Assembly: GCF_003426945.1 (NCBI RefSeq)
Contig: NZ_QURO01000004.1
Coordinates: 1,240,001 to 1,304,000, forward strand
Length of the DNA: 64,000 nt
Source of the DNA: Thermus sediminis
Lineage (GTDB): Bacteria; Deinococcota; Deinococci; Deinococcales; Thermaceae
Direction: 5' to 3'
Below are positions 1-64,000 of the stretch, in pieces. Below the pieces are notes generated by a model that was not told the origin of the DNA, made no database searches, and was given only the letters and a program-made list of their open reading frames with translations. The stretch's first letter is position 1. Each line of letters opens with the position of its first letter. Made by a program: the position numbers and the translations under genes.

Positions 1-501
1 AGGGTCCCCGGGGCGGTAGGGGCGGAGGCCCACCGCTTCCAGGGGGTCGGGAAGCCCCCGTGGGGCCCGCCTCCCCTCCAGGAAGAAGGCGGGGGCGGGA
101 AGGAGGGGGGGAAGGGGCCTTAGGGCGGGGTAGACCAGGGCCTCCCCCAGGGGAAGGGCGAGCCGCCTCTCCCCGAGGCCGAGGACCCCCCGCGCCCGGA
201 GGTGGAGGGTGGGCAAGGCGTGCGCCCCCCGGCGGCGGTAGCGGTAGGGGAGGGAAAGGCCTAGCCTCGCCCTCCCCCAGGTGAGGGCCAGGACCTCCCT
301 GGGAGCCAGGCCCAGGGCCGCCGAGCCTCCCACCTCCGCCCGGAGGAGGACGGGGAGGGGGGCGTGGACCTCCACCTCCACCCGCCCCTCCCCCGTCCTC
401 CCGGGAAAGCCCGGGGGGAACCCGTGGGCCTGGGCCTTCGCCCGAAGCCAGCGGGGGGCCAAGGCCAGGGCGAGGAGAAGGAGGAGGGCGAGGGCTCCCA
501 T
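1..501 (-). CDS. DUF58 domain protein (partial, runs off the left edge)
   Basis: Reading leftward from an ATG at 501, the frame stays open to the window edge, so only the first 167 residues are seen. It opens with a short hydrophobic segment (MGALALLLLLALALAP), then a beta-rich part with a YRYRRRGAHALP stretch and, near the edge, GLRPYRPGDP, which resembles the RxYxxGD motif of DUF58 proteins. The ATG directly abuts the stop codon of the MoxR gene (no gap). MoxR ATPase, DUF58 and a membrane protein form a common bacterial module thought to act in envelope stress or in assembly of metal-bound complexes; its job in Thermus is not established. Confidence 0.8.
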   Translation of the reverse strand, partial: MGALALLLLLALALAPRWLRAKAQAHGFPPGFPGRTGEGRVEVEVHAPLPVLLRAEVGGSAALGLAPREVLALTWGRARLGLSLPYRYRRRGAHALPTLHLRARGVLGLGERRLALPLGEALVYPALRPLPPLLPAPAFFLEGRRAPRGLPDPLEAVGLRPYRPGDP

Positions 502-1416
502 CTACCCCGCCTCCACCGGGGCCGGCACCGCCTCCAGGGCCTCCTCCACCAGGCCTTCCGAGGTGAGGCCGGAAAGCTCGGCCTCGAGGGCGAGCAAGAG
601 CCGGTGGGGGATGGCGGCCCGGAAGGCGGCCTTCAGGTCCTCGGGCAGGGCGAAGCCCCGCCCCTCCAGGAGGGCCAGGGCCTGGGCCAGGCGCTCCACC
701 TGGAGAAGCGCCCGGGGCGAGGGGCCAAGCCGCACCCCCTCCCGCTTTCGGAGGAAGCGGGCGAGGGCGAGGAGGTAGTCGGTGAGCTCCTCCTCCACCC
801 GCACCCGCCGCGCCTCCCGCCTCAGGGCCAGGACCTCCTCGGCGTCCGTGACCGGGGCCAGGCCCTCCAGGGGGTCTTGGGCCCTCAGGGCCTCTAGAAG
901 GGCCTTCTCGTCGGGGTAGCCCAGGGCAAGCCGCGCGGCGAAGCGGTCCCGTTGGGCCACGGGGAGGGGAAAGGTGCCCTCCTCCTCCACGGGGTTCTGG
1001 GTGGCCAGGACGAAGAAGGGCTCGGGGAGGGGGTGGGTTTTCCCCTCCAGGGTCACCTGGCCCTCCCCCATGGCCTCCAGGAGGGCCGACTGGGTGCGGG
1101 GGGTGGCCCGGTTCAGCTCGTCCACCAGGAGGACCTGGGCGAAGAGGGGGCCCCGCTCCCAGACCAGGTTCCCCTCCCGGTAGAGGTAGACCCCGGTGAG
1201 GTCCTGGGGGAGGAGGTCCGGGGTCATTTGGATCCGGCCGAAGGAGAGGCCCAGGACCCGGGCCAGGGCCTTGGCGAAGGTGGTCTTCCCCGTGCCTGGC
1301 ACGTCCTCCAGAAGGAGGTGCCCCCTGGAGAGGAGGGCGGCGAGGGAAAGCCTCAGGGTCTCCTCCCGGAGGAGGACCCGGCCCCTTAGGGCGCTTTGGA
1401 CCTTTTCGTAGAACAT
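502..1416 (-). CDS. MoxR-family AAA+ ATPase
   Basis: 304 residues, the normal size for MoxR. Walker A GTGKTT lies at residues 41-46, Walker B VLLVDELNRA near 95-104, and a sensor-1 region LATQNPVEEEGTFPLP near 135. MoxR ATPases act as chaperone-like motors that insert cofactors or assemble partner complexes. The start overlaps the end of the upstream DUF4129 membrane gene by 31 nt and the stop abuts the DUF58 gene, so all three are probably cotranscribed and translationally coupled. The client is unknown. Confidence 0.92.
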   Translation of the reverse strand: MFYEKVQSALRGRVLLREETLRLSLAALLSRGHLLLEDVPGTGKTTFAKALARVLGLSFGRIQMTPDLLPQDLTGVYLYREGNLVWERGPLFAQVLLVDELNRATPRTQSALLEAMGEGQVTLEGKTHPLPEPFFVLATQNPVEEEGTFPLPVAQRDRFAARLALGYPDEKALLEALRAQDPLEGLAPVTDAEEVLALRREARRVRVEEELTDYLLALARFLRKREGVRLGPSPRALLQVERLAQALALLEGRGFALPEDLKAAFRAAIPHRLLLALEAELSGLTSEGLVEEALEAVPAPVEAG

Positions 1417-2702
1417 AGCTCCAGGATACGCAGGGCGAGAGCCTCCGCCTCTTCAGCTTCCTCCGCCTCGGCCCTCCCCCCGTAGCGCACGGGGAGGTAG
1501 AGGGCGGTGAGGCGGGCGAGGGGAGGATGGGCCTCGGGTAAGGCCGCCCCCACCCGCTTCTCGTACTCCACAGGGCCTTCGGCTAGGCGCCGGGGGAGCC
1601 CGGCCGCCTTTAGGGCCTCGAGGGCCTCCAGGTAGGCCCGGCGCACCCGGCTTGCGGGGAGGGACCTTTGCGGAGCCCTAGGGGAGGGGGAAGCCGCTTC
1701 CCCGCCCTTCCCTTCCTCCCCTCCCCGTCCCCGCCAGGCCCAGGCCAAGAGGGCGAGGAGGAGGGCCAGGGTAAAGAGGGCGGAAAGCCCCGCCAAGGCC
1801 ATCCCCACCTCCCCCAGGGCCCTGGGCCCGGGCACCCTCTCCACGGGGCCCTGGGAAGGGGGCAGGGGCGGGGGTGGGCCCACCCCCTGGCTCCCGGCCC
1901 CCTCCCCGCCCCCCAGGCTTCCCAGGAGGAAGAAGAGGCCCAGGAGAAGGGGCAGGGCCAGGAGGAGAGGGAGGAGGTGGAGGCCCCGGAAGAGGGGAGG
2001 TCCCCTTCTTGGGCCCAGGAGGAGAAGCCCCAGGGCTAGGAGAAGGACCAGGGCGAGGGGGAGGGCGTAGGCCAGGAGGCGGTCCACCACCCCCACCCAG
2101 AGGGGAAAGCCCCCCTCCGGGGGCAGGTAGGCCACGCCTCCCCCGGCCCCTCCGTCCTCCCCGGGGCCCGCCCGGAAGGGAGGCGGGACGGGGGCGGGAA
2201 GCGGGGGTTCAGGGAGGCCCGGCGGGGAAAGGTGGCCAAGCCCAAACCCCAAAGCGGCGAGGAGAAGGGGAAGAAAGGGCCCCAAGGAGCCCACCCCTTC
2301 CGACCGGGCCAGGAGGTGGAACCCGTGGAGGAGGCCCAAGAGGCCGAGGCCCCAAGGCCCCAGGTAGAGGGCGAGGGGGAGGAGCCAAAGGGCCGCCCAG
2401 AGGCCCTTCTCCCGGCTTAGGTAGAGGCCGAAGAGGAGAAGGGCTAAGGAGGTCTTGGCCCAAAGGAGGGGCCAGCCCGCTTCGGGGGCGTGGAGGAAGC
2501 CCGGCAGGAAGGCGAGCCACAAGAACCCCTCCGGATAAAACCTCCGGCCGAGGAGGAGGAGGGGAGGGCCGAGAAGGGCGGGGGGCTTGACCCCTAGGAC
2601 CCAAAGGAGGAGGGTCCAGGCCACAAGGAAACAGGCTAGGCGGTAGAACAAGCCGAGCCTATTGGGGGCAAACCTTCTGTCCAAGCCCAGGTGAAGAAAC
2701 AC
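1386..2702 (-). CDS. Multi-spanning membrane protein with C-terminal DUF4129-like domain
   Basis: 438 residues from a GTG start at 2702. Residues 20-140 and 210-330 are runs of Leu/Ala-rich membrane helices separated by a Pro/Gly-rich loop. The cytoplasmic C-terminus (LEALKAAGLPRRLAEGP..YLPVRYGG) matches the DUF4129 pattern seen in transglutaminase-like membrane proteins of MoxR operons. The transglutaminase core itself is not recognisable. First gene of the MoxR/DUF58 operon; no ribosome binding site is evident and a tandem repeat abuts the start codon. Function unknown. Confidence 0.75.
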   Translation of the reverse strand: MFLHLGLDRRFAPNRLGLFYRLACFLVAWTLLLWVLGVKPPALLGPPLLLLGRRFYPEGFLWLAFLPGFLHAPEAGWPLLWAKTSLALLLFGLYLSREKGLWAALWLLPLALYLGPWGLGLLGLLHGFHLLARSEGVGSLGPFLPLLLAALGFGLGHLSPPGLPEPPLPAPVPPPFRAGPGEDGGAGGGVAYLPPEGGFPLWVGVVDRLLAYALPLALVLLLALGLLLLGPRRGPPLFRGLHLLPLLLALPLLLGLFFLLGSLGGGEGAGSQGVGPPPPLPPSQGPVERVPGPRALGEVGMALAGLSALFTLALLLALLAWAWRGRGGEEGKGGEAASPSPRAPQRSLPASRVRRAYLEALEALKAAGLPRRLAEGPVEYEKRVGAALPEAHPPLARLTALYLPVRYGGRAEAEEAEEAEALALRILELCSTKRSKAP

Positions 2703-2888
2703 GATTGTTACATTGTTACATAGGCATATAGGGACAATCCTTCACGTCCATCCCGCAACCTTGCGGCAAGACGGCACCCTTTTGCGCTACAGCTCCGAGG
2801 ACAGCAGCTCCGAGAACAAAAATCGAAACCCAAACGGCTTTGCGCATTGCGCGTTTAGGAAATCGCAATCAAAGGGAATAGCAAAGAG
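2703..2888. other. Intergenic region, lower G+C, with a tandem 8-bp repeat
   Basis: No gene. The 8-mer ATTGTTAC occurs twice in tandem at 2704-2711 and 2712-2719, one base from the GTG start of the DUF4129 gene. A small hairpin (CCGCAA, 2-nt loop, TTGCGG) lies near 2754-2767. The region is clearly richer in A+T than the neighbouring genes. Before the IS insertion it would have held the divergent promoters of the DUF4129 operon and pgi. Confidence 0.45.
2881..2888. repeat. Left target-site duplication of IS256-family element
   Basis: GCAAAGAG at 2881-2888 is repeated exactly at 4231-4238, on the outer sides of the inverted repeats. IS256-family elements usually make 8-bp duplications, so this is the expected footprint of a single fairly recent insertion. 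Confidence 0.8.
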
Positions 2889-4230
2889 AGTCGTGTCAAG
2901 AGTTTTGTGTAAGGGTCTGTGTACGGGGGGCATACCGCTCCTGAAGCATCTTCTCCAGCGTCTCCCTCGCCTCAAGGTAGCTCCGCTGACCCGAGAACCC
3001 CTTGAGCCGCAAGATGTTCGCTTCGCGAAGCAGCCGCTCCGCCCACCTCCCCTCTTGCCTTTCCGACTCCAAGTAAAGAAGCTTGTACACCGCCGCCTCG
3101 TTGGGAAACTTGTGGGCAAGATAGGCCTTCGGCCTGACCCCGCACCTTCGTTCCCCGCCGCACCTCCCGGATAAACCGCTCCATCAGATTGGTGCTCCGC
3201 AAGTACGGCCAAAGGACCTTGGGGTACCCATAGAAGCGCAAGAACGCCCCCGAGTCCTGCACCCACAGCCCCACCACCCCCGGGTACCGCGAACCCCAGG
3301 CTTCCCTCAGCCCCTCAAGAGCCCAGAGCGCCTCCTCCCGGCCCTCCGCCCCGTACGCCCGCCTCAGGTCCTCGGCCAACAGGGCCCGGTCCCGCGCCCG
3401 CACCTGGGACAGGCTCCATCGCAACCCGTGCACCACGCACCGCTGCCACTCCGCCTGTGGGTAGACCCTCTGGATGGCCTCGGGAAGCCCGGGTAGCCCG
3501 TCGGTGACGAAGAGCAGGACTCGCCGCGAGCCCCGCTGCCAGAGCTCCCCCAAGACCCCCTCCCACCCTAAGGCGCTCTCCGCCGGCAACAGCCAGAATC
3601 CCAGGACCCGCCTCTCCCCACCAGGGGCGATCCCCAAAGCCACGTAGACGGTTTCCCGTACGATCCCCTCTCCGTCCCTAAGGACCTTGAGGGAAAGCCC
3701 GTCCAGGTAGACGAAGGCCATCTCCTCGGGCAAAAGCCGCCTGCGGAAAGCTTCCACCGCTCCCAAGACCTCGTCCGTCAAGGCGCTCAAGGTCTCGTGG
3801 GAGTAGCGGTGGCCCAAGAGCAGGCGCATCCCCTCGGCCGCTTTACGCTGGCTGACCCCGGCGGCATAAAGGGCCACGGCCACTGGAACGTAGCCTTCGG
3901 CTGACCTCCCACGTCCACGGGGCGGCGGGCGTAGGGTTTGAGGAAGGCGGGGTGGTACCGGCCTTCCCGATCCCTAGGGACCCGCAGGTCCACCTGGCCG
4001 AAGGCGGTCTCCAGCCTCCTGGGGTAGTAGCCGTTCTTGCGGCCTCCGTGGGCCTGGAGGAACGCCGTCCGGTCCAACTCCAGGACTGTTTGTAGGACTT
4101 CGGCTACCGTTTCCCGCACCGCTTCCCTCAGCAGGCTCCGCAAGGTATCCCGGTCCATGGGGCACCTCCTCCTTCCAAGGTGTGCCCCCCTATTAAACAC
4201 GGACCCTTACACAGAATTCCTTACACGACC
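2889..4230 (-). mobile_element. IS256-family insertion sequence, 1342 bp
   Basis: Imperfect terminal inverted repeats of about 34 bp lie at 2889-2922 and 4197-4230; both contain TGTGTAAGGGTC and start with GTCGTGT just inside the outermost two bases. They are flanked by the 8-bp duplication GCAAAGAG. The single transposase gene is broken by two frameshifts, so this copy cannot move by itself but might be mobilised by an intact relative. It sits between the DUF4129 operon and pgi and splits their shared upstream region. Confidence 0.88.
2896..4158 (-). pseudogene. IS256-family (mutator type) transposase, two frameshifts
   Basis: Starts at ATG 4158 after a strong GGAGGAGGTG site and ends inside the left inverted repeat. 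Three frames must be joined: the N-terminus (MDRDTLRSLLREAV..), the catalytic core starting near 3885, and the C-terminus from about 3090 (LLYLESERQEGRWAERLL..). The DDE residues can be placed: Asp in FVYLDGLSLKV, Asp in LLFVTDGLPGL, Glu in STNLMERFIREV. The shifts lie near 3880-3920 and 3090-3160. Reading frames are otherwise well preserved, so the breaks look recent. Confidence 0.85.
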
Positions 4231-4247
4231 GCAAAGAGGGGTAAACT
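4220..4247 (+). promoter_or_regulatory. Candidate hybrid promoter: -35 in the IS end, native -10 of pgi
   Basis: CTTACA at 4220-4225 lies within the IS right inverted repeat and points outward. It is 16 bp from TAAACT at 4242-4247, which is 7 bp before the pgi ATG, a leaderless spacing. The pre-insertion sequence has no convincing -35 at the same distance. IS256 ends are known to carry outward -35 boxes in other bacteria. Not tested here. Confidence 0.4.
4231..4238. repeat. Right target-site duplication of IS256-family element
   Basis: GCAAAGAG, identical to 2881-2888, directly outside the right inverted repeat. Confidence 0.8.
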
Positions 4248-4254
4248 ACGATTC

Positions 4255-5517
4255 ATGCTTCGCCTGGACACCCGTTTCCTCAAGGACTTTCCCGAGGCCC
4301 TAAGCCGGCACGCCCCTCTCCTAGAGGAAGCCCGGGAGCGCCTCCTCGCCAAGCGCAAGGCCCCCGGGAGCATGCTGGGTTGGATGGACCTTCCCGAGGA
4401 CACCGAAACCCTGAGGGAGATCCGCCGCTACCGGGAGGCGAACCCTTGGGTGGAGGACTTCGTCCTCTTGGGCATTGGGGGAAGCGCCCTTGGGCCCAAG
4501 GCCCTCGAGGCCGCCTTCGGGGAGGGGGTGCGCTTCCACTACGTGGACCACGCCGAGCCCGAGCCCGTCCTAAAGCTCCTCCGTGCCCTGGACCCCAGGA
4601 AGACCCTGGTCAACGTGGTCTCCAAGTCGGGCTCCACCCCCGAGACCCTGGCGGCCCTCCTGGTCTTCCTGGACTGGTTAAAGGGGGCCTTCGGGGAGGG
4701 CTGGCGCCGCCACCTGGTGGCCACCACCGATCCCCAGGAGGGCCCCCTCAGGGCCTTCGCCCAGCGGGAGGGCCTCAGGAGCTTCTCCATCCCCAAGGAG
4801 GTGGGAGGGCGGTTCTCCGTCCTCTCCCCGGTGGGCCTCCTGCCCCTGGCCTTCGCCGGGGTGGACCTCGAGGCCCTCCTCATGGGGGCCCGCAAGGCCA
4901 ACGAGACCGCTCTGGCCCCGGTGGAGGAGAGCCTTCCCCTAAAGACCGCCCTCCTCCTGCACCTCCACCGCCACCTGCCCATCCACGTCTTCATGGTCTA
5001 CTCGGAAAGGCTCAGGCACCTTCCCGCCTGGTTCGTCCAGCTCCACGACGAGTCCTTGGGCAAGCGGGACCGGGAGGGGAGGCGGGTGGGCACCACCGCC
5101 CTGCCCGCCTTGGGCCCCCAGGACCAGCACGCCCAGGTGCAGCTCTTCCGGGAAGGGCCCTTGGACAAGCTCATCGCCCTGGTGGTGCCCGAAGGGGCCA
5201 CGGAGGACCTCCCCCTGCCCCGGGCGGAGGGCCTCGAGGCCCTCTCCTACCTCTTTGGCAAGACCCTCTTTGGGCTCCTCAGGGCCGAGGCCGAGGCCAC
5301 CTACCAGGCCTTGGCCGAGGGGGGGCAGCGGGTCTACGCCCTCTACCTCCCCGAGGTCTCCCCCTACGCCGTGGGCTGGCTCCTCCAGCACCTCATGTGG
5401 CAGACCGCCTTTTTGGGGGAGCTTTGGGGTGTGAACGCCTTTGACCAGCCCGGGGTGGAGCTAGGCAAGAGGCTCACCCGGGTTTTCTTGGATGGAAGCG
5501 TGGAAATGGGCCCGTGA
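4255..5517 (+). CDS. pgi: Glucose-6-phosphate isomerase
   Basis: Interconverts glucose 6-phosphate and fructose 6-phosphate. 420 residues, close to other Thermus enzymes and shorter than the E. coli type. Motifs: GIGGSALGPKALE near 76-88, VVSKSGSTPETL near 119-130, and the C-terminal FDQPGVELGKRL. ATG 4255 (MLRLDTRFLKDF) is chosen because the upstream frame reads through the IS inverted repeat, and because TAAACT 7 nt upstream suggests a leaderless start. pckA follows after 24 nt on the same strand. Confidence 0.93.
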   Translation: MLRLDTRFLKDFPEALSRHAPLLEEARERLLAKRKAPGSMLGWMDLPEDTETLREIRRYREANPWVEDFVLLGIGGSALGPKALEAAFGEGVRFHYVDHAEPEPVLKLLRALDPRKTLVNVVSKSGSTPETLAALLVFLDWLKGAFGEGWRRHLVATTDPQEGPLRAFAQREGLRSFSIPKEVGGRFSVLSPVGLLPLAFAGVDLEALLMGARKANETALAPVEESLPLKTALLLHLHRHLPIHVFMVYSERLRHLPAWFVQLHDESLGKRDREGRRVGTTALPALGPQDQHAQVQLFREGPLDKLIALVVPEGATEDLPLPRAEGLEALSYLFGKTLFGLLRAEAEATYQALAEGGQRVYALYLPEVSPYAVGWLLQHLMWQTAFLGELWGVNAFDQPGVELGKRLTRVFLDGSVEMGP

Positions 5518-5541
5518 TATCCTGAACCGGAGGAGGCGGCC

Positions 5542-7131
5542 ATGCAGAGCCTAGAAAGCGTCGGTATCAAGCCGCAAAGGCAGGTCTTCTGGAACACGGT
5601 CTCCCCTGTGTTGGTGGAGCACACCCTGGCCCGGGGAGAGGGGTTTTTGGCCCACAGGGGGCCCTTGGTGGTGGACACCACCCCCTACACGGGGAGAAGC
5701 CCCAAGGACAAGTTCATAGTCCGGGAGCCGGAGGTGGAGGGGGAGATCTGGTGGGGCGAGGTGAACCAGCCCTTCCCCCCGGAGGCCTTCCAGGCCCTTT
5801 ACGAGCGGGTGGCCGCCTACCTCTCCGGCCGGGACCTCTACGTCCAGGACCTCTACGCCGGGGCCGACCCCCGCCACCGCCTAGCGGTGCGGGTGGTCAC
5901 GGAAAGCCCCTGGCACGCCCTCTTCGCTCGCAACATGTTCCTCCCGCCCCGCCGCTTCGCCGAGGACGACGAGATAGAGCGCTTCGCCCCCGGCTTCACC
6001 GTCGTCCACGCTCCCTACTTTCAGGCAGAGCCCGAGCGGGACGGGACCCGGAGCGAGGTCTTCGTGGGCGTCAGCTTTGCCAGGCGCCTGGTCCTCATCG
6101 TGGGCACCAGGTACGCGGGGGAGATCAAGAAGAGCATCTTCACCGTGATGAACTACCTCATGCCCAAGCGGGGGGTCTTCCCCATGCACGCCTCGGCCAA
6201 CGTGGGGAGGGAGGGGGACGTAGCCCTCTTCTTCGGCCTCTCCGGCACGGGCAAGACCACTCTTTCCACCGACCCCGACCGCCCCCTGATCGGGGACGAC
6301 GAACACGGCTGGAGCGAGGAGGGGGTCTTCAACTTTGAGGGGGGATGCTACGCCAAGGTCATCCGCCTCTCCTCGGAGTACGAGCCCCTCGTCTTCCGGG
6401 CCTCCAACCAGTTTGAGGCCATCCTGGAGAACGTGGTGGTGAACCCGGAAAGCCGCCGGGTGGAGTGGGAGGACGACACCAAGACGGAGAACACCCGCGC
6501 CTCCTACCCCATCGCCCACTTGGAGAACGTGGTGGACTCGGGAATGGCGGGCCACCCCAAGGCCATCTTCTTCCTGTCCGCCGACGCCTACGGGGTCCTG
6601 CCCCCCATCGCCCGGCTTTCCCCAGAGGAGGCCATGTACTACTTTCTCTCGGGCTACACCGCCCGGGTGGCGGGAACGGAGCGGGGGGTCACCGAGCCCA
6701 AGGCCACCTTCTCCGCTTGCTTCGGGGCCCCCTTCCTCCCCATGCACCCCGGGGTCTACGCGGGGATGCTGGGGGAGAAGATCCAGAAGCACGGGCCCAG
6801 GGTCTACCTGGTGAACACCGGCTGGACCGGAGGGCCCTACGGGGTGGGGCACCGCTTCCCCCTGCCCGTGACCCGGGCCCTCCTGAAGGCCGCCCTCACC
6901 GGGGTCCTGGACGAGGTGGCCTACCAAAAGGACCCGGTCTTCGGCTTCGAGGTGCCCCTCGAGGTCCCGGGAGTGCCCGCGGAGCTCCTGGACCCCCGGG
7001 GCACCTGGAGGGACCCGGAGGCCTATGACCGCCAAGCCCAGAGGCTGGCCCACCTCTTCCAGGAAAACTTCCAGAAGTACGCCGCAGGTGTGCCCGAGGC
7101 CGTGCGCCGGGCGGGTCCCCGGGTGGGGTAG
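5542..7131 (+). CDS. pckA: Phosphoenolpyruvate carboxykinase (ATP)
   Basis: Converts oxaloacetate and ATP to phosphoenolpyruvate, CO2 and ADP, the entry to gluconeogenesis. 529 residues, standard for the ATP-type enzyme. The kinase-1a P-loop [16 protein letters not shown] is near 233-248, followed by the metal-binding LIGDDEHGW. Also seen are [10 protein letters not shown] near 51-60 and [16 protein letters not shown] near 207-222. A GGAGG site precedes the ATG. Placement behind pgi suggests joint expression of gluconeogenic steps. Confidence 0.95.
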
Positions 7132-7223
7132 TTTTGGGTTCCAGGGCACATTGCCCTTGCCAAATAGGCCAAGGGGGTATTAACCTGCTCCTGCAGTGGT
7201 CCCGATGGTAGGGACAAACGTAC

Positions 7224-7254
7224 TTGATGCCCGGCCCAGCCCCTTTGGCAGAAT
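7224..7254 (+). promoter_or_regulatory. Candidate promoter of the caa3 oxidase operon
   Basis: TTGATG at 7224-7229 and CAGAAT at 7249-7254 with a long 19-bp spacer. The -10-like hexamer is followed by 6 nt and then the ATG at 7261, the leaderless spacing seen at other genes in this window. No ribosome binding site is visible. Weak match to consensus. Confidence 0.35.
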
Positions 7255-7260
7255 GATGAT

Positions 7261-9078
7261 ATGAGAAAGACCCGCCTAGCCACCTTCGCCTGGGGTGTTC
7301 TCGTCTGGAACATCGTGGTAGCCCTCTTCGGGGCCTTCGTGCGGGCCACGGGCTCAGGGGCCGGGTGCGGCTCCCACTGGCCCACCTGCAACGGGGAGGT
7401 CATCCCCCGCTCCCCCGAGGTGGAGACCCTCATCGAGTTCACCCACCGGGCCACCTCGGGGCTGGCCTTTCTGGCCGCTCTCGCCTTGCTCATCTGGGCC
7501 TTCCGCGCCTTGCCCAAGGGGCACCCTGCCCGCTTCGGCGCCGCCCTTTCCATGTTCTTCATGGTCACGGAGAGCCTGGTGGGGGCCGCCTTGGTCCTCT
7601 TCGGCTGGGTGGCCCACGACATGAGCCCGGAGCGGGCCGTGGTGCACATGGTCCACCTGATCAACACCTACTTCCTCCTGGGCGCTCTGGCCCTCACCGC
7701 CTGGTGGGCCTCGGGTGGGGCGCCCCTGCGCCTTCGGGGCCAGGGGGCGGTGGGGCTGGCCCTCCTTTTGGGCTTCCTGGCCCTCCTCTTCCTGGGCATG
7801 AGCGGGGCGATCACCGCCTTGGGCGACCTTCTCTTCCCCGTGCGGAGCACCCTCGAGGCCCTGGAGCGTTCCTTGACCCCTGGGGAGCACTTCCTGGTGC
7901 GCCTCAGGGTCCTCCACCCCCTGATTGCAGTCAGCGTGGGGCTTTACGTGGTCTTCGCCGGGTACCTGGCGGCCCACCTTCGCCCCTCGTCCCACACCCG
8001 CCTCTTCGCCAACCTCCTGGCCTACGCCTACGGGGTCCAGCTCCTGGTAGGCCTGGTCAACGTGATCCTCCGGGCCCCGGTCTGGATGCAGATCCTACAC
8101 CTCTTCCTGGCCTACGTCATCTGGTTCCTCTTCATCTTCCTGGCTGCCTCGGCCCTGAGCCGAGGTGTCAGGTGGGAGGAGCTGGGAGGAGGGACGAGCG
8201 AGGTCCACCGGGGCACCGGGGGGGCCACCTGGAGGGACTACCTGGCCCTCACCAAGCCCCGGGTCATTAGCCTCCTCCTCCTCACTACCCTTTTGGCCAT
8301 GCTGATCGCCGCCCAGGGCTGGCCGGGCACGGGCCTCTTCCTGGTCGTAGCCCTGGGGGGGTACATGATGGCGGGGGCGGCTAACGCCATCAACATGGTG
8401 GTGGACCGGGACATCGACGCTCGCATGAAGCGCACCGCCAAGAGGCCCACGGCCACCCAGAGGATCGCAAGCCGGGACGCCCTCCTCTTCGCCTTTGCCC
8501 TGGCCCTCCTGGCCTTCCTCCTCATTTGGTGGGGGGGGAACCTCCTCGCCGCCACCCTGGCCCTCGCGGGCCTCATCTGGTACGTGCTGGTCTACACCCT
8601 CTACCTGAAGCGGCGCACCTGGCAGAACATCGTCATCGGGGGGGCGGCGGGGGCCTTTCCGCCTCTCGTGGGCTGGGTAGCGGTGACCGAGGAGCTCAGC
8701 CTCTTCGCCTGGTACCTTTTCGCCCTCATCTTCTTCTGGACCCCGGTGCACTTCTGGGCCCTGGCGCTCATGATCCAGGACGAGTACCGAGCCGCAGGGG
8801 TGCCCATGCTCCCCGTGGTCCTGGGAGAGCGGGTCACGTTGATCCAGATAGCCCTCTATGCGGTTCTCACCTCTCTTATCTCCCTCATTCCCCTCCTCCT
8901 AGGCGAGCTCGGCCTCTTGTACCTGTTCCTCAGCCTGCTCCTTAACGGCTTGCTTATCCTTAGGACCTTGGCCCTCTACCGCCACCCCGAGCGGAGGACG
9001 GCCGCTTCCCTGTATAAATACTCCATGCTCTACTTGGCCCTTCTCTTTATGGCGATGGCGGTGGATCGGGTGCTTTAG
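7261..9078 (+). CDS. ctaAB: Heme A synthase / heme O synthase fusion (CtaA-CtaB)
   Basis: 605-residue membrane protein. Residues 1-300 are the COX15/CtaA part, which oxidises heme O to heme A, with about eight helices and conserved His in FTHRATSG and HMVHL. After a linker at about 300-320 comes the CtaB prenyltransferase, which farnesylates heme B; it carries [12 protein letters not shown] near 379-390, matching the NxxxDxxxD diphosphate-binding motif. The fusion joins consecutive steps of heme A synthesis and is known in Thermus. It leads the oxidase operon, with coxB 10 nt downstream. Confidence 0.93.
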
Positions 9079-9088
9079 GAGGGAGTGG

Positions 9089-10102
9089 ATGAAAAGAGGT
9101 GTGGCGGCGCTAAGTCTTTTGGGTCTAGGCCTGGCTCAGGAGGCGCACCGGGTGTTCATCAAAAACCCCGGGGGCTCCTTCAACCAGGAGGTGGCCTTCA
9201 TCTGGCCCTGGGTCTACTTCTTCTCCGCCCTGGTCTTCGTGGTGGTGGCTGGGGCCTTGGCCTACGTGACCTGGAAGTTCCGGGCTAGGCCTGGACAGGA
9301 GGGGGAACCGCCCCAGATTCACGGCAACGACCGCCTCGAGGCGGTCTGGACCCTGATCCCCCTGGGCATCATCCTAGTCCTCTTCGGCCTCACGGCCAGG
9401 GCCCTCATCCAGGTGAACCAGCCCATCCCCGGGGCCATGAGGGTGGAGGTTACCGCCTACCAGTTCTGGTGGGACTTCAACTATCCGGAGCTCGGCCTCA
9501 GGAACTCCAACGAGCTCATCCTGCCTGCAGGGGTCCCAGTGGAGCTGGAGATCACCTCTAGGGACGTGATCCACTCCTTCTGGGTGCCGGGGCTTGCCGG
9601 CAAGCGGGACGCCATTCCGGGACAAAAGACCCTTCTGCGCTTCACCCCTAATGAGCCCGGGAACTACTATGGCTTCTGCGCCGAGCTCTGCGGGGCCAGC
9701 CACGCCCGTATGCTCTTCCGGGTCCTGGTGGTGCCCGAGGAGGAGTTTGAACGCTTCGTGGCAGCGGTCAGGGACTACACCCCCCCGGTGGCCGACGCCC
9801 GGGGCCAGCAGGTCTTCCAGCAGAACTGCATGGCCTGCCACGGGATCCAAGGAACCCCTCCCCCGGTCGTCTTGGGGCCGGATGTGGGCTTTATGGGCAA
9901 CCGCACCTCCTTGGCTGCGGGGGTGTTGGAGAATAACCCCGAGAACATGAAGGCCTGGATCAGGGACCCAGCCAGCATAAAACCAGGGGTGGCGATGCCA
10001 GGCTTCCCTCAGCTTTCTGAGGAAGACCTGGAGGCCCTGGTCCGCTATCTGGATGGACTCCGGCTGGAAGGGATAGATTTCCGGACTCTGCCTAGGTTCT
10101 AG
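9089..10102 (+). CDS. ctaC: caa3 cytochrome c oxidase subunit II with fused cytochrome c domain
   Basis: 337 residues. A short N-terminal hydrophobic segment (residues 1-17), a membrane helix near 35-58 and probably another near 85-105 precede the CuA domain, whose ligands are in CAELCGASHARM near 196-207. A c-type heme site CMACH lies near 247-251 with a later Met in GVAMPGFP as probable axial ligand. The fused cytochrome marks the caa3 type, in which electrons pass from cytochrome c to the bound heme c, then CuA, then subunit I. AGGAGGG precedes the ATG. Confidence 0.95.
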   Translation: MKRGVAALSLLGLGLAQEAHRVFIKNPGGSFNQEVAFIWPWVYFFSALVFVVVAGALAYVTWKFRARPGQEGEPPQIHGNDRLEAVWTLIPLGIILVLFGLTARALIQVNQPIPGAMRVEVTAYQFWWDFNYPELGLRNSNELILPAGVPVELEITSRDVIHSFWVPGLAGKRDAIPGQKTLLRFTPNEPGNYYGFCAELCGASHARMLFRVLVVPEEEFERFVAAVRDYTPPVADARGQQVFQQNCMACHGIQGTPPPVVLGPDVGFMGNRTSLAAGVLENNPENMKAWIRDPASIKPGVAMPGFPQLSEEDLEALVRYLDGLRLEGIDFRTLPRF

Positions 10103-12490
<2,388 letters not shown>

Positions 12491-12501
12491 CGGACCTACC
12501 C

Positions 12502-12530
12502 AGGCCCCCTGCCTAAAGGGCGGGGGGCCT
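12502..12530 (+). terminator. Hairpin terminator after the caa3 operon
   Basis: AGGCCCCC at 12502-12509 pairs with GGGGGCCT at 12523-12530. The following TGCTCTTGCTATTTCTT is only moderately T-rich. It ends the ctaAB-ctaC-ctaDE unit. Confidence 0.6.
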
Positions 12531-12552
12531 TGCTCTTGCTATTTCTTGAGGC

Positions 12553-13239
12553 GTGCGGCTTCTCGTGGTGGACTTTGACTACTTCTTCCCCGGGCCTCAG
12601 GACCCCCAGGACCCCCTTTTCGCCTGGGCCCACTTTGAGACCCCCTACTACCTCCTGGAGGCCTGGGAGGAGAGGGCCTTGGCCTTCCTCCTCCGGGGCC
12701 TACCCCTGCCGGAGGTGAGGGGGTGGGAGGGGTTTTGGGACCGCTTCGCCTTCGCCCCGGGGGCGGTGCTTTACTACGGGGACTCCAACGCCCTGGCCTT
12801 CCACGAGAGGGTGCGCCAGGGGGTGGAGGAGGTGGTCCTCTTTGACGCCCACCACGACGCGGGGTACCGCCCCTTGGGGGAGGTGCCCGCCTGCGACGAC
12901 TGGATGGTCTTCTACCACCGGCAGGGGGCCCGCCTCCGGGCCTTTTACCCCCCCTGGCGGGACCCCGCCCAGGACCCTGAGCCCGCGGTGCCCGTGTGGC
13001 GGGGGGTGGACCCGGGGGGGAGGGTGGGGGGCACCTTCCACCGGGCCTTCCTCTGCCGCTCCGGGGCCTTCGTCCCCCCCTGGAACGATGGGGCCTTCCT
13101 GGCCTTTCTGGAGGCCTGCCCTCTCCCCAAGGTGGCCCTAGAGCCCACCCCGAGGAGGGCTTTGGACCTCGAGGCCCTGGGGCGCCGGGCCCAGGAGGAG
13201 GCCTTGGGGCTTTGGATCCTCGAGGGCCTCAGGGGATGA
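12553..13239 (+). CDS. Hypothetical protein, possibly ureohydrolase-like
   Basis: 228 residues from a GTG start. The N-terminus LLVVDFDYFFPGP and the central LFDAHHDAGYR (near 95-105) recall metal-binding DxHxD motifs of the arginase/deacetylase fold and UPF0489 proteins. CDDWMVFYHRQGARLRAFYPPW is also distinctive. No membrane segments. It lies just behind the caa3 terminator, and its last 11 nt overlap the convergent dehydrogenase gene. Enzyme activity is not known; the metal-site reading is my inference. Confidence 0.6.
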   Translation: MRLLVVDFDYFFPGPQDPQDPLFAWAHFETPYYLLEAWEERALAFLLRGLPLPEVRGWEGFWDRFAFAPGAVLYYGDSNALAFHERVRQGVEEVVLFDAHHDAGYRPLGEVPACDDWMVFYHRQGARLRAFYPPWRDPAQDPEPAVPVWRGVDPGGRVGGTFHRAFLCRSGAFVPPWNDGAFLAFLEACPLPKVALEPTPRRALDLEALGRRAQEEALGLWILEGLRG

Positions 13240-14212
13240 GGACCAAGGCGCCCCTAGTTCCGCCCCGCCTCAAGGCTTCCAGGGCCCGCTCCGCCTCCTC
13301 CAGGCGAAGGACCTCTACCTCTGCCCTAAGAGGGACCTGGGGGGCCACCGCCAAAAAGGCCCGGGCGTCCTCCCGGGTGAGGTTGGCCACGGAGCGCAGA
13401 ACCCGCTCCTCCCAAAGGAGGCGGTAGGGCATCTCCGGGATGGGGCTCATGTGGATTCCCGCCAGGACCGCCACCCCTCCGGGCTCGAGGTCGGCCAGGG
13501 CCTTGGGCACCAGGGCCCCCACGGGGGCGAAGAGGATGGCCCCCTCCAGGGGCTCCGGGGGGGTTTCCGTGGAGTCCCCTGCCCAGGCCGCTCCGAGCTC
13601 CAGGGCGAAGGCCTTGGCCGCCTCGTCCCCTGGGCGCACGAAGGCGTAGACCCGCTTGCCCTCGTGCCGAGCCACCTGGAGGAGGAGGTGGGCCGCGGCC
13701 CCGAAGCCGTAGAAGCCCAGGACCTTCCGGTCCCGCACCAGGCGGTAGGCCCGGTAGCCGATGAGCCCGGCGCAGAGCCAAGGGGCCAGGCCCTCGGGGG
13801 GAAGGCCCTCGGGGAGGGGATAGGCGTAGTCCGCCCGGACCGAGGTGTACTCCGCAAACCCCCCGTCCCGGTGGTAGCCGGTGAAGACCGCCTCTCGGCA
13901 GAGGTTCTCCTGGCCCCTCTGGCAGTACTTGCAGCGCCCGCAGGCCCCTCCCAGCCATCCCACCCCGAGCCTGGCCTCCAGGGGGATGCCCTCCACCCCC
14001 TCCCCCAGGGCCGCCACCCGGCCCACGATCTGGTGGCCCGGCGCGAGGGGAAGCCTGGGCGGGGGGAGCTCCCCGTCGGCGATGTGCTGGTCGGTGCGGC
14101 ACACCCCGCAGGCCTCCACCCGCAGGAGGACCTCCCCGGGGCCGGGGGTGGGGACGGGGCAGTCCTCCAGGACGAGGGGCCTGCCCACCTCCTGCAAGAC
14201 CATGGCCCGCAT
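13229..14212 (-). CDS. Zinc-dependent alcohol dehydrogenase family protein
   Basis: 327 residues, medium-chain dehydrogenase/reductase family. Catalytic zinc ligands are in GVCRTDQH near 37-44 and the His of APGHQIVG; the four-Cys structural zinc lobe is CGRCKYCQRGQENLC near 90-104. The Rossmann fold shows as VLGFYGFGAAAHLLLQVA near 162-180. The class fits bacterial alcohol dehydrogenases that oxidise alcohols or reduce aldehydes with NAD(P)H; the substrate cannot be told. Stands alone, convergent with the preceding gene. Confidence 0.88.
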   Translation of the reverse strand: MRAMVLQEVGRPLVLEDCPVPTPGPGEVLLRVEACGVCRTDQHIADGELPPPRLPLAPGHQIVGRVAALGEGVEGIPLEARLGVGWLGGACGRCKYCQRGQENLCREAVFTGYHRDGGFAEYTSVRADYAYPLPEGLPPEGLAPWLCAGLIGYRAYRLVRDRKVLGFYGFGAAAHLLLQVARHEGKRVYAFVRPGDEAAKAFALELGAAWAGDSTETPPEPLEGAILFAPVGALVPKALADLEPGGVAVLAGIHMSPIPEMPYRLLWEERVLRSVANLTREDARAFLAVAPQVPLRAEVEVLRLEEAERALEALRRGGTRGALVLIP

Positions 14213-14221
14213 GCCCCTATT

Positions 14222-14404
14222 TTATTTTCCCCGGGACCGCCACCGGAGGTACCAGATCCCTACCCCCACCAGGAGGTAGGGTACGGGAGCCAGGAGCCAA
14301 ACCCCCCACCAGCCTGGGCCCAGGTCGGTGAGGTGGGTTTCCGTGTGGTGGGCCAGGGCCAGGCTAAGGCCCGCCCAGGAAGAGGCGCCGCACCGTAGCC
14401 ACAT
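14222..14404 (-). CDS. Small membrane protein at the end of the second oxidase cluster
   Basis: 60 residues. A hydrophobic N-terminus ending in LALAHHTETH resembles a signal peptide; a second helix (WLLAPVPYLLVGVGIWYL) is followed by basic RWRSRGK. It overlaps the subunit IV remnant by 41 nt and ends the minus-strand oxidase gene string, so it probably belonged to that operon. Unlike several neighbours it has no visible lesion. Family not recognised. Confidence 0.5.
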   Translation of the reverse strand: MWLRCGASSWAGLSLALAHHTETHLTDLGPGWWGVWLLAPVPYLLVGVGIWYLRWRSRGK

Positions 14405-14699
14405 ACTGCCCCTCCGGAAGCAGGATAGCCACCAAGGCCAAGAGCAAGAGGGGTGGCAGAAGGATGGCGTAGACCAGCCCTACCCGTTCAAAGCGCAGAT
14501 GCATGAAGTAGGCCACGATAAGCCTCGCCTTCAGCAAGGCAAAAGCGGTGATGAGGAAGCGCCTTAGGCCAATGGGTTCTACCTTGAAGTAGTCCAGGAG
14601 GTAGGAGAGGGCGCTGAGGACGAAGAGAAGGCCCCAGACCGCAAGGTAGACGCCGATGGGCTGGTGCTGCTCGCCCCCAGGGACCTCACTCCACGGTTC
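14364..14699 (-). pseudogene. Cytochrome c oxidase subunit IV-like, start region damaged
   Basis: The minus strand encodes EQHQPIGVYLAVWGLLFV, two further helices and YFMHLRFERVGLVYA, a pattern typical of small prokaryotic subunit IV (COX4) proteins. This frame has no ATG, GTG or TTG start: the GTG behind the AGGAGG after the subunit III gene (GTG AAC CGT GGA) is in a different frame. A single-base indel after the start is the simplest reading. The stop is at 14364-14366. Confidence 0.6.
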
Positions 14700-14704
14700 A
14701 CCTC

Positions 14705-15379
14705 CTAAAAAAGGTAGAAGAAGGCGAAGATGAGGACCCAGACTAGGTCCACGAAGTGCCAGTAGAGCCCCGCCACCTCCACGCCCACGTAGCTACCCGC
14801 CCGGTCGTACACCCCCTTGAGGACCCTCGAGGCCACCGCCAGCAGGTAAATCACCCCCGCGGTCACGTGCAGACCGTGGAAGCCGGTGAGCATGAAGAAG
14901 GACGAGCCGAACTGGGGGGCCCCCATGGGGTTACCCCAGGGCCGGAAGCCCAGGTCGCGGATCAGGTGGGTCCACTCGTAGGCCTGCATGCCCACAAAGG
15001 TGAGGCCTAGGAGGGCGGTGAGGAGGAGGAAGAGGGCGGTATACCCCTTGCGGCGGTGGTAGGCGTGGTACACGCCGATGGCCATGGTGCCGCTGGAGCT
15101 GATGAGGATCACGGTCATGATGGCGATGAGGAGGAGGGGGAACTCTCTTTCCCCGATGTGCAGGGCGAAGACCTTGCTAGGGTCGGGCCAGGGCTCGGTG
15201 GCGGCCAGCCGGGCCGCAGCGTACCCGGCGAGGAAGCAGCCGAAGATAAAGCTGTCGGAGACAAGGAAGATCCACATCATGGCCTTGGCCCAGACCACCC
15301 GGAAGGTGGCTAGATCCCCGCTCCACTCCCCCACTAAGCGGGCCAAGAAGCCGGGTTGGCTTAGGCCTTTTTCTTTCAT
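14705..15379 (-). CDS. ctaE: Cytochrome c oxidase subunit III (second oxidase cluster)
   Basis: 225 residues with seven predicted helices and the subunit III signatures GFHGLHVTAGVIYLL near 168-182 and LYWHFVDLVWVLIFAFFY at the end. ATG 15379 (MKEKGLSQPGF) is preferred over upstream codons because the latter overlap the preceding gene and add a non-homologous stretch. This gene is the only catalytic-complex gene of the cluster with an apparently intact frame, yet its subunit I partner is destroyed, so it is unlikely to serve a working enzyme. Confidence 0.8.
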   Translation of the reverse strand: MKEKGLSQPGFLARLVGEWSGDLATFRVVWAKAMMWIFLVSDSFIFGCFLAGYAAARLAATEPWPDPSKVFALHIGEREFPLLLIAIMTVILISSSGTMAIGVYHAYHRRKGYTALFLLLTALLGLTFVGMQAYEWTHLIRDLGFRPWGNPMGAPQFGSSFFMLTGFHGLHVTAGVIYLLAVASRVLKGVYDRAGSYVGVEVAGLYWHFVDLVWVLIFAFFYLF

Positions 15380-15393
15380 ACATGCCCACCCCC

Positions 15394-15972
15394 TTAACTC
15401 CAAAGCAGAAGGGCGAGGAGGAGAAGCCAGATACCCAGGAGGTAATGCCAGTACTAGGCGCAAGGCCTGAGGGTCTGTCCTCCCCGAGCCAGAGCCCAGG
15501 CCAGGGCCACTCCGCCGCCCAGGAGGTGGAGGCCGTGGAGGCCGGTCACCAGGTAGAAGAAGGCGCTCGCCGGGTTGCTCGCTGGGGCGTAGCCCGCCCT
15601 AAGGAGGAGGTGCCAGGCGAAAAGCTGGCCCACAAGGAAGCTGGCGCCCAAAGCCCCTCCCACCCAAACCCAAGGCTGGCCCTGTTTCGGGACGCCGCCC
15701 TCCCAAAGCCTAGCCCCCCGCTCCAGGGCCAGGCTGGCGAGGAGGAGAAGAAGGGTGTTAAGCCACAAGAGGGGCGGCTTGGGAAGGGGGCGCCAGTCGG
15801 GAAGGCCCATGCGCACTAGGTAGGCGCTCGCTAAGGCGGCGAAGGGGCTGGTGGTAGCTAAGAGGAGGACGAATAGGCCCACGTGGAGTAGGGGGAAGCC
15901 CTCCTTTCCTCCGTTTCCTCCCCCGCCAAGCCCCGGGGGTGGGGCCGGGGTCCTCTCCTCCACCTTAGGCAT
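15394..15972 (-). pseudogene. Second subunit III-like protein, amber stop before the last helix
   Basis: The frame opens at ATG 15972 (MPKVEERTPAPPPG), has helices such as LLHVGLFVLLLATTSPFAAL and the signature LVTGLHGLHLLGGGVALAW, then meets TAG at 15454-15456. The same frame continues as YWHYLLGIWLLLLALLLWS to TAA at 15394-15396, which is the conserved final helix of subunit III. One nonsense change thus removes the last helix. The start overlaps the subunit I remnant by a few bases. Confidence 0.75.
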
Positions 15973-16348
15973 GATCCTCCCCTCCTCCCGCCAATACCGG
16001 GGGGGCGTTCTGGGGGATGAAGTCCTCCGGGAATCCCGGAGGGCTGTACTCGTAGGGCCAGCGGTAGACTACGGGCGGCGGCTCGTGCCCCCAGTTCCCG
16101 TGGGGTGGGGGGGAGGAGGTCTACCACTCCAGGGTGGCTGCCCGCCAGGGGTTATCCGGGGCCTTGGCCCCGCGGAAGTAGGAGTAGACCAGGTTGAAGC
16201 CAAAGAGGAGCTAGGTGACCCCCACCAGGAGGGCGGTTAAGGTGTACTGGATGGCGATGATCTTGTGGTCCTGACTGAAAATGTACTGGGTCCAGAAGCT
16301 TCTGGGCTCTGGGCCTGTGTGATGATCGTGGTAGCCGGGCAACTCCAT
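15965..16348 (-). pseudogene. Cytochrome c oxidase subunit I remnant with large internal deletion
   Basis: From ATG 16348 the frame gives the normal N-terminus (SFWTQYIFSQDHKIIAIQYT) and then jumps, in frame, to the C-terminal end (LLFGFNLVYSYFRGAKAPDN, then ATLEW, then SSPPPHGNWGHEPP). The central roughly 450 residues with all heme and CuB ligands are missing. Two in-frame TAG codons interrupt what remains, one at the junction and one after TLEW, both at positions where homologues plausibly have Gln. No oxidase activity is possible from this gene. Confidence 0.85.
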
Positions 16349-16358
16349 GGGCCCCTCC

Positions 16359-17161
16359 TCACTCCCCTAAGGTTTGGGCCACGCTGGGCTGGGTCCTGAG
16401 CCAGGCCTGTAATTCCTCAGGGTTCACCACCAGGACCTCGCCTAGCATGCGGGCGTGGCCTAGGCCGCAGTACTCGGCGCAGATGACCTGGAAAGTGCCT
16501 GGGCGGGTGGGGGTGAACCAAATTCGGGTAATCATGCCTGGAACCGCATCCATCTTCACTCGGAACTCGGGGACGTGGAAGTTGTGGATCACGTCGTTGG
16601 CCCGAAGGAGAAGCTGGATGGGCATCCCTAGGAGTAGGTAGATAGGTAGAGGGGCCCCCCTACGATTACCGCATCGTCCCGGGCGGCGGGGTCCTTGGGG
16701 TCTAGGCCAAAGGGATTGGCGGGGGAGACCCTTTTTAGGTCCGCTGAGCCCAGCCTCCCGTCCGGGCCGGGGTAGCGGTAGCTCCAAAGCCACTGCTGGC
16801 TCAGGACCTCCACGGTGAGCCCGGGCTTAGGCGGCTGGACCGGGTGGGCGTAGAAGTAAAGCCCCGGGGCCAGAAGCACGATGATGCCGAAGGTGGTGAG
16901 CCAGAAGAGCCGCCTTTCCACCAGGGGGTCGTCGGGGGTGTACTGGGTCGGCCCCTTGGCGTAACGGGTCACGCTGTAGGCTACGAAGAGGTTGACGCAG
17001 GCATAGGCCAGGCCGGTTAGGACCAGGGAAAGCACGATGAGCCTATCTATAGAACCCCAGTTGGAGGCCAAAGGGGTGAACCACCAGGGGCGAAGGAGGG
17101 CCAGGGCAAAAGCTCCCGCCACCAGGAGGATCAGGCTTACGGCGAGCAGGGCCCGCTGCAT
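16359..17161 (-). pseudogene. Cytochrome c oxidase subunit II, frameshifted
   Basis: The N-terminal frame from ATG 17161 carries two membrane helices (near 5-25 and 40-65) and the start of the cupredoxin domain (LSQQWLWSYRYPGPDGR). After GGPLY, near 16640-16660, the homologous sequence continues in another frame (LLGMPIQLLLRANDVIHNFH) with a complete CuA site CAEYCGLGHARM. There is no fused cytochrome c, so this was not a second caa3 copy but a different heme-copper oxidase. It is the first gene of the decaying cluster. Confidence 0.85.
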
Positions 17162-17285
17162 GGACCTTCATCTTTCTCTTACCTAGAGATCAACGCCACA
17201 TCTTACCAAAAGTTGAAGGGACAAAAGTCCCTCGCTCCCACACCTTGAACCCGGACAGACATATGTGAGACGCCAAATGGAAAGA

Positions 17286-17568
17286 GGGGGACCGACCCTA
17301 AGTACCCCACCGTGGCGGAAGCCGCGGTGGGGATCCCGGGAAAAGCCTGCTCATCAGGCAAAGTTGCCCCCTCGCGTTGCGAGGCTTCCGTACTGTCCAA
17401 GAACGCCCGCTCGAGCTTAGACGCCTGGAGGCCCTGGGCCGAGGCGGGGCGGGTTGGAGCGGGATCTGGGACCTCATGGGGATCAGCTGGGCCACCTGCT
17501 GCCACTGGCGGAAGCGGCTTAAGGAAGAGGGCTTGGCTGGACTAAGATACAAGGGGAGTCGGTCCCCC
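17286..17568 (+). mobile_element. Relic bounded by an 11-bp inverted repeat, with a transposase-like fragment
   Basis: GGGGGACCGAC at 17286-17296 is repeated inverted at 17558-17568. Inside, the plus strand encodes a helix-turn-helix-like stretch (IWDLMGISWATCCHWRKR, near 17461-17515) like the N-terminus of IS481/IS3-type transposases; no catalytic domain follows. The gap 17162-17644 between the oxidase relic and tRNA-Lys holds no other gene that I recognise. Confidence 0.4.
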
Positions 17569-17644
17569 CTGAGCCTCAAGTATGTTGGCGGATTGCACAC
17601 CTTTGGCGCCAAGGGCGCTTCGTGCTAAAATACCATCCTGGTGC

Positions 17645-17720
17645 GGGCCGTTAGCTCAGCTGGCAGAGCAACCGACTTTTAATCGGTAGGTCGCAGGTTC
17701 GAATCCTGCACGGCCCACCA
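17645..17720 (+). tRNA. tRNA-Lys (anticodon TTT)
   Basis: Full cloverleaf: acceptor GGGCCGT pairs with ACGGCCC, D-arm GCTC/GAGC, anticodon stem ACCGA/TCGGT with loop CTTTTAA, T-arm GCAGG-TTCGAAT-CCTGC. CCA is encoded. It stands alone and borders the oxidase relic on one side and foreign-looking genes on the other. Confidence 0.97.
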
Positions 17721-17814
17721 GCTCAGGAACACATTTCTTCCCCTCTCGGTAGCATGGCCTAGAGGGGCATAGTACACAAAAATGGCTACTTGGCCCGCCC
17801 CGATTCAGGGAATA

Positions 17815-18801
17815 ATGGGAGGAATGTCGGGCCGACGAACTCTTGAACGCCAGCAGGTCTGGGTCTACCTGGCCGCCATCGCCGGCGGGCTGGTACTGGG
17901 CAGCCTACAACCGGACCTGGGGGCGCTCCTCGAGGCCCTGTTATGGCCGGTGTTGGCGGCGCTGCTTTACACCACCTTCGTGCAGGTGCCAGTGCTGCGT
18001 GTGCGCGACGCCTTCCGCGACCGGCGCTTCGTGCTGGCCGTCCTACTGGGCAACTTCCTGCTCATACCGCTGGTGGTGGGGCTAGTCCTGCCTTGGCTAC
18101 CGGACGATCCGGCGCTGCGCCTGGGGGTGGCTCTGGTCTTGCTGGTGCCCTGCACCGACTGGTTCATCACCTTCACCCAACTCGGGCGGGGCAACACGTC
18201 CCTGGCCATCGCTGTCACCCCGCTCAACCTGCTGCTGCAACTGCTGTTGTTGCCGGTCTACCTGTGGTTGCTGCTACCAGCGGCCGATCTCGGCACCGCG
18301 CTCAGGACCGAAGAGATCCTGCCCGCTGCGCTCGGGCTGCTCGGCTTGCCCCTGGTGGCCGCCGCCCTGACCGAGGCCTGGGTCGAAGCCAAAGCGGAAC
18401 GCGGCATCTGGCGCGAACGTCTCGGCCGGTGGACGGTGCCCCTGCTGGCCCTGGTGGTGTTCCAGGTCGCCGGTACCCAGGTCGGCACGGTGCTCCATGC
18501 GGGACTGGTCCTACTGACGGTGTTGCCGGTGTTCGCCGGCTTCCTGCTGGTGGTGCCGTTGCTGGCGCTGGGCCTCACCCGATGGCTGCGTTTGCCGATG
18601 GACGCTGGACGCACACTGGCTTTCAGCATGGGTACCCGCAACTCCTTCGTGGTACTGCCCTTTGCGCTGGCGCTACCGGCCGGCTGGGAAACGACCGTGG
18701 TGGTGGTCGTGTTCCAGTCTCTGGTTGAGTTGTTCGGGATGGTCTTCTACCTGTGGTGGTTGCCGGGTCGTCTGTTCAGATCGCCACCCACCTGGGGCTG
18801 A
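17815..18801 (+). CDS. ACR3/bile-acid-symporter-like transporter, probably arsenite efflux
   Basis: About 328 residues, ten predicted helices. VPCTDWFITFTQLGRGNTSL and FSMGTRNSFVVLPFALALP match the ACR3/BASS fold, where the conserved Cys of the PCTDW-type motif serves arsenite export. Start is uncertain: ATG 17815 has AGGGA 3 nt upstream; ATG 17824 and 17782 are alternatives. Codon choice (many CTG, TTG, CAA, GCG) differs from the CTC/GCC-rich neighbours, suggesting transfer from another high-G+C lineage. No arsR or arsC is nearby. Confidence 0.75.
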   Translation: MGGMSGRRTLERQQVWVYLAAIAGGLVLGSLQPDLGALLEALLWPVLAALLYTTFVQVPVLRVRDAFRDRRFVLAVLLGNFLLIPLVVGLVLPWLPDDPALRLGVALVLLVPCTDWFITFTQLGRGNTSLAIAVTPLNLLLQLLLLPVYLWLLLPAADLGTALRTEEILPAALGLLGLPLVAAALTEAWVEAKAERGIWRERLGRWTVPLLALVVFQVAGTQVGTVLHAGLVLLTVLPVFAGFLLVVPLLALGLTRWLRLPMDAGRTLAFSMGTRNSFVVLPFALALPAGWETTVVVVVFQSLVELFGMVFYLWWLPGRLFRSPPTWG

Positions 18802-18805
18802 GGAG

Positions 18806-19943
18806 TCAAGTAGCGATTTTTGTGGGTTTCTCTTCCGCGGCCCAAAGCGGGGCCATGTCCAGGTAACGCCTGAGCGCCCAGTCCTCCGTGGCTCTCAGCA
18901 TCACCACCGTGGCCAGATTCCCTAGGCTCCCCTCGCTGGGGAAAACCCCAACCGCCCTGGTCCGCCGCTTCACCTCCCGGAAAAGCCGCTCCAGCGCATT
19001 CGTGCCCTTGATGTGCTTCTGGTGGCCGCTGGGAAAGTCCAGGTGGATCAGAGCTTCCCCCAAACCCTGGGCAAACACCTCCACCCCTCGCCTGTACCGG
19101 TCCCGGTAGCGTTCAACAAACTCTCGGGCCAGGGATTCCGCCGTGCCCCGCCGCCGCGCCACAAACACCTCCTGGAGCTCCGCACCGCTGCCAGCTGGCC
19201 CCAGGAAGCTCGGCCCTCGCCGCCTGGCGGATGGAAGGGGGGTCGTCGGAAATGACCAGCCTCACCCCACGAAGCCCCCGCTCCACCAGACCCTTCCGGA
19301 GGTTCCTCCAGGCCTCCTTCCGCTCCCCGCCCGCCGGTTCCACCGCCAGCAGCAAAATGTACGGGCTGCGCCCGTGACCTCGGTAGCCTTTCTCGTTCAC
19401 CCCCACCGCCACCAGCAGGGCCAGGTCCACCACCCGCCCGCCCCGGTTCGCCTTGAAGTAGGCCGCGTCCAGGTAGAGGTAGGGGTAAGCCAGCCCCAAG
19501 GGCCGGCCCCGCCAGGCAGAGGGCGCCTCCTCCAGGCGCTGGGCTACCCTGGAGACCGCGTCCTTACCAATCCGCACTCGGGACAGACCTTCGGTGATGG
19601 CCGCCACCTTGCGGGTGGAGACCCCTTGCAGGTCCATCTCCAGGACGGCCGCTTCCACCTCCCCGGTCATCCGCTTGTAGCGCTCCAACACCTCGGTCAG
19701 GAAAGTCCCCTCCCGGTCCCGGGGTACCCGGAGCTGCGCGATCTTGCCCGCCGGCGTGATGAGGTCCCGGGTGTAGTGGCCGTTCCGCTCCCCGCGGCGG
19801 CTCGGGGTGCGCTCACGGTGACCCGCAGCCAGGTGCTCGGTCATCTCTTCTTCCAACACCTGCTCGATGATGGCCTTGACCCCTTCCCGGATGCGCCGGC
19901 TGATCTCCTCCTTGGTCAACCTCTTGAACCCCTCTTGGTTCAT
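18806..19943 (-). pseudogene. IS256-family transposase, one frameshift
   Basis: The N-terminal 276-residue frame starts at 19943 (MNQEGFKRLTKEEISRRI) and includes the first catalytic Asp in YLYLDAAYFKANRGGR and the second in VISDDPPSIRQA. It loses homology near 19160-19200, and the C-terminal part resumes in another frame with GTNALERLFREVKRR, which holds the catalytic Glu. The total would be near 390 residues, normal for the family. It is unlike the first IS256 copy in sequence, so it is a different element. Confidence 0.85.
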
Positions 19944-19980
19944 TCAGCCCTCCATGCTTAACCCACAAAATAAGCGACAC
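18810..19980 (-). mobile_element. Second IS256-family insertion sequence
   Basis: Imperfect inverted repeats lie at 18810-18828 and 19960-19980; both contain TTTTGTGGGTT. The transposase is frameshifted. I find no convincing 8-bp target duplication at either end, so the exact borders are uncertain and later change at the ends is likely. The left border lies within 10 bp of the transporter stop codon, so transporter and element may have arrived together. Confidence 0.7.
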
Positions 19981-20023
19981 TACCTGGGCATGCTCTACGA
20001 TGGGAACATGGAGGAAAGAGGAA

Positions 20024-21004
20024 ATGGGTAAGAGCGCCCGGCTTTTGGTGTTGGCAGATGCGCTAAGGCTCCGGCCCATGCGGGTGGGAGAGCTGGCCAA
20101 GAGGTTTGGGATAAGTGAGCGCACCGTGGAGCGGGATCTGAAGGCCCTCGAGGCCCTCGGCCACCCTTTAGAACGTGTGGGCCGGGGAATTTACCGGATC
20201 CCCGACCGTCCTCCGCCCCTGCACCCCATAGAGGCCCTGGCCCTTTTCGCCGCCGGGAGGCTCCTCTACCATCAGGCCCCCACCCGGCAGTACCGCCTGG
20301 CCCTGGACAAGCTGGCCCGGGCCCTGCCCGAGCCCCTGCGGAGCCTCCTTCTCAGGAGCACCGAGGGCCTAAAGGAGCGCCAGGGGGAAAGCCGCACCCT
20401 GGAGATGGTGGCCCGGGCCCTTTTGGAGAGGCGGGTCCTGGCTTTTGAGTACCGCTCCGGGGGGTCTAGGAACTGGCGGCCCAAGGAGCTTCTGGTCTAC
20501 TTCCTAGAAGCTAACCGCACCAACCTGGGTCTGTACGCCATCGGCTACGAGCGGGGCTTCCACAGGGCGGTGGTCACCTTCAAGCTCTCCCGTATGCGCC
20601 ACGCCCGCCTTCTAGACGAAACCTATAAAATCCCCGAGGACTTTGACCCGAGCGCCTACCTAAACCGGGCCTGGGGGGTGGTGGGGGTGCGGGAAAAGGG
20701 GGTAGAGGTGCGCCTCCGCTTCGCCCCAGAGGCCAGCTGGCGGGTTTTGGAGGGGGACTACCCGGGTCTTGAGGTGGAGGGGGAACTCCCCGACGGGAGC
20801 CTCCTCGCCCGCCTCGAGGCCGCTCCCTTTAAGGACGGGGTGCCCTACGAAGTCCTGGCCTGGATTCAAAGCTTCGGCCCCCGGGTGGAGGTACTGAGCC
20901 CTCCGGAGCTCCGGGGTCTCTGGCTAGAGGAGGCGAGGCGGCTTTTGGAACTCTACGGAACCCGACAGGAGGTGTCGGGAACCCCGCTTAAGGTGGGCGC
21001 ATGA
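20024..21004 (+). CDS. HTH-WYL domain transcriptional regulator of the CRISPR-Cas locus
   Basis: 326 residues. An N-terminal winged helix ([20 protein letters not shown]) is followed by a WYL-type ligand-binding domain near 110-190 ([25 protein letters not shown]) and a C-terminal WCX-like part. ATG 20024 is chosen because a GGAGG and AGAGG run lies just upstream. The last codons overlap the start of cas3 by 4 nt, so it is probably cotranscribed with the cas genes and may control them, as WYL proteins do in other CRISPR loci. Confidence 0.85.
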
Positions 21005-23707
21005 GCGCAGAAAAGGCGGCCCTAGCTCTGTGGGCTAAAAGCGGCGAACCCTTCCACCCCCTCTTGGCCCACATGCTGGACACGGCGGCGGTGGCCCAGG
21101 CGGTGCTCTTCCGCGAGCCTTCCCGGACCCTTGCCCTCTACACCCAGGACTGGGGCCTTTCCCTGGAGGAGGCTGTGGCCTGGGTGGCCCTCCTCGTGGG
21201 CCTCCACGACCTGGGCAAGGCGAGCCCCGTCTTTCAGGCGGCCTGGGAGGAGGGGGCGAGGCGGGTGCAGGAGGCGGGCCTCCTCCTGGAGGAGGGCCTG
21301 GAATGGGTGGCCCACGGGGTCTTCACGGAGCTCTATTTGAGGCGCCTCCTCAAGGCGAAGGGCTTGCCCGAGCGGGCGGCCAACGACCTGGCCACCGCCC
21401 TCGGGGCCCACCACGGCTTTCTAGCGAGCGCCGAGGAGAAGAAAGCTGCCCGCCGCCAGCTCAAACAGGAAGACCCCCTTTGGTGGGAGGTCCGAAGGTG
21501 GCTTCTAGAGGAGCTGTTCCAAAGGCTCGGGGCCCGGCTACCCGAGCTGGAAGGTAGGGAGGCCAGGCCCGAGGCCGTGCTCCGGGTCATGGCCCTCGCC
21601 TCCTTCGCCGACTGGGTGGCCTCGGACCCCAACTTCTTCCCTTACGGCCGGGACCCCATGGACCCGGGCTACCTGGCGGAGGCCCAAAAGAGGGCCAAGA
21701 GGGCCTTGGACCAGGTGGGCTGGAAGGCCTTCCGCTCGCCCGAAAAGCGGGAGTTCCGCCATCTTTTCTCCTTTAGCCCCAACCCTCTCCAGACCAGGCT
21801 TCCCCAGGTCTTGGGAAGCCCCAAGGAGCCCGTTCTCGCCTTGGTGGAGGCCCCCATGGGCATGGGCAAGACGGAGGCCGCCCTCTACGCCTACCACCTC
21901 CTCCAATGGGCCCTGGGGCACCGGGGGCTCTATGTGGCCCTCCCTACCCAGGCCACCGGAAACGGCCTCTTCCCCCGGGTAAAGGCTTTCCTGGAAAGAC
22001 TACATTCCGAGGGGCCCCTGGACCTCCAGCTCCAACACGGGGCTGCCCTCCTCAACCGGGAGTACGTGGCCCTTTTGGAAAAGGTCCGCCCGGAGCAGGT
22101 GGAGAAGGAGGGCGCCGTGGCCTCGGCCTGGTTTTCCGCCCGCAAGCGGGCCATGCTCTCCCCCCACGGGGTGGGCACCCTGGACCAGGCCCTCCTGGGG
22201 GTTCTTCGGGTGAAGCATCACTTCATCCGCCTCTGGGGCCTCATGAACCGGGTGGTAGTGCTGGACGAGGTGCACGCCTACGATGTCTACACCTCGGGGC
22301 TCCTCCTTTCCCTCCTCAAGTGGCTCAAGGCCCTGGGCTCCAGCGTCATCCTCATGACCGCTACCCTGCCCCCTTCCCGCCGGAGGGAACTCCTTAAGGC
22401 CTGGGGGGGGGAAGGCCTCCGCCCAGGACCTGGGGGCCTACCCCCGGGTGGCGGTGGTGGAGGGGGAGGCCGTGCGCCCCGCCTCCCTCCCGCCCCATCG
22501 GGAGCTGGAGGTGGCCCTGAAGCGGGTCCCCGTGGGGGTGGAGGACCTGGCAAAGACCCTGCGGGAAGCCCTGCCCGGGGCCATTGGGGCCATTGTGAAC
22601 ACCGTGGACCGGGCCCAAGCCCTCTACCGGGCCCTGGGAGAGGGGAAACGCTTCACCGTGGGGGAGCTGGAGGAGGAGGTGCGCCGGGACTTTCCGGGGC
22701 GGGAAGGGGAGGTGGTGGGGAAGGTCCTGGAGGACGGCACCCGGGTCTTCCTCCTCCACGCCCGCTTTCCCGCCGAGGAACGGGCCCTGAGGGAAGCCCT
22801 GGTCCTCAAGCTCTTTGGTAGGGGAGGGCCGCGGCCTGAGAGGGCCATCCTAGTGGCCACCCAGGTGGCGGAGCAGAGCCTGGACCTGGACTTTGACCTC
22901 CTCTACACGGACCTGGCCCCCATAGACCTCCTCTTCCAGCGGGCGGGGAGGCTCCACCGTCACGAGCGGTCCAGGCCCGAAAAACACGCCTTCCCCCGTC
23001 TCCTCCTGGGCGTGCCGGAGGGCCTGGGCTTCGGCAAACCCCTTTACTGGGACGCCGTCTACGAGGACTTCGTGTTGCTGTCCACCTGGCGGGCCCTCGA
23101 GGGCAAGGCCTCCCTCCGCATCCCCCAGGACCTCGAGGGCCTTCTCCAGGAGGTCTACGAGGAAGAAGAACCCATCAAGTTTCTGGAGGACCTCCGGGAG
23201 CGAGCCCGGAAGAGCTTGGAAAAACTCAAAGAGCGCAGGGAAAGGGAGGCCCAGACTGCCAAGGCGCTTTCCCTAAGCGACCCCGCCCGCCTCCTGGCCT
23301 ACTGGGACGAGGGGGAGATGGTGGCCCGGGAACGGTTGGAAGATGACGAGGAGAAGCCGGAAACCCAACGCCTCCTCACCCGCCTGGGCGACCCCAGCGT
23401 GGCCGTGGTCCCCCTCTTCCGGGTAGGGGAGGCGCTCTATCTGGACCGGGAGGGACGGCGGAGGGTGCCCCTCTCGGGGGAGCTTTCCCGAGAGGAGGCG
23501 GAAACCCTCTTCCAGCGGGCGGTGCGGCTTTCCCGCCGCCCTATACCCACGACCCTGCTCCGGGAAGACCCACCCAAGGCCTGGAGGAGAAGCGGCCTCC
23601 TGAAGGGCCTTAGGCCATTGGAGGTGGGAAGGGTCTTCATGCTGGAAAAGGGCGCCTTCCGGGTGGACCTGGACCCGGAGCTAGGGGTGGTTTACCGGGA
23701 GGTTTAA
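21001..23707 (+). CDS. cas3: CRISPR-associated nuclease-helicase Cas3 (type I-E), frameshifted at G9
   Basis: Degrades DNA bound by Cascade. The HD nuclease part shows [12 protein letters not shown] near 17-28, [11 protein letters not shown] near 65-75 and AHHGF near 137-141. The helicase part has Walker [12 protein letters not shown] near 283, DEVH in [10 protein letters not shown] near 422, and VILMTATLP. At 22403-22411 nine G residues shift the frame; homology resumes at once as [13 protein letters not shown], with motifs [10 protein letters not shown] and [12 protein letters not shown] following. Eight G would restore the frame. Joined length is about 902 residues, normal for Cas3. Could be an assembly error, a real mutation or slippage. 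Confidence 0.85.
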
Positions 23708-23761
23708 ACCCGTCAGGGGATGTCGGGTAGGCTCTGTAACCTCAAGGGAGGAGGGAGAAAC

Positions 23762-25249
23762 GTGGAGGCCAAGTTCAACCTGGTTGATGAACCCTGGATC
23801 CCCGTCCTGCGGGAGGAGCGGGTGGTGGAGGTGGGGATAAGGGAGGCCCTCCTCGAGGCGCCCACCATCCTCCGCATTGAAACCCCTTCCCCCCTGGAGG
23901 AGGCCGCCCTTCACCGGCTCCTTCTCGCCGTTCTCCACCGGGCCCTCGAGGGGCCCCGCCGGCCGGAGGACGTTCTGGACTGGTGGCGAGCGGGGCGCTT
24001 TCCCAAGAAGCCCATAGAGGACTACCTGAACCACTTCCGGGACCGCTTCTTCCTCTTCCACCCCGAGGCCCCCTTCCTCCAGGTGGCGGACCTCCCGGAG
24101 GACAAACCTCTTCCCTGGAGCAAGCTCCTTCCTGAACTTGCAAGCGGCGATAACCCCACCCTCTTTGACCACACCACCGAGGAAAACGTCCCCAAGGCCA
24201 CCTATGCCCAGGCCACCCGGGCCCTTTTGGTACACCAGACCTTTGCCTTGGGCGGCCTCCTGCGCCGGTACGGGGTACCCTCGGCCCAGGATGCCCCCGT
24301 GGTCCGCTCCGCCCTTTTCCTGCCCACCGGGGAAAACCTTCTGCAAACCCTGCTCCTCAACCTGGTCCCCTACCCTCAAGAGGAGGATGCCCCCATCTGG
24401 GAGGTGCCTCCCCTGCGGCTCCAAGACTTGGAGGGCGCCAAGACCGAGTGGCCCCTTTCCGGCAGGACCCGGGTCTACACCTGGCCTTCCCGGGGGGTGC
24501 GCCTCCTGGACGAAGGGGATGGGGTGCGGTTCATGGGGTACGGACCCGGGGTGAAGCCCTCGGAGGCCGTCTACCGGGACCCCATGGTGGCCCAGCGCCT
24601 GGATGCCAAGGTCAAAGTGGAGTTCCTTCGCTTTTCCAAGGAGAAGAGCTTTTGGCGGGACTTCTCCGCCATGCTCCCTAGGCAAGGGGGCAAGGTGGCC
24701 GCCACCGTGGACCATGCCCAGGATCTTCAAAACAAGCTGCAGGACGAGGAGGAAGGGTGGGAAGGGCAGGTGGCCCTCCGGGTGCTGGGCCAGGTTTCGG
24801 AGCTTGGCAAGGACAAGGTTCTAGACGTTCGCCGGGAGGTCTACCCCTTGCCCACCGGGCTCCTTTCGCCGAAGGGAGAGGAGAATCTGGAGAAGGCCTT
24901 GAAGGCCGCCGAGGAGCTAGGGCAAGGCCTTTTCCACCTGGTGCTTGAGGTGGCCTGGGCGGTGATGGGCGAGCGGGACCGCCAGGAGCTTAAGAACTTC
25001 GCCCGCTCCCTTCCCCTGGAGCGCCTCTACTGGCACGCCCTGGACGGGGCCTTCCCTAGGTTCCTCGCCCAAGTGGAGAAGAAAGATTCCCTGGAGCTAT
25101 GGCGGGAAGAGCTCAAAGGGGCGGCCCGGGGAGCCTGGGAGGCCACCCGGCTCTTTCTGGGCACAGAGGCCCGGCACCTCAAGGCCTTGGCCGAAGGGGA
25201 ACGGCTTTTGGGCTACCTGCTGGGTAGGTTAGAGGAGGTGGTTGGGTGA
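23762..25249 (+). CDS. casA: Cascade large subunit Cas8e (Cse1/CasA)
   Basis: 495 residues. Cas8e recognises the PAM and recruits Cas3. It has the family start FNLVDEPWIPVL and conserved FLFHPEAPFLQV near 94-105. GTG 23762 is chosen because it directly precedes the conserved N-terminus and follows a GGAGGGAG site; an upstream ATG-like start at 23720 adds unrelated residues. The stop overlaps the cse2 start by 4 nt. Divergent in sequence as usual for this subunit. Confidence 0.9.
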   Translation: MEAKFNLVDEPWIPVLREERVVEVGIREALLEAPTILRIETPSPLEEAALHRLLLAVLHRALEGPRRPEDVLDWWRAGRFPKKPIEDYLNHFRDRFFLFHPEAPFLQVADLPEDKPLPWSKLLPELASGDNPTLFDHTTEENVPKATYAQATRALLVHQTFALGGLLRRYGVPSAQDAPVVRSALFLPTGENLLQTLLLNLVPYPQEEDAPIWEVPPLRLQDLEGAKTEWPLSGRTRVYTWPSRGVRLLDEGDGVRFMGYGPGVKPSEAVYRDPMVAQRLDAKVKVEFLRFSKEKSFWRDFSAMLPRQGGKVAATVDHAQDLQNKLQDEEEGWEGQVALRVLGQVSELGKDKVLDVRREVYPLPTGLLSPKGEENLEKALKAAEELGQGLFHLVLEVAWAVMGERDRQELKNFARSLPLERLYWHALDGAFPRFLAQVEKKDSLELWREELKGAARGAWEATRLFLGTEARHLKALAEGERLLGYLLGRLEEVVG

Positions 25250-25740
25250 GCCAGGGTAAAGGGTTTTTGGAGTGGTTGGAGCGCCTGAAAGCCCAGAAGG
25301 CATGGACCCCAGCGCGGGCGGCCCTGAGGCGGAGCCTCGCCTTTCCCCCGGGGGCCTACCCCAAGGTCATGCCCTACGTGGAGCCCTTCGTCAAGGAGGA
25401 GGGTTGGGTGCGGGAGGCCCACTACCTGGTGGCGGCCCTCTACGCCTTGAAGGACGGGGCCCACCAGGAGGGCCGCACCTTGGCCCGGGCTCTCTGGGAG
25501 AAGGCCCAGGGGTCCGATAGCGTGGAGAGGCGCTTCCTGGCCCTTTTGGACGCCGACCGGGACCAGATCGCCTTCCGCTTGCGCCAGGCGGTGGCCCTGG
25601 TGGAAGGGGGGTTGGACTTCGTCCAGCTTCTGAACGACCTGTTGCGCTGGTTTTCCCCGGAACGTTATGTCCAGGCCCGCTGGGCCAGGGAGTTCTACGG
25701 AGCCGAGGTTTCGGAGGAGAAGAAGGGGGTGGAGGCATGA
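25246..25740 (+). CDS. casB: Cascade small subunit Cse2/CasB
   Basis: 164 residues from GTG 25246, overlapping cas8e by 4 nt. Helical, basic protein; two copies of Cse2 stabilise the target DNA and crRNA in Cascade. LRRSLAFPPGAYPKVMPYV and LNDLLRWF near the C-terminus fit the family. The stop overlaps the cas7 start by 4 nt, a tight translational coupling. Confidence 0.9.
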   Translation: MSQGKGFLEWLERLKAQKAWTPARAALRRSLAFPPGAYPKVMPYVEPFVKEEGWVREAHYLVAALYALKDGAHQEGRTLARALWEKAQGSDSVERRFLALLDADRDQIAFRLRQAVALVEGGLDFVQLLNDLLRWFSPERYVQARWAREFYGAEVSEEKKGVEA

Positions 25741-26888
25741 AGCTTATGGAAGTGCACATCCTGCAGACGGTGGTCCCTAGCAACCTGAACCGGGACGACA
25801 CGGGAAGCCCCAAGGATGCTCTCTTTGGGGGGTTTAGGCGGGCTAGGATCTCTAGCCAGGCCCAGAAGCGGGCGGTGCGGGTGGCTTTCAGGGATTTCAG
25901 GGAGAAGCTGTTTGGACAGTTCTTAGATGCTGAGTTTGCCGTACGTACACAAAAGCTCGTGAACGAGCGTCTGGTACCTGAGCTCATGAAACGGGGCTTT
26001 AACCAAAACGATGCCGAACAACTGAGTGTGAAAACACTTCAACTTCTGAAGAAGGGGGAAGGAGCCTTCTTCAAAAAAGATAAACCCCACGAGACAACTT
26101 ATCTTATCTTTGCTGCTCCCAAGGAAATAGAGAAGCTTATTGATTTCATTGTCAACAACTCCGCTCGTCTGTCAGGCGAGCTTGATAAAAGGACTAAGCA
26201 AAAGCTGGGTAACGAGCTGAATGAGGTGTTGGATGGCGGAAAAGCCGTAGATCTGGCCCTCTTTGGCCGGATGCTGGCGGACCGGCCCGAGCTGGGGGTG
26301 GATGCCGCCTGCCAGGTGGCCCACGCTCTTTCCACCCACAAGGTGGACCGGGAGTTTGACTTTTACACCGCCGTGGACGACCTAAACCCCAAGGAGGAAA
26401 CCGGTGCCGGGATGATGGGGGACGTGGAGTTCTACTCCGCCACCCTCTACCGCTACGCCGTGGTGGACCTGGGGAAACTCCTGGAAAACCTTCAAGGGGA
26501 CAAGGAGCTGGCGCTAAGGGGGGCCTTGGCCTTCCTCGAGGCCTTCGCCCTTACCCTGCCCTCGGGCAAGCAGAACAGCTTCGCCGCCCACAACCCGCCC
26601 CTCTTCGTGGCCTTCCGGGCTGGGGTCGGCCTGCCCAGGAACCTGGCCACCGCCTTTGAGAGGCCCATCCGTCCCCGGGAGGACAGGCCCCTTTCCGCCC
26701 TCTCGGCGGAGGCCCTAGCCCAGACGTGGACCAGGTTTGACCGGGCCTACGGGCCCCTGAACCCCGAGTGGAAAGGGGCGGTGAACCTAACGGAGGCGAA
26801 GGACCTTGACCCGTGGCCCCTGTTTGAGGGACTTAGGGACCTCAAGACCGAGGTGGAGAGGGCCCTGAAGGCGCTTTTGGAGGTGTAG
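25737..26888 (+). CDS. casC: Cascade backbone subunit Cas7e (Cse4/CasC), mosaic in base composition
   Basis: 383 residues. Six copies of Cas7e bind the crRNA spacer. The N-terminus EVHILQTVVPSNLNRDDTG and ISSQAQKRAVR are typical RNA-binding elements, and the C-terminal RAMP parts include GEVEF-like GMMGDVEFYSATLYRYAVV. Codons for about residues 60-160 (25915-26220) are A+T-rich (about 44% G+C by my count over 25921-26160) in a gene otherwise near 65-70%, pointing to replacement of an internal segment by recombination. The frame is intact. Confidence 0.93.
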   Translation: MKLMEVHILQTVVPSNLNRDDTGSPKDALFGGFRRARISSQAQKRAVRVAFRDFREKLFGQFLDAEFAVRTQKLVNERLVPELMKRGFNQNDAEQLSVKTLQLLKKGEGAFFKKDKPHETTYLIFAAPKEIEKLIDFIVNNSARLSGELDKRTKQKLGNELNEVLDGGKAVDLALFGRMLADRPELGVDAACQVAHALSTHKVDREFDFYTAVDDLNPKEETGAGMMGDVEFYSATLYRYAVVDLGKLLENLQGDKELALRGALAFLEAFALTLPSGKQNSFAAHNPPLFVAFRAGVGLPRNLATAFERPIRPREDRPLSALSAEALAQTWTRFDRAYGPLNPEWKGAVNLTEAKDLDPWPLFEGLRDLKTEVERALKALLEV

Positions 26889-26889
26889 C

Positions 26890-27567
26890 GTGCCCACCCT
26901 CCTCCTTAGGCTCCAAGGCCCCCTGCAGTCCTGGGGCACCCGGAGCCGCTTTGACCACCGGGATACCTGGCCCTATCCCACGAAAAGCGGGGTAGTAGGC
27001 CTCCTGGCCGCCGCCCTGGGCCGGGACCGGAGGGAGGACGTCTCCGACCTGGCCGCCCTCCGCATGGGGGTGCGAGTGGACCGGAAAGGGGTGCTTAAGG
27101 TGGACTACCAGACGGCCAAAGAAGTCCGGACCGCCAACCTGGAGAGCAAGAAAAAGAAAGACGTGCAGAGCTGGCGGTATTTCCTCTCCGACGCGGCCTT
27201 CCTGGCGGGCCTCGAGGGGGATGGGGGGCTTCTTCGCGAGCTCCACGGGGCCCTGAAAAACCCCCGCTTTCCCCTCTTTCTGGGGCGCAAGGGCTACGTG
27301 CCAAGTCCACCCCCCTACCTGCCAGACGGCCTAGTGGAAGCCCCCCTGGAAGAGGCCCTGAGGGCCTACCCTTACCTAGCAAGGGGCGAGCCTCGGGAAG
27401 ACCTCCTCCTGGCCCTCGAGGCCAGGGAGGGCCGCCTGGTCTACGACCAGCCCGCGGGGCCCTTCAGCGAGCGCCGCTTCGCCGCCCGGTACGTGGAGGA
27501 GCGGTGGCTTCCCAAAGAAGAGGTCCCCGAGGGTCCTCCGAGCTGGGAGGTGGCCCGTGTGGGTTAG
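26890..27567 (+). CDS. casD: Cascade subunit Cas5e (CasD)
   Basis: 225 residues from GTG 26890, one base after the cas7 stop. The family signature LLLRLQGPLQSWGTRSRFD opens the protein and PTKSGVVGLLAAALG follows near 32-46. Cas5e holds the 5' handle of the crRNA at the foot of Cascade. Overlaps cas6e by 11 nt. Confidence 0.93.
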   Translation: MPTLLLRLQGPLQSWGTRSRFDHRDTWPYPTKSGVVGLLAAALGRDRREDVSDLAALRMGVRVDRKGVLKVDYQTAKEVRTANLESKKKKDVQSWRYFLSDAAFLAGLEGDGGLLRELHGALKNPRFPLFLGRKGYVPSPPPYLPDGLVEAPLEEALRAYPYLARGEPREDLLLALEAREGRLVYDQPAGPFSERRFAARYVEERWLPKEEVPEGPPSWEVARVG

Positions 27568-28183
27568 CAAGCTGGTGCTCAACCCGGCCTCCCGGGCGGC
27601 CCGGCGGGACCTGGCCAACCCCTACGAGATGCACCGCACCCTTTCCAAGGCGGTTTCCCAGGCCTTGAAGGAGGGGCGGGAACGCCTCCTTTGGCGCCTG
27701 GAGCCCACCCGGGGCATAGAGCCTCCCGTGGTCCTGGTGCAGACCCTCACCGAGCCCCTCTGGAGCGTGCTGGAGGAGGGGTACGCTGAGGTCTTCCCCC
27801 CAAAGCCCTTTGAGCCCGTCCTTCGGCCCGGCCAGCGCCTCCGCTTCCGCCTGCGGGCCAACCCCGCCGTGCGCCTGGCGGCCACGGGCAAGCGGGTGGC
27901 CCTGAAGACCCCGCCTGAGAAGCTGGCCTGGCTGGAAAGGCGGCTTGCGGAAGGGGGCTTTCGCCTTCTAGAAGGCGAGACCGGGCCCCTGGTGCGCATC
28001 CTGCAGGACACCTTTCTGGAGGCGCGGCACAAGGGGGAGGAGGGCCGTTTGGTCCAGATCCAGGCCGTTCTCTTTGAGGGGGTCCTCGAGGTGGTGGACC
28101 CCGAGAAGGCTCGGGCTACCCTGGAACGGGGGGTGGGTCCGGGCAAGGTCCTGGGCCTTGGCCTCCTCTCCCTAGCCCCTTGA
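27557..28183 (+). CDS. casE: CRISPR RNA endoribonuclease Cas6e (CasE)
   Basis: 208 residues, standard size. Cas6e cuts the pre-crRNA at the base of the repeat hairpin and stays bound to the 3' end. NPYEMHRTLSKAV places a His at residue 26, the position of the catalytic His in the Thermus thermophilus enzyme. The C-terminal glycine-rich GPGKVLGLGLLSL is the RNA-contact loop of the family. GTG start at 27557, overlapping cas5 by 11 nt. Confidence 0.93.
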   Translation: MWVSKLVLNPASRAARRDLANPYEMHRTLSKAVSQALKEGRERLLWRLEPTRGIEPPVVLVQTLTEPLWSVLEEGYAEVFPPKPFEPVLRPGQRLRFRLRANPAVRLAATGKRVALKTPPEKLAWLERRLAEGGFRLLEGETGPLVRILQDTFLEARHKGEEGRLVQIQAVLFEGVLEVVDPEKARATLERGVGPGKVLGLGLLSLAP

Positions 28184-28191
28184 GGTGGGCC

Positions 28192-29169
28192 ATGCCCCCC
28201 GTGCCCAGCGCCAGGAACCTGAAGGAGCTCCCCAAGCTCAGGGACGGGCTTTCCTACCTTTACGTGGAGCACGCCGTGGTGGAGCGGGAGGCAGGGGGCA
28301 TCGGCATCTACGACCAGGAGGGCCTCACCCTGGCCCCCGCGGCGAACCTGGGGGTCCTGTTCCTGGGCCCGGGGACCCGCATCACCCACGCGGCCATCCG
28401 TCTCCTCGCAGAAAACGGGTGCACCGTGGCCTGGGTAGGGGAAGGGATGGCCCGCTTCTACGCCCAGGGGCTAGGGGACACCCGAAGCGGGGCTCGCCTT
28501 TACCGCCAGGCCCGGGCCTGGGCAGACCCTGCGCTCCATCTGGAGGTGGTCCTGAGGCTTTACCGGATGCGCTTTTCCCAACCCCTTCCCGAGGGGCTGA
28601 CCCTGGAGCAGGTGCGGGGCCTCGAGGGGGTGCGGGTGCGGGAGACCTACGCCCGTTGGAGCCGGGAGACCGGGGTGCCCTGGTACGGCCGGAGCTACGA
28701 CCGAAGGGACTGGCGGGCGGCCGACCCCGTAAACCGGGCCCTCTCCGCCGGGGCCGCCTACCTCTATGGCCTGGCCCACGCCGCCGTTGTGTCCATGGGC
28801 TTCAGCCCTGCCCTGGGCTTCATCCACACGGGGAAGCTCCTCTCCTTCGTGTACGACATCGCCGACCTCTACAAGGCCGACTACCTAGTCCCCGCCGCCT
28901 TCCGCACCGTGGCCAAGTCTGAGGAAGGGGTGGAGCGCCGGGTGCGGAGGGCCTTGCGGCAAGCCATCCAGGAGGGGCGGCTGCTGGAGCGCATCTCCGA
29001 GGATCTCCTGAACCTCTTCCACGGCCTGGGTTTGCCCGAGGGGGATGACCCCGTGGAGGAGGACCCTAGCCGTCCTGGGAGGCTTTGGGACCTCGAGGGC
29101 GAGGTGGAAGGCGGGGTGGCCTATGGTGGTGATGGTCCTGGAGAAGGTGCCGAAGAGCCTGAGGGGTGA
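28192..29169 (+). CDS. cas1: CRISPR integrase Cas1e
   Basis: 325 residues. Metal ligands fit the family: Glu in VRETYARWS, His in GFIHTGKLLSFVYD, Asp in IADLYKAD. ATG 28192 (MPPVPSARNLKELP) is preferred with GAGGTG just upstream; a TTG at 28180 would add four residues. Cas1 and Cas2 insert new spacers at the leader end of the array. The C-terminal tail overlaps cas2 by 47 nt. Confidence 0.93.
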   Translation: MPPVPSARNLKELPKLRDGLSYLYVEHAVVEREAGGIGIYDQEGLTLAPAANLGVLFLGPGTRITHAAIRLLAENGCTVAWVGEGMARFYAQGLGDTRSGARLYRQARAWADPALHLEVVLRLYRMRFSQPLPEGLTLEQVRGLEGVRVRETYARWSRETGVPWYGRSYDRRDWRAADPVNRALSAGAAYLYGLAHAAVVSMGFSPALGFIHTGKLLSFVYDIADLYKADYLVPAAFRTVAKSEEGVERRVRRALRQAIQEGRLLERISEDLLNLFHGLGLPEGDDPVEEDPSRPGRLWDLEGEVEGGVAYGGDGPGEGAEEPEG

Positions 29170-29503
29170 CCTTACCCGGTTCCTGGTAGAGGTGGACACC
29201 GGGGTCTTCGTGGGCCGGGTAAGCGCTATGGTAAGGGACCTCCTCTGGGAGAAGGCGGTAGAGAAAGCGGAGGGGGGCCGGGTGGCCATGGCTTATCGGG
29301 CCAACAATGAGCAAGGCTTTGCCCTTCGGCTTCACGGCTACTCGGACCGCACTTTGCGGGACTTTGATGGTATAGTTTTGGTGAGCATTCGGAACGCCGA
29401 GGCGGCGCGGAAGGCGGCGAGGTTAACTAAACAGGTGCAACGTTACAAGTGCTGCGCCGCTGAGGAATCCGAAGGGGATCTTGAAAAAAAGAATCTGCAA
29501 TAG
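29123..29503 (+). CDS. cas2: CRISPR adaptation protein Cas2e
   Basis: 126 residues. The start MVVMVLEKVPKSLRGDLTRF is the usual Cas2e N-terminus and GVFVGRVSAMVRDLLWEK follows. ATG 29123 lies inside the end of cas1. The protein ends with a polar tail beyond the usual fold (KQVQRYKCCAAEESEGD), making it slightly long. It bridges two Cas1 dimers in the integration complex and lies directly next to the leader and array. Confidence 0.92.
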   Translation: MVVMVLEKVPKSLRGDLTRFLVEVDTGVFVGRVSAMVRDLLWEKAVEKAEGGRVAMAYRANNEQGFALRLHGYSDRTLRDFDGIVLVSIRNAEAARKAARLTKQVQRYKCCAAEESEGDLEKKNLQ

Positions 29504-29560
29504 CCCCTGGTAAGACACATAAAAGGGGGTGAAGGGCAGTTTTCGCCGTTCTGGTCAAGT
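29504..29560 (+). promoter_or_regulatory. CRISPR leader
   Basis: The 57 bp between cas2 and the first repeat contain ATAAAAGGGGG and a locally A+T-richer stretch. The cas2 side must be the leader end because the opposite terminal repeat carries a degenerate last base. No consensus promoter is certain. Confidence 0.6.
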
Positions 29561-30623
29561 GTAGTCCCCACACACGTGGGGATGGACCGGCGGGATCTTC
29601 ATCTCCCGGGACGGTAATCTTGTAGTCCCCACACACGTGGGGATGGACCGGAAACTTTCGCACGTGAAGGGGAGCGGTGGAGTAGTCCCCACACACGTGG
29701 GGATGGACCGGCTTCCTGGGCCCGCAACCAACCATGCCCGATGTAGTCCCCACACACGTGGGGATGGACCGGGACCGCAAAACCGTCGTCATGCGGGTGC
29801 AGAGTAGTCCCCACACACGTGGGGATGGACCGCCCGAGCCGGGGGGCTCGCCCCCGGCCGGTTCGTAGTCCCCACACACGTGGGGATGGACCGTCCCCCC
29901 AAACCACGGGGTGGTTGGCCACCGTGTAGTCCCCACACACGTGGGGATGGACCGTAAGGGCGGGCTAGGTAGCACAGGGGGGGGGCGTAGTCCCCACACA
30001 CGTGGGGATGGACCGTTTGCCCTATCGGCCGCTGTTGAAGTAGCCACCGTAGTCCCCACACACGTGGGGATGGACCGTGGTTCCGGCCCGCAACGCCATG
30101 CGTCCGAAGTAGTCCCCACACACGTGGGGATGGACCGGGGCCGCCGGGCCGTTCTACACGGTCCAAGACGTAGTCCCCACACACGTGGGGATGGACCGGG
30201 GGGCCCTTTGCATGGTTATGCGCCAGTTTGTAGTCCCCACACACGTGGGGATGGACCGAGATGGCCACGCCAGAGATTGAAATCCCCGAGGTAGTCCCCA
30301 CACACGTGGGGATGGACCGCGCTCCCGGGACGCCGCTATGCGCTCGTCTTGTAGTCCCCACACACGTGGGGATGGACCGGTCCTGGAAAAACTGGCGGCC
30401 ATGGAGGAGGAGTAGTCCCCACACACGTGGGGATGGACCGAGGGTGGAGGGGAGGGCCAGGCTCGTCCAAATCGTAGTCCCCACACACGTGGGGATGGAC
30501 CGACGCGGATGTGGATTTGAAGGAGTGGGTTCAGTAGTCCCCACACACGTGGGGATGGACCGTCCACGACCTCTTCAAACTCCTCAAGTGCCCCGTAGTC
30601 CCCACACACGTGGGGATGGACCA
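29561..30623 (+). CRISPR. Type I-E CRISPR array, 18 repeats and 17 spacers
   Basis: The 29-bp repeat begins GTAGTCCCCACACACGTG and ends GGGATGGACCG. It can form a 6-bp hairpin (CCCCAC / GTGGGG, loop ACAC), after which Cas6e cleavage would leave the 8-nt handle ATGGACCG. Repeat starts are at 29561, 29622, 29682, 29743, 29804, 29865, 29926, 29987, 30049, 30109, 30170, 30230, 30291, 30351, 30412, 30474, 30534 and 30595. Spacers are 31-33 nt. The last repeat ends in CCA in place of CCG, the usual mark of the leader-distal end. I saw no spacer matching this window. Confidence 0.98.
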
Positions 30624-30750
30624 GGGAGCGGCTGACCCGGCCCCCCCAACGCCTCTTGTCGGCCTCAGTCGGGGGTTCGTCTGGCATCCCGAATCCGCCT
30701 TCCTGCCTGGCTTGCCCAACGGTGGCCCCCCTTTCGCGCCCTTTGACGGA

Positions 30751-32571
30751 TCAGGGGCGTTGGGCGTCGTGTTTGCCGCCCCATAGGGACCTCTCCCCTT
30801 CGGGAGTGAGGAGGAAGGTGTTGCGGTCGTCCCTGAGCTGGCGCTTGAGGATCCTGAGGACCTTGGCCCTGGCCTCCTTGTCTAAAACGGGAAAGAGGAG
30901 CTCAAAGCGGTTTTGGAAGTTCCGGGGCATGAGGTCGGCGCTGGTCAGGTACACCGCCCACTTCCCCCTATGGCGGAAAGCGGCCACCCGGGCGTGCTCT
31001 AGGAAGCGGCCCACCAGGCTTCGCACGTGGAAGCGAGGGTGGAGAAGGGTGAGGGTGCTCCGCACCAGGAGGTCCACCCGGGCCCCTTTCTCCGCGGCTT
31101 GGACCAGGGCCTCGAGGATCTCCGGATCTGTTAGATGGTTGCACTTCAGGATCACCCGGCCCTTGGGGTGGGCCTCGGCCATGATGGCCTCCACCAAGCC
31201 CCTCCGGATGGCCTTCCCCGTCTTCAGGAGGGAGAGCCTGGGCGTGCGCCCTTCCTGAAGGGCCCGGAAGAACTCGGCCAGGTCCCTCACCACCCCCTCC
31301 CTCCCAGTGAAGAGGGAGAAGTCCGTGTACGTGCGCCCACTGAGAGGGTTGTAGTTGCCGGTCCCCAGGTGGGCATACCCCCCTTCCTGGGTGAGGAGGA
31401 GGATGGCCTTGGCGTGGACCTTGCGCTCAGAAAGGGGCAGGACTGCCACCCCAGCCCGGACGAAGCGGAGGTACCAGGAGAGGTTCAAGAGTTCGTCAAA
31501 GCGGGCTCTCCCCTCCAGGAGCACGTGAACCCGCTTGCCCATCTGGGCCGCCTGGATCAAGGCCTCGGCCAGGGCGTTCTCCTCCCCGATGCGGTAGAGG
31601 GTGGCGTAGACCTCCTTGACCTCGGGGCGCAGGGCTTCCTTCGCCAAGCGCTCAATGGCCGCGTAGTCCTCAAAGGGGTGGTAAAGGAGGAGGTCCTTTG
31701 TCTCAAGGCGCTTGAGGGGGTTTTTCAGAAAGGCGCGGGGCCTTTCTGGGCGTAAAGGGGAAAAGCGCCACCCCGGGGGGCCTTCTGCTGCTAGATGGTC
31801 CACCAGACCCAGGTTTAGAGGGGGTTTCAGGAGGAAGGCTTCCTGGGGAAGGAGGCCCAAGGCCTCCCTCAGGGTCTTAAGCCAATCTGGGGGAAAGGAC
31901 TCCTCGGCCACCAGCAGGGTGGGCGTGCCCTCCTGGCGCGCTTCTAGGGCCTGGGCCAGCTCGTCCCAGTCCGCCCGGGTCCGCTCACTCTCCAGAAGCC
32001 TCAGGACCCGGAACTCGTACAGGGGGCTTGCCTCGGGGAGAAAGAGGTCGCTTCGTGTCCGCATGAGGGCTCCCAGACGCACGTACGTCCCCTTCTGCCC
32101 AGGCACCCTGAGGAGGCGGGGGAGGTCTTGGGGCAGGCGCACCAGGTGGCCTCGGGAGGCGAAGTAAAGGGCCCCGTGGCTCACGTCCGGGGCCGCCTCC
32201 CAGGGGATGATGTCCGTCTTGGGGGCCACCACCTCGGCCAAGAAGGCGCGGAAGTAAAGCCAGTCCAGTTCGTCCAGCTCCTCCGGCTCGAGGACCCGTA
32301 GGTGCTCCTTGGCCTCTTCCAAAAGGGCCCGGTAGCGCTCCTGGGCCAGGAGGGCTTGGGCGTAGGCCTCCTCCAGGAGCCTGAGGTGCTGGGGGCTGCC
32401 CCTGGCCTTCAGGAAGGGCTTGGCGATGCGGGCGGCGAAGAACTCGTCCAGGTTCCGGTTCCAGATGCTGAGGAAGCGCATCCTCTCCAGAAGGGGAAAG
32501 TCGGGCCGCTGGCTCTGCTGGAGGACGCGGCGGTTAAACTGAAGCCAGCTCTCTTCGGGGAGGGGGTGCAT
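30751..32571 (-). CDS. ppk: Polyphosphate kinase 1
   Basis: 606 residues; forms long-chain polyphosphate from ATP. N-terminal part WLQFNRRVLQQSQRPDFPLL is typical, and the phospholipase-D-like catalytic halves show KVHAKAILL (phosphorylated His), GTGNYNPLSGRTYTDFSLF and CNHLTDPEILEAL. It is shorter than the E. coli enzyme (about 690). Divergent from ppx with only 33 nt between start codons; a Pho-like box lies upstream and extends onto the ppx start. Confidence 0.94.
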   Translation of the reverse strand: MHPLPEESWLQFNRRVLQQSQRPDFPLLERMRFLSIWNRNLDEFFAARIAKPFLKARGSPQHLRLLEEAYAQALLAQERYRALLEEAKEHLRVLEPEELDELDWLYFRAFLAEVVAPKTDIIPWEAAPDVSHGALYFASRGHLVRLPQDLPRLLRVPGQKGTYVRLGALMRTRSDLFLPEASPLYEFRVLRLLESERTRADWDELAQALEARQEGTPTLLVAEESFPPDWLKTLREALGLLPQEAFLLKPPLNLGLVDHLAAEGPPGWRFSPLRPERPRAFLKNPLKRLETKDLLLYHPFEDYAAIERLAKEALRPEVKEVYATLYRIGEENALAEALIQAAQMGKRVHVLLEGRARFDELLNLSWYLRFVRAGVAVLPLSERKVHAKAILLLTQEGGYAHLGTGNYNPLSGRTYTDFSLFTGREGVVRDLAEFFRALQEGRTPRLSLLKTGKAIRRGLVEAIMAEAHPKGRVILKCNHLTDPEILEALVQAAEKGARVDLLVRSTLTLLHPRFHVRSLVGRFLEHARVAAFRHRGKWAVYLTSADLMPRNFQNRFELLFPVLDKEARAKVLRILKRQLRDDRNTFLLTPEGERSLWGGKHDAQRP

Positions 32572-32580
32572 CTGCTTCAG

Positions 32581-32612
32581 ATTACGCCGGAGAAGGGTCA
32601 GAGGATGGTCAA
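32581..32612 (-). promoter_or_regulatory. Pho-like box and promoter of ppk
   Basis: On the minus strand: TTGAC (32608-32612) and CTGAC (32597-32601), 11 bp apart; 9 bp after CTGACC comes CGTAAT (32581-32586) as -10. The ppk ATG follows 9 nt later. The box covers the ppx start codon at 32605. Confidence 0.6.
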
Positions 32613-34101
32613 GGCCCGCCGCTTGGCGGTCTTGGACCTGGGATCGGGCACCTTCCGGCTGGTCCTCTACGCCTACGAGCCCCAGCGCCTATACCGGCTT
32701 TTGGACGAGCTCCGTGAGCCCGTGGCCCTGGGGGAGGGTCTGTCCAGAGGGGTCATCGCTCCCGGGGCCCTGGAGCGGGGAGGGAAGGCCTTGAGGGCCT
32801 TCGCCAGCTTCCTCCAGGCCGTGGGGCCGGACGAGGTGGTGACCTTGGCGACCAGCGCCGTGCGGGATGCCGAAAACGGCCACCTGGTCTTCGAGGAGGC
32901 CCAGCGGACGGGCCTGGCCCCCCGCTTGCTCTCCGGAGAGGAGGAGGCCCGGCTCGGGGTCTTGGCGGTGGCCAACGCCCTTCCTCTCCACGAGGCCCTG
33001 GTGGTGGACCAGGGGGGTGGGAGCGCCCAGGTCTCCCTCATGCGGGAGCGGCGCTTCGTCTTCGGCAAGGCCCTGCCCCTAGGGGCCTTGCGCCTGACGG
33101 AGGGCTTCCTCCCCTCGGACCCCCCGGGCAAGGGGGAGGTCAAAGCCCTGGAGAAGGAGGTGGCCCGCCAGCTGAAGGCCCTCCCCCTGGAGCGGGGGCT
33201 TCCCCTGGTGGCCCTGGGGGGGAACCTCAGGGCCATCGCCCGCCTGCACCAGAGGCGCCGGAGCTACCCCCTGGACCTTCTCCACGGGTACTACCTGCCC
33301 AAGGAGGGGGTAGAGGCCCTGTACCAGGACCTCCTGGCCCTTCCCTGGAGGGCGCGGGCCGGCCTACCCGGGATCCAGCCCGACCGGGCCCGCACCCTGC
33401 CCGCCACCCTGGTCTTCCTCAGGGTGCTCCTGCGGGAGACCGGGGCCATGGGGCTTTGGGTGAGCGGGGTGGGCATCCGGGAGGGGGTCCTCTTCACCCG
33501 GCTCCTGCCCGAGCCCCACCTCCTCCAGGACCCAAGGGCCTTTGCCCTGGAGAACCTCTTCCTCCACTACCCCTTCGCCGAGGCGCACCGGGAGCAGGTG
33601 AAGGCCCTGGCCCAGGCCCTGTTCCAAGGCCTCGTCCCCCTTCACGGGTACGGGGAGGAGGAAGGGAGGCTCCTCCTCGAGGCGGCCCACCTGCACGACA
33701 TCGGCATGCACATCGGCTACCACGAGCACCACAAGCACGGGGCCTACCTGGTCCTCTCCGGGCCCCTCTTTGGCCTCACCCACCGGGAACAGGCCCTTCT
33801 GGCCCTCCTGGTGCGCTACCACCGCCGGGGGAACCCCGACCCTGGACCTTTCCGCAGCCTTCTGGGCCGGGGGGACGGGAAGCGCCTCAAGCGCCTCGCC
33901 GCCCTCCTGCGCCTTGCGGAGATGCTAGAGCGCACCCGCTCCGGCCGGGTGGAAGGGGTACGGGTGGAGCTAGGGGAGAGGGTGCGCCTCCTCCTCCAAG
34001 CCCCCGAGGACCCCTGGGTGGAGCGGCTGGAGGCGGAGAAGCAGGAGGGGCTGTTTCGGGAGGCCTTCGGGGTGGGCCTGGAGGTGGTCTGGGAGGGGTA
34101 G
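32605..34101 (+). CDS. ppx: Exopolyphosphatase / pppGpp phosphatase family protein with HD domain
   Basis: 498 residues. Residues 1-300 are the sugar-kinase-like Ppx/GppA fold: LAVLDLGSGTFRLVLY near 7-22, TSAVRDAENG near 85-94, SGEEEARLGV and VVDQGGGSAQVSL. The C-terminal third is helical with an HD-type site HLHDIGMHIGYHEHHKHGAY. It removes terminal phosphates from polyphosphate or pppGpp. ATG 32605 is chosen because earlier codons lie antisense within ppk. sixA starts one base after the stop. Confidence 0.88.
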   Translation: MVKARRLAVLDLGSGTFRLVLYAYEPQRLYRLLDELREPVALGEGLSRGVIAPGALERGGKALRAFASFLQAVGPDEVVTLATSAVRDAENGHLVFEEAQRTGLAPRLLSGEEEARLGVLAVANALPLHEALVVDQGGGSAQVSLMRERRFVFGKALPLGALRLTEGFLPSDPPGKGEVKALEKEVARQLKALPLERGLPLVALGGNLRAIARLHQRRRSYPLDLLHGYYLPKEGVEALYQDLLALPWRARAGLPGIQPDRARTLPATLVFLRVLLRETGAMGLWVSGVGIREGVLFTRLLPEPHLLQDPRAFALENLFLHYPFAEAHREQVKALAQALFQGLVPLHGYGEEEGRLLLEAAHLHDIGMHIGYHEHHKHGAYLVLSGPLFGLTHREQALLALLVRYHRRGNPDPGPFRSLLGRGDGKRLKRLAALLRLAEMLERTRSGRVEGVRVELGERVRLLLQAPEDPWVERLEAEKQEGLFREAFGVGLEVVWEG

Positions 34102-34102
34102 G

Positions 34103-34612
34103 ATGGAGGGCATGGAGCTCTTCTTGGTGCGCCACGCCATCGCCCTGCCCCTTCCCGAGGGGGCGGGGGAGGAGGAGGATGACGCCCGCCCCCTCACCCC
34201 CAAGGGGGTGCGGCGCTTTCGCAAGGTGGTGCGGGGCCTCGCGGCCCTGGGGGTGGGCCTGGACCTGATCCTGACGAGCCCCAAGCGCCGGGCCCTGGAG
34301 ACGGCGGAGCTCCTTTCCGACCTCCTTCAGGGGGAGACCCGGGTGAGCCCCCACCTGGCCGAGCCCCCCGGAGAGGAGCTCCTGGCGGAGATCCCCGCCG
34401 AGGGGCGGGTGGCCCTGGTGGGGCACGAGCCCTACCTCTCGGTCTTTCTGACCCAGCTCCTCTTTGGGGACCTCTTGGGGGGCTCGGTGCAGGATGCCCT
34501 GGAGGGGCGCTTCCTCCTCAAGAAGGGCGGGGTGGCCTGGCTGGAGGGGACACCACGCCCTGGGGGCATGACCCTAAGGGCCCTCTTCCCGCCCAAGGTC
34601 TTCCGCCTATGA
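34103..34612 (+). CDS. sixA: SixA-type phosphohistidine phosphatase
   Basis: 169 residues, histidine phosphatase superfamily. The catalytic motif is ELFLVRHAIALPLP, with TSPKRRALETAELL near 60 and VALVGHEPYLSVFL near 102-115. SixA removes phosphate from His-containing phosphotransfer domains; the partner here may instead be linked to polyphosphate because it sits between ppx and a CHAD gene. It overlaps the CHAD gene by 4 nt. Confidence 0.85.
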   Translation: MEGMELFLVRHAIALPLPEGAGEEEDDARPLTPKGVRRFRKVVRGLAALGVGLDLILTSPKRRALETAELLSDLLQGETRVSPHLAEPPGEELLAEIPAEGRVALVGHEPYLSVFLTQLLFGDLLGGSVQDALEGRFLLKKGGVAWLEGTPRPGGMTLRALFPPKVFRL

Positions 34613-35307
34613 GAGACGCCCGGGCTTGGGTGGAACACCTCGAGGCCCACCTGCCCCTGGCCCTGTCCGGGGAGGACCCCGAGGGGGTGCACCAGGTGCG
34701 GGTGGCGGGGAGGAGGCTTCGGGCGTACCTGGACCTCCTGGGCTGGCGGGTCCTCCAGGACGACCTCCGCCTCCTGGTGCGCAGAGCGGGTCGGGTGCGG
34801 GATTTGGAGGTGGCCTTGGGAGGGGAGCTCCCGACGGGTTTCCGGGTCCACCTCGAGGCCGAGCTAGGGGAGGCCAGGCGGACCCTCAGGCAGCTCCTCC
34901 TCTCCCCCTGGATGGGGGCGCTGCTTCGCGCCCTCCGCCACCTTCCCCCGCTAGGCAAGGGGGCGCGGAGGGGGCTTGCTCGCCTGGAGAGCCGTCTGGA
35001 GGCCCGCTGGGGGCGCCTGAGGGCGGAGCCTACCCTGGACAACCTGCACGCCTACCGCCGTGCCCTCAGGCGGGTCCGCTACGCCAAGGAGTTTTTGGGG
35101 CTTTCGACCAAGCGGGAGAGGGCGCTTCAGGAGGTTCTGGGCAGCCTCAACGACCTCGGGGTCATGGAAGGGCTTCTCCTCGCCTACCTCCACGCCCACC
35201 CGGACCCCGAAGCCGCCCCATTTTTGGAGGAGACCAAACGGGCCCTTCGGGAAGCCTTTGTCGCCGCCTTGGAGGAGCTTGGCCTCCCCGTGCCCCTGGG
35301 GGTCTAG
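34609..35307 (+). CDS. CHAD domain protein
   Basis: 232 residues. The histidine- and arginine-rich helical CHAD fold is shown by PEGVHQVRVAGRRLRAYL near 22-40 and DNLHAYRRALRRVRYAKEFL near 144-163. CHAD proteins bind polyphosphate through basic surfaces and locate to polyphosphate granules. Its position after ppk, ppx and sixA fits that role. 35308-35483, downstream, holds no gene that I can support. Confidence 0.88.
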   Translation: MRDARAWVEHLEAHLPLALSGEDPEGVHQVRVAGRRLRAYLDLLGWRVLQDDLRLLVRRAGRVRDLEVALGGELPTGFRVHLEAELGEARRTLRQLLLSPWMGALLRALRHLPPLGKGARRGLARLESRLEARWGRLRAEPTLDNLHAYRRALRRVRYAKEFLGLSTKRERALQEVLGSLNDLGVMEGLLLAYLHAHPDPEAAPFLEETKRALREAFVAALEELGLPVPLGV

Positions 35308-35483
35308 GGGGACACTCTGGGGGATTTGTCGCTGGGAGAGGTGGATCTCGGTAGGCCGCGCCCAAGGAGCTCAAGGCCTCCCTGAACCGGGCCCCGTGCC
35401 GCTTGGGCTCCCCGTCTTCGGCGGGGGCGGTCTGGTCCCCTTCAGGGCGCCGGTGGAGGAGGCCGAAAGTGCCCTACTAGGCC

Positions 35484-36920
35484 TCACTGCCAAGAGTAGA
35501 GGGGCCTGAGCCGCGAGGTCTTTTTGTGCTGGTGGGCCTGCATCCTGGTCAGGAACTGGTCCAAAAGGGCCACCGCCTCGGCCACGTAGGGTCCCTTGTT
35601 GACCATGACGCATTCCGCCCGAGCCGCCAATGCGGCATCGGAAAGCTCGGCCCGCGAGGGCGTCCCTTCCTTGACCAGGTTCTCCAGCACCTGGGTGGCC
35701 CAGATCAACGGGGCATGGGCGGCCTCGCAGATCCAGAGGAGTTCCTCTTGGATCTCGCCGAGGCGGAGCCAGCCCAGCTCCGCCGCCAGGTCCCCTCGGG
35801 CGATCATCACGCCCACCGGACGCCGGTCCACGGCCGCGGCGATGAGGGCGGGCAGGTTTCTCACCGCGAGGCGGGTTTCCACCTTGAGGACCACGCCCAG
35901 GCCCGGGGGAGCCCCTATCCGGTCCAGCTCGTCCAGAAGCAGGCGCACCTCTTCCGGCCTTTGCACGAAGGAGTAACCCACCAGCTGGGCGTTCTGGGCG
36001 ACAAACTTCAGGTCCTCGATGTCCCTTTCGGTGAGGGGGGGTATGTGGAGGTCCGTATCGGGGAAGTTCAGGCCCTTTTCCTCGCGAAGCCTCTTCCCGC
36101 TGGGCTTGACGGTTTCCACCTCCACCAGGACCCCTGAGGCCTCCACCTGGACCACCCGAGCCGCGATCTTGGCGTCGTCGATCCAGACCCTCGACCCCTC
36201 GCGAAGATGGGCTAGGACCTCGGGAGGGACAACCTCCACTTGGAAAGGAACCCTGGGGTCAGGCCTAGGGGGACCGGGGGTGAGGCGGATCCGGTCCCCC
36301 GCGAAGACCTTCTTCCGGCTAGGAGGGGTAAGGACCGCGCCCGTCCGTATTTTCGGCCCCGCCAGGTCCATCTGAACGGGGCAGGCCCGGCCCATGCCTG
36401 CTTCCGCTTGGCGAAGGTGGAGGAGCATGCGCTCCCAGACCGGGCGTTGGTCATGGGCGAGGTTGATCCTGGCCAGATCCATCCCCTGCGCAAGCAGGCG
36501 GCTCAGGAAGCCCGGGTCCGTGGCGGCCTCCGTGGGCAGGGTCACCATAATCCGAACCTGGCGGTGGGACGGCGCCTTGCCGAAAAGGGTTTGGCCGTTC
36601 TGGCTCAAGGCGATGTCCCCAGCGAAGAACTCCTCTTTGGTGGGAGCGGGAAACCCGAGGCCCAGGGTGGCCCCCAAGGTGGCGATCACGGCATCCAGAT
36701 TGGGCAGCACCCGGGACTCGCACCGCCCCAGGGAGGAGAGCCCCCGCCAGGCCAGTTCTACCTGTAGCTCCCGGAGGTCGTGCCGGCGCAGGGCCAGGTA
36801 GTGGGCCAGGTTGTTGAGCTTGGGCCCAGGATATCCCCAGGCCCTCAGGTACTCCTCGGATTCCCGCAGGACCTCTTCCCGAAGGCTAAGGAGCCGCTGG
36901 AGGAGGACTTGGTCCTCCAC
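35484..36920 (-). CDS. Pyruvate kinase-like protein with N-terminal extension and no C-terminal PK domain
   Basis: 478 residues from GTG 36920. Residues 1-130 are an extension (LNNLAHYLALRRHDLRELQ, LSSLGRCESRVLPNLDAVIA). The pyruvate kinase barrel follows: PVQMDLAGPKIRTGAV, LNFPDTDLHIPPLTERDIED, VVLKVETRLAV, VMIARGDLAAELG and WATQVLENLVKEGTPSRAE. The first loop is altered (VTLP where TIGP is usual; RINLAHD where RINFSHG is usual) and the allosteric C-terminal domain is absent. Catalysis is therefore uncertain. A Pho-like box and TATGAT lie upstream; the start is leaderless by spacing. Confidence 0.8.
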   Translation of the reverse strand: MEDQVLLQRLLSLREEVLRESEEYLRAWGYPGPKLNNLAHYLALRRHDLRELQVELAWRGLSSLGRCESRVLPNLDAVIATLGATLGLGFPAPTKEEFFAGDIALSQNGQTLFGKAPSHRQVRIMVTLPTEAATDPGFLSRLLAQGMDLARINLAHDQRPVWERMLLHLRQAEAGMGRACPVQMDLAGPKIRTGAVLTPPSRKKVFAGDRIRLTPGPPRPDPRVPFQVEVVPPEVLAHLREGSRVWIDDAKIAARVVQVEASGVLVEVETVKPSGKRLREEKGLNFPDTDLHIPPLTERDIEDLKFVAQNAQLVGYSFVQRPEEVRLLLDELDRIGAPPGLGVVLKVETRLAVRNLPALIAAAVDRRPVGVMIARGDLAAELGWLRLGEIQEELLWICEAAHAPLIWATQVLENLVKEGTPSRAELSDAALAARAECVMVNKGPYVAEAVALLDQFLTRMQAHQHKKTSRLRPLYSWQ

Positions 36921-36926
36921 GCGTTC

Positions 36927-36958
36927 ATCATAGCCCGGTTCTGTCAGGCCAGGGTCAA
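36927..36958 (-). promoter_or_regulatory. Pho-like box and promoter of the pyruvate kinase-like gene
   Basis: Minus strand: TTGAC (36954-36958) and CTGAC (36943-36947), 11 bp apart; 9 bp after CTGACA comes TATGAT (36927-36932), and 6 nt later the GTG start. The best -10 of the set. Confidence 0.7.
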
Positions 36959-36990
36959 GAGGTGCCAGGGGGCGATGCCCTTGGGGTACG

Positions 36991-37022
36991 TTGACGGGGG
37001 CTTGACGAAGGCAGGCTAGGTT
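36991..37022 (+). promoter_or_regulatory. Pho-like box and promoter of ymdB
   Basis: TTGAC at 36991-36995 and 37002-37006, 11 bp apart; 9 bp after TTGACG comes TAGGTT (37017-37022). Transcription would start at about 37029-37030, at the ATG of a short leader reading frame. Confidence 0.65.
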
Positions 37023-37029
37023 TGGGGGG

Positions 37030-37101
37030 ATGGGACCTTTCCCTTCGGGCCCCCTTCTGCCCCAACCTCTCCCCTCACCGGGGGGATCTACCAGGAGGTA
37101 G
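37030..37101 (+). CDS. Possible 23-residue leader peptide before ymdB
   Basis: ATG 37030 lies 7 nt after the -10 hexamer TAGGTT, the leaderless distance, and encodes MGPFPSGPLLPQPLPS, then PGGSTRR, then TAG at 37099-37101. Its last codons contain the AGGAGG site of ymdB and its stop ends one base before the ymdB GTG. Translation of the leader could couple to, or gate, ymdB. No homology is known to me; it may be chance. Confidence 0.35.
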   Translation: MGPFPSGPLLPQPLPSPGGSTRR

Positions 37102-37102
37102 G

Positions 37103-37912
37103 GTGAGGATCCTCTTCTTTGGCGACCTGGTGGGGGAGGCGGCCATCCGTTACCTGGAGGGAAACCTGCCCCGGCTCCGACGGAAGCTGGGAGTGGACTT
37201 TGTGGTGGCCAACGGGGAGAACGCCGACCTCACCGACCCCGCCTTGGGCAAGGCGGGGATGCACCCGGAGACCGTGGACCGCCTCCTCGCCTGCGGGGTG
37301 GACGCCATCACCGGTGGGAACCACTCCTTTGACCCCCCTTGGGCGGAGGAGCTCCTGGACCACCCCCGGGTCCTCCGCCCCCTGAACGCAGGGCCTTTCG
37401 CTCCCGGGCGGGGGTACTTGGTTCTGGAGGGCCAGGAGAGGGCCCTCATCGTGGTCAACCTGGTGGGCCGGAGCGCCTGGCCCCCCGCCGACGACCCCCT
37501 GTGGGCCCTGGAGGGGCTCCTCCCGGGCCTGGAGGCGGGGATGCCCGTGTTGGTGGACTTCCACTCGGAGAGCGTTTTTGAGAAGCTGGGCCTGGCCTTC
37601 GCCCTGGATGGCCGGGTGGCCGCGGTCCTAGGCACCCACACCCACGTGCCCACCCAGGACCTCCGCATCCTTCCCCGGGGCACGGCCTACGTGTCCGACG
37701 TGGGCATGGTGGGGCCCTCTGGGGGGATGCAGGGGTACGAGCCAGGGTTCCTGGTAGCGGTCCTAAGGCGAAAGCGGCCCCCTCGAGGGGGGAGGCTCGC
37801 CTGGGCCCAGGGGCCTTTGGAGGTGGGCGCGGTGGTGGTGGATCTGGACGGGGGGAGGGCCAAGGCCATCCATCGCCTCCAAGCCCTCCAGGGGGTGCCC
37901 CAAGGGGGTTAG
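37103..37912 (+). CDS. ymdB: YmdB-family metallophosphoesterase
   Basis: 269 residues. Dinuclear metal motifs: ILFFGDLVGEAAIRYL at the start, VVANGENADLTDPALG near 34-49, GGNHSFDPP near 72, LVDFHSESVFEKLGLAFALD and GTHTHVPTQD near 176-185. Family members hydrolyse 2',3'-cyclic nucleotides or other phosphodiesters. GTG 37103 is chosen after AGGAGG with 4-nt spacing. It diverges from the pyruvate kinase-like gene; both have the same promoter element. A 75-residue gene follows 3 nt later. Confidence 0.88.
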   Translation: MRILFFGDLVGEAAIRYLEGNLPRLRRKLGVDFVVANGENADLTDPALGKAGMHPETVDRLLACGVDAITGGNHSFDPPWAEELLDHPRVLRPLNAGPFAPGRGYLVLEGQERALIVVNLVGRSAWPPADDPLWALEGLLPGLEAGMPVLVDFHSESVFEKLGLAFALDGRVAAVLGTHTHVPTQDLRILPRGTAYVSDVGMVGPSGGMQGYEPGFLVAVLRRKRPPRGGRLAWAQGPLEVGAVVVDLDGGRAKAIHRLQALQGVPQGG

Positions 37913-37915
37913 GGA

Positions 37916-38143
37916 ATGGGGGATAAGGTTGAGTTCCTCGTGGAAGACTTGGAAGCCCGCCTGTCTCCCGAGGCCTTGAAGGGCTTGGCGGCGGACCTAA
38001 AGGCGGTCTTCGCCCACCACTTGCAGGCGGAACGGATCCTCCTCCTGACGGGGCGGGATGCCCGGGGCCGCCTTTGGCTTCGGGTGGTGGCGGTCTTGAA
38101 GGGAACCCGCCCCCCGGGAGAGGGCGGGCCAGGTCCCGGATAA
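37916..38143 (+). CDS. Small hypothetical protein
   Basis: 75 residues, starts 3 nt after ymdB. MGDKVEFLVEDLEARLSPEA suggests an acidic helix followed by a short beta-rich part (ILLLTGRDARGRLWLRVVAV). No family recognised. Its stop lies just before the convergent phytase-like gene end. Operon position suggests coexpression with ymdB. Confidence 0.6.
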   Translation: MGDKVEFLVEDLEARLSPEALKGLAADLKAVFAHHLQAERILLLTGRDARGRLWLRVVAVLKGTRPPGEGGPGPG

Positions 38144-38145
38144 CC

Positions 38146-39393
38146 TTAGCGGAGCCTTTCCGGTAGCTCCACCAGCCAAAGCTTGGTGGGTTTTTCCTCG
38201 CCCACGGCGAAGTCGTTGTCCGAGATGAGGGCCAGGGTCTTGCCGTCCTCCAGGAGGGCCAGCCCCTCCAGCTTGTCGGTGTCAAACTCCTTGAACTTCC
38301 AGGTCTCCAGGAGAAGCCGCCGCGTGGGCAGGCGGATGCCTAGCCCCGCGTAGTCCGTTCCCGCCTTGTCCAGCTCGGGGCTTTCCCCGTCGGGGCGCTC
38401 CAGGAGGTTGGTGGCCTCCTTGAAGTCCACCAGGTAGATGCGGGCCCCGCCCTCGGCCCGTTCCAGGAGGAGAAGGGTTTCCTCCTTGACCCAGAAGGCT
38501 GCCGAATACTTCATGTCCCTGGGCCGGTTGGCCTTGGGATAGTCCTTGGGGTCGGAGAAGGGGACCAGGTACATCCCCGTGGTCCGCACGTTCAAGGGGT
38601 CGGAGACATCCAGCCGCACCGCCCGCGCCACCAGGCTCCCGTCAAAGGCGGGGTCTCTGGTACTTCCGATGGGGCTTTGCAGGATGGCCCAGGCCGTTTT
38701 CCCGTCGGAGGAAAGGGCCAGGTTTTCCAGGCCCCGGTTGTTGCGCCTCTGGGCCAGGATGCCGGGGAGGGTGTCCTTGACCGGGTAGTCCGCCTCCAAA
38801 CGCACCCCCTTGGGCACGAAGCGGGCTCGTACCACCCCCTCGAGGTCCACGTACACCAGGGAAGGGGCGTACTCCTCCACCAGGAGGTACCCCTTGTTCC
38901 CCGGCAGGACCACCACGTCCTCAGGGTCTAGGCCATTGGGGTCGTAGGCCAGGCGGGCGGTGCAGGAGGTGTCCAGGAAGGGGAGGTCGTCCTGGGGTCG
39001 ATTGGGCAGGCCCGTCACCGGCCTGCCCTTGGGGGTGTAGAGGGGGAGGCTCCGCTCCACCCAGGCTTCCCGGCCCTCGAGGCGGAGGAAGACCAGGCTC
39101 GGGGTGAAGCGGGGAACAGGGAAGACCTTGCCGCTTCCCCGGGCGCAGTCCAGGTTGGGGCCCCGGTCGGTGAGGCCCAGGAAGCGGTTCTCCCCTAGGG
39201 GATAGAGGCCGGACCCTGGGGCGGGCAGGTCCAGCCGGGCGAGGCCCGCCGCCTGGGCCAAGGCCACCTCCTGGGGCAGGAGGTAGGGGTTCAGGGCCTG
39301 GAGAGGGGTGGGCGCCAGGCCGTAGACTCCCACCACCTTCTGGGCCAAGGCTGCGCCCAAGAGAAGGCTTGCTAGGGTCAGGGTCTTTTTCAT
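38146..39393 (-). CDS. Secreted esterase-like activity of phytase family protein
   Basis: 415 residues. A signal peptide (MKKTLTLASLLLGAALAQ) directs it out of the cytoplasm. The rest is a beta-propeller-like chain with LGLTDRGPNLDC, KGYLLVEEYAPSLVYVDLEG and EGLALLEDGKTLALISDND, the pattern of the phytase-like domain (PF13449 type). It may hydrolyse organic phosphate esters outside the cell, which fits the Pho-like box upstream. ATG 39393 has AGAGGTG upstream; two codons earlier is another Met. Confidence 0.78.
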   Translation of the reverse strand: MKKTLTLASLLLGAALAQKVVGVYGLAPTPLQALNPYLLPQEVALAQAAGLARLDLPAPGSGLYPLGENRFLGLTDRGPNLDCARGSGKVFPVPRFTPSLVFLRLEGREAWVERSLPLYTPKGRPVTGLPNRPQDDLPFLDTSCTARLAYDPNGLDPEDVVVLPGNKGYLLVEEYAPSLVYVDLEGVVRARFVPKGVRLEADYPVKDTLPGILAQRRNNRGLENLALSSDGKTAWAILQSPIGSTRDPAFDGSLVARAVRLDVSDPLNVRTTGMYLVPFSDPKDYPKANRPRDMKYSAAFWVKEETLLLLERAEGGARIYLVDFKEATNLLERPDGESPELDKAGTDYAGLGIRLPTRRLLLETWKFKEFDTDKLEGLALLEDGKTLALISDNDFAVGEEKPTKLWLVELPERLR

Positions 39394-39430
39394 GGGCACC
39401 TCTAGAAGAGGGGCTCTTGCCCCCGGGGGA

Positions 39431-39462
39431 AGCCTAGAGGGTAAACGTCAGAGGCCGGTCAT
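39431..39462 (-). promoter_or_regulatory. Pho-like box and promoter of the phytase-like gene
   Basis: Minus strand: ATGAC (39458-39462) and CTGAC (39447-39451), 11 bp apart; 9 bp after CTGACG comes TAGGCT (39431-39436). The start codon is 37 nt further on, with a ribosome binding site, so this target is led. Confidence 0.6.
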
Positions 39463-39535
39463 ACCACCCCGGCAGAAAGTGCTCGGTGGGCCTCTAGCTG
39501 ACCGAAGGAAACAAGAAGAAAGGGTATCAAAGGGA

Positions 39536-39562
39536 AGGGCCCTGGGGAGGCCCCAGGGCCCT
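39536..39562 (-). terminator. Strong hairpin terminator after ugpB
   Basis: AGGGCCCTGGGG pairs over 12 bp with CCCCAGGGCCCT, loop of 3. On the minus strand it lies 13 nt after the ugpB stop and is followed by TTCCCTTTGATACCCTTTCTT. Confidence 0.8.
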
Positions 39563-39575
39563 GCGGCCATGGGGC

Positions 39576-40874
39576 CTACCGCCCCACGCTGGCGTTGTAC
39601 CGAGCTAGGGCCTGGTCCGCCCTAGCCTTGGCCGCGGCCAGGGCCTCCCTAGCGGGCCTGCCCCGCAGGACCTCTTCCCAGGCGGCTTCCACGTACTGGC
39701 GGATCTCCGGGAAGCTCCCCATGAGGCACCCAGCGGAGGCGTTGTTGACCTTGGAGGTGGCCAGCTGCTGAATGGCGGTGGTGAGGTTGGGGTTCCTCAC
39801 CCGGGCTTGCCGGACCTCAGGGAGCTCGTCCACCCCCTTGACCACGGGGAAGTAGCCCGTGGCAACGTGCCACTTGCCCTGGGTCTTGGGCTCCAGGAGG
39901 AAGCGCACGAAAGCCCAGGCGGCCTCGGTCTCCTCTGCGGGGAAGCCCCTGAGCACGTAAAGGGCGGCCCCGCCGATGGCCACGCCATTCCGCTCCCTGA
40001 GGTAGGGGAAGAAGGCGGTGCGCACGGGGAAGCGGCCCCCCACCTGGCGCAGGACCCCGGCGAGGCTCGCTGTGGAATAGGTGGCGATGGCTGCCTGGCC
40101 CTGGGAGAAGAGGTTCTGGGAGTCACTCCAGTTCCGGCCGGTATTGACAGCCACCCCTTCCCGGACCAACCGGGCGTAGGTGTCCAGGAGGGCGACCGCG
40201 GCCTCGTTGTCAAAGCTCACCGCCGTGGCCCGGGCCCTGCGGCCGTTTTCGTTGTTGCAGAAGTGGAAGCCGGAGTTGTAGGAGAACTGCTCCACAAACC
40301 AGGAGCTAATTGGGATGGAAAGGCCGTAGCGCACCGTCCTGCCGGAGGCATCCCTTTTGGTGAGCTTGCGGGCGGCCTCCTCCAGGTCGTTGAGGCTCCA
40401 GGTGGGCTTGAAGTCCAGGCCCGCCTCCTGGAAGGCGGCCATGTTGAAGTAGAGGAGGGGGTTGGAGGAGTTGAAGGCCAGGCCGTAGAGCTTGCCGTCC
40501 ACGGTGTAGTAGCTCCGGGTCTGGGGGACGAAGTTATCCAGGTTGAAGCCCCTCTGCCGGGCCAGGTCCTCTAGGGGAATCACGGCGCCCGAGTCCGCCA
40601 TGATCCGGGCCCCGATGTCGTAGACCTGGATCACGTGGGGGTAGCCCCGGCCCGCCCTTAAGGCGGCCAGGAGCCTATTGATGCCGTCGTCGTAGCTCCC
40701 CACGTACTGGCTTCTGACCTCGTACCGGTTCTGGCTGGCGTTAAAGTCCCTGACCAGGGCCTCCGTGGCCTCCCCCAGCACCCCGCCCATGGAGTGCCAG
40801 AAGGTGATCTGGACCCTTTGGGCCAGTGCCGCCCCTAGGGCCAACACCGCTAGACCTACTGCGAGCTTCCGCAT
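39576..40874 (-). CDS. ugpB: Sugar-phosphate ABC transporter substrate-binding protein, UgpB-like
   Basis: 432 residues with a signal peptide (MRKLAVGLAVLALGAALAQ). ITFWHSMGGVLGEATEALV and GLAFNSSNPLLYFNMAAF match UgpB, which binds glycerol 3-phosphate or glycerophosphodiesters outside the membrane. It is the third gene of a ugpA-ugpE-ugpB unit; no ATPase gene (ugpC) is present, so a shared ATPase encoded elsewhere is likely. Confidence 0.85.
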   Translation of the reverse strand: MRKLAVGLAVLALGAALAQRVQITFWHSMGGVLGEATEALVRDFNASQNRYEVRSQYVGSYDDGINRLLAALRAGRGYPHVIQVYDIGARIMADSGAVIPLEDLARQRGFNLDNFVPQTRSYYTVDGKLYGLAFNSSNPLLYFNMAAFQEAGLDFKPTWSLNDLEEAARKLTKRDASGRTVRYGLSIPISSWFVEQFSYNSGFHFCNNENGRRARATAVSFDNEAAVALLDTYARLVREGVAVNTGRNWSDSQNLFSQGQAAIATYSTASLAGVLRQVGGRFPVRTAFFPYLRERNGVAIGGAALYVLRGFPAEETEAAWAFVRFLLEPKTQGKWHVATGYFPVVKGVDELPEVRQARVRNPNLTTAIQQLATSKVNNASAGCLMGSFPEIRQYVEAAWEEVLRGRPAREALAAAKARADQALARYNASVGR

Positions 40875-40883
40875 ACCGACCTC

Positions 40884-41696
40884 CTATCCCTTCAGCCCGC
40901 CCAGGGCGATCCCCTTGACGAAGGCCCTTTGGGCGAGCAGGAAGGCCAAAAGGGTGGGCAGGAGCACCAGGAAGCTGGCCGCGGCCACCACGTTCCAGCG
41001 GGCCACGGCATCGGCCTCGTTCAGGATGAAGTTGATGGCGATCTGGGCCGTTTGCATCTCCCTGGACTGGGTGACCACCAGGGGCCAGAGGTACATGTTC
41101 CAGGCCCCGATGAAGGTGAGGGCTGCCAGGGCCCCCAGGGCGGGGGCGGAAAGGGGCAGGGCCACGTGGCGGATGAGGCCCAGGTGGCCTGCCCCATCTA
41201 TCCGGGCGGCGTCAAAGTAGTCCTCGGGGATGGTCTTGATGTACTGGCGGAGGAGGAAGACCCCTAGGGGGCTTGCGGCGAAGGGGAGGATGAGGGCCTG
41301 GTAGGTGTCCAGCCAGTCCAGGCGGTTGATGAGGAGGTATAGGGGAAGGAAGGTCACCTCCCCGGGCACCAGGAGGAGGGCCACTACCAGGCCGAAAAAG
41401 ACCTTCTGGCTCCGAAAGGGGATGCGGGCCAGGCCGTAGCCCGCGAGGAGGCTGGTGAGGAGGACCCCGAGGGTGGCCAGGGAGGCCACCAGGAGGCTAT
41501 TGAGGAGGTACCGCCAGAGGGGGTAGTCCGTGAGGGCGGCCCGGTAGCCCTCGAGGCTCACCTTGGGGGGCAGGAGGCCCGGGGTGAAGAGGTCCTCGGG
41601 AGCGCGGAGGCTGGCGGAGAGGAGGACCAGAAGGGGCAGGACGAGGAGGAAGGCGTAAAAGGAGGCCAGGAGGTAGGTGGGCCAAAGCCTACGCAT
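40884..41696 (-). CDS. ugpE: ABC transporter permease, UgpE-like
   Basis: 270 residues with six helices. The cytoplasmic EAA loop, which contacts the ATPase, is DAARIDGAGHLGLIRHVALP near 180-200. ATG 41696 (MRRLWPTYLLASFYAFLL) is chosen; an upstream GTG-type start only adds residues antisense to nothing conserved. It overlaps the ugpA end by 8 nt. Confidence 0.87.
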   Translation of the reverse strand: MRRLWPTYLLASFYAFLLVLPLLVLLSASLRAPEDLFTPGLLPPKVSLEGYRAALTDYPLWRYLLNSLLVASLATLGVLLTSLLAGYGLARIPFRSQKVFFGLVVALLLVPGEVTFLPLYLLINRLDWLDTYQALILPFAASPLGVFLLRQYIKTIPEDYFDAARIDGAGHLGLIRHVALPLSAPALGALAALTFIGAWNMYLWPLVVTQSREMQTAQIAINFILNEADAVARWNVVAAASFLVLLPTLLAFLLAQRAFVKGIALGGLKG

Positions 41697-42612
41697 AGTG
41701 CACCCTCCTCCCAAGGAGCCGGAACTGCAAGGCGGCCAGGACCACCAGGAGGAGGAAGAGGAGAAGCCCTTGTGCGGCGGCGTAGGCGAAGCGGAAGTTG
41801 AAGAAGGCCTCCTGGTAGACCCGGTAGATCCAAACCATGGTGCTCTCTATGGGCCCGCCGCGGGTGAGCAGGTGGATCTGGCCGAAGGCGGTGAGGCTTT
41901 TCAGGAGGACCAGGAGGCCCACCAGGAAGAGGGTGGGGGAAAGGAGGGGGAGGACCACCCTCCAGAAGCGGGTCCAGGGGCTGGCCCCGTCCACGCTAGC
42001 TGCCTCCAGGACCTCCTCGGGGATGTTCTGGAGCCCCGCGGTGAGGAGGATGGCCGTGAACCCCACCCCCGCCCAGGCGGTGACCACGGCCAAGGTGGGG
42101 AGGGCCAGGTCCGGGTTGGTGAGCCAAGGCTGGGGGGAAAGGCCTAGGGTCCTCAGGACGTGGTTTAGGTAGCCTCCCACGGGGTGGAGGAACCAGCCCC
42201 AGGCCACTGCGGCCACGGCGGTGGGCACGGCGGTGGTGAGGAAGAAGAGGGTGCGGAAGAGGGCCACCCCAGGGTAGGGGCGCCACACCAGGAGGGCGGC
42301 GAGGAGGCCCAGGAGGAGCTCCAAGGGTACCACCAGGGCGGCGAAGAGGAGGGTGGTCTTTGCGCTTCTCCAAAAGGCCGGGTCTTGGAGCACCTGGCGG
42401 TAGTTGTCAAGCCCGCTATAGCGCAGGTCCCGACCGAAGAGGTCCTCTTGGTGGAGGGAGAGCCAGATCGCCTGGCCCAGGGGAACCACGTAGAAGAGGA
42501 AGAAGAGGCCAAAGGCGGGGAGGAGGAGGCCCAAGGCCCAGGCTTCCTCCTTGCGCCTTCGGGCCCGGGCCTGCGCCTGCGTGGATGCGGATGCCCTAAT
42601 CACAAGGGCCAT
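41689..42612 (-). CDS. ugpA: ABC transporter permease, UgpA-like
   Basis: Up to 307 residues, six helices, with the EAA loop EAASVDGASPWTRFWRVVLP near 210-230. The first ATG at 42612 lies within the proposed -10 hexamer GAGTAT (42611-42616); transcription from there would start near 42604, so the true start is probably the GTG at 42603 (VIRASASTQAQ) in a leaderless mRNA. Divergent from the TIM-barrel gene across a double Pho-like box. Confidence 0.87.
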   Translation of the reverse strand: MALVIRASASTQAQARARRRKEEAWALGLLLPAFGLFFLFYVVPLGQAIWLSLHQEDLFGRDLRYSGLDNYRQVLQDPAFWRSAKTTLLFAALVVPLELLLGLLAALLVWRPYPGVALFRTLFFLTTAVPTAVAAVAWGWFLHPVGGYLNHVLRTLGLSPQPWLTNPDLALPTLAVVTAWAGVGFTAILLTAGLQNIPEEVLEAASVDGASPWTRFWRVVLPLLSPTLFLVGLLVLLKSLTAFGQIHLLTRGGPIESTMVWIYRVYQEAFFNFRFAYAAAQGLLLFLLLVVLAALQFRLLGRRVHYA

Positions 42613-42642
42613 ACTCCCAGAGGTTTGTCAGAAGGGCGTCAT
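42611..42642 (-). promoter_or_regulatory. Pho-like box and promoter of ugpA
   Basis: Minus strand: ATGAC (42638-42642) and CTGAC (42627-42631), 11 bp apart; 9 bp after CTGACA comes GAGTAT (42611-42616). Seven nt later is GTG 42603. Confidence 0.6.
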
Positions 42643-42649
42643 CCCCGCC

Positions 42650-42681
42650 CTGACCCTCTTCTGACGGCGGGGGGCTAGTCT
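42650..42681 (+). promoter_or_regulatory. Pho-like box and promoter of the TIM-barrel gene
   Basis: CTGAC at 42650-42654 and 42661-42665, 11 bp apart; 9 bp after CTGACG comes TAGTCT (42676-42681); 6 nt later the ATG. With the ugpA box it forms a back-to-back pair, so GTCAGAAG (42627) and CTTCTGAC (42658) also make an inverted repeat. Confidence 0.65.
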
Positions 42682-42687
42682 TGGGCC

Positions 42688-43425
42688 ATGGATGTCCGCC
42701 TAAGCCTCCACGTGCGGAACCTCAAGGCCAAGGCCCCCCTCCTGGAGGCCCTGGGCCTTGGGGCCGAGGCCTACCTGGACCCGGAGCTCCTGGAGGACGA
42801 CGAGCTTTTCGGGAAAATGCCCGCCCTTTCCTTCCCCCTTTCCGTCCACCTTCCCTTCTGGAACTTGGACCTCCTCTCCCCGGACCCCGAGGTGGCGGGC
42901 CTCACCTTAAGGCGCCTCCTCTTGGGCCTGGAGCGGGCGGTGGAGCTGGGGGCGGACCGGGCGGTCCTCCACTCCGGCATCCCCGCGGGCCGCACCCCGG
43001 AGGAGGCCTTGGAAAGGGCCCCCATCCTGGCTGAGGCCCTGCGGCCGGTGGTGCGCCGGGCCCGGGCCCTGGGGGTGGCCCTCTTCCTAGAGAACACCCA
43101 TGAGCCCGATCCCGCCTCCCTCAGGGTGGTCCTCGAGGCCCTGCCGGAACTGGGCTTCTGCTTTGACCCCAGCCACGCCCAGGTCTTCAGCCGCACCCCG
43201 GCTCCCGAACCCTGGCTGGCCCTGGCCCCGGACCACCTCCACCTCAATGACCACGACGGGACCTACGACCGCCACTGGAACCTGGGCCGGGGCGTGGGCC
43301 GCCCCGAGGCCTGGTTAGGAGGCTGCCTGGAGGCCACCCTGGTCCTCGAGGTCCGGGGGGACCCCACCCCCTCCCTGCGCTGGCTGGAGGGGTTTTTTGA
43401 CCGAGCCTTGACGGAAGCCCCATAG
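42688..43425 (+). CDS. Sugar phosphate isomerase/epimerase-like TIM-barrel protein
   Basis: 245 residues, AP-endonuclease-2/xylose-isomerase-like fold. Probable metal ligands lie in LFLENTHEPDPASL near 132-145, FCFDPSHAQVF near 156-166 and HLNDHDGTYDRHW near 180-192. Substrate unknown; the divergent promoter shared with ugp and the Pho-like box suggest a phosphoester or glycerophosphate derivative. ATG 42688 is 6 nt from the -10, so leaderless. surE follows after 9 nt. Confidence 0.75.
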   Translation: MDVRLSLHVRNLKAKAPLLEALGLGAEAYLDPELLEDDELFGKMPALSFPLSVHLPFWNLDLLSPDPEVAGLTLRRLLLGLERAVELGADRAVLHSGIPAGRTPEEALERAPILAEALRPVVRRARALGVALFLENTHEPDPASLRVVLEALPELGFCFDPSHAQVFSRTPAPEPWLALAPDHLHLNDHDGTYDRHWNLGRGVGRPEAWLGGCLEATLVLEVRGDPTPSLRWLEGFFDRALTEAP

Positions 43426-43428
43426 GGT
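43397..43428 (+). promoter_or_regulatory. Pho-like box and promoter of surE
   Basis: TTGAC at 43397-43401 and 43408-43412, 11 bp apart; 9 bp after TTGACG comes TAGGGT (43423-43428); 6 nt later the ATG of surE. The box lies inside the end of the TIM-barrel coding sequence. Confidence 0.6.
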
Positions 43429-43434
43429 GGGGCC

Positions 43435-44169
43435 ATGGGACGAAGAATCCTGGTCAGCAACGACGACGGCATCTATAGCCCCGGGCTTTGGGCCTTGGCG
43501 GAGGCGGCGAGCCTGTTTGGCGAGGTGGCGGTGAGCGCCCCCGATGCGGAGCAGAGCGGGGCCGGGCACGCCATCTCCATCGCCCACCCCCTAAGGGCCT
43601 ACCCCCACCCTGCTCCCTTCCCCGCCTACCGGGTCCGGGGGACCCCAGCGGACTGCGTGGCCCTGGGCCTCCACCTCCTGGGGCCGGTGGACCTGGTCCT
43701 CTCCGGGGTGAACCTGGGGAGCAACCTGGGCCACGAGATCTGGCACTCCGGCACCGTGGCCGCGGCCAAGCAGGGCTTCCTCCTGGGGGCCTCCGCCGCT
43801 GCCTTTAGCGTGCGCATGAACGGGGAGGAGCCGGACTTCCACGCCCTAAAACCTTGGATTGAGGACGTTCTAGAGGTCCTCCTCAGCCTCGAGGGGCCCT
43901 TCCTGGTGAACGTCAACCTGCCCCTCAGGCCCAAGGGGATGCTCTGGACCCGGCAGTCCGTGCGCCGCTACGAGGGCCTGGTGGTCCCCGAGGCCGACCC
44001 CATGGGCCGGCCCGTCTACTGGTTCGCCGCCAAGCCCCTCACCGAGGCCGAGGAGGGCACGGACCGCTGGGCGGTGGAGCAGGGCTTCGTGAGCCTCACC
44101 CCCTTGCGCCTGGACCTCACGGACGAGGGGAAGCTTTCTCCCAGGTACCGCGATGTGGCCCACCCTTAG
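43435..44169 (+). CDS. surE: 5'/3'-nucleotidase SurE
   Basis: 244 residues. The metal site [17 protein letters not shown] starts the protein, and [17 protein letters not shown] near 34-50 and [20 protein letters not shown] near 90-110 complete the family signature. SurE removes phosphate from nucleoside monophosphates and short polyphosphates. The ATG is 6 nt from its own -10, so it can be transcribed apart from the preceding gene. Overlaps the next gene by 17 nt. Confidence 0.94.
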
Positions 44170-44869
44170 CGTGGTTCTGCCCACCCGGAACCGGCCCCAC
44201 CTCCTCCGGCAGGCCCTCCTGAGCCTTCTCCGCCAGACCTATCGCAGATTTGAAGCCGTGGTGGCCGAAGACGGGGAAGGGGAGGGCCTTGGGGTGGTGG
44301 AGGCCCTCAAAGAGCCCCACATCAAGGGGGTATGGTCCGGGAAAAGGGGGCAGGTGGGGGCTAGGCTCCGGGCCCTGGAGGTGGCCCAAGGAGATGCTGT
44401 CCTCTTCCTGGACGACGACGACCTCCTCCTGGACCCCGCCTACCTCTACCGGGTGGCCCGGGCCCTGAAGGGGGGCGAGGGGGTGGCCTACTCCGGGGGC
44501 CTCCTCCTGACCCCAAGCGAGGCGATCCCCTACGAGCCCGGCCCCCCGGGGCCCTGGCTCCTCAAGGACAACCGCATCCTGGCCTCGGGGACCGCCCTGC
44601 CCCGCAAGGCCCTCCAGGACCTGGGGGGGCTTGACCCCCAGATGGGCCACTACTGGGACTGGGACCTCTGGCTCCGCGCCTTTAGGGCCGGGCTTCCCTT
44701 CCACTACCTCCCCGGGCCCAACGTGGGGGTGAGGGTCCACGGGGAGAACCAGAGCTACGGGGCCAACCTGGAGTCCAGGCGGCGGGACCTCTCCTCCCTC
44801 ATGGCCAAACACCGCCTGGAGGGCATCACCCTCAAGGACCACCTCCAACTGGCCCTGACAGCCTCCTGA
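44153..44869 (+). CDS. Family 2 glycosyltransferase
   Basis: 238 residues, GT-A fold. [20 protein letters not shown] begins the protein; the nucleotide-sugar/metal site is [13 protein letters not shown] near 83-95. [20 protein letters not shown] near 164-183 is typical. Acceptor and sugar unknown. It overlaps surE by 17 nt and its 3' end contains the Pho-like box of the phosphatase gene. Confidence 0.85.
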
Positions 44870-44886
44870 CAAGGGCGTGTTTGCAT
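44855..44886 (+). promoter_or_regulatory. Pho-like box and promoter of the alkaline phosphatase gene
   Basis: CTGAC at 44855-44859 and 44866-44870, 11 bp apart; 9 bp after CTGACA comes TTGCAT (44881-44886). Start codon 20 nt later, with GGAGGTGA before it. Confidence 0.65.
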
Positions 44887-44906
44887 GGTCTCCGGAGGTG
44901 AATCGT

Positions 44907-46412
44907 ATGAAACGAAGGGACCTCCTCAAGACGGCGGCGCTCCTAGGAAGCCTGAGCCTGGCCCCCAAGGGCCTGGCCCAAGGGGCCCCGCAGAACGCCC
45001 CGGCCCTGGGCCGCAGGTACAGGAACCTCATCGTCTTCGTCTACGACGGCTTCTCCTGGGAGGACTACGCCATCGCTCAGGCCTACGCCAGGCGGCGCCT
45101 GGGGCGCACCCTCCACCTGGAGCGCCTCCTAGCCCGCTACCCGAACGGCCTCCTCAACACCTACAGCCTCACCAGCTACGTCACCGAGTCCAGCGCCGCC
45201 GGCAACGCCTTCTCCTGCGGGGTCAAGACGGTGAACGGGGGCCTGGCGGTCCATGCGGACGGCACCCCCCTGAAGCCCTTCTTCGCCGCCGCCAAGGAGG
45301 CGGGCAAGGCGGTGGGCCTGGTGACCACCACCACCGTCACCCACGCCACCCCCGCCAGCTTCGTGATCTCCAATGTGGACCGCAACGCGGAAAACCAGAT
45401 CGCGGAGCAGTACCTGGCCTTCGGGGCCGAGGTCTACCTGGGGGGCGGGGACCGCTTCTTCAACCCCGAGAGGCGCCCTGACAAGAAGGACCTCTATGGG
45501 GAGTTCCGGAAGGCGGGGTATGGGGTGGTGCGCGCCCCGGAGGAGCTGCGGGCCAGCAACGCCTCCAAGCTCCTGGGGGTCTTCTCGGATAGCCACGTCC
45601 CCTACGAGGTGGACCGGCGCTTCCAGGGGGTGAAGGTCCCGAGCCTCAAGGAGATGGTCCAGGCGGCCCTTCCCCGCCTAGCCTCCTACCGCAACGGCTT
45701 CGTCCTGCAGGTGGAGGCGGGGCGCATTGACCACGCCAACCACCTGAACGACCCCGCCGCCACCCTTTGGGATGTCCTGGCCGCGGACGAGGCCCTGGAG
45801 CTCCTCACCAGCTTCGTGGATCAGCGCCCAGATACCCTCCTCATCCTGGTCTCCGACCACGCCACCGGGGTAGGGGCCCTCTACGGGGCGGGGCGGAGCT
45901 ACCTGGAGAGCTCGGTGGGGGTAGACCTCCTCGAGGGCCAGAAGGCCAGCTTCGAGCAGATGGGCCGGGTCTTGGGACAGAACCCCGACCCTGCCCAGGT
46001 GAAGGAGGTCTTCCAGGCCATGAAGGGGGTGGCCCTCACCGAAGAAGAGGCCCAGATGGTGGTGGAGGCCGTCACCAGGAGGGTTCACCGCCCCGACGGC
46101 ATCCGCTACGGCATCCAGCCCGCCAATACCATGTCCTGGGCCATGAACCAGCGGAACGCTAGCCGGCCTGACCGGCCCAACATCGGCTGGAGCTCGGGCC
46201 ACCATACGGCGAGCCCGGTGATCGCCCTCCTCTACGGGCAGGGCCTCCGCTTCCTCCAGCTTGGCCTCATGGACAACACCCACGTCTTCCGCCTCATGGG
46301 CGAGGCCTTGGGTATCCGCTACCAGAATCCGGTGATGTCGGAGGAGGAGGCCTTGGAGATCCTGAGGGCAAGGCCTCAGGGGATCCGCCACCCTGAGGAC
46401 GCTTGGGCTTAG
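44907..46412 (+). CDS. phoA: Alkaline phosphatase, Tat-exported
   Basis: 501 residues. The N-terminus MKRRDLLKTAALLGSLSLAP is a twin-arginine signal. Metal and catalytic sites: FVYDGFSWEDYA near 36-47, SYVTESSAAGNAFSCG near 90-105 with the nucleophilic Ser, VEAGRIDHANH near 271-281, LVSDHATGVG and SSGHHTASPV. It releases phosphate from monoesters outside the cytoplasm, the classic Pho regulon product. ATG 44907 follows GGAGGTGA at 7-8 nt. Ends before a strong hairpin. Confidence 0.92.
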   Translation: MKRRDLLKTAALLGSLSLAPKGLAQGAPQNAPALGRRYRNLIVFVYDGFSWEDYAIAQAYARRRLGRTLHLERLLARYPNGLLNTYSLTSYVTESSAAGNAFSCGVKTVNGGLAVHADGTPLKPFFAAAKEAGKAVGLVTTTTVTHATPASFVISNVDRNAENQIAEQYLAFGAEVYLGGGDRFFNPERRPDKKDLYGEFRKAGYGVVRAPEELRASNASKLLGVFSDSHVPYEVDRRFQGVKVPSLKEMVQAALPRLASYRNGFVLQVEAGRIDHANHLNDPAATLWDVLAADEALELLTSFVDQRPDTLLILVSDHATGVGALYGAGRSYLESSVGVDLLEGQKASFEQMGRVLGQNPDPAQVKEVFQAMKGVALTEEEAQMVVEAVTRRVHRPDGIRYGIQPANTMSWAMNQRNASRPDRPNIGWSSGHHTASPVIALLYGQGLRFLQLGLMDNTHVFRLMGEALGIRYQNPVMSEEEALEILRARPQGIRHPEDAWA

Positions 46413-46432
46413 CGGCCCGCTCCTCCTTCCCT

Positions 46433-46456
46433 AGCCCCCGGGCGCTCCCGGGGGCT
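46433..46456 (+). terminator. Hairpin terminator after alkaline phosphatase
   Basis: AGCCCCCGGG pairs over 10 bp with CCCGGGGGCT, 4-nt loop. Only a weak T-tract follows. The rest of 46413-46642 shows no gene. Confidence 0.7.
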
Positions 46457-46606
46457 TATGCTTGGCCCTTCTGCGGCCATGCCCCGCCTCGCCTCCCCAT
46501 CCGACTGCTAGGGATAGCCCCGAGGGGGATGCAGTGAAGATGGGGGTAAAGTCCTGCTGGTAGCGCTTGACGAGGGCCTACTGCAAATGCTAAGGTGGAC
46601 TTAACG

Positions 46607-46621
46607 ACCGGACGGTAAAAT
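46607..46621 (+). promoter_or_regulatory. Possible operator and -10 before the acyl-CoA cluster
   Basis: ACCG-GA-CGGT at 46607-46616 is a short palindrome that abuts TAAAAT at 46616-46621. TetR-family repressors of fatty-acid or phenylacetate genes in Thermus use short palindromes near the promoter. No clear -35. Weak. Confidence 0.3.
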
Positions 46622-46642
46622 CTCCCGGAAGGAGGTCTAAGG

Positions 46643-47778
46643 ATAGAGGTTCCCCAACACAAGGAGATCCGCGAGCTGGCCCGCCGCTTCCTGGCGGAGC
46701 GGGGGTCGGCCCTACGGGAGTACGAGGAAAAGGAGGTTTTCCCCTGGCCCTTGGTAGAGGAGATGGCCCGGCTGGGGTTTCTCGGGGTCTTCGTGCCTGA
46801 AGAGCTGGGCGGCGCGGGCCTGGACTTCTGGGCCTACATCGCTCTCTTGGAGGAGATGGGGGGTACGCCTCTTTGCGCTCCATCCTCTCCGTACAGCAGA
46901 GCCTGGTCCTAACCCCTATCCTAGCCTACGGCACGGCGGAGCAAAAAGGGCGCTATGTCCCTCACCTAGCCTGGGGGGAGGTTCTAGGGGCCTACTGCCT
47001 TACCGAGCCGGGGGCGGGTTCCGATGCCGGGAGTCTGCAGGCCCGGGCCTACCGCGATGGGGACCACTACCTCCTGGAGGGGCAGAAGACCTTCATCTCC
47101 CACGCCAACGTGGCTGAGGTCTTCCTGGTTTTCGCCAAGACTGATCCCGAGAGGGGAAGCCAGGGGATCACCGCCTTCCTCGTGGAGCGCCGGGACGGAG
47201 TCAAGACCATGCCCCTGAAGGGAAAGCTGGGGCTGCGGGCAGCGGACACGGGGATGGTCTTCCTGGACGGGGTGCGGGTGCCCAGGGAAAGGGTCTTGGG
47301 GCAGGAGGGGGAGGGATTCAGGATCGCCCTTTCCACCCTGGACATAGGCCGGATCGCCCTGGCGGCGGGGGCGGTGGGCCTGATGCAGCGGGCTTTGGGC
47401 CTTTCCTTGGCCTACGTAAAGGAGCGGCAGCAGTTCGGCCGGCCCATCGGGGCCTTCCAGCTGGTCCAGGAGAAGTTGGCGGAGATGAAGCTGGACCTCG
47501 AGGCCAGCCGCCTCCTTGTCTACCAAGCGGTGACCAAGAAGCTGTCCGGGGAGCGGTACACCCTGGAGGCCAGCATGGCCAAGCTCTTCGCCTCCGAGGC
47601 CGCCAACCGCGTGGCCTACAAGGCCATCCAGGTCCACGGGGGGTACGGCTTCTTTGAGGAGTACGAGGTGGCCCGGCTCTACCGTGACGCCCGCATCCTC
47701 ACCCTCTACGAGGGCACCAGCGAGATCCAGAAACTGGTCATCGGGGCCCACTTGACGGGGTTGAGGGCGTTTTCCTAA
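46643..47778 (+). pseudogene. Acyl-CoA dehydrogenase, frameshift and non-canonical start
   Basis: The first exon-like frame reads IEVPQHKEIRELARRFLAER from ATA 46643, behind an AGGAGG; no ATG, GTG or TTG is available there. At a run of six G (46855-46862) the frame breaks; one more G would join MGG to GYASLRSILSVQQSLVLTP. The long C-terminal frame has YCLTEPGAGSDAGSLQARA, FGRPIGAFQLVQEKLAEM and the catalytic region YRDARILTLYEGTSEIQKL, a normal ACAD. Either a young pseudogene or a base-calling error plus an odd start. Confidence 0.75.
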
Positions 47779-48179
47779 TGAGAAGGCTTTCCGGTAAAAC
47801 CGACCCATTCACCGGAGCGGCCAGGAGCGTCGGCTGGGCGGCCCTAGGGCTTTTTGCCCGGGGGGAGGGGCTGGTGGTCGTGGAGGCAAAAGCCCTTTGG
47901 GAGGCGGTAGTGGGCCTCGAGGCTAGGCCTCGGCCAGCCCAAAGGGGTGGAAAGGGCTTTCCAGAGGGGCCCCGGAGAGCTCGGGGCCACCCGTGGGGTG
48001 CCCGCTTCGCCGGGGTCGTCTCACCTGGGCTTCCTCTTGGAACTTGCCTCTGGAGGGGTGGGTGCGTACCCTGGAAGCGGACCTCATGGGGGTTTCTGGT
48101 AGCGGGAGGGGCTGGTGAGGTTGTGGAGGGTGGGGATAGCCTGGTGCCAACGGGCTCTGTGCTGGCCCTTAAAGGCTAG
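47778..48179 (+). pseudogene. Degenerate short-chain dehydrogenase (SDR) remnant
   Basis: MRRLSGKTDPFTGAARSVGW resembles an SDR start (LxGKxALVTGAARGxGR) with changed and missing bases. LGLFARGEGLVVVEAKALWE, then FAGVVSPGLPLGT, and SLVPTGSVLALKG follow further SDR landmarks but with the intervening parts scrambled by indels. The Tyr-xxx-Lys active site is gone. About 130 of the expected 250 codons remain recognisable. Confidence 0.55.
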
Positions 48180-48267
48180 CCCCCAAGGGTATCTGGGTGG
48201 GCATCCCTTTCCCCGGTCCCACGGGCGGGTTATCCCTGGGGTCGGGAATCAAAGGAGGTAGATAGGG

Positions 48268-48717
48268 ATGGGCATGTACTTTGAGGACTTTGAGGTGGGC
48301 CAGCGGTTTGTCACGGCCGGGCGCACGGTGACCGAGGCGGACATCGTCAACTTCGCCGGGGTCTCGGGAGACTACAATCCCATCCACACCGACGCCGAGC
48401 ACGCCAAGGAGACCTCCTTTGGCCAGCGCATCGCCCATGGCCTTTTGGTGCTGGCCATGCTGACGGGCTTGAGGCAGCGCTCGGGCCACTTTGAGGGAAC
48501 CCTCATCGCCTGGCTGGAGGTCCGGAACTACCGCTTCCTGAAGCCTGTCTTCATCGGGGACACGGTCCACGGGGAGACGGAGATCCTGGAGAAGCGGGAG
48601 ACCTCCAAACCCGACCGAGGGATCTTGGTCCAGAGGGTGCGGGTGGTGAACCAAAGGGGTGAGGCGGTGCACGAAGGGGAGTTCGTGACCATGGTCCGGA
48701 GGAGGCCAAGGGGGTAA
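48268..48717 (+). CDS. MaoC-family (R)-enoyl-CoA hydratase
   Basis: 149 residues, hot-dog fold. The hydratase-2 motif FAGVSGDYNPIHTDAEHAK near 30-48 contains the catalytic Asp and His, and RIAHGLLVLAMLTGL follows. Such enzymes hydrate enoyl-CoA in beta-oxidation-like routes. An AGGAGG precedes ATG 48268. It is intact although its neighbours on both sides are broken. Confidence 0.88.
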   Translation: MGMYFEDFEVGQRFVTAGRTVTEADIVNFAGVSGDYNPIHTDAEHAKETSFGQRIAHGLLVLAMLTGLRQRSGHFEGTLIAWLEVRNYRFLKPVFIGDTVHGETEILEKRETSKPDRGILVQRVRVVNQRGEAVHEGEFVTMVRRRPRG

Positions 48718-48720
48718 GGC

Positions 48721-49888
48721 ATGGACTTCAGCCTGGACCAGGAAACGGCAGCGCTTAGGGACCGCGTGCGGGCCTTCATAGAGGAGGCTGTCATCCCCCG
48801 GGAGGGGGAGGTGGCCAGGGACCTGGGGCGCCTGGAGGGGGTCCTGGGGGAGCTCCAAAGGGAGGCCAGGGCCTGGGGCCTCTTCCTACCCCAAATGCCC
48901 CGGGAGTTGGGCGGGCTTGGGCTTTCCTAGCGGCAGCTCGCCGTGATCCTGGAGGAGGCGGGGCGGAGCCTCTTGGGCCCCCGGGCCCTCAACGCCGCGG
49001 CCCCCGACGAGGGGAACATGCACCTCCTCCACCAGGTGGCCAGCGAGGCCCAAAAGCGCCGCTACCTCCACCCCCTCCTCGCAGGAGAGGTGCGGAGCGG
49101 CTTCGCCATGACCGAGCCCATGGGGGCGGGATCGGACCCTAGCCTCCTCCAGACCACGGCCCGGCGCAAGGGAAGGGGGTTTGTGCTGGAGGGGCGGAAG
49201 TGGTACACCACCGGGGCCGAGGGGGCGGCCTTCTTCATCGTCCTGGCCCGGGCGGAGGAGGGCCCCACCATGTTCCTGGTGGACCGGGACCACCCGGGCC
49301 TGAGGCTCCTCCGCACCATCCCCACCATGGACCACTGGAGCCCGGGGGGGCACGGAGAGATCCTCCTGGAGGGGTGCGAGGTGGGGGAGGAGGCGGTCTT
49401 GGGGGAGGTGGGCAAGGGCTTCCACTACGCCGAGCTCCGCCTGGACCCGGCCCGCCTCACCCACTGCATGCGCTGGCTGGGCGTGGGGGTGCGGGCCACG
49501 GAGCTGGCCCAGGAATACGCCCTGAGGCGGGAGTCCTTCGGGAAGCGGCTGGCGGAGCACCAGGGGGTGCAGTTCATGATCGCCGACAGCCACATGGAGC
49601 TCCACGCCGCCCGCCTCATGGTCTGGCACGCCGCCTGGAAGCTGGACCGGGGGGAGAGGATCCGCCACGAGGCCTCCATGGCTAAGGTCTTCGTGGCCGA
49701 GGCCGTGGGCCGGGCCGTGGGCCGTGGACCGGGCGGTCCAGATCACGGGCGGCCTGGGCATCAGCGAGGACATCCCCCTCTCCATCTTCTACCGGGAGGT
49801 ACGGCCCTTCCGCATCTACGACGGGCCCAGCGAGGTCCACCGGGCCAGCATCGGCAAGCGGGCCCTCTTCAAGGGGCTCAGGCCATGA
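48721..49888 (+). pseudogene. Acyl-CoA dehydrogenase, amber stop and duplication frameshift
   Basis: The frame starts at ATG 48721 (MDFSLDQETAALRDRVRAF), reaches TAG at 48928-48930 after ELGGLGLS, and continues in the same frame as RQLAVILEEAGRSLLGP through FAMTEPMGAGSDPSLLQTTA and the FAD-binding RESFGKRLAEHQGVQFMIAD. Near 49705-49730 a repeated GGGCCGTG block shifts the frame; the expected ending ITGGLGISEDIPLSIFYREV is found in another frame and stops at 49888. Two independent lesions make it non-functional. Confidence 0.82.
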
Positions 49889-50862
49889 GGGAGGCCCTGG
49901 AGGCCACCCTTAGGGAACTCTTCGGGCCGGGGGAGATCCTCGCCCTGAGGCGCCTCCCCGGGGGGGCCTCCAAGGAGGCCTGGGCCCTGGACTACCGCAC
50001 GGGGGATGGGGTCCTCCCCCTCTTCCTCCGGCGGGCGGGAGGGGGGGTGATCTACTCGGGAACCCTGCCCCTGGCTCAGGAGTTCCGCCTCCTCCAGATA
50101 GCCCACGCCCACGGGGTTAGGGTTCCCAAGCCCCTCCACTACTTCCCCGAGCTGGAGGGACGGGAAGCCTTCCTCATGGAACGGCTGGAGGGAGAGTCCA
50201 TTGGGACCCGCATCGTCCGCCGGCCCGAGTACGCCCAGGTGCGGGCGCGCCTCCCCGAGGCCATGGCCCGGGAGCTGGCGGCCATCCACGCCATCCCCCT
50301 CTCCGAGGTGGGCTTTCTCCCCCCTCCCAGCCAACCCCCCTGGCAGGAGGCCTTGGCCCTGGCCTACCAGGACCTGGACGCCCTGGGCGAGCCCCATCCC
50401 GCGCTAGAGTGGGGGCTCCGTTGGCTCTCGCAAAACCCCCCGTCCCCCCGGTCCCCCGTGCTGGTGCACGGGGACTTCCGCATCGGCAACCTCCTCGTCA
50501 GCAGGGAGGAGCTCCTCGCCGTCCTGGACTGGGAGTTCGCCCACCTGGGCGACCCCCGGGAGGACCTGGCCTGGCCCCTGGTCCGGGCATGGCGCTTCGG
50601 CGAGGACGCCAGGCGCCTGGGAGGAGTGGGGGAGGTGGGCCCCTTCCTGGAACGCTACAACGCCCTCACGGGGAGGGAGGTGGCCCCGGAGGAGCTCTTC
50701 TGGTAGGAGGTCTCGGGCAACCTCCGCTGGGGCCTGGGGGCCCTGAAGCAGGCCAGGCGGCACCTCAGGGGCGAGGAGCGCAGCGTGGAGCTCGCCGTCC
50801 TGGGGAGGCTTGCCGCCGAGATGGAGTACGAGATCCTTCATCTCCTGGAAGGCTATGGATAG
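49885..50862 (+). pseudogene. Aminoglycoside-phosphotransferase-like (ACAD10-type) kinase, amber stop
   Basis: A choline-kinase-like fold: LRRLPGGASKEAWALDY near 20-36, catalytic LVHGDFRIGNLL near 193-204 and LAVLDWEFAHLGDPREDLAW near 210-229. TAG at 50704-50706, after APEELFW, cuts off 52 codons that continue in the same frame (EVSGNLRWGLGALKQARRHL) to TAG 50860-50862. The active-site residues precede the stop, so some activity could remain. Such kinases occur beside acyl-CoA dehydrogenases in catabolic clusters. Confidence 0.75.
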
Positions 50863-51205
50863 GCCCACCCTGGACGAACTCCTGGAGGCGGTGGGGGAGT
50901 TCCTGGAACGGGAGGTCCTGCCCACCGTGGGCGACCCCAGGCTCCGCTTCCAGCTCCTGGTGGCCCTGAACGCCCTAAGCATCGCCCGCCGGGAAGCCTC
51001 TCAAGGGGAGGCCCTCAAGGGGGAAGAAACGGCGGAACTCCAGGCCCTTCTCGGGAAGGCCGGGGAGCGGGAGGCCCTCCTCCAGGAACTGGCCCGGAGG
51101 ATCCGCCAGGGCCAGGCCCCCGAGGCCACCCCCGCCTTCCTCAAGGCCCACGTGCGGCGGAAGCTCCTCCTGGCCAACCCCAAGCTCCTGGAGCGCTACC
51201 CATGA
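50855..51205 (+). CDS. DUF6285-like helical protein
   Basis: 116 residues from ATG 50855 (MDRPTLDELLEAVGEFLERE), overlapping the end of the kinase frame by 8 nt. Helical and charged; LRFQLLVALNALSIARREA and VRRKLLLANPKLLERYP at the C-terminus match the small proteins that regularly follow ACAD10-type kinase genes. Role unknown, presumably in the same acyl-CoA route. Confidence 0.7.
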   Translation: MDRPTLDELLEAVGEFLEREVLPTVGDPRLRFQLLVALNALSIARREASQGEALKGEETAELQALLGKAGEREALLQELARRIRQGQAPEATPAFLKAHVRRKLLLANPKLLERYP

Positions 51206-51846
51206 GGCGCCGCCTCCTCCTCCTGCGCCACGGGGAGGTGGACTACTTCCCCGGAGGGCGGCCCGTCCCCCCGGAGGAGGTGGGCCTCACCCCCAGGGGC
51301 CGGGCCCAGGCCGAGGCCGTGGGGGAGCTCCTCCAAGGGGTCCCCCTGGACCGGACCGTCCACTCCGGGCTCAGGAGGACCCAGGAGACCGCCGAGATCA
51401 TCCTGAAGGGCCGCCCCGTCCCCCTGGAGGCCTGGCCCGAGTTCCAGGAGATCCGCCCGGGAAGGCTTAGGGACCTGGAAGACCCCAAAGGGGCCTTCCT
51501 CCAGGCCTTCTCCCCCAATGACCCCTCGGACCGCTTCCTGGGCGGGGAGCGCTACCGGGACTTCCTGGACCGGGTCCTCGCCGCCTACGCCCGCCTCCTG
51601 GCCCAACCCTGGGACACCCTCCTCCTCGTGGCCCACGGCGGGGTGATCCGGGCCCTCCTCTCCTACGCCCTCACCGGGCAAAGGGGCTTCCTCCCCCTGG
51701 AGGTCCACCCCTGCGGCCTCTCCGTCCTGGACCTGGACGGGGAAAAGGCCCTCCTCCGCCTCCACAACCTCACCCCCCATGACCCCCTCCCCAAGGACCG
51801 CAGGACCACCATGGAGGCCCTCTGGGAGGCCTACGAGCGGGAATAA
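51202..51846 (+). CDS. Histidine phosphatase (phosphoglycerate mutase-like)
   Basis: 214 residues. The phosphohistidine motif LLLLRHGEVDYF opens the chain; SGLRRTQETAEII near 53-65 and LLLVAHGGVIRALLSYAL near 142-160 complete the fold. The substrate is not predictable. It overlaps the preceding small gene by 4 nt and ends the cluster, convergent with glpD. Confidence 0.85.
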   Translation: MRRRLLLLRHGEVDYFPGGRPVPPEEVGLTPRGRAQAEAVGELLQGVPLDRTVHSGLRRTQETAEIILKGRPVPLEAWPEFQEIRPGRLRDLEDPKGAFLQAFSPNDPSDRFLGGERYRDFLDRVLAAYARLLAQPWDTLLLVAHGGVIRALLSYALTGQRGFLPLEVHPCGLSVLDLDGEKALLRLHNLTPHDPLPKDRRTTMEALWEAYERE

Positions 51847-51875
51847 GCGGGCTCGGGGAAAGGAGCCGGAACCCA

Positions 51876-53411
51876 TTAGCAGAGCCCCGGCAGGGCTTCC
51901 TTGGCCTCCTCCTGCTCCGCCCGCCTCCGCCCCTCGTCCCAGCCCAGGAGGGGGGCCATGCGCTCCACCACCCGGGGCAAGGCCAGGAGGGCCTGCTCCC
52001 GGTCCAGGAGGGCCAGGCCCATCCTCCGGGCCAGGACGTCCAGGGGCTTCCTGGCAAGCTCCCGCCCCACGGCCCACACCACCTCCCCCTCCAGGTAGGG
52101 CAGCCCGGGAAGGAGGGGCCTATCCCCAAGGGCCGCCACCTTAGGGGCCAGGACGCCGTAGGTGGCGTAGAGGTGCTCCGCCACCCCTTCCGGAAGGTCC
52201 AAAGGAGGCCTGGGGCCCGCCCCCAGGAGGGGGGTGGCGTGGGAGGAGGAGGGGGGGAGGGTGAGGCCCAGGTCCCCGGCCACCCGCTCCACCAGGTCCC
52301 GGGCCATGAGGCGGAAGGTGGTCCACTTCCCCCCCACCAGGGTGTAGAGGCCCCCCCGGGCCTCTATGTGGTGGTCCCGCACGAGGAACCGGGTCTCCCC
52401 CCTCCCCACCAGGGGCCTCAGGCCCGACCAGGCCGCCCGCACCCGGCCCGAGAGGTCCCCCAGGTAGGGGCGGACCTCCTCCAGGAGGTAGGCCACCTCC
52501 TCCTCCCGGGGGAGGGGGCAGGGGGTGGGCCCGGCGGGGAGGTCCGTGGTCCCCAGGAGGGCCCTCCCCCGGTAGGGCAAGAGGAAGAGGACCCGGCCGT
52601 CTCGGGTCCGGGGGAGGAGGAGGCCCGCCTCCAAGGGGTAGTCCAGGACCAGGTGGGCCCCGCTAGAGGGGGTGAGGAGGGGAGGGAGGTCGGGGTCCAG
52701 GAGGCGGCGCACCCCGTCCGCCAAAGGGCCGGTGGCGTTCACCACCGCCTTGGCCCAGACCTCCACCTCCCTCCCCGTGAGGCGGTCCTCCACCACCGCC
52801 CCCCGCACCCTCCCCCCCTCCAGGAGGAGGGCCTTGGCCTGGGCGTGGTTCAGGGCCACGCCCCCCCGCTCCAGGGCGGAGAGGATAAGGGCCAGGTTCA
52901 GGCGGAAGTCCTCAAACTGCCCATCCGCGTAGGCCACGCCCCCCAGGGTGGGCGGGAGGTCGGGGAAGAGGGCCCGCACCGCCCCCGGGGGGAGGTAGCG
53001 GCTTGGGGCCAGCCACCTCCTCCCCGAAAGGAGGTCGTAGAGCTTGAGGCCCGCCCAGTAGTAGGGGATCTCCAGGGGCCGGAAGAGGGGGGTGACCAGG
53101 GTGAGGGGCCGGGCCAGGTGGGGGGCGAGCCCCAGGACCACCCGCCTCTCCCCCAGGGCCTCCCGCACCAACCGGAGCTGGCGAGGGTCCAGGCGCCGCA
53201 CCGCGAGCTCCAGGTACCGCACCCCCCCGTGGAGGAGCTTGGTGGAGCGGGAGCTCGTCCCCGAGGCGAAGTCCTTCGCCTCCACCAAGGCGGCCTTCAG
53301 GCCCCTCAGGGTAGCCTCCCACAACACCCCCGCCCCCGTGGCCCCGCCCCCCAGGACGAGGAGGTCCCAGGGTTCCCTTAGCCTTTCAAAGAGGGCTTCC
53401 CGGTCCGTCAC
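51876..53411 (-). CDS. glpD: Glycerol-3-phosphate dehydrogenase, FAD-dependent
   Basis: 511 residues from GTG 53411, overlapping the glpK stop by 4 nt. The FAD-binding start is [20 protein letters not shown] near 17-36, then [20 protein letters not shown] near 53-72; [20 protein letters not shown] near 355 is the conserved C-terminal part of the oxidase fold. It oxidises glycerol 3-phosphate to dihydroxyacetone phosphate and feeds electrons to quinone at the membrane. Confidence 0.92.
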
Positions 53412-54898
53412 GCTCCCTCCCTGGCGAAGCCCAGGGCCCGCTCCACCGCCCGCCGCCACCCCCGCCAGAGGGCCTGGCGGCGCTCCTCGGGCATCCGGGG
53501 GAGGAAGCGGGCCCCCAGGCCCCAGGCCCCCCGCACCCCCTCCAGGTCCAGCACCCCAGCCCCTACCCCCGCCATGAGGGCCGCCCCCAGGGCCGTGGTC
53601 TCCGTCACCCGGGGCCGGGCCACCCCCCTCCCCAGGAGGTCGGCCTGGATCTGGAGGAAGAGGTCGTTCCCCGCCATGCCCCCGTCCACCCGGAGCTCCC
53701 GGAGGGGGAGACCCGCCTCCCCCGCCATGGCCTCCGCCACCTCGGCCACCAGGAAGGCCACCCCCTCCAGGGCCGCCCGGGCCAGGTGGGCCTTGGTGGT
53801 CCCCCGGGTCAGGCCCAGGATGGCCCCCCGGGCGTAGGGGTCCCAGTAGGGGGCCCCCAGGCCGGTGAAGGCGGGGACCAGGTAGACGCCGCCCGTGTCC
53901 GCCACACCCCCCGCCAGGGCCTCCACCTCCCCCTCCTCCCCCAGGAGGCCCACCTCCTTCAGCCACTGGACAGCCGCCCCCGCCACGAAGATGCTCCCCT
54001 CCAGGGCGTAGGTGGCCCTTCCCCCTAGCTGCCAGGCCACGGTGGTGAGGAGGCCCCTCTGGGAAGGGACGGGCTTTTCCCCCGTGTTCAGGAGGAGAAA
54101 GGCCCCCGTGCCGTAGGTGCACTTCCCCTCCCCCGCCAAGAGGGCCGCCTGGCCAAAGAGGGCCGCCTGCTGGTCCCCAAGAACCCCGCGGATGGGAATG
54201 GGGGCCCCAAAGAGCTCCCCAAGGGCTTCCCCAAACTCCCCGTCCGAAGGGCGCACCTCGGGAAGCATGGCCCGGGGAATCCCCAGGAGGTCCAGAAGCT
54301 CCCCGTCCCAAGAGAGGGTGTGCAGGTTGAAAAGCAGGGTGCGGCTGGCGTTCGTGGGGTCGGTGGCGTGCACCCTGCCCCCGGTGAGCCGCCAGAGGAG
54401 CCAGGTGTCCACGGTGCCGAAGAGGGCCTCCCCCCTCTCCCCCTTCGCCCGCAGCCCGGGGACGTTTTCCAGAAGCCAAAGGAGCTTGGTGCCGGAGAAG
54501 TAGGGGTCCAGGAGGAGGCCCGTGCGCTCCCGGAAAAGGGGCTCCAAGCCCCTCCCCCTCAGGGCCTCGCACAAGGGGGCCGTGCGCCGGTCCTGCCAGA
54601 CGATGGCCCGGTGGAAGGGCCTCCCCGTGGCCCGGTCCCACACCAGGGTGGTCTCCCGCTGGTTGGTGATCCCCAGGGCCACCACCGCCCCGGGGTCCAC
54701 CCCCGCCTGGCGCAAAACCTCCCGGGCCGCCCATGCCTGGGTCTCCCAGATCTCCTCGGGGTCGTGCTCCACCAGGCCCGGGGCCGGGTAGTGCTGCCGA
54801 AACTCTCGCCGGGCCATCCCCACCACCTCCCCCTCCGGGGTGAAGAGGATGGCCCGGCTGGAGGTGGTCCCCTGGTCTAGGGCTAGTAAGTAACTCAT
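53408..54898 (-). CDS. glpK: Glycerol kinase
   Basis: 496 residues, standard length. FGGY kinase motifs: [16 protein letters not shown] at the start, [18 protein letters not shown] near 50, [20 protein letters not shown] near 77-96, and the C-terminal [20 protein letters not shown]. It phosphorylates glycerol and supplies glpD. The glpF channel is not in the window. No Pho-like box is seen upstream. Confidence 0.95.
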
Positions 54899-54922
54899 AA
54901 CGCCTCCCGTAAAAGCCTCGGC

Positions 54923-55126
54923 TCACAGGAGGAGGGCCAGGCTGAAATCCCCCGGCAAAGCCCCCAAAACCTTTGCTCCAGGCTCCCTTCCCCTACCGGC
55001 CGTCTCGCCCACGAGGAGAACCCCCTCCACATCCACCTCCTCCGCCCTTTGGGCAAAGTTTCCTATGGGAATAACCGCCCCTTCCCTAGCAAAAACTGGG
55101 ATCTTCTCTAATCTAGAAACTTGCAC
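54923..55126 (-). pseudogene. C-terminal fragment of an alpha-glucosidase-like (GH31) enzyme
   Basis: 67 codons beginning MQVSRLEKIPVFAREGAVIP, which matches the conserved segment near the end of GH31 domains, followed by about 45 codons of beta-rich tail. The catalytic domain is absent. Codons such as TTT, AGA and ATA are unusual here, so the parent gene was probably foreign. Confidence 0.5.
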
Positions 55127-55189
55127 TTATGTATTCCGGGGATAGTTATGCTCGGGGGGACCCCTTGAAAGGGGCCGCGGGTTTCCCCT

Positions 55190-55870
55190 CAGATGACGGG
55201 TGCCATGCACCACAGGGTCCTTCCCCCCTCCTAGCCCTTTGGCCAAGCCCCCACCTCCGGGAATCCCTCAAAGCCCCCCTCTCCTGTTTCTCCAGGACCA
55301 AGGCAAGTGGCCCTAGACCAGGCCAGGAGGGGAAAAGGCCCCAAGCCCCGCCTCCTGGTGGTCCTGGACCTGTCCTCTTCTTTCACATCTTTCACGGCAA
55401 GGGGGAGCTCCATCTGGTGGTCCCTCGTCTACAGAGACCTCCGCCTCCCCTGGGCCTACCGTCTCTTTCGGGGTAAAGGGGAAAAGGCCCTCTCCTTCCT
55501 GGCCTCCCTCCCGCCCTGGACGCGCCGGGCCTTCCGGATACGGGTGGCGGTGGTGGGGATGCGGCGGGACGGGCGGCTGGCGGGAGGGGGGAGGCTTTCG
55601 GACCTGAGGCGCCAAGGGGTGAGGGTCCATCTGCGGGGGCTTTCCTTCCCGGTCTGAGTGGTCTGGTACCACCTTTCCTACCACCGCCCGGACCGCGCTC
55701 ACCTGGGGGAGGAGGAGGTTCAAGGTTGAGCACTTCTTCCGTGCCGCGAAGGGAGAGTTCTCCCTGGGGCAGTTTGGGCGGCGGACACCTCTTGGGGCGC
55801 ACCGCTTTTTGGTGCTTTCCCTGCCGGCCCACTGGGTGCGGGTGGGCGAGGGGTGGGGTGGGCTTGCCTG
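55190..55870 (+). mobile_element. IS4-like transposase relic
   Basis: Several frames on the plus strand keep pieces typical of Thermus IS4-like transposases: PRLLVVLDLSSS, LRLPWAYRLFRGKGEKALSF, GGGRLSDLRRQGVRVHLRGL and RFKVEHFFRAAKGEFSLGQF, in that order but in different frames. Multiple frameshifts and missing parts show long decay. Inverted repeats were not found. Confidence 0.55.
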
Positions 55871-55919
55871 GCGAGAGGCGGCTCCCATGGCGGCGCGGGT
55901 CTGCGAGGGGCAAGGGGGG

Positions 55920-56135
55920 AAGGTTTATGCGGGCTATGCGGGAGGTGCAAGTTTTGAGGTGAGCTACCTGAGGCCGGTACGGGGCGGCAGCCTGTTGGCT
56001 AGGGGCCGCGTCCTCCACCTGGGGAGGCGGCTAGCCCATGCGGTGGGGGAGATCTACCTGGAGGGGAGCCCCGTGGCCTTCGCCAAGGGCACCTTTTATC
56101 GTCTGGAGCCGGACCGGGCCCAAGGAGGAAGGTAG
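55920..56135 (+). pseudogene. C-terminal half of a PaaI-type hot-dog thioesterase
   Basis: GASFEVSYLRPVRGGSLLAR and LVHLGRR-like VLHLGRRLAHAVGEIYLEG, then VAFAKGTFYRLEPD, match the second half of PaaI thioesterases. The N-terminal half with the catalytic Asp is absent, apparently lost where the IS4-like relic lies. It precedes an acyl-CoA ligase gene, a fitting original partner. Confidence 0.55.
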
Positions 56136-56159
56136 ACTTGGGCCAAAGGAGGTGGAGGC

Positions 56160-57770
56160 GTGCTTTTAAGCACCATGATGGACGAGGAGCTAAACCTTTG
56201 GGACATCCTGGAGCGGGCGGCGGAGCTTTTCGGGAAGAAGGAGGTGGTCTCCCGCCTCCACACCGGGGAGGTCCACCGCACCACCTACGCCGAGGTCCAC
56301 CGCCGGGCCCGGCGGCTCATGGGGGGACTAGGGGCCCTGGGGGTGGGCGTGGGGGACCGGGTGGCCACCCTGGGCTTCAACCACTTCCGCCACCTCGAGG
56401 CCTACTTCGCCGTGCCGGGGATGGGGGCCGTCCTCCGCACCGCTAACCCCCGCCTCTCCCCCAAGGAGATCGCCTACATCCTCAACCACGCCGAGGACCG
56501 GGTCCTCCTCTTTGACCCCCAGCTCCTCCCCCTGGTGGAGGCCCTCCGCCCCGAGCTCAAGACCGTGGCCCACTTCGTGGCCATAGACGATAGGGCCCTT
56601 GAGGGCTACCTGGCCTACGAGGAGGTCCTGGGGGAGGAAAGGGACCCGGTGCGGGTCCCTGAGCGGGCGGCCTGTGGCATGGCCTACACCACCGGGACCA
56701 CGGGGCTTCCCAAGGGCGTGGTCTACAGCCACCGGGCCTTGGTCCTCCACACCCTGGCCGCCAACCTGGAGGACGGCACCGCCCTCTCCGAAAGGGATGT
56801 GGTCCTGCCGGTAGTCCCCATGTTCCACGTGAACGCCTGGTGCCTTCCCCACGCCGCCACCCTGCTAGGGGCCACACAGGTCCTCCCCGGGCCCAGGCTG
56901 GATCCCGCCTCCCTGGTGGAGCTCTTGGACGGGGAGGGGGTGACCTTCACCGCTGGGGTGCCCACGGTCTGGCTGGCCCTGGCGGACCACCTGGAAAGGA
57001 CCGGCCACCGCCTTAGAACCCTGAAGCGCCTGGTGGTGGGGGGTTCTGCGGCTCCAAGGAGCCTGGTGGAGCGCCTTGAACGCATGGGGATAGAGGTGCG
57101 CCAGGGCTATGGCCTCACCGAGACCTCCCCGGTGGTGGTGCAAAACTTCGTCAAGAGCCACCTGGAGGCCCGCCTCTCCCCAGAGGAAAGGATCGCCCTC
57201 AAGGCCAAGACCGGCCTCCCCATCCCCCTGGTGCGCCTCCGGGTGGCGGATGAGGAGGGAAGGCCCGTGCCCAAGGATGGGAAGGCCATGGGGGAGATCC
57301 AGCTCAAGGGGCCCTGGGTCACCCAGGGCTACTACAGGAACGAGGAAGCGAGCCAAAGGGCCCTCACCCAAGACGGCTGGTTCCGCACCGGGGACATCGC
57401 CGTCTGGGACGAGGAGGGCTACCTGGAGATCAAGGACCGCCTCAAGGACCTCATCAAGTCGGGCGGGGAGTGGATCTCCAGCGTGGACCTGGAGAACGCC
57501 CTCATGGGCCACCCCCAGGTGAGGGGGGCGGCGGTGGTGGCCATCCCCCACTCCAGGTGGCAGGAGAGGCCCCTGGCGGTGGTGGTGCCCAGGGGGGAGG
57601 AGCCCACCCCCGAGGAGCTCAGCGCGCACCTCCTAAAGGCGGGCTTCGCCCGGTGGCAGCTCCCCGACGCCTGCGTCTTCGTGGAGGAGATCCCCAGGAC
57701 GAGCGCGGGCAAGTTCTTGAAGCGGGCTCTTAGGGAGAGGTACAGGGACTTTTTTGGGGGAGGAGCCTGA
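56160..57770 (+). CDS. Long-chain acyl-CoA synthetase, AMP-forming
   Basis: 536 residues, ANL superfamily. The AMP motif YTTGTTGLPKGVVYSH is near 175-190, the adenine motif GYGLTETSPV near 317-326, the hinge WFRTGDIAVWDEEGYLEIKD near 400-419 and the catalytic Lys in RTSAGKFLKRAL near 516-527. It activates fatty acids to acyl-CoA. GTG 56160 follows AGGAGGTGG; ATG 56175 is an alternative start. The stop overlaps the next gene start. Confidence 0.92.
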   Translation: MLLSTMMDEELNLWDILERAAELFGKKEVVSRLHTGEVHRTTYAEVHRRARRLMGGLGALGVGVGDRVATLGFNHFRHLEAYFAVPGMGAVLRTANPRLSPKEIAYILNHAEDRVLLFDPQLLPLVEALRPELKTVAHFVAIDDRALEGYLAYEEVLGEERDPVRVPERAACGMAYTTGTTGLPKGVVYSHRALVLHTLAANLEDGTALSERDVVLPVVPMFHVNAWCLPHAATLLGATQVLPGPRLDPASLVELLDGEGVTFTAGVPTVWLALADHLERTGHRLRTLKRLVVGGSAAPRSLVERLERMGIEVRQGYGLTETSPVVVQNFVKSHLEARLSPEERIALKAKTGLPIPLVRLRVADEEGRPVPKDGKAMGEIQLKGPWVTQGYYRNEEASQRALTQDGWFRTGDIAVWDEEGYLEIKDRLKDLIKSGGEWISSVDLENALMGHPQVRGAAVVAIPHSRWQERPLAVVVPRGEEPTPEELSAHLLKAGFARWQLPDACVFVEEIPRTSAGKFLKRALRERYRDFFGGGA

Positions 57771-58531
57771 TGTTTCTGGAGCGCTTTCGCCTGGATGGCA
57801 AAGCGGCCCTGGTCACCGGGGGCTCCCGGGGGCTTGGCCTCGAGGCGGCCCTGGCCCTGAAGGAGGCGGGGGCTAGGGTGGCCGTCTTGGCCCGTCGGGC
57901 CGGTTTCTTGGAAGAGGCTAGGAAGGCTCTGGGAGAGGACGCCCTCTACCTGGAAGGGGACGTGCGGGACGAGGCTCGGTTGGAGGAGGCTGCGGAGCTG
58001 GTGGAGGAGAGACTCGGCCCTCTCACCATCCTGGTGAACGCGGCGGGGATCAGCTGGGGTGCTCCCAGCCTGGAGATGCCAGTAGAGAAGGTGCGGGAGG
58101 TCCTGGAGGTGAACCTGGTGGGGGCCCTTCTGGCCAGCCGAGTGGCCGCCAGGCGCATGAAGGAAAGGGGCTACGGCAAGATCGTCCACATCGCCTCCGT
58201 GGCCGGGCTCAAGGGGGAATACCCCGAGGTCCTGGACGCCGTGGGCTACTCCGCCTCCAAGGGTGGGGTGATCGCCCTCACCCGGGACTTGGCGGTGAAG
58301 TGGGGGAGATGGGGCATCCGGGTCAACGCCCTGGCCCCCGGCTTCTTCCCCACGCGGATGACGGAGAAGGTCCTTCCCCGTGCGGAGCCCCTCCTAAAGG
58401 CCACCCTGCCCTTGGGCCGACCGGGGCAGCCGGGGGAGCTGGGGGGCGCGGTCCTCTTCCTGGCCAGCCCGGCCTCGGACTACATCACGGGGGCCGTCCT
58501 CCCCGTGGACGGTGGGGCCGCAGCCCTTTAG
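57770..58531 (+). CDS. Short-chain dehydrogenase/reductase
   Basis: 253 residues. Cofactor site ALVTGGSRGLGLEAAL near 13-28, NAAGISWG near 88-95, catalytic Ser in VHIASVAGL and Tyr-xxx-Lys in GYSASKGGVIALT near 160-172, and the ending TGAVLPVDGGAAAL. Intact, unlike the SDR relic at 47778. Its ATG overlaps the ligase stop (TGATG), so the two are coupled; a role in hydroxyacyl-CoA or alcohol oxidation is likely. Confidence 0.9.
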   Translation: MFLERFRLDGKAALVTGGSRGLGLEAALALKEAGARVAVLARRAGFLEEARKALGEDALYLEGDVRDEARLEEAAELVEERLGPLTILVNAAGISWGAPSLEMPVEKVREVLEVNLVGALLASRVAARRMKERGYGKIVHIASVAGLKGEYPEVLDAVGYSASKGGVIALTRDLAVKWGRWGIRVNALAPGFFPTRMTEKVLPRAEPLLKATLPLGRPGQPGELGGAVLFLASPASDYITGAVLPVDGGAAAL

Positions 58532-58551
58532 GCCTTAGGGCGCCCTCGAGG

Positions 58552-59170
58552 TCAGGGAAGCCCCAAGGCGCCCATGCCCCTCGCCCGCAGTAAGGCAAGA
58601 AGCCCCTTTTCCAGATCCCCATTCACCCCTTTTATCCATCCCCTTCTCTTGGTCTTCGGTCTATGGTCAAGAGGAGGGCCTCCATCTTCGCAAAGGCCTC
58701 CAAGACCGGATGCCCTTTCAGGCAGGACGCCCCCCAGGGCCTCCAACGCCCCTCCCCCGTGGCCTTGCGCACCGCCTCCCGCTCCAAGCGCACCACCTGG
58801 CAGGTCCCGGGAAAGGCGCCTATGCGGCCGACGGCTCCAAGAACCCCAGCAGCGCCCGGTCTTCCCTTCCCTCCACCTTGGCCTGGGCCAGGGTGGCGCC
58901 GCTTTGCCCGTGGGCAAACGGGTCCAGGAGGTGCGGGGCCAGCACCCCCACCAGCCCCACCTGGGGGCTGTCCCCTTTGCCGCTTCCCCGGAGGGTCTTC
59001 CCGTCCACCACCGCGATCTCCCCCAGGTCCCCTTCGGGGAAGATGAGGAGGGCTTTCTGGGCACCGTGGGGTGGTCAGAGGATACCGCTTGTTGTGGGCC
59101 CAAGGGCCAGGAATCTGGCCCAGGGCTTCGCCCAGGGTCACGGCCCCTTGTCTACCCAAAAGAGGCATAC
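58552..59170 (-). mobile_element. ISAs1-like transposase relic
   Basis: On the minus strand, MVDGKTLRGSGKGDSPQVGL near 59011, then HGQSGATLAQAKVEGREDRA, matches the conserved core of ISAs1/H-repeat transposases. Parts before and after it appear in other frames. There is no full frame and no visible inverted repeat. The interval 58532-59264 between the SDR and the tRNAs holds nothing else that I can support. Confidence 0.55.
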
Positions 59171-59264
59171 CAGTAAGTCTGGCAGGCCCTCCTGGGGACT
59201 TGAAGCTGGGGGGGGAAGCCCCTAAACTGAATGGGGTAGGGGAGCTGAGGCTTCCCCTTCGGCT

Positions 59265-59339
59265 GGCCCCATCGTCTAGCGGTTAGGACGCGGCCCTCTC
59301 AAGGCCGAAACGGGGGTTCGATTCCCCCTGGGGTCACCA
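59265..59339 (+). tRNA. tRNA-Glu (anticodon CTC)
   Basis: Acceptor GGCCCCA pairs with TGGGGTC, D-arm with TCTAGCGGTTAGGA, anticodon loop CTCTCAA, T-arm GGGGG-TTCGATT-CCCCC; CCA is encoded. One base separates it from tRNA-Val. Confidence 0.96.
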
Positions 59340-59340
59340 T

Positions 59341-59417
59341 GGGCGGCTAGCTCAGCTGGCGAGAGCGCTCGCCTTACAAGCGAGAGGCCAGAGGTTCAAG
59401 TCCTCTGCCGCCCACCA
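59341..59417 (+). tRNA. tRNA-Val (anticodon TAC)
   Basis: Acceptor GGGCGGC pairs with GCCGCCC, D-arm GCTC/GAGC, anticodon stem CTCGC/GCGAG with loop CTTACAA, T-arm CAGAG-GTTCAAGT-CCTCTG; CCA is encoded. Cotranscribed with tRNA-Glu and followed by a terminator. Confidence 0.95.
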
Positions 59418-59424
59418 GTCCCTG

Positions 59425-59456
59425 CCCCGTCTCTTTGGGAGACGGGGTTTTTCTTT
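59425..59456 (+). terminator. Rho-independent terminator of the tRNA operon
   Basis: CCCCGTCTC pairs over 9 bp with GAGACGGGG, 5-nt loop, followed by TTTTTCTTT. Its end touches the stop of the convergent DciA-like gene. Confidence 0.9.
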
Positions 59457-60240
59457 AAGGCCCTTTTAGGAGGCTACGCACCCCCTCGGGGAGGGGTTCC
59501 TCGGGGAAGAGGGCTTGGAAGCGCCGGGCCAGGTCCTCGAGGAGGGGCCTAAGCTCTTCCTTGCGCAGGGCCTCGGGGTAGAGGTCCCGCATCTCCTGCA
59601 AAAGGGCTGTTCGGGCCAGGTGCCGGGCCACCAGGAGGGCCTCCCCGGCAAGCCCGGTGGGCTTTCCCCGCTTGAGGCGCTCCGCCTCCTTGCGCACCCC
59701 GAGATCTCCCAAAAGGCGGCGGCAGGTGGGACAGGGGTGGGTTTGGCTGGGGGCCTCGCAGAGGGGGCAGGGGCTTCCCCTCCGCCTGGCGAGGAGGGCC
59801 AGGGCGGCCCGGGCCACGGCCTCCCGCAGCCCCGGGGGAGCCTTTTCCGCCAAGGCCAAGGCCTTGCGGCTAGCCTCGGGGGACGGCCCTGGAGGCGAAA
59901 CCCCGCCTTCCCCTTCGGCCTTGGCCTCCAGCTTTCCCACCTGGAAGCGGATCTCCTTGACCATGCCGGGAAAGCGGGCCTCGTAGCGCTTGAGGAGGGC
60001 CAGGCGGCTATAGGTGAGCTGGTGGGCCACCACAGGGTCGGGTACTTGGACTAGGAGGGTTTCCCCTTCCAGGGCGACGGCCTCCGTGATCCGGGCCAGC
60101 TCCCGCCCCGCCACCTCCCGCCAGGCGGCCAGCACCAACCCCCGCCTGAGCCGCTCCTCACCCCCGGCCCGCCTCAGGGCCTCGGGGATGACCTCCTCTA
60201 GCTTCCGGGGCACAGGACCACCCCCCCCTCTATAGAGCAT
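59455..60240 (-). CDS. DUF721/DciA-like protein with a CxxC-x8-CxxC motif
   Basis: 261 residues. The N-terminal DUF721 domain (RKLEEVIPEALRRAG, then LAAWREVAGRELARITEAVA) resembles DciA, which helps load the replicative helicase in many bacteria. Further on, CPLCEAPSQTHPCPTC near 161-176 is a probable zinc site, not part of the standard DciA fold as I know it. ATG 60240 (MLYRGGGGPVPRK) overlaps the recF end by 43 nt; upstream codons would run deep into recF. The recF link supports a DNA replication or repair role. Confidence 0.75.
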   Translation of the reverse strand: MLYRGGGGPVPRKLEEVIPEALRRAGGEERLRRGLVLAAWREVAGRELARITEAVALEGETLLVQVPDPVVAHQLTYSRLALLKRYEARFPGMVKEIRFQVGKLEAKAEGEGGVSPPGPSPEASRKALALAEKAPPGLREAVARAALALLARRRGSPCPLCEAPSQTHPCPTCRRLLGDLGVRKEAERLKRGKPTGLAGEALLVARHLARTALLQEMRDLYPEALRKEELRPLLEDLARRFQALFPEEPLPEGVRSLLKGP

Positions 60241-61229
60241 ACCGGCATCCCCTCCGGGGCCAGAAGCCCTGCCAGGATCACCTGGGGGAGCCCCTTGGCG
60301 TAGGCCAGGACGGTCCTTCGCCTGCCTTCGTCCAGCTCTTCGCTCCACTCGTCCACCAGGAGAAGGGGGGGGTCCCCGTGGTGTTCGGCGAGGAGGCGGT
60401 GCTCCGCCAGGCGCAGGGCCAGGGCCAGACTCCTGGCCTCCCCCCGACTGGCGAAGCGGTGGGCGGGGCGGCCCTCGAGGAGGAAGACCAGGTCGTCCCG
60501 GTGGGGGCCGAGGAGGGTCTGTCCCCGCAAGCCCTCCTCCGCCCGCTTGGACTTCAGGGCCTGGAGGAAATCCCCTGCCACGCTCTCCTCCAGCCTCAGG
60601 TCGGCCTCGAGGGGGGCTAAGGCCCGGTGGACCTCCTGGAAGATGGGGAGGAAGCGGCGCAAAAAGCGCCGCCTCAAGGCCATGATCTCCTCCCCGTAGC
60701 GAACGAGCTCCCGGTCCCAGACCTCCAAGCCATTCCCTCCCGCCTTCAGGAGGGCGTTCCGCTGCCGGAGGACCCTCTCGTAGGCGGCAAGGAGCGCGCC
60801 ATAGCGCCGGGAGAAGCGGGAAAGGAGGCGATCCAGGAACGCCCGCCTCTCCTCCTTGGAGCCCAGGACCACCTCCACATCCTCGGGAAGCACCAGGACC
60901 GAGCCGGGGAGCTCGTAGAGGGCCCTGAGGCCCACAGGTTTTTCGTTTAGGCGGATCTCCCGCCCCTCGGGGGTGATCCTGTGTTCCACCCTGTAGACCC
61001 CGAGTTCCGCCTCCACCTCGGCCTGGAGCCAGGCCTCCTGCTCCCCAAAGCGCACCAGGTCCGCCAAGGCTCCCCGCACCTCCCCGCCTAGGGCCAAGTG
61101 GATGGCGAAAAGCAGGCTGGTCTTCCCCTGGGCGTTTCTCCCCACCAGGGCGAAGGGGCCTGGGGGGGGGCGGAACTCGGAAAAGCCCAGGTTGCGGAAG
61201 TTCCTTTGGCGGAAGAGTAGGAGCCGCAT
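60198..61229 (-). CDS. recF: DNA replication and repair protein RecF
   Basis: 343 residues. Walker A in FALVGRNAQGKTSLLFAIHL near 26-45, the ABC signature region RGEARSLALALRLAEHRLLA near 265-284 and Walker B PPLLLVDEWSEELDEGRR near 291-308. RecF guides RecA loading at gaps. Its ATG overlaps the MFS transporter stop (TGATG), so it is translated from the transporter message, an unusual setting compared with the dnaN-recF-gyrB order. Confidence 0.9.
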   Translation of the reverse strand: MRLLLFRQRNFRNLGFSEFRPPPGPFALVGRNAQGKTSLLFAIHLALGGEVRGALADLVRFGEQEAWLQAEVEAELGVYRVEHRITPEGREIRLNEKPVGLRALYELPGSVLVLPEDVEVVLGSKEERRAFLDRLLSRFSRRYGALLAAYERVLRQRNALLKAGGNGLEVWDRELVRYGEEIMALRRRFLRRFLPIFQEVHRALAPLEADLRLEESVAGDFLQALKSKRAEEGLRGQTLLGPHRDDLVFLLEGRPAHRFASRGEARSLALALRLAEHRLLAEHHGDPPLLLVDEWSEELDEGRRRTVLAYAKGLPQVILAGLLAPEGMPVCSIEGGVVLCPGS

Positions 61230-62401
61230 CAGAGCCGAACCCTAAGGGAAAGGGCGGGCAGGAAGAGGAGGGCCAGGAAGAGGAGCCCGGCCCCCAGGAG
61301 GTAGGGGGCCTCAGGGGCCAGGCGGTAAAGCCCCGTCCCCAGGACGGGCCCCAGCATCCGCCCCAGGGCCTGGGCGGCGCTGTTGAGCCCCGCCACCGGG
61401 CCCTGCTCCTCTTCCTTTACAGCCAGGGAGAGGGCGGCCGTCACCCCAGGCCCGGCCAGGGCTGCCCCTGCCCCCTGGAGGGCCAGGCCCAGGGTCAGGG
61501 CCGGGAAGCTCTGGGCGAAAACCAGGAGCAAAAAGCCCAGGATGCTCACGGGGAGGCCAAGGAGGAGGAGGGTCCTGGGTGGCCAGGCAAGCCACCGCAC
61601 CAAGAACCCCTGGACGAATACGGCCACCAGACCGTAGAGGACCAAGGCCATCCCCACGGCCCGGGCTGTGTCCACCCCGGATAGCCCCAGGCGGTCTTGG
61701 AAATAAAAGGCCACCGTTTGTTCCAGAGCCACAGCCGAAAGGTTGAGGGCAAAGCCCAAGAGGAGAAGGGGAAAGACCCTGGGGTCCAGGGGGGAAAGCC
61801 GGGCCCCTTTCCCAACGCCCCTAGGCCGGGACTCGGGAAGGACCATGTGGACAAAGAGGGCGTTCAGAAGGGCGATCCCCACGGAGAAGAAGACCGGGGC
61901 CAGAAGGCCGAAAAGGGCGGCGAGCCCTGCCCCCAAGGCAGGCCCCAGGATCACCGCCAGGCCAAAAGCTGCTCCCAGGAGGGCCATTCCCCCCACGCGG
62001 CTTTCCCGGCCGGTCACGTCGGCCACGTAGGCCTGGGCCGTGGGCAGGGTGGCGGAGCTGAAGGCCCCCCCCAGGAGGCGGGAAAAAAGGAGAAGGGCGA
62101 AGAGGAGGTCCTGGGGGAGGAGGCCCTTTTGCCCCAAAAGGGCAACGAGGCCAAAGAGGAAAAAGCTCAGGGCAAATCCCAGGATGCCCAGGAGGAGGAT
62201 GGGCTTCCTTCCCCCCTCGCTCCGCCTGCCCCAGTAGGGGGAGAGGAGAAACTGCATGAGGGCGTAGCCCGTGGAGAAGAGGCCCACCTGGACTTCGCTT
62301 AGGCCCAGTTCCCGGCCCAAAGGCCCCAGGATGGGGAAGAGGATGGAAAGCCCCAGGACGCTGTTGAAGAGGGTGAGGAAGAGGAGGCCCAGGGGGGACA
62401 T
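61229..62401 (-). CDS. Major facilitator superfamily transporter
   Basis: 390 residues with about 12 helices. The conserved loop after helix 2, SPYWGRRSEGGRKPILLLGI near 54-73, is the MFS motif A. The fold is like drug/proton antiporters of the TetA/MdtG kind; the substrate is unknown. Ten nt downstream of pstB, so it may share the phosphate operon transcript, and overlaps recF. Confidence 0.85.
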   Translation of the reverse strand: MSPLGLLFLTLFNSVLGLSILFPILGPLGRELGLSEVQVGLFSTGYALMQFLLSPYWGRRSEGGRKPILLLGILGFALSFFLFGLVALLGQKGLLPQDLLFALLLFSRLLGGAFSSATLPTAQAYVADVTGRESRVGGMALLGAAFGLAVILGPALGAGLAALFGLLAPVFFSVGIALLNALFVHMVLPESRPRGVGKGARLSPLDPRVFPLLLLGFALNLSAVALEQTVAFYFQDRLGLSGVDTARAVGMALVLYGLVAVFVQGFLVRWLAWPPRTLLLLGLPVSILGFLLLVFAQSFPALTLGLALQGAGAALAGPGVTAALSLAVKEEEQGPVAGLNSAAQALGRMLGPVLGTGLYRLAPEAPYLLGAGLLFLALLFLPALSLRVRL

Positions 62402-62411
62402 CCCCCAGAGT

Positions 62412-63227
62412 CTAACCGAAGCGCCCGGTGATGTAGGCTTCGGTGTAGGGGTGTTTGGGTTTGGTGAACAGCTCCTCGGTGGGGCCCTCCTCCACCAGGA
62501 CCCCCAGGTGCATGAAAAGGGTGCGGTCAGAGACCCGTGCGGCCTGTTGCATGTTGTGGGTGACGATGATCACCGTGTAGCGGCTTTTGAGTTCCAGGAT
62601 AAGGTCCTCTATGGCCTGGGTGGAGATGGGATCCAGGGCGCTGGTGGGCTCGTCCATGAGGAGGAGGGGCGGCTCCACGGCGATGGCCCGGGCGATGCAG
62701 AGCCGCTGCTGCTGCCCACCAGAAAGCCTCAGGCCGCTCTGCTTCTTGTAGATGTCCTGGACCTCCTCCCAGAGGGCTGCCCGCTTCAGGGCCTCCACCA
62801 CCCGGTCTTCCAGCTCGCTTCCCTTTACCCCCATGAGGCGGAGGCCGAAGGCGACGTTCTCAAAGATGGTCTTGGGGAAGGGGTTTGGCTTTTGGAAGAG
62901 CATGCCGATGTGCCGCCGCACCGCCACCGGGTCCACCCGGGGGTCGTAGATGTTTATCCCTTCGTAGAGGACCTCCCCCGTGATCCGCACTCCAGGGATG
63001 AGGTCGTTCATCCGGTTGAGGGCGCGGAGGAGGGTGCTCTTACCGCACCCCGAGGGGCCGATGATGGCGGTCACCTGCCTTTTGGGGAAGCGGACGTTGA
63101 TGTCAAAGAGGGCCTGCTTGTTCCCGTAGAAAAGGCTGAGGTTGCGGACGTCCACCAGGGCTTCGGCCTCGGGTACGGGCGCGGTGCGAACCGTCTGGTG
63201 ATCTTGCAATATCTCCAGTTTCACCAT
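62412..63227 (-). CDS. pstB: Phosphate ABC transporter ATP-binding protein
   Basis: 271 residues. Walker [21 protein letters not shown] near 56-75, [20 protein letters not shown] (the PstB-specific Q-loop area), signature [20 protein letters not shown] near 167-186 and Walker [17 protein letters not shown]. It powers high-affinity phosphate uptake by PstSCAB. Overlaps pstA by 7 nt. The operon promoter is outside the window. Confidence 0.96.
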
Positions 63228-64000
63228 TCCCTCCTGAAGCGGTTCCTCAGGTAAAGGGCGGCCAGGTAGAGGCCGGAGAGGACCAAGAGCATGGCCAGGA
63301 TGCCCGCTGCGGCCACCCGGGCGAACTCGACCTGGGGTTGGCTGACCCAGAGGTAGATCTGGACGGGGATGACCGTGTATTCGGAAAGGGGGCCCGAAGG
63401 GTAGAAGGGGACGAAGGCGGCTGCCCCCACCAGGAGCAGGGGAGCGGCCTCCCCAATGAGGCGGGCGGCGGAGAGGATGACCCCGGTGACCACCCCGGGG
63501 AGGGCGGCGGGAAAGACCACCCGGAAGACCACCTGGCTACGGGTAGCCCCCAGGGCGAAGGCCGCCTGGCGGATTGAGTCGGGCACGGCCCTCAGGGCCT
63601 CCCTGGCCGTCACGGTGATCACGGGGATGCCCAGAAGGGCCAGGGTCATGGCAGCCGCCAGGATGGTGGGCCCCAGCCCGAACTCCCGCACAAAAAGGGC
63701 CAGGCCCAGGAGCCCGTAGACGATGGAGGGTACCCCGGCCAGGTTGCGGAGGTTGACCTCGAGGACCCGGTTGAGCCGCCCCTCCCGCAGGTACTCCTCC
63801 AGGAGGATGGCCGTCCCTACCCCCACGGGGATGGCGATGAGGAGGGCCAAGGTGAGGACCCAGACCGTGCCGGCCACGGCCACCCCGATCCCGGCAACGA
63901 GGGGGTTGCGGGAGGGGAAACGGGAGAAGAAGGTCTGGTCCAGCCAGGGATTGAGGACCAGCCTTTCCCCTTCTCCAAGCTCGGCCTTGAGCTCCTCCCA
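63221..64000 (-). CDS. pstA: Phosphate ABC transporter permease PstA (partial, runs off the right edge)
   Basis: The frame is open to the window edge; 259 codons are visible and the N-terminus is missing. Helices such as [20 protein letters not shown] and the EAA-type loop [20 protein letters not shown] match PstA. Visible residues upstream of the first helix ([20 protein letters not shown]) belong to the loop before the permease core. Functions with PstC in the membrane. Confidence 0.93.

Follow-up and report, generated by a model that had tools for sequence, protein, structure and literature searches.

The 64-kb stretch of the Thermus sediminis genome analysed here (the window; C4:1240001-1304000) carries eight promoters in which two TGAC half-sites precede a -10-like hexamer (Table 1). 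They lie ahead of genes for polyphosphate kinase (ppk), a pyruvate-kinase-like protein, a YmdB-like metallophosphoesterase, a phytase-like esterase, a glycerol-3-phosphate-type ABC transporter (ugpA), a TIM-barrel protein, the nucleotidase SurE and alkaline phosphatase (phoA). All eight had been named by an earlier, sequence-only reading, and they are the complete set of TGAC-N7-TGAC matches in the window, the half-site starts being 11 bp apart. The half-sites are also as it quoted them: TTGAC/CTGAC at ppk and the pyruvate-kinase-like gene, ATGAC/CTGAC at the phytase-like gene and ugpA, TTGAC/TTGAC at ymdB and surE, and CTGAC/CTGAC at the TIM-barrel gene and phoA. The interval it gave, 32581-44886, is right as far as the window goes; further copies of the element lie just beyond it, at pstS (C4:1306404 and 1306430), and in the rest of the genome.

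Table 1. Predicted Pho boxes, -10 elements and genes in the window (positions within the window).
Feature	Position	Strand	Remarks
Box of ppk	32597..32611	-	TGACCATCCTCTGAC
-10 TAATCT of ppk	32579..32584	-	12 bp past box, 7 nt ahead of ATG at 32571
ppk, polyphosphate kinase 1	30751..32571	-	TIGR03705 E 6e-114; Pfam PP_kinase domains
Box of pyruvate-kinase-like gene	36943..36957	-	pattern match; exact in 5/5 orthologues
-10 TATGAT of pyruvate-kinase-like gene	36927..36932	-	GTG start at 36920, 6 nt on
Pyruvate-kinase-like gene	35484..36920	-	Pfam PK E 8e-43
Box of ymdB-like metallophosphoesterase	36992..37006	+	divergent to box of pyruvate-kinase-like gene
-10 TAGGTT of ymdB-like gene	37017..37022	+	
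ymdB / TIGR00282 metallophosphoesterase ORF	37022..37912	+	YmdB E 8e-65
Box of phytase-like gene	39447..39461	-	strict box also at phytase-like orthologues in other Thermus
-10 TAGGCT of phytase-like gene	39431..39436	-	
Phytase-like esterase gene	38146..39399	-	PF13449 E 1.5e-32
Box of ugpA (ugp operon)	42627..42641	-	back to back with box at 42651
-10 GAGTAT of ugpA	42611..42616	-	7 nt ahead of GTG at 42603
ugpA, second permease, ugpB: glycerol-3-phosphate-type ABC transporter	39576..42612	-	best NCBIfam UgpA, UgpB, below cut-off
Box of TIM-barrel (sugar phosphate isomerase/epimerase-like) gene	42651..42665	+	
-10 TAGTCT of TIM-barrel gene	42676..42681	+	6 nt to ATG 42688; predicted leaderless
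TIM-barrel gene	42688..43425	+	PF01261 E 2e-21
Box of surE	43398..43412	+	within 3' end of TIM-barrel gene
-10 TAGGGT of surE	43423..43428	+	6 nt to ATG 43435; predicted leaderless
surE, 5'/3'-nucleotidase	43435..44169	+	TIGR00087 over cut-off
Box of phoA	44856..44870	+	overlaps 3' end of ORF ahead
-10 TTGCAT of phoA	44881..44886	+	
phoA, alkaline phosphatase, open frame	44877..46412	+	PF00245 E 2e-63

The 11-bp pitch of the TGAC half-sites is specific and alone enriched. In the window, TGACs are separated by a gap of 7 eight times, and no other gap in the range 0-30 is found more than once; dinucleotide shuffles of the window gave 0.77 matches on average (sd 0.94), and none of the 100 reached eight. 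Scaled up to the genome of 2.16 Mb, 0.77 per window predicts about 26 matches, no fewer than the 24 actually found. The reversed pattern, with a single genomic match, and the spacing spectrum, with a mean of 2.1 matches over 21 other spacings, indicate that the shuffles overstate the background, and both were therefore taken as controls instead. Against that spectrum, TGAC-Nk-CTGAC occurs 18 times at the 11-bp pitch (Poisson P ~2e-11), and a box followed 10 bp downstream by TAnnnT occurs eight times, compared with 0 for the reversed control. These genome-wide statistics come from pattern searches and fetched stretches.

Outside the window, pstS is preceded by two boxes 26 bp apart, and further matches precede an OmpR-type response regulator, a 5'-nucleotidase, an ABC permease and another UgpB-like binding protein. 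On an 83-kb contig, boxes lie ahead of divergent genes for a PhnS-like and a UgpB-like binding protein. Less clear as targets are an aldo-keto reductase and a binding protein of the oligopeptide type; about 5 of the 24 matches are intragenic, and C4:206276 also has no clear target. In total, about 7 of the 24 are intragenic or at genes without a clear phosphate link, which counts against reading the element as a PhoB operator. Allowing one mismatch added arsC, as well as C4:1702414, which resembles a different promoter.

Of 27 Thermus genomes, 26 hold the strict pattern, a box with TAnnnT at N10, with 107 sites in all. The downstream gene was read for 94 of the strict sites in other Thermus, and in 70 cases it is related to a member of a reference set, which comprises the box targets of the T. 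sediminis genome and their neighbours (surE, TIM-barrel, ugpA, phoA, PhnS-like, ABC permease, phytase-like and UgpB-like genes). Of the other 24, most are accounted for by arsC (12 sites), an unnamed family of 63 residues (5), a PhnC-type ATPase, a MIP channel and one more surE. For single genes, strict boxes were found in other Thermus at 12 surE, 11 ugpA and about ten phoA loci, and at the same position ahead of the TIM-barrel gene at 10 loci. Within 24 kb, plasmid pVV8 of T. thermophilus HB8 has six matches, and five stand directly ahead of genes of these kinds: phnC-like, binding-protein, TIM-barrel, ugpA and surE.

To avoid choosing sites by pattern, we also assembled promoter sets from orthologues of pstS, phoB, the pyruvate-kinase-like gene, ppk and arsC. 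A box precedes pstS in 25 of 25 cases, namely 18/18 Thermus genomes and 7/7 genomes from a second genus for which upstream DNA was available; this count covers only the Thermus genomes that matched the query, eight or nine that gave no pstS being left out. It likewise precedes phoB in all 30 genomes of the family to which Thermus belongs, all five orthologues of the pyruvate-kinase-like gene (exact) and arsC in all 26 Thermus genomes encoding it (21 exact, 5 with one mismatch, among them T. sediminis). For ppk, 16 loci included the gene start; the box is exact in 12, has one mismatch in three and is absent from one, in a fragmented assembly. In the wider order, an exact box lies close upstream of phoB at 14 of 20 loci, and ten have a box at the pstS or binding-protein gene on the downstream side of the phoB cluster. 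PhoB-like genes of distant phyla, collected by a PhoB-alignment scan, served as a negative control, and not one of the 80 has a box within 200 bp upstream. Thus the motif is neither as common at unrelated genes nor missing from pstS and orthologous promoters, two of the three outcomes that the sequence-only reading had named as damaging to it; its restriction of the element to Thermus proved too narrow, given the second genus and the wider order.

Since orthologous promoters are kin and the counts include near relatives, the recurrence might be put down to shared ancestry of related upstream regions, or else to chance. In the phoB, pstS and arsC sets, however, TGAC...TGAC is fixed while spacer and flanks vary, the same element stands at unrelated genes, and 107 strict sites face 0 of the control pattern in the 27 genomes; neither equal conservation of spacer and flanks nor equal counts of the reversed pattern were found, so that we give this explanation hardly any weight.

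The consensus of 177 non-redundant sites, C(C/T)TGAC(C/A)nTnCC(C)TGAC(A), is an 11-bp unit repeated and then followed by the -10 TAnnnT. Part of this set had been selected for N10, and the spacing was therefore counted in unselected sets. At pstS, N10 is found in 16 of 19 promoters, with the -10 as nAnnnT (e.g., CAGAGT), and arsC also has N10; phoB has mostly N11 (-10 TAGACT), ppk N12 (TAATCT) and a few promoters N9. The distance from box to -10 thus has a mode of 10 bp and a range of 9-12, a promoter-specific shift of -1 to +2, and the box occupies the -35 position about 10 bp ahead of the -10, as in PhoB-type operators. The claim of a spacing without exception does not hold; the spacing appeared invariant in the window because weak hexamers had been accepted at one fixed offset. 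For instance, the -10 proposed for ppk, CGTAAT at N10, is displaced by 2 bp: orthologues keep TAATCT at N12, 7 nt from the ATG, and GTAATCT is kept in nearly all orthologous ppk promoters. The 12-bp spacing of ppk is a poorer fit to the activation geometry.

The resemblance of yTGACn to TTGACA could suggest ordinary sigma-A -35 elements in which the second TGAC is coincidental. The half-site hexamers, however, end about 9 and about 20 bp ahead of the -10 and not 17 bp, both half-sites recur jointly in orthologues, and the pitch of 11 is unique. We rejected this reading, which spacing and the conservation of both half-sites contradict, as having next to no probability.

The -10 assignments are anchored independently of the box by start codons lying 6-7 nt past the -10, as seen at all 12 surE and all 10 TIM-barrel loci, and at phoB, many ugpA, PhnS-like and arsC loci, where the distance is sometimes up to 10. 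Transcripts at such promoters are expected to begin at or beside the start codon, i.e. to be leaderless; in Deinococcus-Thermus, about 40% of genes are leaderless, with TANNNT about 12 bp ahead of the start codon (PMC3160421). In the window, ugpA likely starts at the GTG at 42603, and phoA likely at the ATG at 44907, with a Shine-Dalgarno leader. For ymdB, the ATG 7 nt past the -10 is out of frame; we dropped it as a leaderless gene and left it uncounted, its start probably lying near 37103, which would give a leadered mRNA.

Which regulator might read the box? The genome has six OmpR-type regulator genes, and only one of them carries a box, that at the head of a phoB-phoR-phoU operon. Its product matches PhoB (TIGR02154) best of 46 NCBIfam families, at 199 bits, below the cut-off of 296.2. 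The genes that follow encode a PhoR-like kinase and PhoU, the latter above its own cut-off. Because of the sub-threshold score, orthology to PhoB is argued from the phoR and phoU genes in the same operon; in our judgement the cut-off is a proteobacteria-centred naming threshold and no defining feature of the operator. Nevertheless, this score, together with the presence of arsC, ymdB and the pyruvate-kinase-like gene, which are no textbook Pho genes, would suit a different owner of the operator, for example a second OmpR-type or stress regulator whose hold on phosphate genes is incidental. We consider such an owner improbable, as an 11-bp tandem repeat at such a distance from the -10 is PhoB-type geometry, the box stands at pstS and at phoB itself (30/30 in the family, 14/20 in the wider order), and the remaining five OmpR-type genes of the genome lack it. 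The element is thus very probably the PhoB operator, or Pho box, of Thermus and related bacteria, as the sequence-only reading had proposed for Thermus, a view well sustained by pstS, phoB and the single boxed OmpR-type gene.

PhoB-type regulators are known to bind 11-nt direct repeats in their phosphorylated form, in tandem and head to tail, and to recruit polymerase through sigma (PMC4415409 and general knowledge). From the PhoB family we infer PhoB binding, a phosphate signal and activation at the box. The two half-sites, yCTGAC or similar, 11 bp apart, would lie on one helix face in place of a -35. When cells starve for phosphate, the phoB-phoR-phoU operon, itself boxed, would supply PhoB, which in its phosphorylated form would sit head to tail on the two half-sites and guide RNA polymerase to the TAnnnT -10 about 10 bp downstream. 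This would switch on genes for PstS-dependent uptake, for uptake and hydrolysis of organic phosphates and phosphonates, for polyphosphate and for arsenate reduction, and many of the target transcripts would begin at the start codon.

In E. coli, the distance from Pho box to -10 is similar to that in Thermus. The two systems also share two direct repeats at an 11-bp pitch that replace the -35, and the kinds of targets (pst, ugp, phoA, phn and phoB-phoR). The E. coli box consists of two 11-nt direct repeats with the conserved 7-mer CTGTCAT, and species are known to differ in their half-sites (PMC4415409). The Thermus half-site is instead yCTGAC, and its box is therefore not filed as E. coli type. 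Further differences are the reduced -10 (TAnnnT), the many apparently leaderless targets, the PhoB helix (DQHxxQLR) and the inclusion of arsC, surE, phytase-like, TIM-barrel and pyruvate-kinase-like genes. The PhoP box of Streptomyces coelicolor consists of GTTCACC direct repeats (PMC4415409). It resembles the Thermus box in being a direct repeat in a high-GC genome with a half-site readable as TTnAC, which yTGAC fits, but has C where Thermus has G at the variable position and belongs to another phylum with other targets. The PhoP box of Bacillus subtilis has TTAACA-type repeats, often more than two; it shares a TTnAC-type half-site in direct repeat and differs in sequence and AT content.

The recognition helix of PhoB also differs. 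In the order of Thermus it reads RTVDQHxxQLR or nearly so, both glutamines of DQHxxQLR being present in 49 of 49 regulators, whereas regulators of other phyla, taken from the same distant comparison set, have V at the first glutamine position in 36 of 52 and R at the second in 32 of 52; at least one distant regulator combines both glutamines. This difference is in keeping with a different half-site, and the helix may have caused the half-site change.

New, and unexpected in a phosphate-scavenging set, is the arsenate reductase as a box gene. The best NCBIfam matches of the arsC protein, although below cut-off, mark it as an arsenate reductase of the thioredoxin type, and it probably corresponds to TtArsC, the characterised enzyme of T. 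thermophilus HB27. Arsenate enters cells via phosphate transporters (PMC5658604, in which transcript starts are given for genes other than arsC), so that arsC on a phosphate switch would arm the cell as uptake rises. TtArsC is reported to have phosphatase activity too (PMC8949286), possibly a second reason for placing arsC under this switch. We lean slightly towards a scenario in which box and PhoB helix co-diverged at the base of the order to yield a PhoB subfamily with a DNA code of its own, DQHxxQLR reading yCTGAC, and arsC became fixed in the Thermus regulon, pre-arming the cell against arsenate each time starvation steps up the transporters by which it enters.

Among open-access papers we found no earlier description of a Pho box for Thermus, and the sequence-only reading knew of none either. 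The pattern yCTGAC-N5-yCTGAC-N9/10-TAnnnT, with its sequence, spacing, conservation and target set, is precise enough for listing the regulon of this workhorse thermophile from sequence, for assigning roles to unnamed targets and for correcting gene starts. Furthermore, the paired difference in half-site and recognition helix offers a clean case for the evolution of PhoB specificity, and the constant tie of arsC to the putative phosphate switch provides a testable link from phosphate starvation to arsenic resistance in hot springs.

The box, a putative PhoB operator, lay at a constant leaderless position before the arsenate reductase gene in all 26 of the 26 arsC-encoding Thermus genomes (L237-L262). 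The strict box, completed by TAnnnT at N10, was also found upstream of a MIP-family channel (aquaporin-like) gene in one species, with surE/TIM-barrel genes nearby, and in five Thermus genomes it precedes genes of an unnamed family of 63-73 residues (MDLETRLEMLLELDPEALDPGLAERLMDEVLAVFRKHLP...), for which NCBIfam returned 0 matches.

Several ppk promoters (L198, L201, L203, L204) carry an imperfect third half-site, TGGC, 11 bp past the second and touching the -10, which may be tied to their longer box-to--10 spacing or to a different mode of control.

The oppositely directed ugpA and TIM-barrel genes each have their own box, from which they would be driven, the two boxes standing back to back with 9 bp between them; on contig C3, two binding-protein genes have a divergent box pair of a similar kind (27481, 27525).

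Coordinates of boxes and box-associated loci
Feature	Position	Locus
arsC box, T. sediminis	G000:C4:1080857-1080887	L347
MIP-family channel box	G005:C106:1627597	L117
Unnamed 63-73 residue family		L098, L105, L149, L157, L179
ugpA/TIM-barrel back-to-back box pair	window 42611-42681	

Much of the window's chromosomal cluster, namely the ymdB-type phosphoesterase, TIM-barrel, ugp, surE, glycosyltransferase and phytase-like genes, recurs together with its boxes on the HB8 plasmid pVV8 (NC_017767, L343), where a C-P lyase cluster adjoins the recurring block. This second occurrence suggests that the block is mobile between chromosome and plasmid.
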